DNA from: Antedon mediterranea
Taxonomy: Eukaryota; Echinodermata; Crinoidea; Comatulida; Antedonidae
Length of the DNA: 64,000 nucleotides
Reading direction: 5' to 3'
Assembly: GCF_964355755.1 (NCBI RefSeq)
Contig: NC_092679.1
Location: 9,910,932-9,974,931, forward strand
Positions 1-64,000 of this stretch are shown here, piece by piece (position 1 is the stretch's first letter; each line of letters starts with the position of its first letter). Below the pieces are notes generated by a model. It worked only from the letters and a program-made list of their open reading frames with translations. It was not told the DNA's origin and did no database searches. The position numbers and the translations under genes are program-made.

Positions 1-437
1 TACCATCCATAAATGTTTATTCATAACATATTACAATACAATATCTTGCATGAATCGGACATTTCGCTACCAATGTAGCAACATTGGTTAACAAAATCAA
101 AATTCAACAGTGTGGCGTGTTGACCGCGAATTACTAACAATTCTATCTTTCCAACTACACCTGCAAAAACTCATTTGCATAATAACAAACGGCATACCAA
201 ACTACGGTGAGACATACATTCTCTTCTAAACACGTAACGAAGATAAATATATTTCTTTTTACATTAAATTGAGGGCACTAAACATAAAATTTACGAGATC
301 AAATACATGTAGCGAAAGCCCAAAAAAAAATTTAAAAATGTGCTCTCCCTGCTTCAGCACTAAGGCCCTGCCACGGCCTTGGGGTCGTTTCCACCACATC
401 ATCACCAGATGCATTGCTAGTGCCTTCTGAAGATGTG
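1..437. repeat. 437-bp module, copy 1 of a ~2.7-kb tandem unit
   Basis: This block recurs almost unchanged at 2702-3138, a constant offset of 2701 bp, so the left edge of the window lies in a large tandem duplication. The module holds a conserved stretch around 100-205 (GTGTGGCGTGTTGACCGCGAA, then CTCATTTGCATAA and GGCATACCAAACT) and a second stretch around 301-430. Both stretches have a diverged relative at 1860-2180. A minus-strand frame of about 36 residues is shared by both copies, but it resembles nothing I recognise and is probably not a gene. ATTTGCAT matches the octamer motif, which may be chance. Confidence 0.8.
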
Positions 438-442
438 GCATG

Positions 443-1859
443 CCTTATGGCATAACGGGTAATGCTCAGTTTTGAGTGCTCCCAGTAGTGGGTTCGAACC
501 TCTAAGGATATTTCTTTTCTTCTTTTTTTTTAATTGAAAATAAATATTTTTTTTAAAGTGAGATATTTTGAGGGTTGTAAATGTCAGGCCTAAACAAATG
601 AACCTTTTTTAAAATCAGAAACAAAGTTGCATGGCATTATTTTTCATTGATTGATCATTAATTTCATATAAATAGTCTATTATCAGCTCTTCAGTTATCT
701 ACTGGTTTGTGGCGTAACGGGTAATACCCAGGTTTGAGTGCTCTCAGTAGTAGCGGGTTTCAACCTCTAGGGATATTGCTTTTTTTTGTCTTTTGAAAAT
801 GAATATATTTTTTTGAAAATGAGATATTTTTTAGGGTTGTGGATGTCAGGCCTAAACAAATGGATCTTTTTTAAAATCAGAAACAAAGTTGCATGGCATT
901 ATTTTTCATTGATTGTTCATTCATTTCATATAAATAGACTATTATCAGCTCTTCTTTCATCTACTGGTTTGTGGCGTAACCGGTAATGCTCAGATTTGAG
1001 TGCTCTGAGTAGTGGGTCGATCTCTAGGGATATTTTTCTTTCTTTTTTTTTTAAATTGAAAATAAATATGGTTTTTTAAAAGTGAGATATTTTGAGGGTG
1101 GTAAATGTCAGGCCTAAACAAGTGGACATTTTTTAAAATCAGAAACAAAGTTGCATGGCATTATTTTTCATTGATTGATCATTCATTTCATATATATAGA
1201 CTATTATCAGCTCCTCAGTCATCTACTGGTTTGTGGCGTAACGGGTAATGCACAGGTTTGAGTGCTCTCAGTAGTGGGTTCGAACCTATACGGGTATTTT
1301 TTTCTTTTTTTTTTTATTGAAATGAAATATTGTTTTTGAAAGTGAGATATCTTGATGGTTGCAACTGTCAGGCCTAAAGAAGTGAACCTTTTTAAAAATC
1401 AGAAACAAAGTTGCATGGCATTATTTTTCATTGATTGATCATCCATTTCATATAAATAGACTATTATCAGCTCTTTAGTCATATACTGGTTTGCGGCGTA
1501 ACGGGTAATGCTCAGGTTTGAGTGATTTCAATAGTGGGTTCGAACTTCTAGGGATATTTTTTTCTTTTTTTTTTTACTTGAAAATAAATATTGTTTTTGA
1601 AAGTGAGATATTTTTATGGTTTTAAATGTCTAGCCTAACCAAGTGGACCTTTTTTAAATCAGAAACAAAGTTGCATAACATCATTTTACATTGATGGATC
1701 ATTCATTTCATTTAAATAAACTATTATCAGCTCTTCACTCATCTACTAGTTTGAGGCGTAACCGGTAATGCTCAGGTTTGAGTTCTCTCAGTAGTGGGTT
1801 CGAACCTCTAGGAATTTTTTTTCTTTTTTTTTTAAATTGAAAATAGATATTGTTTTTGA
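443..1859 (+). repeat. Tandem array 1 of a ~260-bp repeat with a tRNA-like core (six units)
   Basis: Six units have cores near 451, 711, 971, 1232, 1492 and 1752, a period of about 260 bp. Each core reads roughly GTGGCGTAACGGGTAATGCTC, then about 20 bp, then AGTGGGTTCGAACCTCTAGG, then a T-rich tract. The first part resembles a pol III box A, GGTTCGAACC resembles box B, and the T tract could terminate pol III. The rest of each unit is AT-rich and shared, including TGTCAGGCCTAAACAA and CAAAGTTGCATGGCATTATT. The cores do not fold into a good cloverleaf, so these look like tRNA-derived or SINE-like sequences amplified in tandem. Units 2, 3 and 5 carry changes in box B. Confidence 0.75.
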
Positions 1860-2180
1860 AATCAAATACATGTAAAAAGACTGTCATAAAGCCTCCAAAA
1901 GAAGCCAATGTGCTCCTTCATATTCAGTACTAATGGGTGAGCCTCTTTTCCACCTGGAGTTCTTTTCGAGAGCTGCTGGGTTCCCGCCCGGAAAATGTTT
2001 TATTTACATGATTTGAACAATATTCTAATGTAAATATTAACAGCATCAAAATTTAACAGTGTGGCGTGTTGACCGCGAATGATTAACATATTATCTTCCC
2101 CATAATACACGTGCACAAGCTCATTTGCATAACAACCACGACGGCATACCAAACTGTTTAAAATAAAAAATAGAGTTGCA
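1860..2180. repeat. Diverged copies of the 437-bp module segments
   Basis: Positions 1860-1985 resemble 300-430: both start ATCAAATACATGTA and contain ATGTGCTC and CAGYACTAA. Positions 2040-2160 resemble 92-208, with GTGTGGCGTGTTGACCGCGAAT, CTCATTTGCATAA and GGCATACCAAACT conserved. The two segments appear here in the reverse order compared with the 437-bp module, as expected if the larger unit is itself tandemly repeated. No gene is supported. The 85-residue minus-strand frame over 2000-2257 is AT-rich and resembles nothing known. Confidence 0.6.
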
Positions 2181-2701
2181 CAGACTCCCGCCTGAAAATG
2201 GTACTTTACATGATTTGAAATTATATGAAACAAAATATATAAGCCTAACAAGGACAATAGAGCTTGTCCACGGAAAGTGCACCTATTTATTGAAATATGA
2301 AATTAAATATTAGGTCTCCAGTAGGCCTACTAGCCCACCATGTTTGGGGGCAGAGCTAATAATGAAAATAGAGCCCATAATTGCACTTATACTTATACTT
2401 ATTACCATACATAATCACCTATGATAATTATGATATTTGTTAAAAATTCAACTATCCAGATGCGAATTCAAAAGTTTAGGTAGAGTTTTCTACTTTAAAA
2501 ACTCGACTTCGTATATGCCTAAGGCCTAGCCCGGCGGCGGAATTAGTCTAAGTTTCGAAATCAGTCTGGAAATCGGCATCTTTGCAAATGTTCTATATTT
2601 GATCTATTTCACTCTCCATTAACCCCATACAAAAATCATCGGAGACAAATTATTTGTTTAAAACATGTTTATTCTGGGACGGTGCGGCCATACACACCAA
2701 C
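2181..2701. other. Non-coding AT-rich stretch, no gene seen
   Basis: AT-rich sequence with several AGGCCTA-type motifs (for example around 2320 and 2520). I see no long frame, RNA gene or further internal repeat. It fills the end of the first 2.7-kb unit before the next copy starts at 2702. Confidence 0.5.
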
Positions 2702-3138
2702 TACCATCCATAAATGTTTATTCATAACATATTACAATACAATATCTTGCATGAATCGGACATTTCGCTACCAATGTAGCAACATTGATTAACAAAATCA
2801 AAATTCAACAGTGTGGCGTGTTGACCGCGAATTACTAACAATACCATCTTTCCCACTACACCTGCAAAAACTCATTTGCATAATAACAAACGGCATACCA
2901 AACTACGGTGAGACATACATTCTCTTCTAAACACGTAACGAAGATAAATTATTTTCTTTTTACATTAAATTGAGGGCGCTAAACATAAAATTTACGAGAT
3001 CAAATACATGTAGCGAAAGCCAAAAAAAAATTTAAAAATGTGCTCTCCCTGCCTCAGCACTAAGGCCCTGCCACGGCCTTGGGGTCGTTTCCACCACATC
3101 ATCACCAGATGCATTGCTAGTGCCTTCTCAAGATGTGT
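2702..3138. repeat. 437-bp module, copy 2 of the ~2.7-kb tandem unit
   Basis: Near-identical repeat of 1-437 with only scattered substitutions. After the shared AGATGTG, this copy continues into about 245 bp (3139-3383) that copy 1 lacks, then rejoins copy 1 at TTATGGCATAACGGGTAATG. Because 3340-3383 is homologous to the standard ~260-bp repeat body, copy 1 most likely suffered a deletion. Confidence 0.8.
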
Positions 3139-3209
3139 GATGGAAAGGGGGACGTAAATTCTGTGAACCCTAAACACAGTTGGTCGATTACCTTTAACTC
3201 TATTTCACC

Positions 3210-3281
3210 GACCAGCGTGGGAATCGAACCCACGACATATGTGTTGTCAACACGGCGCTCAGTCGTCTGAGCTAACTGGCC
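3210..3281 (-). tRNA. tRNA-Val(GAC)-like sequence, probably a pseudogene or SINE head
   Basis: On the minus strand these 72 bases divide as a canonical tRNA: a 7-bp acceptor stem with two G-U pairs (GGCCAGT/GCTGGTC), a D arm with GCTC/GAGC, a 7-base anticodon loop TTGACAA, a 5-base variable region, and a perfect T arm GTGGG-TTCGATT-CCCAC. The anticodon would be GAC (Val). The two outer anticodon-stem pairs are mismatched, Val-GAC is unusual in animals, and no pol III T tract follows directly. A tRNA-derived pseudogene or SINE head therefore fits better than a working gene. It lies in the part of the 2.7-kb unit that is missing from copy 1. Confidence 0.5.
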
Positions 3282-3339
3282 ATTTTGGTTTTAGAAATGT
3301 TAATATGATATTTATGACGTAATGATGAATTACGTAATA

Positions 3340-4637
3340 CACTTATAAATAGACTATTATAAACTGTTCTGTCGTGTACTACTTTATGGCATAACGGGTA
3401 ATGCTCAGTTTTGAGTGCTCCCAGTAGTGGGTTCGAACCTGTAAGGATATTTTTTTTTTATTTGAAAACAAATATTGTTTTTGAAAGTGAGATATTTTGA
3501 GGGTTGTAAATATCAGGCCTAAACAATTGGACCTTTTTTAAAATCAGAAACAAAGTTGCATGGCATTATTTTTCATTGATGTATTATTTATTTCATATAA
3601 ATAGAGTATTATCAGCTCTTCAGTCATCTACTGGTTTGTGGCGTAACGGGTAATGCTCAAGTTTGAGTGCTCTCACTATTGGGTTCGAACCTCTAAGGAT
3701 ATTTCTTTTCTTTTTTTTTTTAAATTGAAAATAAATATTTTTGTTAAAAGTGAGATATTTTGAGGGTTGTAAATGTCAGGCCTAAACAAAATGAACCTTT
3801 TTTAAAATCAGAAACAAAGTTGCATGGCATTATTTTTCATTGATTGATCATTAATTTTATATAAATAGACTATTATCAGCTCTTCAGTTATCTACTGGTT
3901 TGTGGCGTAACGGGTAATACCCAGGTTTGAGTGCTCTCAGTAGCGGGTTCCAACCGCTAGGGATATTGCTTTTTTTTTCTTATTGAAAATAAATATTTTT
4001 TTGGAAAGTGAGATATTTTGAGGGTTGTAAATGTCAGGCCTAAACAAATGAACCTTTTTTTAAAATCAGAAACAAAGTTGCATGGCATTATTTTTCATTG
4101 ATTGATCATTAATTTCATATAAATAGACTATTATCAGCTCTTCAGTTATCTACTGGTTTGTAGCGTAACAGGTAATACCCAGGTTTGAGTGCTCTAAGTA
4201 GTGGGTCGAACCTCTAGGGATATTGCTTTTTTTTTTCTTATTGAAAATAAATATTTTTTTTTGAAAATGAGATATTTTTTAGGGTTGTGAATGTCAGGCC
4301 TACTCAAGTGAACCTTTTTTTAAATCAGAAACAAAGTTGCATGGCATTATTTTTCATTGATTGATCATTCATTTCATATAAATAGACTATTATCAGCTCC
4401 TCAGTCATCAACTGGTTTGTGGCGTAACGGGTAATTCTCAGGTTTGCGTGCTCTTAGTAGTGGGTTCGAACCTCCAGAGATTTTTTTTTTTTTTTAAATT
4501 GAAAATAAATATTGTTTTTGAAAGTGAGATATTTTGAGGGTTGTAAATATCAGGCCTAATCAAGTGGACCTTTTTTAAAATCAGAAACAAAGTTGCATTG
4601 CATTATTTTTCATTGATTTATTATTTATTTCATATAA
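3340..4637 (+). repeat. Tandem array 2 of the ~260-bp tRNA-like repeat (five units)
   Basis: Cores lie near 3387, 3639, 3902, 4160 and 4420, with the same layout as the array at 443-1859: GTGGCGTAACGGGTAAT, GGTTCGAACC, T tract, AT-rich body. The first core uses ATGGCATAACGGG and closely matches the first core of array 1 (451). A further unit is interrupted at 4637, inside CATATAA, by an LTR, and resumes at 5479 with ATAGAGTATTATCAGC. Confidence 0.75.
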
Positions 4638-5250
4638 TGTAATATAACGATATACTTTTATATTTAAGAAATTGACCTTTGTATCGGAATTCAAATAGGT
4701 TCACAAACTTGACCCAGAAAGTCCAGAGGAGAGTTTGTCCAGATGTTTTAATGACCATTTAGTTTATAATAGAATCCTTAAAGAAAACACTTAGCTTAAT
4801 TTTGCGACTGTTCCCATCGTAAAACAATTAGATATTGACAGTTTTAAGCAGAGATTCGACAGGGCCAATTCATCATTGTAACCTCCCCAGATAAGATCAA
4901 TCACTCCCACTTAAACACCCCTGGATCAACTTAGGACCAATCGTTACCCTCACAGATTACGTAGTGACATATGCAAATGAACCGAGGGCCAATATACTCC
5001 CAAGTTTCAGAAGGGCTCAGGGACACCTTACAGCCATTTCACGGAGCACACACCTCACAGCCACTTCTTCAGAAGCAGACCTACACACTTCACACCTCAC
5101 CGACAGCATCATTGATCCTCCGTTCCTTATCTATACTTATAGTTGTATATTGTACTGAGGTATTATACTGAATAAACAATATATGTGTTACGACAGTCAA
5201 GCGAGTAAGAGTCTTCATTAGTACCTCAACAACGCAAACATTATATTACA
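4638..5250 (+). mobile_element. Long terminal repeat of a truncated LTR retrotransposon
   Basis: The 613-bp block starts TGTAATATAA and ends TTATATTACA. These are perfect 10-bp inverted repeats in the TG...CA form of LTR ends. A polyadenylation signal AATAAA sits at 5171-5176, and a primer-binding-site-like TGGTGGAAGACCC follows directly. The left end breaks a ~260-bp tRNA-like unit cleanly after CATATAA. No gag-pol or second LTR is present within the window. Short plus-strand frames inside (4964-5171) are not convincing. The superfamily cannot be assigned. Confidence 0.7.
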
Positions 5251-5478
5251 TGGTGGAAGACCCAAATCTTATGAGGAACAGAGTGAGAAAACAGAATAAC
5301 AAGAAAACAAGAAATAAACACTTAACAAGACACGAAGACGAAGACGAAGACAAAAATAACCATATTTGTTTGAAAGGAGAAAACCAGAAATTTACTTTGA
5401 CTCAAAAGACAAGCTGAAATTATATTTGAATGAGTTCGAGACAAGTAGAAATTTTATCAAAATTATTACCATTTGATG
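5251..5478 (+). mobile_element. Primer-binding-site-like sequence and retrotransposon leader remnant
   Basis: TGGTGGAAGACCC abuts the LTR, where a reverse-transcription primer site is expected. About 210 bp of purine-rich leader follow. A short frame near 5370-5470 could be a gag start but stops after about 35 residues. The internal sequence ends exactly where the interrupted tRNA-like repeat resumes (5479). No copy of the left flank is repeated there, so the rest of the element and its 3' LTR were probably lost by deletion. Confidence 0.5.
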
Positions 5479-5526
5479 ATAGAGTATTATCAGCTCTTCA
5501 GTCATCTACTGGTTTGTGGCGTAACG
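5479..5526 (+). repeat. Truncated tRNA-like repeat unit at the satellite junction
   Basis: The sequence runs ATAGAGTATTATCAGCTCTTCAG to CTGGTTTGTGGCGTAACGG, identical to the other units, then changes abruptly into GATAGATAGATCAGCG. The satellite therefore joins inside the box A-like core and removes the rest of the unit. Confidence 0.75.
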
Positions 5527-6118
5527 GATAGATAGATCAGCGAGAGAGAGATAGATCAGCTAAAGAGAGATAGATAGATCAGCGAGAGAGAGATAGATCA
5601 GCGAGAGAGATAGATTAGCGAGAGAGAGATAGATAGATGAGCGAGAGAGAGATAGATCAGCGAGAGAGAGATAGATCAGCGAGAGAGAGATAGATAGATG
5701 AGCGAGAGAGAGATAGATGAGCGAGAGAGAGATAGATCAGCGAGAGAGAGATAGTTCAGCGAGAGAGAGATAGATAGATCAACGAGAGAGAGATAGATAG
5801 ATCAGCGAGAGAGAGATAGATAGATCAGCGAGAGAGAGATAAATAGATCAGCGAGAGAGAGATAGATCAGCGAGAGAGAGAGAGATAGATCAGCGAGAAA
5901 GAGATAGATCAGCGAGAGAGATAGATAGATCAGCGAGAGAGAGATAGATCAGCGAGAGAGAGAGAGATAGATCAGCGAGAGAGAGAGAGAGAGATAGATC
6001 ATTGAAAGAGAGAGAGATAGATCAGCGAGAGAGAGATAGATCAGCGAGAGAGAGATAGATCAGCAAGAGGGAGAGATAGATCAGCGAGAGAGAGATAGAT
6101 CAGCGAGAGAGAGATAGA

Positions 6119-6149
<31 letters not shown>

Positions 6150-9100
6150 TAGATAAGCGAGAGAGAGAGATAGATCAGCGAGAGAGAGATAGATCAGCGA
6201 GAGAGAGATAGATAGATCAGCGAGAGAGAGATAGATCAGCTAAAGAGAGATAGATAGATCAGCGAGAGAGAGATAGATCAGCGAGAGAGATATATTAGCG
6301 AGAGAGAGATAGATAGATGAGCGAGAGAGAGATAGATCAGAGAGAGAGAGATAGATCAGCGAGAGAGAGATAGATCAGCGAGAGAGAGATAGATAGATCA
6401 GCGAGAGAGAGATAGATAGATCAGCGAGAGAGAGATAGATAGATCAGCGAGAGAGAGATAGTTAGATCAGCGAGAGAGAGATAGATCAGCGAGAGAGAGA
6501 GAGATAGATCAGCGAGAAAGAGATAGATCAGCGAGAGAGATAGATAGATCAGCGAGAGAGATAGATCAGCGAGAGAGAGATAGATCAGCGACAGAGAGAT
6601 AGATCAGCGAGAGAGATATAGATCAGCGAGAGAGATATAGATCAGCGAGAGAGAGATAGGTCAGCGAGAGATAGATAGATCAGCGAGAGAGAAAGAGATA
6701 GATCAGCAAGAGAGAGATAGATCAGCGAGAGAGAGAGATAGATCAGCGAGAGCGAGATAGATTAGCGAGAGAGAGATAGATCAGCGAGAGAGAGATAGAT
6801 CAGCGAGAGAGAGAGATAGATCAGCGAGAAAGAGATAGATCAGCGAGAGAGAGATAGATCAGCGAGAGAGATAGATCAGCGAGAGAGAGATAGATCAGCG
6901 AGAGAGAGAGATAGATCAGCGAGAGAGAGAAAGATCAGCGAGAGAGAGATAGGTCAGCGACAGAGAGATAGATCAGCGAGAGAGAGATAGATCAGCGAGA
7001 GAGATATAGATCAGCGAGAGAGAGATAGATCAGCGAGAGAGAGATAGATCAGCGAGAGAGAGAAAGATCAGTGAGAGAAAGATAGATCAGTGAGAGAGAG
7101 ATAGATCAGCGAGAGAGAGATAGATTAGCGAGAGAGAGATAGATCAGCGAGAGAGAGAGAGATAGATTAGAGAGAGAGAGAGAGAGATAGATCAGCGAGA
7201 GAGAGATAGATCAGCGAGAGAGAGATAGATTAGCAAAAGAGAGATAGATCAGCGAGAGAGAGATAGATCAGCGAGAGAGATCAGTGAGAGAGAGATAGAT
7301 CAGCGAGAGAGAGATAGATCAGCGAGAGAGATAGATCAGCGAGAGAGAGATAGATCAGCGAGAGAGAGATAGATCAGCGAGAGAGAGATAGATCAGCGAG
7401 AGAGAGATAGATCAGCGAGAGAGAGATAGATCAGCGAGAGAGAGATAGATCAGCGAGAGAGAGATAGATCAGCGAGTTAGAGAAAGATCAGCGAGAGAGA
7501 GATAGATCAGTGACAGAGAGATAGATCAGCGAGAGAGAGATAGATCAGCGAGAGAGATATAGATCAGCGAGAGAGAGATAGATCAGCGAGAGATAGATAG
7601 ATCAGCGAGAGAGAGATAGATCAGCGAGAGAGAGAGATAGATAGATCAGCGAGAGAGAGATAGATAGATCAGCGAGAGAGAGATAGATAGATCAGCGAGA
7701 GAGAGATAGTTAGATCAGCGAGAGAGAGATAGATCAGCGAGAGAGAGAGAGATAGATCAGCGAGAAAGAGATAGATCAGCGAGAGAGATAGATAGATCAG
7801 CGAGAGAGATAGATCAGCGAGAGAGAGATAGATCAGCGAGAGAGAGATAGGTCAGCGAGAGAGATATAGATCAGCGAGAGAGATATAGATCAGCGAGAGA
7901 GAGATAGGTCAGCGAGAGATAGATAGATCAGCGAGAGAGAGAGAGATAGATCAGCAAGAGAGAGATAGATCAGCGAGAGAGAGAGAGATAGATCAGCGAG
8001 AGCGAGATAGATTAGCGAGAGAGAGATAGATCAGCGAGAGAGAGATAGATCAGCGAGAGAGAGAGAGATAGATCAGCGAGAAAGAGATAGATCAGCGAGA
8101 GAGAGATAGATCAGCGAGAGAGATAGATCAGCGAGAGAGAGATAGATCAGCGAGAGAGAGAGATAGATCAGCGAGAGAGAGAAAGATCAGCGAGAGAGAG
8201 ATAGGTCAGCGACAGAGAGATAGATCAGCGAGAGAGAGATAGATCAGCGAGAGAGATATAGATCAGCGAGAGAGAAATAGATCAGCGAGAGAGAGATAGA
8301 TCAGCGAGAGAGAGAAAGATCAGTGAGAGAAAGATAGATCAGTGAGAGAGAGATAGATCAGCGAGAGAGAGATAGATTAGCGAGAGAGAGATAGATCAGC
8401 GAGAGAGAGAGAGATAGATTAGAGAGAGAGAGAGAGAGATAGATCAGCGAGAGAGAGATAGATCAGCGAGAGAGAGATAGATTAGCAAAAGAGAGATAGA
8501 TCAGCGAGAGAGAGATAGATCAGCGAGAGAGATCAGTGAGAGAGAGATAGATCAGCGAGAGAGAGATAGATCAGCGAGAGAGATAGATCAGCGAGAGAGA
8601 GATAGATCAGCGAGAGAGAGATAGATCAGCGAGAGAGAGATAGATCAGCGAGAGAGAGATAGATCAGCGAGAGAGAGATAGATCAGCGAGAGAGAGATAG
8701 ATCAGCGAGAGAGAGATAGATCAGCGAGATAGAGAAAGATCAGCGAGAGAGAGATAGATCAGTGACAGAGAGATAGATCAGCGAGAGAGAGATAGATCAG
8801 CGAGAGAGATATAGATCAGCGAGAGAGAGATAGATCAGCGAGAGATAGATAGATCAGCGAGAGAGATAGAGATAGATCAGCAAGAGAGAGATAGATCAGT
8901 GAGAGAGAGAGAGATAGATCAGCGAGAGCGAGATAGATTAGCGAGAGAGAGATAGATCAGCGAGAGAGAGATAGATCAGAGAGAGAGAGAGAGATAGATC
9001 AGCGAGAAAGAGATAGATCAGCGAGAGAGAGATAGATCAGCGAGAGAGAGAGAGAGATAGATCAGCGAGAGAGAGAGATAGATCAGCGAGAAAGAGATAG

Positions 9101-12100
9101 ATCAGCGAGAGAGAGATAGATCAGCGAGAGGGAGAGATAGATCAGTGAGAGAGATATAGATCAGCAAGAGAGAGATAGATCAGTGAGAGAGATAGATCAG
9201 CGAGAGAGAGATAGATCAGCGAGAGAGAGAGATAGATCAGCGAGAGAGAGAGATATATCAGCGAGAGAGAGAAAGATCAGCGAGAGAGAGATAGATCAGC
9301 GACAGAGAGATAGATCAGCGAGAGAGAGATAGATCAGCGAGAGAGATATATATCAGCGAGAGAGATAGATCAGCGAGAAAGAGATAGATCAGCGAGAGAG
9401 AGAAAGATCAGCGAGAGAGAGATAGATCAGCGAGAGAGAGATAGATCAGCGAGAGAGATAGATCAGCGAGAGAGAGAGATAGATCAGCGAGAGAGAGAGA
9501 GAGATAGATCAGCGAGAGAGAGATAGATCAGCGAGAGAGAGATAGATAAGCGAGAGAGAGATAGATTAGCGAGAGAGAGATAGATCAGCGAGAGAGAGAT
9601 AGATCAGCGAGAGAGAGAGATCAGCGAGAGAGAGAGATAGATCAGCGAAAGAGAGATAGATCAGCGAGAGAGAGATAGATAGATCAGCGAGAGAGAGATA
9701 GATAGATCAGCGAGAGAGAGATAGATCAGCGAAAGAGAGATAGATAGATCAGCGAGAGAGAGATAGATCAGCGAGAGAGATAGATCAGAGAGATAGATAG
9801 ATAGATGAGCGAGAGAGAGATAGATCAGCGAGAGAGAGAAAGATCAGCGAGAGAGAGATAGATCAGCGAGAGAGAGATAGATCAGCGAGAGAGATAGATC
9901 AGCGAGAGAGAGAGATAGATCAGCGAGAGAGAGAGAGATATAGATCAGCGAGAGAGAGATAGATCAGCGAGAGAGAGATAGATCAGCGAGAGAGAGATAG
10001 ATCAGCGAGATAGAGAAAGATCAGCGAGAGAGAGATAGATCAGTGACAGAGAGATAGATCAGCGAGAGAGAGATAGATCAGCGAGAGAGATATAGATCAG
10101 CGAGAGAGAGATAGATCAGCGAGAGATAGATAGATCAGCGAGAGAGATAGAGATAGATCAGCAAGAGAGAGATAGATTAGCGAGAGAGAGAGATAGATCA
10201 GCGAGAGCGAGATAGATTAGCGAGAGAGAGATAGATCAGCGACAGAGAGATAGATCAGAGAGAGAGAGAGAGATAGATCAGCGAGAAAGAGATAGATCAG
10301 CGAGAGAGAGATAGATCAGCGAGAGAGAGAGAGAGATAGATCAGGGAGAGAGAGAGATAGATCAGCGAGAAAGAGATAGATCAGCGAGAGAGAGATAGAT
10401 CAGCGAGAGGGAGAGATAGATCAGTGAGAGAGATATAGATCAGCAAGAGAGAGATAGATCAGCGAGAGAGATAGATCAGCGAGAGAGAGATAGATCAGCG
10501 AGAGAGAGAGATAGATCAGCGAGAGAGAGAGATATATCAGCGAGAGAGAGAAAGATCAGCGAGAGAGAGATAGATCAGCGACAGAGAGATAGATCAGCGA
10601 GAGAGAGATAGATCAGCGAGAGAGATATATATCAGCGAGAGAGATAGATCAGCGAGAAAGAGATAGATCAGCGAGAGAGAGAAAGATCAGCGAGAGAGAT
10701 AGATCAGCGAGAGAGAGATAGATCAGCGAGAGAGATAGATCAGCGAGAGAGAGAGATAGATCAGCGAGAGAGAGAGAGAGATAGATCAGCGAGAGAGAGA
10801 TAGATCAGCGAGAGAGAGATAGATAAGCGAGAGAGAGATAGATTAGTGAGAGAGAGATAGATCAGCGAGAGAGAGATAGATCAGCGAGAGAGAGAGATCA
10901 GCGAGAGAGAGAGATAGATCAGCGAAAGAGAGATAGATCAGCGAGAGAGAGATAGATAGATCAGCGAGAGAGAGATAGATAGATCAGCGAGAGAGAGATA
11001 GATCAGCGAAAGAGAGATAGATAGATCAGCGAGAGAGAGATAGATCAGCGAGAGAGATAGATCAGAGAGATAGATAGATAGATGAGCGAGAGAGAGATAG
11101 ATCAGCGAGAGAGATAGATCAGCGAGAGAGAGATAGATCAGCGAGAGAGAGATATATAGATCAGCGAGAGGGAGATAGATAGATCAGCGAGAGAGAGATA
11201 GATAGATCAGCGAGAGAGGGATAGATAGATCAGCGAGAGAGAGATAGATAGATCAGCGAGAGAGAAATAGATGAGCGAGAGAGAGATAGATCAGCGAGAG
11301 AGATAGATAGATCAGCGAGAGAGAGAGAGATAGATAGATCAGCGAGAGAAAGAGATAGATCAGCGGGAGAGAGATAGATCAGCGAGAGAGAGATAGTTCA
11401 GCGAGAGGGATAGATAGATCAGCGAGAGAGAGATAGATCAGCTAAAGAGAGATAGATAGATCAGCGAGAGAGAGATAGATCAGCGAGAGAGATAGATTAG
11501 CGAGAGAGAGATAGATAGATGAGCGAGAGAGAGATAGATCAGCGAGAGAGAGATAGATCAGCGAGAGAGAGATAGATAGATCAGCGAGAGAGAGATAGAT
11601 AGATAGATCAGCGAGAGAGAGATAGATAGATCAGCGAGAGAGAGATAGATAGATCAGCGAGAGAGAGATAGATCAGCGAGAGAGAGAGATAGATCAGCGA
11701 GAAAGAGATAGATCAGCGAGAGAGATAGATAGATAAGCGAGAGAGAGATAGATCAGCGAGAGAGAGAGAGATAGATCAGCGAGAGAGAAAGAGAGAGAGA
11801 TAGATCATTGAAAGAGAGAGAGATAGATCAGCGAGAGAGAGATAGATCAGCGAGAGAGAGATAGATCAGCAAGAGGGAGAGATAGATACGCGAGAGAGAG
11901 ATAGATCAGCGAGAGAGAGATAGATCAGCGAGAGAGAGAGGGAGAGAGAGAGATAGATAAGCGAGAGAGAGAGATAGATCAGCGAGAGAGAGATAGATCA
12001 GCGAGAGAGAGATAGATCAGCTAAAGAGAGATAGATAGATCAGCGAGAGAGAGATAGATCAGCGAGAGAGATATATTAGCGAGAGAGAGATAGATAGATG

Positions 12101-15100
12101 AGCGAGAGAGAGATAGATCAGAGACAGAGAGATAGATCAGCGAGAGAGAGATAGATCAGCGAGAGAGAGATAGATAGATCAGCGAGAGAGAGATAGATAG
12201 ATCAGCGAGAGAGAGATAGATAGATCAGCGAGAGAGAGATAGATCAGCGAGAGAGAGAGAGATAGATCAGCGAGAAAGAGATAGATCAGCGAGAGAGATA
12301 GATAGATCAGCGAGAGAGATAGATCAGCGAGAGAGAGATAGATCAGCGACAGAGAGATAGATCAGCGAGAGAGATATAGATCAGCGAGAGAGATATAGAT
12401 CAGCGAGAGAGAGATAGGTCAGCGAGAGATAGATAGATCAGCGAGAGAGAGAGAGAGAGATAGATCAGCAAGAGAGAGATAGATCAGCGAGAGAGAGAGA
12501 TAGATCAGCGAGAGCGAGATAGATTAGCGAGAGAGAGATAGATCAGCGAGAGAGAGATAGATCAGCGAGAGAGAGAGAGATAGATCAGCGAGAAAGAGAT
12601 AGATCAGCGAGAGAGAGATAGATCAGCGAGAGAGATAGATCAGCGAGAGAGAGAGATAGATCAGCGAGAGAGAGAAAGATCAGCGAGAGAGAGATAGGTC
12701 AGCGACAGAGAGATAGATCAGCGAGAGAGAGATAGATCAGCGAGAGAGATATAGATCAGCGAGAGAGAGATAGATCAGCGAGAGAGAGATAGATCAGCGA
12801 GAGAGAGAAAGATCAGTGAGAGAGAGATAGATCAGTGAGAGAGAGATAGATCAGCGAGAGAGAGATAGATTAGCGAGAGAGAGATAGATCAGCGAGAGAG
12901 AGAGAGATAGATTAGAGAGAGAGAGAGAGAGAGATAGATCAGCGAGAGAGAGATAGATCAGCGAGAGAGAGATAGATTAGCAAAAGAGAGATAGATCAGC
13001 GAGAGAGAGATAGATCAGCGAGAGAGATCAGTGAGAGAGAGATAGATCAGCGAGAGAGAGATAGATCAGCGAGAGAGATAGATCAGCGAGAGAGAGATAG
13101 ATCAGCGAGAGAGAGATAGATCAGCGAGAGAGAGATAGATCAGCGAGAGAGAGATAGATCAGCTAGAGAGAGATAGATCAGCGAGAGAGAGATAGATCAG
13201 CGAGAGAGAGATAGATCAGCGAGATAGAGAAAGATCAGCGAGAGAGAGATAGATCAGTGACAGAGAGATAGATCAGCGAGAGAGAGATAGATCAGCGAGA
13301 GAGATATAGATCAGCGAGAGAGAGATAGATCAGCGAGAGATAGATAGATCAGCGAGAGAGAGATAGATCAGCGAGAGAGAGAGATAGATCAGCGAGAAAG
13401 AGATAGATCAGCGAGAGAGATAGATAGATCAGCGAGAGAGATAGATCAGCGAGAGAGAGATAGATCAGCGACAGAGAGATAGATCAGCGAGAGAGATATA
13501 GATCAGCGAGAGAGATATAGATCAGCGAGAGAGAGATAGGTCAGCGAGAGATAGATAGATCAGCGAGAGAGAGAGAGAGATAGATCAGCAAGAGAGAGAT
13601 AGATCAGCGAGAGAGAGAGATAGATCAGCGAGAGCGAGATAGATTAGCGAGAGAGAGATAGATCAGCGAGAGAGAGATAGATCAGCGAGAGAGAGAGAGA
13701 TAGATCAGCGAGAAAGAGATAGATCAGCGAGAGAGAGATAGATCAGCGAGAGAGATAGATCAGCGAGAGAGAGAGATAGATCAGCGAGAGAGAGAAAGAT
13801 CAGCGAGAGAGAGATAGGTCAGCGACAGAGAGATAGATCAGCGAGAGAGAGATAGATCAGCGAGAGAGATATAGATCAGCGAGAGAGAGATAGATCAGCG
13901 AGAGAGAGATAGATCAGCGAGAGAGAGAAAGATCAGTGAGAGAGAGATAGATCAGTGAGAGAGAGATAGATCAGCGAGAGAGAGATAGATTAGCGAGAGA
14001 GAGATAGATCAGCGAGAGAGAGAGAGATAGATTAGAGAGAGAGAGAGAGAGAGATAGATCAGCGAGAGAGAGATAGATCAGCGAGAGAGAGATAGATTAG
14101 CAAAAGAGAGATAGATCAGCGAGAGAGAGATAGATCAGCGAGAGAGATCAGTGAGAGAGAGATAGATCAGCGAGAGAGAGATAGATCAGCGAGAGAGATA
14201 GATCAGCGAGAGAGAGATAGATCAGCGAGAGAGAGATAGATCAGCGAGAGAGAGATAGATCAGCGAGAGAGAGATAGATCAGCTAGAGAGAGATAGATCA
14301 GCGAGAGAGAGATAGATCAGCGAGAGAGAGATAGATCAGCGAGATAGAGAAAGATCAGCGAGAGAGAGATAGATCAGTGACAGAGAGATAGATCAGCGAG
14401 AGAGAGATAGATCAGCGAGAGAGATATAGATCAGCGAGAGAGAGATAGATCAGCGAGAGATAGATAGATCAGCGAGAGAGATAGAGATAGATCAGCAAGA
14501 GAGAGATAGATCAGCGAGAGAGAGAGATAGATCAGCGAGAGCGAGATAGATTAGCGAGAGAGAGATAGATCAGCGAGAGAGAGATAGATCAGAGAGAGAG
14601 AGAGAGAGAGATCAGCGAGAAAGAGATAGATCAGCGAGAGAGATAGATCAGCGAGAGAGAGATAGATCAGCGAGAGAGAGAGAGAGATAGATCAGCGAGA
14701 GAGAGAGATAGATCAGCGAGAAAGAGATAGATCAGCGAGAGAGAGATAGATCAGCGAGAGGGAGAGATAGATCAGTGAGAGAGATATAGATCAGCAAGAG
14801 AGAGATAGATCAGCGAGAGAGATAGATCAGCGAGAGAGAGATAGATCAGCGAGAGAGAGAGATATATCAGCGAGAGAGAGAAAGATCAGCGAGAGAGAGA
14901 TAGATCAGCGACAGAGAGATAGATCAGCGAGAGAGAGATAGATCAGCGAGAGAGATATATATCAGCGAGAGAAAGATAGATCAGCGAGAAAGAGATAGAT
15001 CAGCGAGAGAGAGAAAGATCAGCGAGAGAGAGATAGATTAGCGAGAGAGAGATAGATCAGCGAGAGAGATAGATCAGCGAGAGAGAGAGATAGATCAGCG

Positions 15101-18100
15101 AGAGAGAGAGAGAGATAGATCAGCGAGAGAGAGATAGATCAGCGAGAGAGAGATAGATAAGCGAGAGATAGATAGATTAGCGAGAGAGAGATAGATCAGC
15201 GAGAGAGAGATAGATCAGCGAGAGAGAGAGATCAGCGAGAGAGAGAGATAGATCAGCGAAAGAGAGATAGATCAGCGAGAGAGAGATAGATAGATCAGCG
15301 AGAGAGAGATAGATAGATAAGCGAGAGAGAGATAGATCAGCGAAAGAGAGATAGATAGATCAGCGAGAGAGAGATAGATCAGCGAGAGAGATAGATCAGC
15401 GAGAGAGAGATAGATAGATGAGCGAGAGAGAGATAGATCAGCGAGAGAGAGATAGATCAGCGAGAGAGAGATAGATCAGCGAGAGAGAGATAGATAGATC
15501 AGCGAGAGAGAGATAGATAGATCAGCGAGAGAGAGATAGATAGATCAGCGAGAGAGGGATAGATAGATCAGCGAGAGAGAGATAGATAGATCAGCGAGAG
15601 AGAAATAGATGAGCGAGAGAGAGATAGATCAGCGAGAGAGATAGATAGATCAGCGAGAGAGAGAGAGATAGATAGATCAGCGAGAGAAAGAGATAGATCA
15701 GCGGGAGAGAGATAGATCAGCGAGAGAGAGATAGATCAGCGAGAGGGATAGATAGATCAGCGAGAGAGAGATAGATCAGCTAAAGAGAGATAGATAGATC
15801 AGCGAGAGAGAGATAGATCAGCGAGAGAGATAGATTAGCGAGAGAGAGATAGATAGATGAGCGAGAGAGAGATAGATCAGCGAGAGAGAGATAGATCAGC
15901 GAGAGAGAGATAGATCAGCGAGAGAGAGATAGATAGATCAGCGAGAGAGAGATAGATAGATAGATCAGCGAGAGAGAGATAGATAGATCAGCGAGAGAGA
16001 GATAGATCAGCGAGAGAGAGAGATAGATCAGCGAGAAAGAGATAGATCAGCGAGAGAGATAGATAGATAAGCGAGAGAGAGATAGATCAGCGAGAGAGAG
16101 AGAGAGATAGATCAGCGAGAGAGAAAGAGAGAGAGATAGATCAGCGAAAGAGAGAGAGATAGATCAGCGAGAGAGAGATAGATCAGCGAGATAGAGATAG
16201 ATCAGCGAGAGGGAGAGATAGATCAGCGAGAGAGAGAGATAGATCAGCGAGAGAGAGATAGATCAGCGAGAGAGAGATAGATCAGCGAGAGAGATAGATC
16301 AGCGAGAGAGAGATAGATAGATCAGCGAGAGAGAGAGATAGATCAGCGAGAGAGAGAAAGATCAGCGAGAGAGAGATAGGTCAGCGACAGAGAGATAGAT
16401 CAGCGAGGGAGAGATAGATCAGCGAGAGAGATATAGATCAGCGAGAGAGAGATAGATCAGCGAGAGAGAGATAGATCAGCGAGAGAGAGAAAGATCAGCG
16501 AGAGAGAGATAGATCAGTGAGAGAGAGATAGATCAGCGAGAGAGAGATAGATTAGCGAGAGAGAGATAGATCAGCGAGAGAGAGAGAGATAGATCAGAGA
16601 GAGAGAGATAGATCAGCGAGAGAGAGATAGATCAGCGAGAGAGTGATAGATTAGCAAGAGAGAGATAGATCAGCAAGAGAGATAGATCAGCGAGAGAGAG
16701 AGAGATCAGCGAGAGAGAGATAGATCAGCGAGAGAGAGATAGATCAGCGAGAGAGAGATAGATCAGCGAGAGAGAGATAGATAGATCAGCGAGAGAGAGA
16801 TAGATCAGCGAGAGAGATATAGATCAGCGAGAGAGAGATAGATCAGCGAGAGATAGATAGATCAGCGAGAGAGAGAGAGAGAGATAGATCAGCAAGAGAG
16901 AGATAGATCAGCGAGAGAGAGAGATAGATCAGCGAGAGCGAGATAGATTAGCGAGAGAGAGATAGATCAGCGAGAGAGAGATAGATCAGCGAGAGAGAGA
17001 GAGATAGATCAGCGAGAAAGAGATAGATCAGCGAGAGAGAAAGATAGATCAGCGAGAGAGAGATAGATCAGCGAGAGAGAGAGAGATAGATCAGCGAGAG
17101 AGAGAGAGATAGATCAACGAGAGAGAGATAGATCAGCGAGAGAGAGATAGATCAGCGAGAGGGAGAGATAGATCAGTGAGAGAGATATAGATCAGCGAGA
17201 GAGAGATAGATCAGCGAGAGAGAGATAGATCAGCGAGAGAGAGAGAGATAGATCAGCGAGAGAGAGAGATAGATCAGCGAGAGAGAGAAAGATCAGCGAG
17301 AGAGAGATAGATCAGCGACAGAGAGATAGATCAGCGAGAGAGAGATAGATCAGCGAGAGAGAGAGACGTCAGCGAGAGAGAGAGATAGATCAGCGAGAGA
17401 GAGATAGATCAGTGAGAGAGAGATAGATAGATCAGCGAGAGAGAGATAGATCAGCGAAAGAGAGATAGATAGATCAGCGAGAGAGAGATAGATCAGCGAG
17501 AGAGATAGATTAGCGAGAGAGAGATAGATAGATGAGCGAGAGAGAGATAGATCAGCGAGAGAGAGATAGATGAGCGAGAGAGAGATAGATCAGCGAGAGA
17601 GAGATAGATCAGCGAGAGAGAGATAGATAGATCAGCGAGAGAGAGATAGATAGATCAGCGAGAGAGAGAGATAGATAGATCAGCGAGAGAGAGATAGATA
17701 GATCAGCGAGAGAGAGATAGATGAGCGAGAGAGAGATAGATCAGCGAGAGAGAGATAGATCAGCGAGAGAGAGAGAGAGAGATAGATAAGCGAGAGAGAG
17801 AGATAGATCAGCGAGAGAGAGATAGATCAGCGAGAGAGAGATAGATCAGCGAGAGGGAGAGATAGATCAGCGAGAGAGAGATAGATCAGCGAGAGAGAGA
17901 TAGATCAGCGAGAGAGATAGTTCAGCGAGAGAGAGATAGATCAGCGAGAGAGAGATAGATCAGCGAGAGAGAGAGATGGATCAGCGAGAGAGAGAGAGAG
18001 ATAGATCAGCGAGATAGAGAAAGATCTGCGAGAGAGAGAGATAGATCAGCGAGAGAGAGATAGATCAGCGAGAGAGAGATAGATCAGCGAGAGAGAGATA

Positions 18101-21100
18101 GATCAGCGAGAGAGAGAAAGATCAGCTAGAGAGAGAGAGATAGATAAGCGAGATAGAGAAAGATCAGCGAGAGAGAGATAGATCAGCGACAGAGAGATAT
18201 ATCAGCGAGAGAGATATAGATCAGCGAGAGAGATATTGATCAGCGAGAGAGAGATAGGTCAGCGAGAGATAGATAGAACAGCGAGAGAGAGATAGATCAG
18301 CGAGAGAGAGAGAGATAGATCAGCGAGAAAGAGATAGATCAGCGAGAGAGATAGATAGATCAGCGAGAGAGATAGATAGATCAGCGAGAGAGAGATAGAT
18401 CAGCGAGAGAGAGAGAGAGATAGATCAGCGAGAGAGAGAGAGAGAGAGATAGATCAGCGAGAGAGAGATAGATCAGCGAGAGAGAGATAGATCAGCGAGA
18501 GGGAGAGATAGATCAGCGAGAGAGATATAGATCAGCGAGAGAGAGATAGATCAGCGAGAGAGAGATAGATCAGCGAGAGAGAGAGAGATAGATCAGCGAG
18601 AGAGAGAAAGATCAGCGAGAGAGAGATAGATCAGCGACAGAGAGATAGATCAGCGAGAGAAAGATAGATCAGCGAGAGAGAGAGATCAGCGAGAGAGAGA
18701 GAGATAGATCAGCGAGAGAGAGATAGATCAGCGAGAGAGAGATAGATAGATCAGCGAGAGAGAGATAGATAGATAGATCAGCGAGAGAGAGATAGATAGA
18801 TCAGCGAGAGAGAGATAGATAGATCAGCGAGAGAGAGATAGATCAGCGAGAGAGAGAGAGATAGATCAGCGAGAAAGAGATAGATCAGCGAGAGAGATAG
18901 ATAGATCAGCGAGAGAGAGATAGATCAGCGAGAGAGAGAGAGAGATAGATCAGCGAGAGAGAAAGAGAGAGAGATAGATCAGCGAAAGAAAGAGAGATAG
19001 ATCAGCGAGAGAGAGATAGATCAGCGAGAGAGAGATAGATCAGCGAGAGGGAGAGATAGATCAGCGAGAGAGAGATAGATCAGCGAGAGGGAGAGATAGA
19101 TCAGTGAGAGAGATATAGATCAGCGAGAGAGAGATAGATCAGCGAGAGAGAGATAGATCAGCGAGAGAGAGAGATAGATCAGCGAGAGAGAGATAGATCA
19201 GCGAGAGAGATAGATCAGCGAGAGAGAGATAGATAGATCAGCGAGAGAGAGAGATAGATCAGCGAGAGAGAGAAAGATCAGCGAGAGAGAGATAGGTCAG
19301 CGACAGAGAGATAGATCAGTGACAGAGAGATAGATCAGCGAGAGAGATATAGATCAGCGAGAGAGAGATAGATCAGCGAGAGAGAGATAGATCAGCGAGA
19401 GAGAGAAAGATCAGCGAGAGAGATAGATCAGTGAGAGAGAGATAGATCAGCGAGAGAGAGATAGATAGATCAGCAAGAGAGAGATAGATCAGCGAGAGAG
19501 AGATAGATCAGTGAGAGAGAGATAGATCAGCGAGAGAGAGATAGATAGATCAGCGAGAGAGAGATAGATCAGCGAGAGAGAGATAGATCAGCGAGAGAGA
19601 GATAGATCAGCGAGAGAGATAGATCAGCGAGAGAGAGATAGATAGATGAGCGAGAGAGAGATAGATCAGCGAGAGAGAGATAGATCAGCGAGAGAGAGAT
19701 AGATCAGCGAGAGAGAGATAGATAGATCAGCGAGAGAGAGATAGATAGATCAGCGAGAGAGAGATAGATAGATCAGCGAGAGAGGGATAGATAGATCAGC
19801 GAGAGAGAGATAGATAGATCAGCGAGAGAGAAATAGATGAGCGAGAGAGAGATAGATCAGCGAGAGAGATAGATAGATCAGCGAGAGAGAGAGAGATAGA
19901 TAGATCAGCGAGAGAAAGAGATAGATCAGCGGGAGAGAGATAGATCAGCGAGAGAGAGATAGATCAGCGAGAGGGATAGATAGATCAGCGAGAGAGAGAT
20001 AGATCAGCTAAAGAGAGATAGATAGATCAGCGAGAGAGAGATAGATCAGCGAGAGAGATAGATTAGCGAGAGAGAGATAGATAGATGAGCGAGAGAGAGA
20101 TAGATCAGCGAGAGAGAGATAGATCAGCGAGAGAGAGATAGATCAGCGAGAGAGAGATAGATAGATCAGCGAGAGAGAGATAGATAGATAGATCAGCGAG
20201 AGAGAGATAGATAGATCAGCGAGAGAGAGATAGATCAGCGAGAGAGAGAGATAGATCAGCGAGAAAGAGATAGATCAGCGAGAGAGATAGATAGATAAGC
20301 GAGAGAGAGATAGATCAGCGAGAGAGAGAGAGAGATAGATCAGCGAGAGAGAAAGAGAGAGAGATAGATCAGCGAAAGAGAGAGAGATAGATCAGCGAGA
20401 GAGAGATAGATCAGCGAGATAGAGATAGATCAGCGAGAGGGAGAGATAGATCAGCGAGAGAGAGAGATAGATCAGCGAGAGAGAGATAGATCAGCGAGAG
20501 AGAGATAGATCAGCGAGAGAGATAGATCAGCGAGAGAGAGATAGATAGATCAGCGAGAGAGAGAGATAGATCAGCGAGAGAGAGAAAGATCAGCGAGAGA
20601 GAGATAGGTCAGCGACAGAGAGATAGATCAGCGAGGGAGAGATAGATCAGCGAGAGAGATATAGATCAGCGAGAGAGAGATAGATCAGCGAGAGAGAGAT
20701 AGATCAGCGAGAGAGAGAAAGATCAGCGAGAGAGAGATAGATCAGTGAGAGAGAGATAGATCAGCGAGAGAGAGATAGATTAGCGAGAGAGAGATAGATC
20801 AGCGAGAGAGAGAGAGATAGATCAGAGAGAGAGAGATAGATCAGCGAGAGAGAGATAGATCAGCGAGAGAGTGATAGATTAGCAAGAGAGAGATAGATCA
20901 GCAAGAGAGATAGATCAGCGAGAGAGAGAGAGATCAGCGAGAGAGAGATAGATCAGCGAGAGAGAGATAGATCAGCGAGAGAGAGATAGATCAGCGAGAG
21001 AGAGATAGATAGATCAGCGAGAGAGAGATAGATCAGCGAGAGAGATATAGATCAGCGAGAGAGAGATAGATCAGCGAGAGATAGATAGATCAGCGAGAGA

Positions 21101-24100
21101 GAGAGAGAGAGATAGATCAGCAAGAGAGAGATAGATCAGCGAGAGAGAGAGATAGATCAGCGAGAGCGAGATAGATTAGCGAGAGAGAGATAGATCAGCG
21201 AGAGAGAGATAGATCAGCGAGAGAGAGAGAGATAGATCAGCGAGAAAGAGATAGATCAGCGAGAGAGAAAGATAGATCAGCGAGAGAGAGATAGATCAGC
21301 GAGAGAGAGAGAGATAGATCAGCGAGAGAGAGAGAGATAGATCAACGAGAGAGAGATAGATCAGCGAGAGAGAGATAGATCAGCGAGAGGGAGAGATAGA
21401 TCAGTGAGAGAGATATAGATCAGCGAGAGAGAGATAGATCAGCGAGAGAGAGATAGATCAGCGAGAGAGAGAGAGATAGATCAGCGAGAGAGAGAGATAG
21501 ATCAGCGAGAGAGAGAAAGATCAGCGAGAGAGAGATAGATCAGCGACAGAGAGATAGATCAGCGAGAGAGAGATAGATCAGCGAGAGAGAGAGACGTCAG
21601 CGAGAGAGAGAGATAGATCAGCGAGAGAGAGATAGATCAGTGAGAGAGAGATAGATAGATCAGCGAGAGAGAGATAGATCAGCGAAAGAGAGATAGATAG
21701 ATCAGCGAGAGAGAGATAGATCAGCGAGAGAGATAGATTAGCGAGAGAGAGATAGATAGATGAGCGAGAGAGAGATAGATCAGCGAGAGAGAGATAGATG
21801 AGCGAGAGAGAGATAGATCAGCGAGAGAGAGATAGATCAGCGAGAGAGAGATAGATAGATCAGCGAGAGAGAGATAGATAGATCAGCGAGAGAGAGAGAT
21901 AGATAGATCAGCGAGAGAGAGATAGATAGATCAGCGAGAGAGAGATAGATGAGCGAGAGAGAGATAGATCAGCGAGAGAGAGATAGATCAGCGAGAGAGA
22001 GAGAGAGAGATAGATAAGCGAGAGAGAGAGATAGATCAGCGAGAGAGAGATAGATCAGCGAGAGAGAGATAGATCAGCGAGAGGGAGAGATAGATCAGCG
22101 AGAGAGAGATAGATCAGCGAGAGAGAGATAGATCAGCGAGAGAGATAGTTCAGCGAGAGAGAGATAGATCAGCGAGAGAGAGATAGATCAGCGAGAGAGA
22201 GAGATGGATCAGCGAGAGAGAGAGAGAGATAGATCAGCGAGATAGAGAAAGATCTGCGAGAGAGAGAGATAGATCAGCGAGAGAGAGATAGATCAGCGAG
22301 AGAGAGATAGATCAGCGAGAGAGAGATAGATCAGCGAGAGAGAGAAAGATCAGCTAGAGAGAGAGAGATAGATAAGCGAGATAGAGAAAGATCAGCGAGA
22401 GAGAGATAGATCAGCGACAGAGAGATATATCAGCGAGAGAGATATAGATCAGCGAGAGAGATATTGATCAGCGAGAGAGAGATAGGTCAGCGAGAGATAG
22501 ATAGAACAGCGAGAGAGAGATAGATCAGCGAGAGAGAGAGAGATAGATCAGCGAGAAAGAGATAGATCAGCGAGAGAGATAGATAGATCAGCGAGAGAGA
22601 TAGATAGATCAGCGAGAGAGAGATAGATCAGCGAGAGAGAGAGAGAGATAGATCAGCGAGAGAGAGAGAGAGAGAGATAGATCAGCGAGAGAGAGATAGA
22701 TCAGCGAGAGAGAGATAGATCAGCGAGAGGGAGAGATAGATCAGCGAGAGAGATATAGATCAGCGAGAGAGAGATAGATCAGCGAGAGAGAGATAGATCA
22801 GCGAGAGAGAGAGAGATAGATCAGCGAGAGAGAGAAAGATCAGCGAGAGAGAGATAGATCAGCGACAGAGAGATAGATCAGCGAGAGAAAGATAGATCAG
22901 CGAGAGAGAGAGATCAGCGAGAGAGAGAGAGAGATAGATCAGCGAGAGAGAGATAGATCAGCGAGAGAGAGATAGATAGATCAGCGAGAGAGAGATAGAT
23001 AGATAGATCAGCGAGAGAGAGATAGATAGATCAGCGAGAGAGAGATAGATAGATCAGCGAGAGAGAGATAGATCAGCGAGAGAGAGAGAGATAGATCAGC
23101 GAGAAAGAGATAGATCAGCGAGAGAGATAGATAGATCAGCGAGAGAGAGATAGATCAGCGAGAGAGAGAGAGAGATAGATCAGCGAGAGAGAAAGAGAGA
23201 GAGATAGATCAGCGAAAGAAAGAGAGATAGATCAGCGAGAGAGAGATAGATCAGCGAGAGAGAGATAGATCAGCGAGAGGGAGAGATAGATCAGCGAGAG
23301 AGAGATAGATCAGCGAGAGGGAGAGATAGATCAGTGAGAGAGATATAGATCAGCGAGAGAGAGATAGATCAGCGAGAGAGAGATAGATCAGCGAGAGAGA
23401 GAGATAGATCAGCGAGAGAGAGATAGATCAGCGAGAGAGATAGATCAGCGAGAGAGAGATAGATAGATCAGCGAGAGAGAGAGAGATAGATCAGCGAGAG
23501 AGAGAAAGATCAGCGAGAGAGAGATAGGTCAGCGACAGAGAGATAGATCAGTGACAGAGAGATAGATCAGCGAGAGAGATATAGATCAGCGAGAGAAAGA
23601 TAGATCAGCGAGAGAGAGATAGATCAGCGAGAGAGAGAAAGATCAGCGAGAGAGAGATAGATCAGTGAGAGAGAGATAGATCAGCGAGAGAGAGATAGAT
23701 TAGCGAGAGAGAGATAGATCAGCGAGAGAGAGAGAGATAGATCAGAGAGAGAGAGAGAGATAGATCAGCGAGAGAGAGATAGATCAGCGAGAGAGTGATA
23801 GATTAGCAAGAGAGAGAGATAGATCAGCGAGAGAGATAGATCAGCGAGAGAGAGAGATCAGCGAGAGAGAGATAGATCAGCGAGAGAGAGATAGATCAGC
23901 GAGAGAGAGATAGATCAGCGAGAGAGAGATAGATAGATCAGCGAGAGAGAGATAGATCAGCGAGAGAGAGATAGATCAGCGACAGAGAGATAGATCAGCG
24001 AGAGAGAGAGAGATAGATCAGCGAGAAAGAGATAGATCAGCGAGAGAGATAGATAGATCAGCGAGAGAGAGATAGATCAGCGAGAGAGAGAGAGAGATAG

Positions 24101-27100
24101 ATCAGCGAGAGAGAAAGAGAGAGAGATAGATCAGCAAAAGAAAGAGAGATAGATCAGCGAGAGAGATATATAGATAAGCGAGAGAGAGATAGATCAGCGA
24201 GAGGGAGAGATAGATCAGCGAGAGAGAGATAGATCAGCGAGAGAGAGATAGATCAGCGAGAGAGAGATAGATCAGCGAGAGAGAGAGATAGATCAGCGAG
24301 AGAGAGAAAGATCAGCGAGAGAGAGATAGGTCAGCGACAGAGAGATAAATCAGTGACAGAGAGATAGATCAATCAGCGAGAGAGAGATAGATCAGCGAGA
24401 GAGAGAGAGAGAGATAGATCAGCGAGAGAGAAAGAGAGAGAGATAGATCAGCGAAAGAAAGAGAGATAGATCAGCGAGAGAGAGATAGATCAGCGAGAGA
24501 GAGATAGATCAGCGAGAGGGAGAGATAGATCAGCGAGAGAGAGAAAGATCAGCGAGAGAGAGAGATAGATCAGCGAGAGAGAGATAGATAGATCAGCGAG
24601 AGAGAGAGAGATAGATCAGCGAGAGAGAGAAAGATCAGCGAGAGAGATATAGGTCAGCGACAGAGAGATAGATCAGTGACAGAGAGATAGATCAGCGAGA
24701 GAGATATAGATCAGCGAGAGAGAGATAGATCAGCGAGAGAGAGATAGATCAGCGAGAGAGAGAAAGATCAGCGAGAGAGATAGATCAGTGAGAGAGAGAT
24801 AGATCAGCGAGAGAGAGATAGATAGATCAGCAAGAGAGAGATAGATCAGCGAGAGAGAGATAGATCAGTGAGAGAGAGATAGATCAGCGAGAGAGAGATA
24901 GATAGATCAGCGAGAGAGAGATAGATCAGCGAGAGAGAGATAGATCAGCGAGAGAGAGATAGATCAGCGAGAGAGAGAGAGAGATAGATAAGCGAGAGAG
25001 AGAGATAGATCAGCGAGAGAGAGATAGATCAGCGAGAGAGAGATAGATCAGCGAGAGGGAGAGATAGATCAGCGAGAGAGAGATAGATCAGCGAGAGAGA
25101 GATAGATCAGCGAGAGAGATAGAGAGATAGATCAGCGAGATAGAGAAAGATCTGCGAGAGAGAGAGATAGATCAGCGAGAGAGAGATAGATCAGCGAGAG
25201 AGAGATAGATCAGCGAGAGAGAGATAGATCAGCGAGAGAGAGATAGATCAGCGAGAGAGAGAGAGATAGATAAGCGAGATAGAGAAAGATCAGCGAGAGA
25301 GAGATAGATCAGCGACAGAGAGATATATCAGCGAGAGAGATATAGATCAGCGAGAGAGATATTGATCAGCGAGAGAGAGATAGGTCAGCGAGAGATAGAT
25401 AGAACAGCGAGAGAGAGATAGATCAGCGAGAAAGAGATAGATCAGCGAGAGAGATAGATAGATCAGCGAGAGAGATAGATAGATCAGCGAGAGAGAGATA
25501 GATCAGCGAGAGAGAGAGAGAGATAGATCAGCGAGAGAGAGAGAGAGAGAGATAGATCAGCGAGAGAGAGATAGATCAGCGAGAGAGAGATAGATCAGCG
25601 AGAGGGAGAGATAGATCAGCGAGAGAGATATAGATCAGCGAGAGAGAGATAGATCAGCGAGAGAGAGATAGATCAGCGAGAGAGAGAGAGATAGATCAGC
25701 GAGAGAGAGAAAGATCAGCGAGAGAGAGATAGATCAGCGACAGAGAGATAGATCAGCGAGAGAAAGATAGATCAGCGAGAGAGAGAGATCAGCGAGAGAG
25801 AGAGATAGATCAGCGAGAGAGAGATAGATCAGCGAGAGAGAGATAGATAGATCAGCGAGAGAGAGATAGATAGATAGATCGGCGAGAGAGAGATAGATAG
25901 ATCAGCGAGAGAGAGATAGATAGATCAGCGAGAGAGAGATAGATCAGCGAGAGAGAGAGAGATAGATCAGCGAGAAAGAGATAGATCAGCGAGAGAGATA
26001 GATAGATCAGCGAGAGAGAGATAGATCAGCGAGAGAGAGAGAGAGATAGATCAGCGAGAGAGAAAGAGAGAGAGATAGATCAGCGAAAGAAAGAGAGATA
26101 GATCAGCGAGAGAGAGATAGATCAGCGAGAGAGAGATAGATCAGCGAGAGGGAGAGATAGATCAGCGAGAGAGAGATAGATCAGCGAGAGGGAGAGATAG
26201 ATCAGTGAGAGAGATATAGATCAGCGAGAGAGAGATAGATCAGCGAGAGAGAGATAGATCAGCGAGAGAGAGAGATAGATCAGCGAGAGAGAGATAGATC
26301 AGCGAGAGAGATAGATCAGCGAGAGAGAGATAGATAGATCAGCGAGAGAGAGAGAGATAGATCAGCGAGAGAGAGAAAGATCAGCGAGAGAGAGATAGGT
26401 CAGCGACAGAGAGATAGATCAGTGACAGAGAGATAGATCAGCGAGAGAGATATAGATCAGCGAGAGAAAGATAGATTAGCGAGAGAGAGATAGATCAGCG
26501 AGAGAGAGAAAGATCAGCGAGAGAGAGATAGATCAGTGAGAGAGAGATAGATCAGCGAGAGAGAGATAGATTAGCGAGAGAGAGATAGATCAGCGAGAGA
26601 GAGAGATAGATCAGAGAGAGAGAGAGATAGATCAGCGAGAGAGAGATAGATCAGCGAGAGAGTGATAGATTAGCAAGAGAGAGAGATAGATCAGCGAGAG
26701 AGATAGATCAGCGAGAGATAGAGATCAGCGAGAGAGAGATAGATCAGCGAGAGAGAGATAGATCAGCGAGAGAGAGATAGATCAGCGAGAGAGAGATAGA
26801 TAGATCAGCGAGAGAGAGATAGATCAGCGAGAGAGAGATAGATCAGCGACAGAGAGATAGATCAGCGAGAGAGAGAGAGATAGATCAGCGAGAAAGAGAT
26901 AGATCAGCGAGAGAGATAGATAGATCAGCGAGAGAGAGATAGATCAGCGAGAGAAAGAGAGAGATAGATCAGCGAGAGAGAAAGAGAGAGAGATAGATCA
27001 GCAAAAGAAAGAGAGATAGATCAGCGAGAGAGATATATAGATCAGCGAGAGAGAGAGATAGATCAGCGAGAGAGAGATAGATCAGCGAGAGAGAGATAGA

Positions 27101-30100
27101 TCAGCGAGAGAGAGATAGATCAGCGAGAGAGAGAGATAGATCAGCGAGAGAGAGAAAGATCAGCGAGAGAGAGATAGGTCAGCGACAGAGAGATAGATCA
27201 GTGACAGAGAGATAGATCAATCAGCGAGAGAGAGATAGATCAGCGAGAGAGAGAGAGAGAGATAGATCAGCGAGAGAGAAAGAGAGAGAGATAGATCAGC
27301 GAAAGAAAGAGAGATAGATCAGCGAGAGAGAGATAGATCAGCGAGAGAGAGATAGATCAGCGAGAGGGAGAAATAGATCAGCGAGAGAGAGAAAGATCAG
27401 CGAGAGAGAGAGATAGATCAGCGAGAGAGAGATAGATAGATCAGCGAGAGAGAGAGAGATAGATCAGCAAGAGAGAGAAAGATCAGCGAGAGAGAGATAG
27501 GTCAGCGACAGAGAGATAGATCAGTGACAGAGAGATAGATCAGCGAGAGAGATATAGATCAGCGAGAGAGAGATAGAACAGCGAGAGAGAGATAGATCAG
27601 CGAGAGAGAGAAAGATCAGCGAGAGAGAGATAGATCAGTGAGAGAGAGATAGATCAGCGAGAGAGAGATAGATTAGCGAGAGAGAGATAGATCAGCGAGA
27701 GAGAGAGAGATAGATCAGAGAGAGAGAGAGAGATAGATCAGCGAGAGAGAGATAGATCAGCGAGAGAGTGATAGATTAGCAAGAGAGAGAGATAGATCAG
27801 CGAGAGAGATAGATCAGCGAGAGAGAGAGAGATCAGCGAGAGAGATAGATCAGCGAGAGAGAGATAGATCAGCGAGAGAGAGATAGATCAGCGAGAAAGA
27901 GATAGATAGATCAGCGAGAGAGAGATAGATCTGCGAGAGAGATATAGATCAGCGATAGAGAGATAGATCAGCGAGAGATAGATAGATCAGCGAGAGAGAG
28001 ATAGATCAGCAAGAGGGAGAGATAGATCAGCAAGAGAGAGATAGATCAGCGAGAGAGAGATAGATCAGCGAGAGCGAGATAGATTAGCGAGAGAGAGATA
28101 GATCAGCGAGAGAGAGATATATCAGCGAGAAAGAGAGAGATAGATCAGCGAGAAAGAGATAGATCAGCGAGAGAGATAGATAGATCAGCGAGAGAGAGAT
28201 AGATTAGCGAGAGAGAGAGAGATAGATCAGCGAGAGAGAGATAGATCAGCGAGAGAAAGAGAGATAGATCAGCGAGAGGGAGAGATATATCAGCGAGAGA
28301 GATATAGATCAGCGAGAGAGAGATAGATCAGCGAGAGAGAGATAGATCAGCGAGAGAGAGATAGATCAGCGAGAGAGAGAGATAGATCAGCGAGAGAGAG
28401 AGATAGATCAGCGAGAGAGAGAAAGATCAGCGAGAGAGAGATAGATCAGCGACAGAGAGATAGATCAGCGAGAGAGAGATAGATCAGCGAGAGAGAGAGA
28501 GGTCAGCGAGAGAGAGAGATAGATCAGCGAGAGACAGATAGATCAGCGAGAGACAGATAGATAGATCAGCGAGAGAGAGATAGATAGATCAGCGAGAGAG
28601 AGATAGATCAGCGAAAGAGAGATAGATAGATCAGCGAGAGAGAGATAGATCAGCGAGAGAGATAGATTAGCGAGAGAGAGATAGATAGATGAGCGAGAGA
28701 GAGATAGATCAGCGAGAGAGAGATAGATCAGCGAGAGAGAGATAGATCAGCGAGAGAGAGAGAGAGATAGATAGATCAGCGAGAGAGAGATAGATAGATC
28801 AGCGAGAGAGAGAGATAGATAGATCAGCGAGAGAGAGATAGATAGATCAGCGAGAGAGAGATAGATGAGCGAGAGAGAGATAGATCAGCGAGAGAGAGAT
28901 AGATCAGCGAGAGAGAAAGAGAGAGAGAGATAGATCAGCGAAAGAAAGAGAGATAGATCAGCGAGAGAGAGATAGATCAGCGAGAGAGAGATAGATCAGC
29001 GAGAGGGAGAGATAGATCAGCGAGAGAGAGATAGATCAGCGAGAGAGAGATAGATCAGCGAGAGAGATAGATCAGCGAGAGAGAGATAGATAGATCAGCG
29101 AGAGAGAGAGATAGATCAGCGAGAGAAAGAAAGATCAGTGAGAGAGAGATAGGTCAGCGACAGAGAGATAGATCAGCGAGAGAGAGATATATCAGCGAGA
29201 GAGATATAGATCAGCGAGAGAGAGATAGATCAGCGAGAGAGAGATAGATCAGCGAGAGAGAGAAAGACCAGCGAGAGAGAGATAGATCAGTGAGAGAGAG
29301 ATAGATCAGCGAGAGAGAGATAGATTAGCGAGAGAGAGATAGATCAGCGAGAGAGAGAGAGATAGATCAGAGAGAGAGATAGATCAGCGACAGAGAGATA
29401 GATCAGCGAGAGAGTGATAGATTAGCAAGAGAGAGAGATAGATCAGCGAGAGAGAGAGAGATCAGCGAGAGAGAGATAGATCAGCGAGAGAGAGATAGAT
29501 CAGCGAGAGAGAGATAGATCAGCGAGAGAGAGATAGATAGATCAGCGAGAGAGAGATAGATCAGCGAGAGAGATATAGATCAGCGAGAGAGAGATAGATC
29601 AGCGAGAGATAGATAGATCAGCGAGAGAGAGATAGATCAGCAAGAGGGAGAGATAGATCAGCAAGAGAGAGATAGATCAGCGAGAGAGAGAGATAGATCA
29701 GCGAGAGCGAGATAGATTAGCGAGAGAGAGATAGATCAGCGAGAGAGAGATAGATCAGCGAGAAAGAGAGAGATAGATCAGCGAGAAAGAGATAGATCAG
29801 CGAGAGAGATAGATAGATCAGCGAGAGAGAGATAGATCAGCGAGAGAGAGAGAGATAGATCAGCGAGAGAGAGAGATAGATCAGCGAGAGAGAGATAGAT
29901 CAGCGAGAGAGAGATAGATCAGCGAGAGGGAGAGATAGATCAGCGAGAGAGATATAGATCAGCGAGAGAGAGATAGATCAGCGAGAGAGAGATAGATCAG
30001 CGAGAGAGAGATAGATCAGCGAGAGAGAGAGATAGTTCAGCGAGAGAGAGAAAGATCAGCGAGAGAGAGATAGATCAGCGACAGAGAGATAGATCAGCGA

Positions 30101-33100
30101 GAGAGAGATAGATCAGCGAGAGAGAGAGAGGTCAGCGAGAGAGAGAGATAGATCAGCGAGAGAGAGATAGATCAGCGAGAGAGAGATAGATAGATCAGCG
30201 AGAGAGAGATAGATAGATAAGCGAGAGAGAGATAGATCAGCGAAAGAGAGATAGATAGATCAGCGAGAGAGAGATAGATCAGCGAGAGAGATAGATTAGC
30301 GAGAGAGAGATAGATAGATGAACGAGAGAGAGATAGATCAGCGAGAGAGAGATAGATCATCGAGAGAGAGATAGATCAGCGAGAGAGAGATAGATAGATC
30401 AGCGAGAGAGATATAGATAGATCAGCGAGAGAGAGATAGATAGATCAACGAGAGAGAGATAGATAGATCAGCGAGAGAGAGATAGATGAGCGAGAGAGAG
30501 ATAGATCAGCGAGAGAGAGATAGATCAGCGAGAGAGAGAGAGAGAGATAGATAAGCGAGAGAGAGATAGATCAGCGAGAGAGAGATAGATCAGCAAGAGA
30601 GAGATAGATCAGCGAGAGGGAGAGATAGATCAGCGAGAGAGAGATAGATCAGCGAGAGAGAGATAGATCAGCGAGAGAGATAGATCAGCGAGAGAGAGAT
30701 AGATCAGCGAGAGAGAGAGATGGATCAGCGAGAGAGAGAGAGATAGATCAGCGAGATAGAGAAAGATCTGCGAGAGAGAGATAGATCAGCGAGAGAGAGA
30801 TAGATCAGCGAGAGAGAGAGATAGATAAGCGAGATAGAGAAAGATCAGCGAGAGAGAGATAGATCAGCGACAGAGATATAGATCAGCGAGAGAGATATAG
30901 ATCAGCGAGAGAGATATTGATCAGCGAGAGAAAGATAGGTCAGCGAGAGATAGATAAATCAGCGAGAGAGAGATAGATCAGAGAGAGAGAGAGATAGATC
31001 AGCGAGAAAGAGATAGATAAGCGAGAGAGATAGATAGATCAGCGAGAGATAGATAGATCAGCGAGAGAGAGAGAGAGATAGATCAGCGAGAGAGAGAGAG
31101 ATAGATCAGCGAGAGAGAGATAGATCAGCGAGAGGGAGAGATAGATCAGCGAGAGAGATATAGATCAGCGAGAGAGAGATAGATCAGCGAGAGAGAGATA
31201 GATCAGCGAGAGAGAGATAGATCAGCGAGAGAGAGAGATAGATCAGCGAGAGAGAGAGATAGATCAGCGAGAGAGAGAAAGATCAGCGAGAGAGAGATAG
31301 ATCAGCGACAGAGAGATAGATCAGCCAGAGAGAGATAGATCAGCCAGAGAGAGAGAGATCAGCGAGAGAGAGAGATAGATCAGCGAGAGAGAGATAGATC
31401 AGCGAGAGAGAGATAGATAGATCAGCGAGAGAGAGATAGATAGATCAGCGAGAGAGAGATAGATAGATCAGCGAGAGAGAGATAGATAGATCAGCGAGAG
31501 AGAGATAGATGAGCGAGAGAGAGATAGATCAGCGAGAGAGAGATAGATCAGCGAGAGAGAGAGATAGATAAGCGAGAGAGAGAGAGAGATAGATCAGCGA
31601 GAGACAGATAGATCAGCGAGAGGGAGAGATAGATCAGCGAGAGAGAGATAGATCAGCGAGAGAGAGAGAGATAGATCAGCGAGAGAGATAGATTAGCCAG
31701 AGAGAGATAGATAGATGAGCGAGAGAGAGATAGATCAGCGAGAGAGAGATAGATCAGCGAGAGAGAGATAGATAGATCAGCGAGAGAGAGATAGATCAGC
31801 GAGAGAGAGATAGATCAGCGAGAGAGATAGATCAGCGAGAGAGAGAGAGATAGATCAGCGAGAGAGAGAGAGAGATGGATCAGCGAGAGAGAGAAAGATT
31901 AGCGAGAGAGAGATAGGTCAGCGACAGAGAGATAGATCAGCGAGAGAGAGATAGATCAGCGAGAGAGATATAGATCAGCGAGAGAGAGAGATAGATCAGC
32001 GAGAGAGAGAGTTAGATCAGCGAGAGAGAGAAAGATCAGCGAGAGAGAGATAGATCAGTGAGAGAGAGATAGATAAGCGAGAGAAAGATAGATTAGCGGG
32101 GGAGAGATAGATCACCGAGAGAGAGAGAGATAGATCAGAAATAGAGAGATAGATCAGCGAGAAAGAGATAGATCAGCGAGAGAGAGATAGATTAGCAAGA
32201 GAGAGATAGATCAGCGAGAGAGAGGTAGATCAGCGAGAGAGAGAGAAATCAGCCAGAGAGAGATAGATCAGCGAGAGAGATAGATCAGCGAGAGAGAGAT
32301 AGATCAGCGAGAGAGAGATAGATAGATCAGCGAGAGAGAGATAGGTCAGCGAGAGAGAGATAGATCAGCGAGAGAGATAGATAGATCAGCGAGAGAGAGA
32401 TAGATCAGCGAGAGAGAGAGAGAGATAGATCAGCGAGAGAGAGATAGATCAGCGAGAGAGAGATAGATCAGCGAGAGAGAGATAGATCAGCGAGAGGGAG
32501 AGATAGATCAGCGAGAGAGAGATAGATCAGCGAGAGAGATAGACCAGCGAGAGAGAGATAGATCAGCGAGAGAGATAGATCAGCGAGAGAGAGAGATAGA
32601 TCAGCGAGAGAGAGAGAGATAGATCAGCGAGAGAATGAAAGATCAGCGAGAGAGAGATAGGTCAGCGACAGAGAGATAGATCAGTGAGAGAGAGATAGAT
32701 CAGCGAGAGAGATATAGATCAGCGAGAGAGAGATAGATCAGCGAGAGAGAGATAGATCAGCGAGAGAGAGAAAGATCAGCGAGAGAGAGAGAGATAGATC
32801 AGTGAGAGAGAGATAGATCAGTGAGAGAGAGATAGATTAGCGAGAGAGATAGATCAGTGAGAGAGAGAGAGAGAGAGATAGATCAGAGAGAAAGAGATAG
32901 ATCAGCGAGAGAGAGATAGATCAGCGAGAGAGAGATAGATTAGCAAGAGAGAGATAGATCAGCGAGAGAGAGATAGATCAGCGAGAGAGAGAGAGATCAG
33001 CGAGAGAGAGATAGATCAGCGAGAGATAGATAGATCTGCGAGAGAGAGATATATCAGCGAGAGAGAGATAGATAGATCAGCGAGAGAAAGATAGATCAGC

Positions 33101-34080
33101 GAGAGAGATATAGATCAGCGAGAGAGAGATAGATCAGCGAGAGATAGATAGATCAGCAAGAGATAGAGAGAGATAGATCAGCAAGAGAGAGATAGATCAG
33201 CGAGAGAGAGAGATAGATCAGCGAGAGCAAGATAGATTAGCGAGAAAGAGATAGATCAGCGAGAAAGAGATAGATCAGCGAGAGAGAGAGATAGATCAGC
33301 GAGAAAGAGATAGATCAGCGAGAGAGATAGATAGATCAGCGAGAGAGAGATAGATCAGCGAGAGAGAGATAGATCAGCGAGAGAGAGATAGAACAGCGAG
33401 AGAGATAGATCAGCGAGAGAGAGATAGATCAGCGAGAGAGAGAGATAGATCAGCGAGAGAGAAAAAGATCAGCGAGAGAGAGATAGGTCAGCGACAGAGA
33501 GATAGATCAGCGAGAGAGAGATAGATCAGCGAGAGAGATATAGATCAGCGAGAGAGAGAGATAGATCAGTGAGAGAGAGATAGATCAGCGAGAGAGAGAA
33601 AGATCAGTGAGAGTGAGATAGATCAGTGAGAGAGATATAGATCAGCGAGAGAGAGATAGATTAGCGATAGAGAGATAGATCAGCGAGAGAGAGAGAGATA
33701 GATCAGAGAGAAGAGAGATAGATCAGCGAGAGAGAGATAGATCAGCGAGAGAGAGATAGATTAGCAAGAGAGAGATAGATCAGCGAGAGAGAGATAGATC
33801 AGCGAGAGAGAGATAGATCAGCGAGAGAGAGATAGATCAGCGAGAGAGAGATAGATCAGCGAGAGAGAGATAGATCAGCGAGAGAGAGATAGATCAGCGA
33901 GAGAGAGATAGATCAGCGAGATAGAGAAAGATCAGCGAGAGAGAGATAGATCAGTGACAGAGAGATAGATCAGCGAGAGAGAGATAGATCAGCGAGAGAG
34001 ATATAGATCAGCGAGAGAGATATAGATCAGCGAGAGATAGATAGATCAGCGAGAGAGATAGAGATAGATCAGCAAGAGAG
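5527..34080 (+). repeat. Satellite block A, ~19-bp monomer GATAGATCAGCGAGAGAGA
   Basis: About 28.5 kb of tandem repeats of the 19-bp unit. Length variants of 17, 21 and 23 bp arise from changes in the number of GATA and GA steps. Common point variants include ATTAGC, GATGAGC, GTCAGCGACAG and CAGCAAG. The plus strand is nearly all purine except for TC and C in the constant TCAGC. Almost every monomer contains GATC. There is no gene: translated frames are low-complexity shadows. Longer units of about 1.1-1.25 kb and 4.2 kb are superimposed. The array starts inside a tRNA-like unit and stops where a transposon is inserted at 34081. Confidence 0.97.
15418..23900 (+). repeat. Higher-order tandem duplication of ~4.23 kb within satellite block A
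   Basis: Rare variant monomers recur at a fixed offset of about 4,228 bp: GATGAGCG at 15418 and 19645, GCTAAAGAG at 15779 and 20007, GACGTC at 17365 and 21593, GATCTGCG near 18024 and 22253, and AGAACAGCG at 18275 and 22503. A segment of ~4.23 kb was therefore duplicated recently. A partial, more diverged third copy continues beyond 23.7 kb (GATCTGCG again near 25151). The outer limits are approximate. Confidence 0.75.
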
Positions 34081-34107
34081 CACATTCATTTAGACTAGAC
34101 AAAAAGT
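34081..34107 (+). promoter_or_regulatory. RSS-like terminus, short spacer (11 bp)
   Basis: CACATTC at 34081-34087, an 11-bp spacer, then ACAAAAAGT at 34099-34107. The following GTGAGCCCTCTA is shared with the 3' end of the RAG1-like transposon. The likely role is transposase recognition; this is inferred from position and conservation. Confidence 0.65.
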
Positions 34108-36193
34108 AGTGAGCCCTCTAGCGGTCATTTGTGATTTCTGAGATTCATCGAAGCGCGACAACATCACCCGGAAATGATGTGAATTTAAAATTTTAATAGG
34201 GTTAAACTCTTTTAACCAATTGAAAGCCTTAAAATTATAGTTCCTTATGAATAATTCATGAGAATAATTAAAGCAAGGGTTGAAGAAGCATGTGACTTGG
34301 TTTTTGGAATAGGATAGCAGTTATGATCGTGTCAGGTAATCATTGAATTTGCTCTTCTTTTTGTTAGATTTTTTACGGTTTTTATCAATAATAATATTTT
34401 ACATTTTTACGAGACCATAAAAAAATTCCTCAATTTTTGAGTAAACGAGTGACTAAATAAAAAGTTACTATGTAATGTAAAGATTCGTTTGACAAAAAAT
34501 GGGCATGTTGATATTTTCAGATATTTTTTAAATGGCGATTGAAATAGGTAAACAAATCACATGTATAACGGTGGTTTGTGCGAAGCTGGGCCTAGCCTTT
34601 ATGGTCCAACGCGTACTGCGTGTTAATCAATGCGTATAGATACACACGTAGTCGTTTAGGCCATTTTTTTACATGTTTATTTATTAATATTAGGCCCCAT
34701 TCTCATTTATTTTAATTAATGTACTGAATGTACCACACTTTACAACTCTATTTAAATTAGATTTTGTACTTGTATTAAATTCAAACGTTTTATGGGATTT
34801 AAAACATTAAGCTAGGCCTTGTAGTAGGCCTATGACCACATGTTAGGTTTTTCAGCCTAATTTATCATGCAGTATACCTCTAGCCCATCTTTCAAATACA
34901 TATTTAAATTAACATACTTTTTATATTTCTATATTTTTTATAGGATCTGACTCCAGAAAACATTTGCATCACTTGAAAGCGGCTATTTATGGACAGCATG
35001 TTGACATTCAAAAAAATTTGACCAGCTCTTATTAATTAAATGTCTTTTAAATTAAAGGTGTTCATTATAATGAAATGTACGGTGACAGAAATTTAAATCA
35101 TTCTCATAATTGAGGTTTCTCATAGATTTAATATTGAAGGTAAATAAATAAAGCTGTTTGTTATTCTTGCCTTTAGAAATAAACATGTTGTTAGTACTAT
35201 ATTATTAGGCCTAGGCCATTATACAAATTAAAACTAAAAAATACAGTAATCATATTTAAGGCCTACACAGCAGTACCTTACTTGATTTGATTTCTTTCAA
35301 ATATTTAATTGATGAAATAAATGAGTTTGACTTTTCAATTAGTTGCCATTTTATTAGTTTCTGTGTGTTTTTTATTTATATTCTTAAATTAATTGTATAC
35401 AACAACTTTAAAGTATTGCGAAGAAGTGATCAAATTATAGTAGGCCTATTTGTATGTTATTGTCGCTTAAAATTATGCAGTTAAAGTATTTGATTTTAGG
35501 GTGACAGAAACGGTTAGGCAAGAAAAGAAATAAATGTGGTTATTTTGTTATGCGGTAAAAACAATTAAACATAATTTACCCCTAATGCATGTAAATGTAG
35601 AAAACATTGCTTATGTTAGCGCGACCGAAACTCGCTACTGGGAATAGAGCCTGCAAAAGCGACGCGTACACACCTACTCGGGCACCGGCGGAGCCCGATC
35701 GATAGTAAATATACCCGATTTCCAATGGTCATAAAATTCTTTTAAAAAATATCAACATTTTGATTTTTTGAAGATTAAAAGTAAAGATATTGAAATTTAA
35801 CAAACTATTTACAAATATGTATTTAAAAATTCGGAAACAATTTTAGCGTGATATTAAAACAAACTTTTTAGAGTTCCGCGATTTCCTACGCAGGATGTTT
35901 GTTTTCATTGTTAATGGGCAAATGTTACCTAAACTAGAATCGTTATAAATCTTTTAAATTTGTATTATAATTAATTTCTTTAGTATTCTTAGTAACATCG
36001 AATGTCTCTAATTAACTAGCAGTTATTTATATTAACTGTTGTTTAATAATAAGCGTGTATGAAGTGAAAATCTATAGTAATAATGTTCTTAGTCAGTTCG
36101 TCTCGCTCGCGTGAAGTCTTCGGGTTTCTCAATACAATTCTCAGCGGTAAGATAGGCTCGCGCTAATGTTTAAATCAAAAGCGCTCTCAAAAC

Positions 36194-36230
36194 ACTTTTT
36201 GTCCAAAATTCGCAATATGACGTGAGTGTG
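36194..36230 (-). promoter_or_regulatory. RSS-like terminus, long spacer (21 bp)
   Basis: Read on the minus strand: CACACTC (36230-36224), a 21-bp spacer, then ACAAAAAGT (36202-36194). The spacer length equals that of the 5' end of the coding transposon, although the spacer sequence differs. Confidence 0.65.
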
Positions 36231-36880
36231 AGAGAGATAGATCAGCGAGAGAGAGAGATAGATCAGCGAGAGCGAGATAGATTAGCGAGAGAGAGATAGA
36301 TCAGCGAGAGAGAGATAGATCAGCGAGAGAGAGAGATAGATCAGCGAGAAAGAGATAGATCAGCGAGAGAGATAGATCAGCGAGAGAGAGATAGATCAGC
36401 GAGAGAGAGAGAGAGAGATAGATCAGCGAGAGAGAGAGATAGATCAGCGAGAAAGAGATAGATCAGCGAGAGAGAGATAGATCAGCGAGAGGGAGAGATA
36501 GATCAGCGAGAGAGATATAGATCAGCGCGAGAGAGATAGATCAGCGAGAGAGAGAGATAGATCAGCGAGAGAGAGAAAGATCAGCGAGAGAGAGATAGAT
36601 CAGCGACAGAGAGATAGATCAGCCAGAGAGAGATAGATCAGCCAGAGAGAGAGAGATCAGCGAGAGAGAGAGAGATAGATCAGCGAGAGAGAGAGATAGA
36701 TCAGCGAGAGAAAGAGAGATAGATCAGCGAGAGAGAGATAGATCAGCGAGAGAGAGATAAATCAGCGAGAGAGAGAGATAGATCAGCGAGAGAGAGATAG
36801 ATCAGCGAGAGAGAGATAGATCAGCGAGAGAGATATAGATCAGCGAGAGAGAGATAGATCAGTGAGAGAGAGATAGATCG
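36231..36880 (+). repeat. Satellite block B
   Basis: About 650 bp of the same 19-bp satellite in the same orientation as block A. It carries block A's variant monomers (GCCAGAG, GACAGAG, TGAGAGAG). It continues the array interrupted by the insertion at 34081-36230 and ends at GATAGATCG, where LINE sequence begins. Confidence 0.95.
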
Positions 36881-37304
36881 AAGAAATTTGGTTAATGCAA
36901 TCTAGGAACAATGAAGCGCAACCAGTACGCTACTTGAAAGATATCTCTTAATTGTTGTTATTATTTGACAATAATTTGGACTTTTATTTGGTGTTGAACT
37001 CATAGTGATAAACAAAGAACTCATATAAAAGGAAAGTACACTTTTTATTACAGAACCTATTGCTAGATCCAAGTGATTTAGACCTTCAACGCCTAGGCCC
37101 ACGGATAGGAAAAAAAAGTTGTACCATACGATCTATACAGGGTTAGTTTGGCCCTTTTCATTGCTGGGACCTGAAACGATCGTACCGCGTCTTTTCTGCC
37201 TTCTAATCGGCCAATCAGTGCGAGGCGTCGTTGTGCTAGGCAACAGTACTTTCTATTGTCTTCTTTTGTTCATTGAAATCGTACAAATACCACTGCATAG
37301 CGAG
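36881..37304 (+). promoter_or_regulatory. 5' leader and probable internal promoter region of the LINE
   Basis: Non-coding sequence between the satellite and the first ATG of ORF1. It is less AT-rich around 37170-37250, where CCAATCAG and an imperfect X-box-like palindrome (GTTGTGCTAGGCAAC) occur. LINE promoters lie in this position, but nothing here proves promoter activity. Confidence 0.35.
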
Positions 37305-38934
37305 ATGGCTAATGCAACAATGCAACACATAGAAATGGCTGAAAAACTAATTAAATCTAAGAAAACTAAAAAGAAAAAGGTTTATGCTGTTGCTGTCGGG
37401 AAACAACCAGGTATATATTTATCCTGGCTGGAATGCAAAGCAAACACACATTTTTTAGTGTTGAAAAAGCCGAAAAATATCTCAGCGAAAATGGGGTGTG
37501 CAATGACTTAGAATGTACTGATGCAACTAAAGTCATTGATGCTGAAGAGGAACTACCTTTAGTAAATACAGCTATTGAAAGTAACAAAATAGATACTGAA
37601 TGTAATGATACATATTACATGACCTGGTAACCACTTATGTAAATGACCTCCAAAACCTCCATTCCGCTTGCACTCAATCACATTTTGATCACTCATTAGC
37701 TTCTCCAAATCTATCTGATTTGCTAAAAGAAAACTTCGAACTTAAAATTAAAATGTCTGAAAATGAGAATAGAGTCCTGAAAGATAAATTACTAGGTAAA
37801 AACAATGATTGTGCTATTTTGTTTGAAGCTCTAAAAGATATTCGACGTGAGCTTAAAGAATTTAAAAAAGAGGTTAAATCCCTACAAGAAAATAGAAAAT
37901 TCAAACAGAATGTAAATATTAAATTCGAAGCTCTTAAGTCCGATGTAACACATTTGCAGCATACTTTACAACTGTTGCAGCAAAAAGATAAGGAAGTGAC
38001 AAAACTACACGATCTACTTATCTCAGTTCATAAAGATGCTGCTAAAGCCAAAGATGAAGCATACGATGCGAAAATAACCCAAGTTGCTATTGACACATCT
38101 GACTTTATTACTGTGAAGGGGCATAGTGTTACTCAACATAAAACCTGTCCCCAACTTGGTCTGCACGATAGATGTTCCTCTCCTCAAGAACAGTCTATAC
38201 ATCTGACCTCATTGGACCTCCCGAAACAAAATCGGTCTAATGTAGAACCAAATTGTGACAGCAAAGTTATCGATGATTCTCGGACTTATTCTGAGCAGCT
38301 AATTGACACTCTATATAACGCATTGGATACGACTAGCCCTACTAAAGATGTAACGAAGAGTACTGGAAAAGTTGATTCTTATCAACTACAGCTTCATAAA
38401 TACCGTAATAAACATAAAGCACTAAGCGACACACAACAAATTGCTGATAAAACTGCTAGTACTCAAGATTACACAATTCCAGCTGACGTTCTGATTATTG
38501 GCGATTCAATGATTAAACATCTTCGTCCCAAACGATTAAATAATTCTACTGAAAAAAAAGTGATATGCCACACTATGCGTGGTGCAAAAATAGAAGACCT
38601 CGCGCATTGTGCCAAGCGTCTTGCAGTAAAACATGGTGTTGAAAGAGTGATTGTTCATGTGGGAACTAACAATAGAAATGACAGTTCAGACACTTTGACC
38701 TCAAAAACGACATCTCTGTGTGAAACCTTGAAGCCAATAAAGTGCACAGTTTCCTCCATCATACACCGACGCAATTCAACCAGACAGTCTCGAAATGCGA
38801 TGATGTAGAGAGAGCAAATCACCATATGAAACTCATATGCAAAGAGAATGGCTGGGGATTTACTAATAATACAAATATTCCATTCATGAAACTATCTTCT
38901 GATGGAGTTCATCTTAGCGAAGAACATTATTGAT
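37305..38934 (+). pseudogene. LINE ORF1: RNase H1 N-terminal-like, coiled-coil and SGNH-hydrolase-like protein, frameshifted
   Basis: The ATG at 37305 opens a lysine-rich start, followed by VYAVAVGKQPGIYLSWLECK. This matches the hybrid-binding N-terminal domain of RNase H1. Its continuation FFSVEKAEKYLSENG is in the next frame (from about 37433). After another frame change near 37620, a charged coiled coil runs from about 37720 to 38060. ADVLIIGDSMIKHL (about 38482) and VIVHVGTNN (about 38650) are SGNH/GDSL esterase blocks; the final DGVHLSEEHY block lies in another frame (to 38934). At least three frame changes make it a pseudogene. ORF1 proteins of CR1/L2-type LINEs often carry an esterase-like domain. 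Confidence 0.75.
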
Positions 38935-38955
38935 CACATAAGTAGTGAATCGGCG

Positions 38956-41900
38956 ATGAGTCCACCTCCGTCATTTTTTTCTGCTCTCAAATCAGTACCA
39001 ACCAATTCGTCAGAGAGAATGCGTCAATCATCAACAAGGGACTATAAAAATCGATGCAAGAAAAGAAAGAAAAGAGTGGTTCAAGTACCTGGAACTTGTA
39101 CGAGAGCTGCTAAATCCACAAAAACCTACCTACACAAATTAAATTCAATTTTGCAAATTCGTCACTTATATTTTGTTTGCTAAATGCTCGTTCATTGCGT
39201 AACAAAAGTGATGAATTCACAGACTTTGTTGTTAGTAATGACATTGATATCGTGTCTGTGTCTGAAACATGGCTTCAACCTGATGACAACCTCTCCATTA
39301 GAAACATAACTCCACTTGGATATTGTTTCAAACATGTTCCTAGATTGGATAAAATCGGTGGAGGGATTGGAATTTTATATAAATCTAGTATAAGTGTTAA
39401 TATGAAAAATGATGTAAATGTTTATTCTTCATTTGAAACAATACATTAACAGTTTACATTAAGTTCAAAAACAATTTATATTGTATGCATCTACAGACCA
39501 CCGAGTTTGTCTGTCACCGACTTTCTTAATGAATTTGAAAATATGATTTTTGATTATCTCATTATTCCATCAGAAGTAATTTTTTGTGGTGATTTTAATA
39601 TCCACATTGATGAAAATGAGAATATCGCTGCAAATAAATGTAATCGTCTATTGCAGTCTTTCAATCTTATACAGCATGTAAATGAACCTACGCATGATGG
39701 TGGTCATTGTCTTGATCTCATTATTACTAGAGATGTTTCTCTGATCTCGGGGATCACTGTAAAACCGGGTATCTCTGATCATTTTTCTATACTTTGTAGT
39801 CTCGACTTCAAGAAACCACCTCTACCTAAATCTAAAATTAAAATCCGCAAATATAAACAGTATTGATACAACAATATTTTCATATGACATACAAGCTCGG
39901 TTGTCTGATATGCATGATGGTACTTTGCAAGAAAATATTGAAAGATACTGCTCTTTAAGAGAAGTTATGGATAAACACGCACCTTTAAAAACAAAATGTA
40001 TCAAACTAAATTCTTCAAAACCGTGGTATACTGATGAAATTAGATCTGCGAGAAAACTCCGTCGCGTATTTGAGAGAAAATGGATGAAATCAAAAAATAC
40101 ATTAGATAGACAGAAATATTGTCATCAGCGGTGTATTGTTAATATGCTTGTTGAAAGTGCTAAGAAACAATATTATTCTGATCTGGTCGAAGATTGCTCA
40201 GGTGATCAGAAGAAGCTGTTTAAAGTTGTAAATAATCTTTTACACTGTTCTAAATCGTCGGTGCTTCCATTTTCTCACTCAGATGAGTTGCTTGCAGAAA
40301 GATTTTCCATATTTAAAAAAAATAAAATTGTTAATATTCGTAAACTTTTTGTTAAAGATAGTGCTGGAAGTTTGTCTCATTACTTTAATAACGACGTATG
40401 CTGTGAAAATTATAATTGTCCCTCCCTTTGTATATTTGAACCTGCAAGTGAAAAAGAAATTTCTGAAATTGTCAAAAACTCGCCTGCTAAATTTTGCAGT
40501 CTTGATCCAGTTCCTATTCTGTTAATTAAGAGAAATGCTGTTGTTTTTGTTCCACTAATTACACGTGTCGTTAATCTGTCTTTGGAAACTGGGGTTTTCC
40601 CAGATATTTGTAAAATCTCACACATACGTCCTCAATTAAAGAAATCGGGTCTTGCTCCTGAAAAGCTATCCAATTACAGACCAGTATCAAATCTGTGTTT
40701 TCTTGGAAAAGTAATTGAAAAAGTGGTATCTAAACGTATACTATCACATGTAAAGGATAATTCTTTACTTGACCCGTTTCAATCAGCGTATAAAGCACAT
40801 CACAGTACTGAAACTGCACTCCTGCGCGTTAGCAATGATATACTTCGTGCGATGGATGTTGAAAAAGTAACTGCTTTAATTTTACTTGATTTGAGTGCTG
40901 CGTTTGATACGGTAGATCATAGTATTCTGACTGAGAGGTTGCATGCTTCTATTGGTGTTCAAGGATGTACACTAAGATGGTGTCAATCATACTTGGAGGA
41001 CAGACCTCAACACATTTGTATTAGAGAGGAAATCTCTCAACCTACCACTTTAAATTACTCTGTTCCGCAAGGATCTGTGTTAGGTCCACAATTGTTTACA
41101 ATTTATGTATATCCTATTCGTGATATCATTAAGAAATATAATCTTAGTTATCATGTTTACGCTGATGACACTCAGATATATATATCGTTTAAACCTACCA
41201 TGACAAAGAGTGAATTATCAATTGATTTGCTTGAAAAATGTATCTCTGAAATTCGTGTCTGGATGGCCAAAAACTTTTTGAAACTTAATGATGATAAGAC
41301 TGAGTGCATCCTATTTGGTTCGCAACAACAATTAGAGAAAATTCCATCTAAGAGGGTTTCCATTGGTAACTTTTGTACTAAAAATACTACACAAGTTACA
41401 AATCTTGGTGTAATTCTGGATTCTAATATGACAATGACGGCTCATAATTTCTAAAATTACGTCTGCATCGTCATATCATTTAAGAAATATTCAAGGCATC
41501 AGAAAATACTTAAATTGTGCAGCTGCTGAGCAACTTGTACATGCATTTGTTAGTTCGCGTCTCGATATGTGTAACTCCTTGTTATTTGGTCTCCCACAAA
41601 AACAACTCCACAGGCTTCAGCTGATTCAAAATACAGCGGCACGAGTTGTTAAAAACTACCAAGATATGCACACATATCAAATACCTTGGAAACTTTGCAT
41701 TGGCTTCCTGTTAGGTACCGCATTGTTTTTAAATTATTACTCTATGTTTTTAAGTCTATTAATGGCATGGCTCCTGAATATATTTCTGACATGCTTAGGC
41801 TGTATGTTCCCAGACGGAATCTGCGTTCTAGTGATACGCTGCTTCTACATCAACCTAAGTCTCACCACTCATGGGGAGACAGAGCTTTCACCGTTACTGC

Positions 41901-42021
41901 TTCTCGTCTATGGAATGCAATACCAAGCTCTATCAGATTTTGCAAAACTTTTGATACTTTTAAAAAATTATTAAAAACACATTTATTCATTAAGGCATAT
42001 GGAAATCATGAGGTTTCTTAA
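38956..42021 (+). pseudogene. LINE ORF2: AP-like endonuclease and reverse transcriptase, frameshifted
   Basis: Translated pieces order as a standard ORF2. The endonuclease has LLNARSLRNK, SETWL, YRPP, GDFNIH, LDLII and SDHFSI (39177-39800). The reverse transcriptase has LSNYRPVSNL, LLDLSAAFDTVDH, PQGSVLGP and the catalytic YADDTQ (at about 41158). The C-terminal region has LHWLPVRYRI and RLWNAIPSSIR (to 42021). Breaks seen: a frame change just before LLNARS (about 39180), a TAA at 39447, a 1-base insertion near 39865, a 1-base insertion near 41450, and a frame change near 41660. The last two breaks are also present in the inverted copy, so they predate that duplication. Confidence 0.88.
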
Positions 42022-42316
42022 AGTTCTAGAATTTTATAGTATACTTTTTCCTGACCAGCATTATCTTATCTTGGTTGTTGTCTCTGAGCACCCGGTCGTC
42101 TGTGGCAAGGCAAATGTGTATCCTGTTCCTTTGTTTGGTCATCTAGGTAGGGGTCCGAGACCGCGACAGAACGAGAACGGATGGGGACCCTCCAAAGAAA
42201 TTGCATTTTATTTGTCAGGCATTTGTATGATTCGTTTTAAATTTTTTTTTGAATGCGCCTTGAGCACTCTTGAGTGGTATGTGCGCTATAAAAACCCTGT
42301 TATTATTGTTATTATT
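42022..42316 (+). other. LINE 3' UTR and microsatellite tail
   Basis: About 295 bp from the ORF2 stop to TTATTATTGTTATTATTA. The last part, with GAGTGGTATGTGCGCTATAAAAACC before the tail, is where an L2-type element would be recognised by its own reverse transcriptase. It joins satellite directly. The inverted copy carries a slightly different tail, (TTA)n only. Confidence 0.7.
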
Positions 42317-42608
42317 ATAGATCAGCGAGAGAGAAATAGATCAGCGAGAGAGATAGATCAGCGAGAGAGAGATAGATCAGCGAGAGAGAGAGAGAGAGAG
42401 AGATCAGCGAGAGAGATAGATCAGCGAGAGAGAGATAGATCAGTGAGAGAGAGATAGATCAGCGAGAGAGAGATAGATCAGCGAGAGAGATAGATCAGCG
42501 AGAGAGAGATAGATTAGCGAGAGAGAGATAGATCAGCGAGAGAGAGATAGATCAGCGAGAGAGAGATAGATCAGCGAGAGAGAGAGAGATCAGCGAGAGA
42601 GAGATAGA

Positions 42609-42655
<47 letters not shown>

Positions 42656-45540
42656 AGCGAGAGAGAGAGAGATAGATCAGCGAGAGAGAGAGAGATAGAT
42701 CAGCGAGAGAGAGATAGATCAGCGAGAGAGAGATAGATAGATCAGCGAGAGAGAGATAGATAGATCAGCGAGAGATAGATAGATCAGTGAGAGAGAGATA
42801 GATCAGCGAGAGAGAGATAGATAGATCAGCGAGAGAGAGATAGGTCAGCGAGAGAGAGATAGATCAGCGAGAGAGATAGATAGATCAGCGAGAGAGAGAT
42901 AGATCAGCGAGAGAGAGAGAGAGAGAGAGAGATAGATCAGCGAGAGAGAGAGAGATAGATGAGCGAGAGAGAGATAGATAGATCAGCGAGAGAGAGATAG
43001 ATCAGCGAGAGAGATAGATCAGCGAGAGAGAGATAGATAGATAGATGAGCGAGAGAGAGATAGATGAGCGAGAGAGAGATAGATCAGCAAGAGAGAGAGA
43101 TAGATAAGCGAGAGAGAGATAGATCAGCGAGAGAGAGATAGATAGATAGATCAGCGAGAGAGAGATAGATAGATCAGCTAGAGAGAGATAGATCAGCGAG
43201 AGAGAGATAGATAGATCAGCGAGAGAGAGAGAGATAGATCAGCGAGAGAGAGATAGATCAGCGAGAGAGATAGATAGATCAGCGAGAGAGAGAGATAGAT
43301 CAGCGAGAGAGAGATAGATGAGCGAGAGAGAGATAGATCAGCGAGAGGGAGAGATAGATCAGCGAGAGAGAGATAGATCAGCGAGAGAGATAGATCAGCG
43401 AGAGAGAGATAGATCAGCGAGAGAGAGATAGATCAGCGAGAGAGAGATAGATCAGCTAGAGAGAGAGATAGATCAGCGAGATAGAGAAAGATCAGCGAGA
43501 GAGAGATAGATCAGCGACAGAGAGATAGAACAGCGAGAGAGAGATAGATCAGCGAGAGAGATATAGATCAGCGAGAGAGAGATAGATCAGCGAGAGATAG
43601 ATAGATCAGCGAGAGAGAGAGAGATAGATCAGCAAGAGAGAGATAGATCAGCAAGAGAGAGATAGATCAGCGAGAGAGAGAGATAGATCAGCGAGAGCGA
43701 GATAGATTAGCGAGAGAGAGATAGATAAGCGAGAGAGAGATAGATCAGCGAGAGAGAGAGAGATAGATCAGCGAGAAAAAGATAGATCAGCGAGAGAGAT
43801 AGATAGATCAGCGAGAGAGAGAGAGAGATAGATCAGCGAGAGAGAGAGATAGATCAGCGAGAGAGAGATAGATGAGCGAGAGAGAGATAGATCAGCGAGA
43901 GGGAAAGATAGATCAGCGAGAGAGAGATAGATCAGCGAGAGAGATAGATCAGCGAGAGAGAGATAGATCAGCGATAGAGAGATAGATCAGCGAGAGAGAG
44001 ATAGATCAGCGAGAGAGAGAGAGAGATAGATCAGCGAGAGAGAGTGAGAGAGATAGATCAGCGAGAGAGAGATAGATCAGCGAGAGAGAGATAGATAGAT
44101 CAGCGAGAGAGAGATAGATAGATCAGCATGAGATAGATAGATCAGCGAGAGAGAGATAGATCAGCGAGAGAGAGAGATAGATAGATCAGCGAGAGAGAGA
44201 TAGGTCAGCGAGAGAGAGATAGATCAGCGAGAGAGATAGATAGATCATCGAGAGAGAGATAGATCAGCGAGAGAGAGAGAGAGAGAGAGATAGATCAGCG
44301 AGAGAGAGAGAGAGAGAGAGATAGATCAGCGAGAGAGAGAGATAGATCAGCGAGAGAGAGATAGATCAGCGAGAGAGATAGATAGATCAGCGAGGGAGAG
44401 ATAGATCAGCGACAGAGAGATAGATCAGCGAGAGAGAAAAAGATCAGCGAGAGAGAGATAGATCAGCGACAGAGAGATAGATCAGCGAGAGAGAGATAGA
44501 TCAGCGAGAGGGAGAGATAGATCAGCGAGAGAGAGATAGATCAGCGAGAGAGAGATAGATCAGCGAGAGAGAGATAGATCAGCGAGAGAGAGATAGATCA
44601 GCGAGAGAGAGAGAGATAGATCAGCGAGAGAGAGAGAGATAGATCAGCGAGAGAGAGAAAGATCAGCGAGAGAGAGATAGGTCAGCGACAGAGAGATAGA
44701 TCAGCGAGAGAGAGATAGATCAGCGAGAGAGATATAGATCAGCGAGAGAGAGATAGATCAGCGAGAGAGAGATAGATCAGCGAGAGAGAGAAATAGATCA
44801 GCGAGAGAGAGAAAGATCAGCGAGAGAGAGATAGATCAGTGAGAGAGAGATAGATCAGCGAGAGAGAGATAGATTAGCGAGAGAGAGATAGATCAGCGAG
44901 AGAGAGAGAGATAGATCAGAGAGAGAGATAGATCAGCGAGAGAGAGATAGATCAGCGAGAGAGAGATAGATTAGCAAGAGAGAGATAGATCAGCGAGAGA
45001 GAGATAGATCAGCGAGAGAGAGAGAGATCAGCGAGAGAGAGATAGATCAGCGAGAGAGAGATAGATCAGCGAGAAAGAGATAGATCAGCGAGAGAGAGAT
45101 AGATAGATCAGCGAGAGAGATAGATCAGCGAAAGAGAGATAGATAGATCAGCGAGAGAGAGATAGATCAGCGAGAGAGATAGATCAGCGGGAGAGAGATA
45201 GAGAGATAGATGAGCGAGAGAGAGATAGATGAGCGAGAGAGAGATAGATCAGCGAGAGAGAGATATATAAGCGATAGAGAGATAGATCAGCGAGAGAGAG
45301 ATAGATAGATAGATCAGCGAGAGAGAGATAGATAGATCAGCTAGAGAGAGATAGATCAGCGAGAGAGAGATAGATAGATCAGCGAGAGAGAGATAGATCA
45401 GCGAGAGAGAGAGATAGATCAGCGAGAGAGAGATAGATCAGCGAGAGAGAAAATGATCAGCAAGAGAGAGATAGATCAGCGACAGAGAGATAGATCAGCG
45501 AGAGAGAGATAGATCAGCGAGAGAGATATAGATCAGCGAT
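42317..45540 (+). repeat. Satellite block C
   Basis: About 3.2 kb of the 19-bp satellite in the same orientation as block A, with long GA runs (for example 42617-42652). The first ~145 bp next to the LINE tail are nearly identical, in inverted form, to 45541-45686. The block ends abruptly at 45540, where orientation flips. Confidence 0.95.
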
Positions 45541-45686
45541 CTATCTCTCTCTCGCCGATCTCTCTCTCTCTCCCCCGCTGATCTATCTCTCTCGCTGATC
45601 TCTCTCTCTCTCTCTCTCTCTCGCTGATCTATCTCTCTCTCGCTGATCTATCTCTCTCGCTGATCTATCTCTCTCTCGCTGATCTA
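45541..45686 (-). repeat. Inverted satellite segment flanking the second LINE copy
   Basis: About 145 bp of satellite on the opposite strand (CTCTCTCGCTGATCTATC). Read on the minus strand, it matches 42317-42460 almost base for base, including the position of its long GA run. It therefore travelled together with the LINE segment and was not copied from any random satellite monomer. Confidence 0.85.
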
Positions 45687-46335
45687 TAATAATAATAATA
45701 ACAGGGTTTTTATAGCGCACATACCACTCAAGAGTGCTCAAGGCGCATTAAAAAAAAAAAAATTTAAACAAATCATACAAATGCCTGACAAATAAAATGC
45801 AATTTCTTTGGAGGGTCCCCATCCGTTCTCGTTCTGTCGCGGTCCCGGACCCCTACCTAGATGACCAAACAAAGGAACAGGATACACATTTGCCTTGCCA
45901 CAGACGACCGGGTGCTCAGAGACAACAACCAAGATAAGATAATGCTGGTCAGGAAAAAGTATACTATAAAATTCTAGAACTTTAAGAAACCTCATGATTT
46001 CCATATGCCTTAATGAATAAATGTGTTTTTAATAATTTTTTAAAAGTATCAAAAGTTTTGCAAAATCTGATAGAGCTTGGTATTGCATTCCATAGACGAG
46101 GAGCAGTAACGGTGAAAGCTCTGTCTCCCCATGAGTGGTGAGACTTAGGTTGATGTAGAAGCAGCGTATCACTAGAACTCAGATTCCGTCTGGGAACATA
46201 CAGCCTAAGCATGTCAGAAATATATTCAGGAGCCATGCCATTAATAGACTTAAAAACATAGAGTAATAATTTAAAAACAATGCGGTACCTAACAGGAAGC
46301 CAATGCAAAGTTTCCAAGGTATTTGATATGTGTGC
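45687..46335 (-). mobile_element. Inverted LINE copy, 3' part (interrupted)
   Basis: On the minus strand this matches 41665-42316 of the LINE: the end of ORF2 (TLETLHWLPVRYRI through KAYGNHEVS), the 3' UTR and the tail. Differences are scattered substitutions. It stops at the 5' end of the RAG1-like transposon and resumes at 52071. Frames here are remnants of a reverse transcriptase C-terminus and are not functional. Confidence 0.88.
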
Positions 46336-46372
46336 CACGGCAGTTTCAAACGCGATATCCGAGACACAAAGT
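46336..46372 (+). promoter_or_regulatory. 5' RSS-like end with 21-bp spacer
   Basis: CACGGCA at 46336-46342, a 21-bp spacer, then ACACAAAGT at 46364-46372. The nonamer-like block matches the ACAAAAAGT of the other end in 8 of 9 positions. The following GTGTTT...GCGCTTTTGATT is shared with the right end of the element at 34081-36230. The arrangement recalls a 23-type V(D)J signal, but the heptamer matches CACAGTG only at CAC and one inner G. Confidence 0.7.
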
Positions 46373-46996
46373 GTTTACAACGCGCTTTTGATTGATACGC
46401 CTGGCGCGTGCCTTGAGCAGCTATTTATAGCCCACCAACATCGAGCGAAATGTTTACATTCGCTAGCTATAAACAGAGAGTGTATCATACGAAGTAAATA
46501 CAGTCTTACAATGACCAATTAATAAAGTTTTCCTCGAATCTTACAGTGTTTGCTTTGTTATTGTATTTTGTATTAGGGAAAATTGTCTAGGATTAAAAAA
46601 TATTATTAAAAAAGCGAAATTTTAACGATGTTTGCGATAGTTTCAAAAGCTGAAAATTTACATAAATAGCGCCCTCACGGCGAAAGTTTATCGTCGCGGT
46701 AAGTTCAAGCTTTTGATCGTCTGATAGCAAATCTCTGCAATTTTTTCGAGCAACACCGTTAATTCCAAGTGAAAGCGGAGACTTTATTCTTTATTTAGCT
46801 CAAAATTCAGGCTGACGTCTACTTTCAAATTGATTTGAGCTAAATTTGAAATTGACTTATTTCTGTTCAAAATTCCAGTGATTTTATAGGTAAAAATAGG
46901 CCTAGGGCAAAGTTAATTATATATTTTTTAAAGAATTGTGTATTGGTTTTGCATTGACTGTATGTGGTATGTTACTGTTATTTATTGTCTTGTGAA
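46373..46996 (+). promoter_or_regulatory. 5' non-coding region and likely promoter of the RAG1-like gene
   Basis: No convincing coding sequence. TATA-like motifs occur at 46422-46430 (TATTTATAG) and 46468-46473 (TATAAA). CGCGGTAAGT at about 46695-46704 looks like a splice donor, and AG acceptor candidates lie near 46878 and 46889, so a 5' untranslated exon and intron are possible. The exact transcription start cannot be read from sequence. Confidence 0.4.
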
Positions 46997-47824
46997 ATGG
47001 AGTACCATACATATGCATTGAGTAATTTATGTCGTGTATGTGGTGTCAAGTTAACACGAAATCAGCGAAAATTTGACCTAACTAAAGTAAAAGATAGCGT
47101 CCTGACATTTTTAAATATCAATTTAACTCATGAAAACAAAGATGTACATCCACCATTCATTTGCAAGAACTGTCAATTTTCAAGCTATAACAAGGTTAGC
47201 ACAACTCAAAGGTACATCTGGAGACAACACACACAACAATCATGTTTCACATGTTATTTATTATCAGAACAGTCAAAACCAGGTAAGAGACTAAAACAAG
47301 TAAAACTCAACACATTATTTTCTGAAACAGAATGTGACGTTATTCCATCAAAATTTACAGTCAATGACAAAATCAATTCTGAACCTTTCATTTGCCAAAT
47401 ATGCAACTCGATTTTGTCTTTCAACAGTCTTGAGTCAAACTGTTCACATCACTATTGTTCTAGTTGTATGTATAATTTGTTTAGTACCCTCCATGTTAAC
47501 GTATGTTCATGTCTTGTGTGCGCAAAGCCAATGCACATGCTGGAATTTAAACCCGCCTCCCAAATTGTAATAGAGTCTCTAAAATCACTAGAATTACAAT
47601 GCTCGTGCAATAAGTTCATAAAATACTCTCAACATCAGAGACATATTTGTGAACACCAGACAACTAAAGAAGTGATTTATCATAATGTTTCAAAAGCTGT
47701 ATCAATGTTAGAGAAATCACTAGAAGATAGTCATGTCTCCCAAACAATACAAACGTTTGCAGAAAAAGTTGTTTACAATCAACTAAAGAAAAGTAAGGAA
47801 ATGCTGATTGCAACAAATGGTCGG
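46997..47824 (+). CDS. RAG1L: Exon 1: RAG1 non-core zinc modules and C3HC4 RING
   Basis: Residues 1-276. LCRVCG (11-16), DVHPPFICKNC (49-59) and W75-x2-H78-x4-C83-x2-C86 follow the order of the RAG1 central region (LCRICG, IHP..FCHNC, WHPHTPSCDIC). The RING is C133-x2-C136-x12-C149-x-H151-x2-C154-x2-C157 followed by C172-x2-C175, all eight ligands present. It is followed by LQCSCNKFIKYSQHQRHIC, which sits where RAG1 has its ZFA zinc finger. In RAG1 this RING dimerises and has ubiquitin-ligase activity. The exon ends at CGG followed by donor GTGAGT, phase 0. Confidence 0.85.
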
Positions 47825-50800
47825 GTGAGTGCTTTAAAACAAATTCTGTAATTATCATATTGCATGTTATAAAAAGTAGATTAATATTATTATAACAGAA
47901 TTGTTAGCATAAAACATACAAATACAATTCTTATCTACAGCCAGCAAAGATTGCTATGATACCAAACACCAAAGTCTCAAGCGATAAGGCCAGTTCTCGA
48001 ACTGTTTCAAGACGAGCAAATAGCATCAGCAGCATCATAAAATCAGTTGGCAATAGTGAGGCTGGTGATTTCCATCAAAAAGTGTACTCAGCCAAACATA
48101 TGAGTCAAGCGGTCTTAAAAACAGCCAACATAGCATCAACTTCGTCTATAGATACAGATAAGGCTCTGGCAATGGTGTCAGACTGCCATCTGGCATGGAA
48201 CCAGCTACGAAAGCTAAGAAGGTAAACAAACAATTATGTGATTAAATAAAACCATGCATGAATACAGGCATTTTAGACACAGTCAAGTATGTCTAATAAT
48301 AAAGCGAGACTACATTATTAATCATTTTTTATGTACTAGATATGTGGAGAAGGGGACAATACCATCAGAGAAAAGGATGCGGCAGCGGCAAAATGATCTC
48401 ATTGGGGATTATTTTGAATCCACAATGGAAATGCTATGTTTTAGGTCTGAGACGTCCCCAGACGGGATAGAATTAAGATCAACGCCTACTGTCAAACTGA
48501 AAAACATTAAAAAAGTTGTATTTTCATATCTTGATGAACACTCAAGGTACGCTGAAGTTAAATTTAAATATGTGCTTACAAAGTGTAGAACTTACTTTTT
48601 AGGACTTTACTTTTGTTCCTATGGATTTTGCTATGGAAATAAAAGTTAAAAGAAATTAATTAAAAACTGAATTAATATTTACTAAATTTTTTACAGACTG
48701 AACAACCTATCTCCCAATAATAACGAGATTTGGATAAAGTTTGGCGGGGATAAGGGAGGTGGAAGTACCAAATATGAGGTACAGATATGTAGCCTCGCCA
48801 AACCAAATTCAATTAACAACATCATCGTCGTACTAATATTTGATGCCCCTGACATGATGTTTAATATTAACCGGACTCTTCCGGAAGTGGCCCACCAAGT
48901 TGTTGCTTTGAACGGGGAAAAATGGCGGTAAGAATACAACTAGTATATCAACTTAACAATTATGTGGATGCGTATATAAGTAATAAAATAAAAATATATG
49001 TATAATTTCTTTCAGCAATTACACACTGAGAGTTTTCTGTTTTGGGGACTATGAATATCTAACAAAACTCTATGGATTAAATGGACCAAATGGTAAACTA
49101 TTAAATTATTTTATCATCATTTAATTTATACAAAATCTTTCTAAGCCAATTTTATTTATACTGTATTACTGCATATTTTAGCATTTTTAAACATTGTGAA
49201 AAAATTTGAATACTTTTAGCTCGATACTGCTGTCTCTTTTGTGAAAAACCAAAAGCAGAAATGCAATTAAAGGCACCACCCGCCAAACAGCGATCATTGG
49301 CTTCAATCAGAGCCAACTATAGAATGTTTATGGAAGATGGCGGAATTGAAAGCCGATCTAAGGATGTTTCCATGAGCGTTGTTAATAATCCCTTAGTATC
49401 AATTGAGGTAGATCATGTAAGTACATCAGTTTTGTTTTTAATTATCTTTATATTAGAGAAACAAATGTACTTACTTCATTATATGGCACTGTTGGTATTA
49501 AAATTTATATCTTTTAGGTGTCTGTTCCTAGCCTGCACTTGTCATTGGGCATATTCAAGAAGCTCTTTGATATGCTTGAGACGGAGGCGCACAGCATAGA
49601 TTGCCTCATATATTCCCTAAGGAAAAATGGAGAACTTGATGACACTTCTGAATCAAAGTTTGATAAAATAATTCAACATCAGATCCAAACACAAATTGAT
49701 ATCAAAGAAAAGATTGAAGAAAAGAAATTAAAGTTGACTGAGATGGAGGATGCAATGCCATTAATCTATCTTAAAGGAAGTGTTGATGGTAGCATCATTA
49801 CCAATGTGGGAAAGATAGTCAAATTGAGAGAAGAGATTGAGTCACTGGTAAGTTACTCAAACAATAAATGACATGTATGTGTCTGGCAAGACGCATCTAC
49901 ACACACACATACTCTAAAGACAAAACTTGTATTATATTTTATTTTACAGACAAAATGCATGGAAAATGGGCTTCCATTTGGAACGGGTCCAATTGTCACA
50001 TCACTGGAGCGTGTGCTACAAAAAAATCGCATCCAACGGCAAGCCTATCATGGTAAATCATTTATTGGTAACCATGTTCATAAATGTTGTCAGGTAAATT
50101 AACTATTCTTTTAATTGATATTGTTTCAACTGTTAATTATTAAAATTGTAGTTTTTAAAATGTATATTTGTTTTTAATAGGACCACGTTAGGAATGAACT
50201 AGTGAATGCTCCACTACATGAAATGAAAATTCAAGAAGCTGAGATTCCTATCGGAAAAATTCAGCTAATTGACAAAAGAGTAAAAGAATTAGTCACCAAG
50301 TACGATGCACTCCTTTCAAAATTTTCTAGGGTTCACAACAACTTGAATAATTCAAAACCTGTCACAGATGTTGATATTCAAAGAAATGGTAATGTAATTA
50401 TGCTTACCTTTCAAGGTATTCCTTAGACATGCCATTGTTTCTTTTCCTACAACACACTGCAACTGTTTCTTTTCTCTTCTACAAAAAAAAATTCAGATGA
50501 AGCCATAAAAGACTTTATGGAGGAATATCGAAAAACCAACAAAAGTATATCTCCAAAATTACATATGCTCGAGGAACATGTCATTCCCCAATTAAAGGCT
50601 TGGAGATTTGGTCTGGGACTGGTTAGCGAGCAAGGTGGGGAGTCTATTCACGCCGCGCTTAATAAAAGGAAAAGAACAGTTGCTGGGATGCATGACAGAC
50701 TTGGACAGTTAACATCCATGATGCGGTCACATGCAATTACCACTCAGCCATGCATAATAGAAGAAATAGTTGAACCCAAAAGAAGAAAAATTGGTAACAA

Positions 50801-50896
50801 TTTACACTTTATTGATTACACTATTTGTGCTTTTTAGCTCCCTGCTCACCAAAAATTAAATAAACCTGTTTATATTTTTCAGAAAAAGAAGAATAA
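46997..50896 (+). CDS. RAG1L: RAG1-like transposase, 11 exons, 937 residues, intact
   Basis: Proposed join: 46997-47824, 47941-48221, 48340-48546, 48697-48927, 49016-49092, 49220-49416, 49518-49847, 49950-50093, 50181-50388, 50497-50793, 50883-50896. All introns are GT-AG and the frame stays open to TAA at 50894. The ATG at 46997 has a good context; the frame further upstream has no ATG. Residues 12-235 match the RAG1 non-core zinc region and RING; residues about 370-930 match the RAG1/Transib DDE core. Candidate catalytic residues are D457, D527 and E883, with zinc ligands C546, C549, H857 and H862. The predicted role is nuclear transposase cutting at the CAC ends. Human RAG1 has 1,043 residues, so this protein is slightly shorter. 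A further N-terminal exon cannot be excluded. The resemblance is from memory of RAG1, not from a search. Confidence 0.88.
48697..49092 (+). CDS. RAG1L: Exons 4-5: first and second catalytic aspartates of the DDE core
   Basis: Exon 4 (48697-48927) has KFGGDKGGGSTK, with D457 where RAG1 has D600 in DGMGD. LIFDAPDMMFNINRTL follows, matching LMLADESDHETLTAIL of RAG1. After a short intron (48928-49015), exon 5 (49016-49092) has LRVFCFGDYEYLTKLYGL, placing D527 at RAG1 D708 (GTGYDEKL). The 70-residue spacing between the two Asp is shorter than the 108 of RAG1, close to a minimal Transib-like core. The exon edges are GT-AG and the frame is kept. Confidence 0.82.
49220..50388 (+). CDS. RAG1L: Exons 6-9: zinc-binding and connecting part of the RAG1-like core
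   Basis: Exons are 49220-49416, 49518-49847, 49950-50093 and 50181-50388. ARYCCLFCEKPKAEM gives the C546-x2-C549 zinc pair, matching YICTLCDATR of RAG1 (C727, C730). VPSLHLSLGIFKKLFDML matches the RAG1 VPSIDALHCDIG segment. RQAYHGKSFIGNHVHKC matches the RAG1 MNGNFARKLM region. A charged helical stretch of about 60 residues (around 645-715) lies between the last two. No internal stop or frameshift was found after splicing. Confidence 0.78.
50497..50793 (+). CDS. RAG1L: Exon 10: catalytic glutamate and histidine zinc ligands
   Basis: KLHMLEEHVIPQLKAW is followed by GLVSEQGGESIHAALNKRK. This aligns with RAG1 NYFHKTLAHVPEIIE...WASEGNESGNKLFRRFRK. E883 then corresponds to E962, and H857 and H862 to zinc ligands H937 and H942. 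The ESIHA version of the motif is common in RAG1-like transposase relatives of invertebrates. After a donor at 50794 a tiny last exon (50883-50896) adds four residues. If this intron is retained the protein would instead end at 50837 with 14 different residues. Confidence 0.85.
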
Positions 50897-52042
50897 AGTA
50901 CACGACAATGAATACGAAATAAAAGAAAATATAGGCTTACTGATAAATCTGACGGAGTGCCATCTTCTTCTTTATTATGGATTCTCTTATGAACCACACT
51001 TGCATCAATAAAGTAGTCGTACTTGTTTGTGTTGGTGGTATTTTTGGAACCTGTAGTACAATTTTTGAATTATAAATATTTATCATCATTATTTTAAAAA
51101 AATGGTGGACTAGCGATTGAAATACATGATGAAATATTATATTATTATTAGGACTATACTGTCAAAATTAAAATCAAAATTTTATTTTTTATTCTACAAA
51201 TGCAATGCTGTTGCTGCCATAGTTTAGTAATATTCAAGCCATAGGAAGATAGACTATGATATTTTCACATTTTCTACTGTAGAATAACTTAGGCCCTCAT
51301 GAAAGCTAGTTAGTAAGTATACCTATCCTCCTAGGCCTACCTATGTCTTGATGGTACCATATTAAAAAATTAGGCCTAGCCTAGCTAGATAGAGCTGTTA
51401 CTAAGCCTGGCCCTGCTGATTTCCCCTCTTAACGACATATACTTGGGCTAGGCCTACTAAGAGTATATTATTCTAGGCCTAGGCCTATACAGTATTTATT
51501 TTTCGTGGCTTAAACCTAGTACTTGGTGACAAACCTTTGTTAGGCCTAGGCCTTTAGCAGCACACCCACGTGTGCAAAACAGGCAAATGGGCCCCGACTT
51601 TCTGTGTATATAATTATTAAACTGGATTAGACGTCAGCGAGATTTTTTAAATATTGTTTATCAAGTTTTTGAATTTTCACATCGACTAGGCGCCGATGTT
51701 TATGTAAATTGCAAAAAAAATATATAACCTCACCATTACCCTGTAATTAAACTGCTATTTTTTACTGTTTTTTGTCGCAAAATAGACGTAAGATTTCAAT
51801 ACTCATATCTGGTGAAGTCTTGAGAAACGGAGTGACCGCTGGCTTCGAATATCAATTACATGCCTTCTTCTTCGAATATAACATGAATATTCATTAAATT
51901 TTCAATTATAACACTGTCTATTGGTCAGTTTATTCCCTCTCTTTTACCAGGGTATTAAAAATAGTCTTCCGGGTATTTAAACTAGCGCCCTCTATAACAT
52001 AAAATAAGAAAAAGCGAGCATCGAAACTATAGAGGGCTCACC
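50897..52042 (+). other. 3' UTR and non-coding 3' region of the transposon, no RAG2-like gene
   Basis: AATAAA occurs at 50892-50897 (overlapping the stop) and at 51007-51012. The rest is AT-rich with many AGGCCTA motifs between 51290 and 51560. I find no frame on either strand long enough for a RAG2-like kelch protein, which in amphioxus ProtoRAG lies convergent to the RAG1-like gene. Sequence near 52031-52042 (AGAGGGCTCACC) is shared with the non-autonomous element. Confidence 0.6.
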
Positions 52043-52070
52043 ACTTTTTGTCTCGCTGGAAACTGCCGTG
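52043..52070 (-). promoter_or_regulatory. 3' RSS-like end with 12-bp spacer
   Basis: Read on the minus strand: CACGGCA (52070-52064), a 12-bp spacer, then ACAAAAAGT (52051-52043). ACAAAAAGT agrees with the V(D)J nonamer ACAAAAACC in the first seven positions. The inward continuation GGTGAGCCCTCTA is almost identical to the left end of the element at 34081. Confidence 0.72.
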
Positions 52071-52949
52071 GTGCATATCTTGGTAGTTTTTAACAACTCG
52101 TGCCGCTGTATTTTGAATCAGCTGAAGCCTGTGGAGTTGTTTTTGTGGGAGACCAAATAACAAGGAGTTACACATATCGAGACGCGAACTAACAAATGCA
52201 TGTACAAGTTGCTCAGCAGCTGCACGATTTAAGTATTTTCTGATGCCTTGAATATTTCTTAAATGATATGACGATGCAGACGTAATTTTAGAAATTATGA
52301 GCCGTCATTGTCATATTAGAATCCAGAATTACACCAAGATTTGTAACTTGTGTAGTATTTTTAGTACAAAAGTTACCAATGGAAACCCTCTTAGATGGAA
52401 TTTTCTCTAATTGTTTTTGCGAACCAAATAGAATGCACTCAGTCTTATCATCATCATTAAGTTTCAAAAAGTTTTTGGCCATCCAGACACGAATTTCAGA
52501 GATACATTTTTCAAGCAAATCAATTGATAATTCACCCTTTGTCATGGTAGGTTTAAACGATATATATATCTGAGTGTCATCAGCGTAAACATGATAACTA
52601 AGATTATATTTCTTAATGATATCACGAATAGGATACACATAAATTGTAAACAATTGTGGACCTAACACAGATCCTTGCGGAACAGAGTAATTTAAAGTGG
52701 TAGGTTGAGAGATTTCCTCTCTAATACAAATGTGTTGAGGTCTGTCCTCCAAGTATGATTGACACCATCTTAGTGCACATCCCTGAACACCAATAGAAGC
52801 ATGCAACCTCTCAGTCAGAATACTATGATCTACTGTATCAAACGCAGCACTCAAATCCAGTAAAATTAAAGCAGTTACTTTTTCAACATCCATCGCACGA
52901 AGTATATCATTGCTAACGCGCAGGAGTGCAGTTTCAGTACTGTGATGTG
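52071..52949 (-). mobile_element. Inverted LINE copy, 5' part (truncated reverse transcriptase)
   Basis: Minus-strand match to 40796-41670 of the LINE. It contains LLDLSAAFDTVDH, PQGSVLGP and YADDTQ, then the same 1-base frame break after MTMTAHNF. Differences include an extra GAT codon (LNDDDKTE instead of LNDDKTE) and several substitutions. It ends at CACATCACAG inside the reverse transcriptase, where satellite block D begins. It is the continuation of 45687-46335 across the RAG1-like transposon. Confidence 0.9.
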
Positions 52950-55900
52950 ATTGAGAGAGAGAGATAGATCAGCGAGAGCGAGATAGATTAGCGAGAGAGA
53001 GATAGATCAGCGAGAGAGAGATAGATCAGCGAGAGAGAGATAGATCAGCGAGAAAGAGATAGATCAGCGAGAGAGATAGATAGATCAGCGAGAGAGAGAG
53101 AGAGAGATAGATCAGCGAGAGAGAGAGAGATAGATCAGCGAGAGAGAGAGATATAGATCAGCGAGAGAGAGATAGATCAGCGAGAGGGAAAGATAGATCA
53201 GCGAGAGAGAGATAGATCAGCGAGAGAGAGAGAGAGATCATCGAGAGAGAGAGATAGATCAGCGAGAGAGAGATAGATCAGCGAGAGAGAGAGAGATAGA
53301 TCAGCGAGAGAGAGATAGATCAGCGAGAGAGGAAAAGTTCAGCGAGAAAGATATAGATCAGCGACAGAGAGATAGCTCAGCGAGAGAGAGATAAATCAGC
53401 GAGAGAGATATAGATCAGCGAGAGAGATAGATCAGCGAGAGAGAGATAGATCAGCGAGAGAGAGAAAGATCAGCGAGAGAGAGATAGATCAGCGAGAGAG
53501 AGATAGATCAGCGCGAGAGATAGATCAGCGAGAGAGAGAGAGATAGATCAGCGAGAGAGAGATAGATCAGCGAGAGAGAGAGAGAGAGAGATAGATCAGC
53601 GAGAGAGAGACAGATAGATCAGCGAGAGAGAGTGAGAGAGATAGATCAGCGAGAGAGAGAGATAGATCAGCGAGAGAGAGGGATAGATCAGCGAGAGAGA
53701 GATAGATCAGCGAGAGAGAAAAAGATCAGCGAGAGAGAGATAGATCAGCGAGAGAGAGATAGATCAGCGACAGAGAGATAGATCAGCGAGAGAGATATAG
53801 ATCAGCGAGAGAGATAGATCAGCGAGAGAGAGATAGATCAGCGAGAGAGAGAAAGATCAGCGAGAGAGAGAGATAGATCAGCGAGAGAGAAATAGATCAG
53901 CGAGAGAGATAGATCAGCGAGAGAGAGAGATAGATCAGCGAGAGAGATAGATCAGCGAGAGAGAGAGATGGATCAGCGAGAGAGAGAGATAGATCAGCGA
54001 GATAGAGAAAGATCTGCGAGAGAGAGATAGATCAGCGAGAGAGAGATAGATCAGCGAGAGAGATATAGATCAGCAAGAGAGAGATAGATCAGCGAGAGAG
54101 AGATAGATCAGCGAGAGAGAGAGAGAGATCAGCGAGAGAGAGATAGATCAGCGAGAGAGAGATAGATCAGCTAGAGAGAGAGATAGATCAGCGAGATAGA
54201 GAAAGATCAGCGAGAGAGAGATAGATCAGCGACAGAGAGATAGATCAGCGAGAGAGCGATAGATCAGCGAGAGAGATATAGATCAGCGAGAGAGAGATAG
54301 ATCAGCGAGAGATAGATAGATCAGCGAGAGAGAGAGAGAGATAGATCAGCAAGAGAGAGATAGATCAGCAAGAGAGAGATAGATCAGCGAGAGAGAGAGA
54401 TAGATCAGCGAGAGCGAGATAGATTAGCGAGAGAGAGATAGATCAGCGAGAGAGCGATAGATCAGCGAGAGAGAGAGATAGATCAGCGAGAAAGAGATAG
54501 ATCAGCGAGAAAGATAGATAGATCAGAGAGAGAGAGAGATAGATCAGCGAGAGAGAGAGAGAGAGATAGATCAGCGAGAGAGAGATAGATCAGCGAGAGA
54601 GAGAAAGATCAGCGAGAGAGAGAGATAGATCAGCGAGAGAGAAATAGATCAGCGAGAGAGATAGATCAGCGAGAGAGAGATAGATCAGCGAGAGAGAGAT
54701 AGATCAGCGAGAGAGAGAGATGGATCAGCGAGAGAGAGAGATAGATCAGCGAGATAGAGAAAGATCTGCGAGAGAGAGATAGATCAGCGAGATAGAGATA
54801 GTTCAGCGAGAGAGAGATAGATCAGCAAGAGAGAGATAGATCAGCGAGAGAGAGATAGATCAGCGAGAGAGAGAGAGAGAGATCAGCGAGAGAGAGATAG
54901 ATCAGCGAGAGAGAGATAGATCAGCTAGAGAAAGAGATAGATCAGCGAGATAGAGAAAGATCAGCGAGAGAGAGATAGATCAGCGACAGAGAGATAGATC
55001 AGTGAGAGAGAGATAGATCAGCGAGAGAGATATAGATCAGCGAGAGAGAGATAGATCAGCGAGAGATAGATAGATCAGCGAGAGAGAGAGAGATAGATCA
55101 GCAAGAGAGAGATAGATCAGCAAGAGAGAGATAGATCAGCGAGAGAGAGAGATAGATCAGCGAGAGCCAGATAGATTAGCGAGAGAGAGATAGATCAGCG
55201 AGAGAGAGAGATAGATCAGCGAGAAAGTGATAGATCAGCGAGAGAGATAGATAGATCAGCGAGAGAGAGAGATAGATCAGCGAGAGAGAGAGAGATAGAT
55301 CAGCGAGAGAGAGAGATATAGATCAGCGAGAGAGAGATAGATCAGTAAGAGGGAGAGATAGATCAGCGAGAGAGAGATAGATCAGCGAGAGAGAGAGAGA
55401 GATCAGCGAGAGAGAGAGATAGATAGGCGAGAGAGAGATAGATCAGCGAGAGAGAGAGATAGATCAGCGAAAGAGAGATAGATCAGCGAGAGAGAAAAAT
55501 ATCAGCGAGAGAGAGATAGATCAGCGACAGAGAGATAGATCAGTGAGAGAGAGATAGATCAGCGAGAGAGATATAGATCAGCAAGAGAGATAGATCAGCG
55601 AGAGAGAGATAGATCAGCGAGAGAGAGAAAGATCAGCGAGAGTGAGATAGATCAGCGAGAGAGAGATAGATCAGCGAGAGAGATAGATCAGCGAGAGAAA
55701 GAGATAGATCAGCGAGAGAGAGAGATAGACCAGCGAGAGAGATAGATCAGCGAGAGAGAGATAGATAAGCAAGAGAGAGATAGATTAGCGAGAGAGAGAT
55801 AGATCAGCGAGAGAGAGATAGATCAGCGAGAGAGAGAGAGGTCAGCGAGAGAGAGATAGATCAGCGAGAGAGAGAGAGAGATAGATCAGCGAGAAAGAGA

Positions 55901-58900
55901 GAGACAGATAGATCAGCGAGAGAGAGTGAGAGAGATAGATCAGCGAGAGAGAGAGAGAGAGATATAGATCAGCGAGAAAGAGAGATAGATCAGCGAGAGA
56001 GAGATTGATCAGCGAGAGAGAAAAAGATCAGCGAGAGAGAGATAGATCAGCGACAGAGAGATAGATCAGCGAGAGAGAGATAGATCAGCGAGAGAGATAT
56101 AGATCAGCGAGAGAGATAGATCAGCAAGAGAGAGATAGATCAGCGAAAGAGAGAAAGATCAGCGAGAGGGAGATAGATCAGCGAGAGAGAGATAGATCAG
56201 CGAGAGAGATAGATCAGCGAGAGAGAGAGATAGATCAGCGAGAGAGAGAGAGATAGATCAGCGAGAGAGATAGATCAGCGAGAGAGAGATAGATAAGCGA
56301 GAGAGAGATAGATTAGCGAGAGAGAGATAGATCAGCGAGAGAGAGATAGATCAGCAAGAGAGAGATAGATCAGCGAGAGAGAGATAGATCAGCGAGAGAG
56401 AGAGAGAGATCAGCGAGAGAGAGATAGATCAGCGAGAGAGAGATAGATCAGCTAGAGAGAGAGATAGATCAGCGAGATAGAGAAAGATCAGCGAGAGAGA
56501 GATAGATCAGCGACAGAGAGATAGATCAGCGAGAGAGAGATAGATAAGCGAGAGAGATATAGATCAGCGAGAGAGAGATAGATCAGCGAGAGATAGATAG
56601 ATCAGCGAGAGAGAGAGAGAGAGATAGATCAGCAAGAGAGAGATAGATCAGCAAGAGAGAGATAGATCAGCTAGAGAGAGAGATAGATCAGCGAGAGCGA
56701 GATAGATTAGCGAGAGAGAGATAGATCAGCGAGAGAGAGATAGATCAGCGAGAGAGAGAGATAGATCAGCGAGAAAGAGATAGATCAGCGAGAGAGATAG
56801 ATAGATCAGCGAGAGAGAGAGATAGATCAGCGAGAGAGAGAGAGAGAGATAGATCAGCGAGAGAGAGAGATATAGATCAGCGAGAGAGAGATAGCTCAGT
56901 GACAGGGAGAGATAGATCAGCGAGAGAGTGATAGATCAGCGAGAGAGAGAGAGAGATCAGCGAGAGAGAGAGATAGATAGGCGAGAGAGAGAGATAGATC
57001 AGCGAGAGAGAGATAGATCAGCGAGAGAGAAAAAGATCAGCGAGAGAGAGATAGATCAGCGAGAGAGAGATAGATCAGCGACAGAGAGATAGATCAGTGA
57101 GAGAGAGATAGATCAGCGAGAGAGATATAGATCAGCGAGAGAGATAGATCAGCGAGAGAGAGATAGATCAGCGAGAGAGAGAAAGATCAGCGAGAGTGAG
57201 ACAGATCAGCGAGAGAGAGAGAGATAGATCAGCGAGAGAGATAGATCAGCGAGAGAGAGATAGATAAGCAAGAGAGAGATAGATTAGCGAGAGAGAGATA
57301 GATCAGCGAGAGAGAGATAGATCAGCGAGAGAGAGAGAGGTCAGCGAGAGAGAGATAGATCAGCGAGAGAGAGAGAGAGAGAGATAGATCAGCGAGAGAG
57401 AGAGACAGATAGATCAGCGAGAGAGAGTGAGAGAGATAGATCAGCGAGAGAGAGAGAGAGAGAGATAGATCAGCGAGAAAGAGAGATAGACCAGCGAGAG
57501 AGAGATAGATCAGTGAGAGAGAAAAAGATCAGCGAGAGAGAGATAGATCAGCGACAGAGAGATAGATCAGCGAGAGAGAGATAGATCAGCGAGAGAGATA
57601 TAGATCAGCGAGAGAGATAGATCAGCGAGAGAGAGATAGATCAGCGAGAGAGAGAAAGATCAGCGAGAGAGAGATAGATCAGCGAGAGAGAGATAGATCA
57701 GCGAGAGAGATAGATCAGCGAGAGAGAGAGATAGATCAGCGAGAGAGAGAGAGATAGATCAGCGAGAGAGATAGATCAGCGAGAGAGAGATAGATAAGCG
57801 AGAGAGAGATAGATTAGCGAGAGAGAGATAGATCAGCGAGAGAGAGAGATAGATCAGCGAGAGAGAGAAAGATCAGCTAGAGAGAGATAGATCAGCGAGA
57901 GGGAGGTAGATCAGCGAGAGAGATAGATCAGCGAGAGAGAGAGATAGATCAGCGAGAGAGAGAGAGAGATAGATCAGTGAGAGAGATAGATCAGCGAGAG
58001 AGAGATAGATAAGCGAGAGAGATATAGATTAGCGAGAGAGAGATAGATCAGCGAGAAAGAGATAGATCAGCGAGAGAGAGATAGATCAGCGAGAGAGAGA
58101 GAGATAGATCAGCGAGAGAGAGACAGATAGATCAGCGAGAGAGAGTGAGAGAGATAGATCAGCGAGAGAGAGAGAGAGAGAGAGATAGATCAGCGAGAGA
58201 GAGACAGATAGATCAGCGAGAGAGAGTGAGAGAGATAGATCAGCGAGAGAAGGTAAGAGAGATAGATCAGCGAGAGAGAGATAGATAGATCAGCGAGAGA
58301 GAGATAGATCAGCGAGAGAGATATAGATCAGCGAGAGAGAGATAGATCAGCGAGAGATAGATAGATCAGCGAGAGAGAGAGAGAGAGATAGATCAGCAAG
58401 AGAGAGATAGATCAGCAAGAGAGAGATAGATCAGCGAGAGAGAGAGATAGATCAGCGAGAGCGAGATAGATTAGCGAGAGAGAGATAGATCAGCGAGAGA
58501 GAGATAGATCAGCGAGAGAGAGAGATAGATCAGCGAGAAAGAGATAGATCAGCGAGAGAGATAGATAGATAAGCGAGAGAGAGAGATAGATCAGCGAGAG
58601 AGAGAGAGATAGATCAGCGAGAGAGAGAGATATAGATCAGCGAGAGAGAGATAGATCAGTGAGAGGGAGAGATAGATCAGCGAGAGAGTGATAGATCAGC
58701 GAGAGAGAGAGAGAGAGAGATCAGCGAGAGAGAGAGATAGATAGGCGAGAGAGAGATAGATCAGCGAGAGAGAGAGATAGATCAGCGAGAGAGAGATAGA
58801 TCAGCAAGAGAGAAAAAGATCAGCGAGAGAGAGATAGATCAGCGACAGAGTGATAGATCAGTGAGAGAGAGAAAGATCAGCGAGAGAGATATAGATCAGC

Positions 58901-61900
58901 GAGAGAGAGAGAGGTCAGCGAGAGAGAGATAGATCAGCGAGAGAGAGAGAGAGAGATAGATCAGCGAGAGAGAGAGACAGATAGATCAGCGAGAGAGAGT
59001 GAGAGAGATAGATCAGCGAGAGAGAGAGAGAGAGAGAGAGATAGATCAGCGAGAAAGAGAGATAGACCAGCGAGAGAGAGATAGATCAGTGAGAGAGAAA
59101 AAGATCAGCGAGAGAGAGATAGATCAGCGACAGAGAGATAGATCAGCGAGAGAGAGATAGATCAGCGAGAGAGATATAGATCAGCGAGAGAGATAGATCA
59201 GCGAGAGAGAGATAGATCAGCGAGAGAGAGAAAGATCAGCGAGAGAGAGATAGATCAGCGAGAGAGAGATAGATCAGCGAGAGAGATAGATCAGCGAGAG
59301 AGAGATAGATCAGCGAGAGATAGATAGATCAGCAAGAGAGAGAGATAGATCAGCAAGAGAGATATATTAGCGAGAGAGAGAGATAGATCAGCGAGAGCGA
59401 GATAGATTAGCGAGAGAGAGATAGATCAGCGAGAGAGAGATAGATCAGCGAGAGAGAGAGATAGATCAGCGAGAAAGAGATAGATCAGCGAGAGAGATAG
59501 ATAGATCAGCGAGAGAGAGATAGATCAGCGAGAGAGAGAGAGAGAGAGAGAGATAGATCAGCGAGAGAGAGAGATAGATCAGCGAGAGAGAGATAGATCA
59601 GCGAGAGAGAGATAGTTCAGCGAGAGGGAGAGATAGATCAGTGAGAGAGATAAAGATCAGCGAGAGAGAGATAGATCAGCGAAAGAGAAATAGATCAGCG
59701 AGAGGGAGATAGATCAGCGAGAGAGAGAGATAGATCAGCGAGAGAGAGAGATAGATCAGCGAGAGAGAGAGAAAGATCAGCGAGAGAGAGATAGATCAGC
59801 GACAGAGAGATAGATCAGCGACAGAGAGATAGATCAGCGAGAGAGAGAGAGATCAGCGAGAGAGAGAGATAGATCAGCGAGAGAGAGATAGATAGATCGG
59901 CGAGAGAGAGATAGATAGATCAGCGAGAGAGAGATAGATAGATCAGCGAGAGAGAGATAGATCAGCGAAAGAGAGATAGATAGATCAGCGAGAGAGAGAT
60001 AGATCAGCGAGAGAGATAGATTAGCGAGAGAGAGATAGATAGATGAGCGAGAGAGAGATAGATCAGCGAGAGAGAGATAGATCAGCGAGAGAGAGATAGA
60101 TAGATCAGCGAGAGAGAGATAGATAGATCAGCGAGAGAGAGATAGATAGATCAGCGAGAGAGAGAGATAGCTGAGCGAGAGAGAGATAGATCAGCGAGAG
60201 AGATAGATAGATCAGCGAGAGAGAGAGAGAGAGAAAGAGAGAGAGATAGATAAGCGAGAGAGAGATAGATCAGCGAGAGAGAGATAGATCAGCGAGAGAG
60301 AGATAGATCAGCGAGAGGGAGAGATAGATCAGCGAGAGAGAGAGAGATAGATCAGAAAGAGAGAGATAGATCAGCGAGAAAGAGATAGATCAGCGAGAGA
60401 GAGATAGATTAGCAAGAGAGAGATAGATCAGCGAGAGAGAGGTAGATCAGCGAGAGAGAGAGAAATCAGCCAGAGAGAGATAGATCAGCGAGAGAGAGAT
60501 AGATCAGCGAGAGAGAGATAGATTAGTGAGAGAGAGATAGATCAGCGAGAGAGAGATAGATCAGCGAGAGAGAGAGATAGATCAGCGAGAGAGAGAGAAA
60601 GATCAGCGAGAGAGAGATAGATCAGCGACAGAGAGATAGATCAGCGAGAGAGAGAGAGATCAGCGAGAGAGAGAGATAGATCAGCGAGAGAGAGATAGAT
60701 AGATCAGCGAGAGAGAGATAGATAGATCAGCGAGAGAGAGATAGATAGATCAGCGAGAGAGAGATAGATCAGCGAAAGAGAGATAGATAGATCAGCGAGA
60801 GAGAGATAGATCAGCGAGAGAGATAGATTAGCGAGAGAGAGATAGATAGATGAGCGAGAGAGAGATAGATCAGCGAGAGAGAGATAGATCAGCGAGAGAG
60901 AGATAGATCAGCGAGAGAGAGATAGATAGATCATCGAGAGAGAGATAGATAGATCAGCGAGAGAGAGATAGATAGATCAGCGAGAGAGAGAGATAGATGA
61001 GCGAGAGAGAGATAGATCAGCGAGAGAGAGAGAGAGAGAAAGAGAGAGAGATAGATAAGCGAGAGAGAGATAGATCAGCGAGAGAGAGATAGATCAGCGA
61101 GAGGGAGAGATAGATCAGCGAGAGAGAGAGAGATAGATCAGAAAGAGAGAGATAGATCAGCGAGAAAGAGATAGATCAGCGAGAGAGAGATAGATTAGCA
61201 AGAGAGAGATAGATCAGCGAGAGAGAGGTAGATCAGCGAGAGAGAGAGAAATCAGCCAGAGAGAGATAGATCAGCGAGAGAGAGATAGATCAGCGAGAGA
61301 GAGATAGATCAGCGAGAGAGAGATAGATAGATCAGCGAGAGAGAGATAGATCAGCGAGAGAGATATAGATCAGCGAGAGAGAGATAGATCAGCGAGAGAT
61401 AGATAGATCAGCAAGAGAGAGAGATAGATCAGCAAGAGAGATATATTAGCGAGAGAGAGAGAGATAGATCAGCGAGAGAGAGATAGATCAGCGAGAGAGA
61501 TATACATCAGCGAGAGAGAGATAGATCAGCGAGAGATAGATAGATCAGCGAGAGAGAGAGAGAGAGAGTTAGATCAGCAAGAGAGAGATAGATCAGCGAG
61601 AGAGAGAGATAGATCAGCGAGAGAGAGATAGATCAGCGAGAGAGAGATAGATCAGCAAGAGAGAGATAGATCAGCGAGAGGTAGAGATAGATCAGCGAGA
61701 GAGAGATAGATCAGCGAGAGAGAGAGATAGATCAGCGAGAGAGAGATAGATCAGCGAGAGAGATAGATCAGCGAGAGGGAGAGATAGATCAGCGAGAGAG
61801 AGATAGATCAGCGAGAGAGAGATAGATCAGCGAGAGAGAGATAGACCAGCGAGAGAGAGATAGATCAGCGAGAGAGAGAGAGAGATAGATCAGCAAGAGA

Positions 61901-62175
61901 GAGAGAAAGATCAGCGAGAGAGAGAAAGATCAGCGAGAGAGAGATAGATCAGTGACAGAGAGATAGATAAGCGAGAGAGAGATAGATCAGCGAGAGAGAT
62001 AGATCAGCGAGAGAGAGATAGATAAGCGAGAGAGAAAGATCAGCGAGAGAGAGATAGATCAGCGAGAAAGAAATAGATCAGCGAGAGAGAGATAGATCAG
62101 CGAGAGGGAGAGAAAGATCAGCGAGAGAGAGATAGATCAGCGAGAGAGATAGATCAGCGAGAGAGAGAGAGATAG

Positions 62176-62215
<40 letters not shown>

Positions 62216-64000
62216 TAAGCGAGAGAGAGATAGATTAGCGAGAGAGAGATAGATCAGTGAGAGAGAGATAGATCAGCGAGAGAGAGAGAGATCAGCGAGA
62301 GAGAGATAGATCAACGAGAGAGAGAGAGATCAGCGAGAGAGAGAGATAGATCAACGAGAGAGAGATAGATCAGCGAGAGAGAGATAGATTAGCGGGGGAG
62401 AGATAGATCAGCGAAAGAGAGAGAGATAGATCAGAAAGAGAGAGATAGATCAGCGAGAGAGAGATAGATTAGCAAGAGAGAGATAGATCAGCGAGAGAGA
62501 GATAGATCAGCGAGAGAGAGAGAGATCAGCGAGAGAGAGATAGATCAGCAAGAGAGAGATAGATCAGCGAGAGAGAGATAGATCAGCGAGAGAGAGATAG
62601 ATAGATCAGCGAGAGAGAGATAGATCAGCGAGAGAGATATAGATCAGCGAGAGAGAGATAGATCAGCGAGAGATAGATAGATCAGCGAGAGAGAGAGATA
62701 GATCAGCAAGAGAGAGATAGATCAGCGAGAGAGAGAGATAGATCAGCGAGAGCGAGATAGATTAGCGAGAGAGAGATAGATCAGCGAGAGAGAGATAGAT
62801 CAGCGAGAGAGAGAGATAGATCAGCGAGAGAGAGAGAAAGATCAGCGAGAGAGAGATAGATCAGCGACAGAGAGATAGATCAGCGACAGAGAGATAGATC
62901 AGCGAGAGAGAGAGAGATCAGCGAGAGAGAGAGATAGATCAGCGAGAGAGAGATAGATAGATCAGCGAGAGAGAGATAGATAGATCAGCGAGAGAGAGAT
63001 AGATAGATCAGCGAGAGAGAGATAGATCAGCGAAAGAGAGATAGATAGATCAGCGAGAGAGAGATAGATCAGCGAGAGAGATAGATTAGCGAGAGAGAGA
63101 TAGATAGATGAGCGAGAGAGAGATAGATGAGCGAGAGAGAGATAGATCAGCGAGAGAGAGATAGATCAGCGAGAGAGAGATAGATAGATCAGCGAGAGAG
63201 AGAGATAGATAGATCAGCGAGAGAGAGATAGATAGATCAGCGAGAGAGAGAGATAGATGAGCGAGAGAGAGATAGATCAGCGAGAGAGATAGATAGATCA
63301 GCGAGAGAGAGAGAGAGAAAGAGAGAGAGATAGATAAGCGAGAGAGAGATAGATCAGCGAGAGAGAGATAGATCAGCGAGAGGGAGAGATAGATCAGCGA
63401 AAGAGAGAGAGATAGATCAGAAAGAGAGAGATAGATCAGCGAGAAAGAGATAGATCAGCGAGAGAGAGATAGATTAGCAAGAGAGAGATAGATCAGCGAG
63501 AGAGAGGTAGATCAGCGAGAGAGAGAGAAATCAGCCAGAGAGAGATAGATCAGCGAGAGAGAGATAGATCAGCGAGAGAGAGATAGATCAGCGAGAGAGA
63601 GATAGATAGATCAGCGAGAGAGAGATAGATCAGCGAGAGAGATTTAGATCAGCGAGAGAGAGATAGATCAGCGAGAGATAGATAGATCAGCAAGAGAGAG
63701 AGATAGATCAGCAAGAGAGATATATTAGCGAGAGAGAGAGATAGATCAGCGAGAGCGAGATAGATTAGCGAGAGAGAGATAGATCAGCGAGAGAGAGATA
63801 GATCAGCGAGAGAGAGAGATAGATCAGCGAGAAAGAGATAGATCAGCGAGAGAGATAGATAGATCAGCGAGATAGAGATAGATCAGCGAGAGAGAGAGAG
63901 AGAGAGATAGATCAGCGAGAGAGAGATAGATCAGCGAGAGAGAGATAGATCAGCGAGAGGGAGAGATAGATCAGTGAGAGAGATAAAGATCAGCGAGAGA
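52950..64000 (+). repeat. Satellite block D
   Basis: At least 11 kb of the 19-bp satellite, running off the window. Rare variants recur at long spacing: GGTAGATC followed by AAATCAGCCAG near 60441, 61227 and 63506, and AGCAAGAGAGATATATTAGCG near 59352, 61431 and 63709. This indicates higher-order repeats. The first of these markers also occurs in block A at 32224, so both blocks belong to one older array. No gene is present. Confidence 0.96.

Follow-up and report, generated by a model that had tools for sequence, protein, structure and literature searches.

Does the 5,735-bp DNA transposon at 46336–52070 of the Antedon mediterranea DNA analysed here (a stretch of 64,000 nt, the window) belong to the RAG-like line proposed as ancestor of the V(D)J recombinase, as the original prediction suggested, or does it carry RAG1-like parts in another setting? 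The element has the perfect inverted ends ascribed to it: CACGGCAGTTTC opens the plus strand (46336–46347) and its complement runs up to 52070 (52059–52070, minus strand), identical at 12/12 positions, or 13 bp long if the flanking C/G is counted. With up to two mismatches, the end 13-mer occurred twice in the 64 kb (0.06 expected), and 1/100 shuffles likewise gave two occurrences. The predicted target duplication is present and is exactly 4 bp long, GTGC at 46332–46335 and 52071–52074; a 5-bp duplication fails on a mismatch. Nesting in another repeat was also borne out, since the right flank holds a minus-strand reverse transcriptase (Pfam RVT_1, E=4e-23); the left flank fragment had no Pfam match.

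Joined together, 11 plus-strand exons gave 937 residues without a stop, in agreement with the frame first proposed. Exon 1 (46997–47824, residues 1–276) encodes the Chapa/RAG1 N-terminal zinc region and the RING, and is followed by exon 2 (47941–48221), with splice sites identical in five further copies. Part of the DUF1280 match described below lies in exon 4 (48697–48927), which holds GGDKGG (D457), while exon 5 (49016–49092) holds GDYE (D527), exon 6 (49220–49416) CCLFC (C546, C549), exon 7 (49518–49847) PSLHLSLG (H614) and exon 10 (50497–50793) both KLHMLEEH (H857, H862) and SEQGGES (E879, E883). Exons 3 (48340–48546), 8 (49950–50093) and 9 (50181–50388) were placed by the frame and by splice sites kept in the copies, and exon 11 with the stop codon (50883–50896) by the frame. 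The 10 introns are 87–150 bp long, all GT-AG and 15–32% GC. An annotated protein of the same species, P0002 (555 aa), corresponds to residues 383–937 with four substitutions and no indels, and independently supports the gene model from residue 383, within exon 3, to exon 11; exons 1 and 2 and the beginning of exon 3 are based on frame, conservation and copies.

The element has multiplied in this genome. Counting the window copy, its family comprises four insertions with both ends, at unrelated sites and with distinct duplications (GTGC, ATCT, GACC and AGTA), which answers the original prediction's call for further copies with the same ends. In 6/6 copies checked (the window copy, L009, L010, L011, L013 and L015, with N reached on both sides of L013 and L015), every splice site was retained and the frame was intact from start to stop, and divergence among copies was 0–0.7%. 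L012 and L014 are degraded fragments, and L051 and L052, which contain N, were left out of the frame check. The intact frame would also fit a domesticated gene or an old fossil with no active transposon, but four unrelated insertion sites with distinct duplications, both ends at each and at most 0.7% divergence make that reading hardly credible; near-identical intact copies at such sites instead support the recent activity that had been proposed.

The best curated profile for the protein was DUF1280 (PF06918; E=1.6e-17, 64 bits against a cut-off of 25, residues 300–510), which has been assigned to Chapaev transposase (PMC3985635) and matched 16/18 proteins of our alignment A1 at E≤0.1. Chapaev hallmarks are described as target duplications of generally 3–4 bp and CAC...GTG ends (PMC4079192). 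Both 4-bp duplications and CAC...GTG ends were found in 10/10 complete elements by script and in 3/3 elements of a further family by eye; each of the 13 elements in which both CAC ends were located, four of them from the window family, thus had a duplication of 4 bp and never of 5 bp. Another DUF1280 family of the same genome (L059/L060) had a right boundary without CAC, inverted repeat or 4-bp duplication. Chapaevs that join the RAG1 N-terminal "Chapa" domain and a RING to the core had been described by 2015 (PMC4411706), where Kapitonov and Jurka 2007 is cited for Chapaevs with Chapa and RING domains; in two Chapaev subgroups, Chapa is followed by RING. For the Chapa domain, PF12560 scored above its cut-off in the relatives P0011 and P0018, and not in the 937-residue query itself. 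No second gene (RAG2L, which in RAG-like transposons forms a convergent pair with RAG1L) was seen in the element, where the ~1.8 kb outside the transposase gene held no stop-to-stop ORF above 90 aa, a search that a gene of many tiny exons could escape; two small ORFs in this part had no Pfam match. Because of its CAC/GTG ends, 4-bp duplications, one gene with no RAG2L and DUF1280 core, the element is, judged by sequence, a member of the known Chapaev family and not of the direct RAG ancestors, and very probably a crinoid Chapaev DNA transposon that is autonomous and has moved recently. Scanning viral and prokaryotic contigs revealed no relatives, and a wider protein search with the alignment as query returned two proteins only.

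The resemblance of the element to RAG1 is real. The predicted RAG1 order of zinc modules, RING and DDE core is supported by an N-terminal profile match, the core fold and collinear motifs. A profile of the N-terminal quarter, built from the query and five full-length relatives, matched mouse RAG1 100–382 (E=5.7e-23). The structural model of this region was poor (pLDDT 56), with only the RING confident, and for the RING model the RAG1 dimerisation domain (E=3.7e-5) was a weaker match than LNX (E=1.4e-6) and TRAF6; a nonamer-binding domain was not recognised by profile (hhalign probability 0.55%). For the core, the model of P0002 (pLDDT 85.4) has a predicted RAG1-like fold, as 43/43 Foldseek matches at E≤0.001 were RAG1, ProtoRAG (6b40) or HzTransib, led by 6cg0_C (E=6e-13, TM 0.58), with HzTransib at ranks 39–43 and an unrelated match following (E=0.023, probability 0.20). 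Catalytic and zinc motifs were collinear with RAG1 in the alignment, in line with the catalytic core that had been predicted. The core was not clearly found by sequence profile (hhalign against RAG1 alone, probability 3.4%, E=0.013), and its mean identity to RAG1 was 15% for the 937-residue protein and 17% for six Chapaevs. Scaled to within-family variation, the Chapaev–RAG1 distance estimated from these sequences is much smaller for the N-terminal region than for the core, which favours exchange of the N-terminal module between the Chapaev and RAG lineages.

The same likenesses would be expected of a RAG-like (TransibSU/ProtoRAG) transposon, close kin of the V(D)J ancestor, that had lost RAG2L: the N-terminal region and RING match RAG1, the core fold is closest to RAG1 and ProtoRAG, and the ends start with CAC. 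However, the duplications are 4 bp and not 5 bp, RAG2L was not seen, core identity to RAG1 is low, and the 937-residue protein, while matching DUF1280, gave no match to the Pfam RAG1 profile (PF12940) at E≤1, on which shark RAG1 scores 1256 bits. On the host genome the Pfam RAG1 profile had no match, but the control of that search matched nowhere either, which makes the result no evidence of absence. Invertebrate RAG1L proteins are described as carrying a C-terminal Cx2Cx3GHx4C motif, and those of echinoderms as being without the ring zinc finger dimerisation domain (PMC7204232); here, residues 884–937 contain one cysteine only and no such motif, and the element does have a RING. Duplication length, profile and gene content led us to reject membership in the RAG-like line, which we regard as very unlikely. 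The original prediction is partly supported: its intact gene, RAG1 module order, RAG1-like core and recent activity are borne out, its place in the RAG-like line is not.

The two ends of this Chapaev element are unequal. The left subterminal block CGAGACACAAAGTG (46360–46373, plus strand) contains the nonamer-like ACACAAAGT 21 bp past the first seven bases, and the right block CGAGACAAAAAGTG (52042–52055, minus strand) contains ACAAAAAGT 12 bp past them. A long-spacer end (21–23 bp) was paired with a short-spacer end (11–13 bp), each spacer preceding an A-rich block, in 13/13 elements with both CAC ends from three diverged Chapaev families (five DUF1280 families were sampled, and the spacing came from three that do not include L059/L060 and L061/L062). 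The set of 28 ends comprised 20 in 10 complete elements and eight single ends, two in loci with N and six without a partner end in ~6 kb. In the fifth family, one of three paired elements was read at its two ends only, and a fourth copy showed the short end, the long end being absent from the 451 bp fetched. The layout resembles that of the 12RSS and 23RSS in its CAC start, A-rich block and short and long spacers, and total lengths are 27–29 and 37–39 bp compared with 28 and 39 bp. The first seven bases are CACGGCA, CACGGCT or CACAGCT here and CACAGTG in the RSS, whose spacers are 12 or 23 bp, and the A-rich block matches the nonamer ACAAAAACC in 4–7 of 9 positions. With spacing windows that were set once the first family was known, 1/20000 Markov shuffles reached the layout score, and permuted nonamers did so in 34/3000 cases. 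The unequal Chapaev ends appear to be laid out much like 23/12 RSSs, and the pairing of long with short, a pattern of sequence and not of activity, is consistent with recombination between unequal spacers only.

Such ends may nevertheless reflect ordinary asymmetry of transposase sites, convergent on RSS-like spacing, and we lean slightly towards this explanation. P-element ends are likewise unequal, our three families come from a single genome, the nonamer likeness is partial and is equalled by some permuted nonamers. ProtoRAG spacers, described as 27/31 (PMC8289069), are also not 12/23. What convergence accounts for less readily is that order and size are alike in three families with widely differing transposases, and that Markov shuffles so rarely equal the score. 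We tentatively entertain, as possible though doubtful, that Chapaev ends are working 12/23-type signals, short and long being paired by a transposase that is RAG1-like and carries a RING and a RAG1 N-terminal region. In that case 12/23 asymmetry would not have been confined to the RAG lineage, and transfer of the RAG1 non-core module between transposons of the Chapaev and RAG lineages would have followed the split of their catalytic cores.

In the mechanism that we consider most likely for the Chapaev element, a transposase, presumably dimeric, would bind both CAC ends as well as a second A-rich block, which lies about one DNA turn deeper in the 5´ than in the 3´ end, and would pair the two unequal ends. 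Cleavage at CAC would be carried out by D457, D527 and E883, the residues indicated by the alignment, and the element would then be joined to the target through cuts staggered by 4 bp. Excision may be of the hairpin type, by analogy with RAG and Transib, and the RING could act as a ubiquitin ligase or in dimerisation.

How the 12/23 rule and the RAG1 non-core region arose is described as a matter of debate (PMC8289069, PMC7204232, PMC8355894). The Chapaev element, which is intact, present in few copies, recently mobile and not of the RAG line, combines an N-terminal region, RING, RAG1-like core and near-12/23 unequal ends and could provide a bench system for both, and RAG1 domain order by itself is insufficient for RAG-ancestor status. 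With RAG-like transposons (TransibSU, ProtoRAG) and vertebrate RAG1, the element shares the order of N-terminal zinc region, RING (where present) and RNase H core, as well as core fold, CAC ends and catalytic residues, but it differs in duplication length, in PF12940 and RAG2L, neither of which was seen, and in a core ~15–17% identical to vertebrate RAG1. Transib shares the CAC ends and core fold, but is described as having no N-terminal region and as having, for the most part, symmetric ends that resemble the nonamer little or not at all (PMC7204232, PMC8289069). N-RAG-TP of Aplysia, compared by description only, is likewise a transposon with a RAG1 N-terminal-like protein, one reported to consist entirely of such sequence, whereas here a full core follows (PMC8355894). 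The Chapaevs with Chapa and then RING have the same DUF1280 transposase, CAC/GTG ends and 3–4-bp duplications; relative to these, the crinoid families are new, and are distinguished by several near-identical intact copies and by asymmetric end signals.

The element at 46336-52070 (5,735 bp) is bounded by perfect 12-bp terminal inverted repeats (CACGGCAGTTTC), with the 4-bp sequence GTGC duplicated on either side. The sole gene detected in it has 11 exons, GT-AG introns and a 937-residue product (the query below). An annotated A. mediterranea protein of 555 residues (P0002) differs from query residues 383-937 at 4 of 555 positions, with no indels over the exon joins from exon 3 onward. Both the inverted ends and the 11-exon frame of the original prediction are borne out, as is its nesting in another repeat: a reverse transcriptase is encoded in the right flank (52291-52968, minus strand; RVT_1 in Pfam). 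The host is a dead retroelement whose left piece (45985-46374, minus strand) had no Pfam match; its remnants are interrupted by the insertion and carry frame shifts of their own, and fusing the two flanks did not regain a single retroelement reading frame. A 19-bp satellite (AGATAGATCAGCGAGAGAG) that is strongly purine-skewed occupies about two thirds of the window, in very long arrays at 5530-34080, 42317-45539 and 52955-64000. Two other arrays (448-1861 and 3344-4637) have units of 258-262 bp, each with a tRNA-like GGTTCGAACC stretch, and ARAGORN placed a single tRNA-Val between them (3208-3282, minus strand).

When the left 365 bp of the element was searched against its own genome (354 Mb), nine places were found, four of them full-length left ends, counting the window's. 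The proposed search for further copies with the same ends yielded three more complete ones, L009, L010 and L011, with duplications ATCT, GACC and AGTA; by eye, L009 is embedded in the 19-bp satellite type described above. Two other copies (L013 and L015) are bordered by N on either side, two loci (L051 and L052) retain one end apiece plus N, and L012 and L014 are degraded fragments. The full frame and every splice site were intact in all six copies examined (the window's, L009, L010, L011, L013 and L015). The window copy diverges from the others by 0.67-0.72%, the others from one another by 0.23-0.34%, and L013 from L015 by 0.

The original prediction also linked the element to transposons proposed as ancestors of the V(D)J recombinase, but membership in that RAG-like line was not supported: Pfam returned DUF1280 for the query (E=1.6e-17) and no match to the RAG1 core. 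DUF1280, matched by 16 of the 18 proteins in our alignment, denotes putative Chapaev transposases (PMC3985635). The Chapaev hallmarks, a duplication of generally 3-4 bp and CAC...GTG ends (PMC4079192), are both present, and Chapaevs that carry a RING after the Chapa domain, which corresponds to an N-terminal part of RAG1, have already been described (PMC4411706). RAG-like transposons, in contrast, are recognised by a duplication of 5 bp together with paired RAG1L and RAG2L genes (PMC7204232), as against 4 bp and a single detected gene here. Because of the DUF1280 match, the 4-bp duplication, the CAC...GTG ends and the published Chapa-RING precedents, we class the element as a Chapaev, with a domain combination already known in that group. 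The genome holds at least 53 DUF1280 matches. One of them (G000:C4:14570652-14570879) lies in a 702-residue reading frame with one internal TAG, unlike the exon-split copies, and is possibly an intron-poor or retrocopied member.

The likeness to RAG1 is nevertheless extensive. As a single sequence the query matched RAG1 weakly and by the RING region alone (E about 0.001), whereas an N-terminal profile of the query and five full-length relatives, searched against solved proteins, ranked mouse RAG1 100-382 top (E=5.7e-23) and also matched a separate RAG1 N-terminal structure (E=5e-11). For the core, a model of P0002 made with 17 further alignment rows (pLDDT 85.4, pTM 0.81) gave 43 Foldseek matches at E<=0.001, all to RAG1, amphioxus ProtoRAG or HzTransib (best E=6e-13); the next was an unrelated protein and non-significant. 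The N-terminal model was poor (pLDDT 56), and its RING part matched LNX and TRAF6 slightly better than RAG1 domain 1rmd. In a joint alignment, query D457, D527, H614, C546/C549, H857/H862 and E883 fall on the catalytic, H795-type and zinc positions of RAG1. The alignment gave no certain query counterpart of E764, a fourth acidic residue of BbeRAG1L, for which D701, D811, H894 and E1063 are also named, together with mouse H795 (PMC7204232).

The two parts of the protein differ in how they resemble RAG1. Among six Chapaev and 17 RAG1 proteins, the latter all from vertebrates, mean identity in the N-terminal region (residues 1-230) was 27% between Chapaevs, 52% between RAG1 proteins and 23% between the two groups; for the core (350-937; 231-349 excluded) the values were 37%, 82% and 17%. 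The ratio of between-group to within-Chapaev identity was 0.88 [0.79-0.96] for the N-terminal region and 0.46 [0.39-0.51] for the core (0.82 and 0.45 without Cys/His columns), and the corresponding ratio of maximum-likelihood distances was 1.15 [0.93-1.21] and 2.76 [2.62-2.85] (300 bootstrap trees). The faster-evolving N-terminal part is therefore the more similar part between Chapaev and RAG1. Even when restricted to the 25% of core blocks with the greatest likeness across the families, the identity ratio of the core rose no further than 0.50, and structural alignment of the core with RAG1 brought no gain in identity (11-14%). The simplest reading is that an N-terminal module was exchanged between the Chapaev and RAG1 lines after their cores had split, in line with the recombination idea put forward for N-RAG-TP (PMC8355894); simple inheritance and loss (PMC4411706) would fit less well. 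An identical discordance would result if the core had changed rapidly along the RAG stem, for example at the joining of RAG2, and also counting against exchange are the small number of Chapaevs compared (six), a RAG side made up of vertebrate RAG1 and distances near saturation.

The ends of the element share CGAGACAMAAAGTG beyond the 12-bp repeat (13 of 14 bases), starting at base 25 of the left end and at base 16 of the right, a level of agreement that resampled ends attained in 3 of 2000. Counting from a 7-base heptamer to the best match to the nonamer consensus ACAAAAACC (PMC8289069) gave spacers of 21 and 12. A pattern search of the genome found 28 such ends and none of the reversed pattern. 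These split into two families, CACGGCAG (21/12) and CACGGCTG (22/11); 20 belong to 10 complete elements, every one with a long end, a short end and a 4-bp duplication, and 8 are single. The second family includes a 6.4-kb copy with predicted Chapa, RING and core exons (L045); its other five members, L046-L050, have ends of this kind too but are only 2.27-2.76 kb long. Of five DUF1280 families sampled, ends were resolvable in three; the third (L063 and relatives; CACAGCTG) has, by eye, spacers of 23/13, and three of its elements are flanked by the duplications AGGA, GATG and CCAG. In gene-bearing copies of all three families it is the long end that is found 5' of the gene; the transposases of these families are far apart (28-57% identity in blocks). 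The best nonamer match fell within spacer windows 21-23 and 11-13 for a weight of 4.33 of 6 ends, attained by resampled ends in 1 of 20000 and by permuted nonamers in 34 of 3000, figures that are not clean probabilities since the windows were fixed after the first family had been seen and the families share descent. At the 3' end of the third family the best match lies elsewhere (spacer 5), and the spacer of 13 relies on an AAGT block common to the two ends, at which no more than 4 of the 9 nonamer positions agree. A further DUF1280 family (L059/L060, 99.95% identical across 6559 bp) has a left end beginning with CAC; an inverted repeat and a 4-bp duplication were looked for at its right boundary and were absent, possibly reflecting one-ended or aberrant movement.

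In the literature searched, as far as the sources extended, we found no published report of long/short spacing in Chapaev, though Repbase Reports, outside that scope, may record it. Most Transib families have symmetric ends, and those of Hztransib show little or no nonamer likeness (PMC8289069), whereas the Chapaev elements here pair a long end with a short one. ProtoRAG ends are asymmetric, with 27/31 spacers and a TR5 that differs from the A-rich nonamer (PMC8289069), compared with 21/12, 22/11 and 23/13 in the Chapaev families. The ends of these Chapaev families look nearer to the 12/23 RSS in layout than do those of Transib or ProtoRAG.
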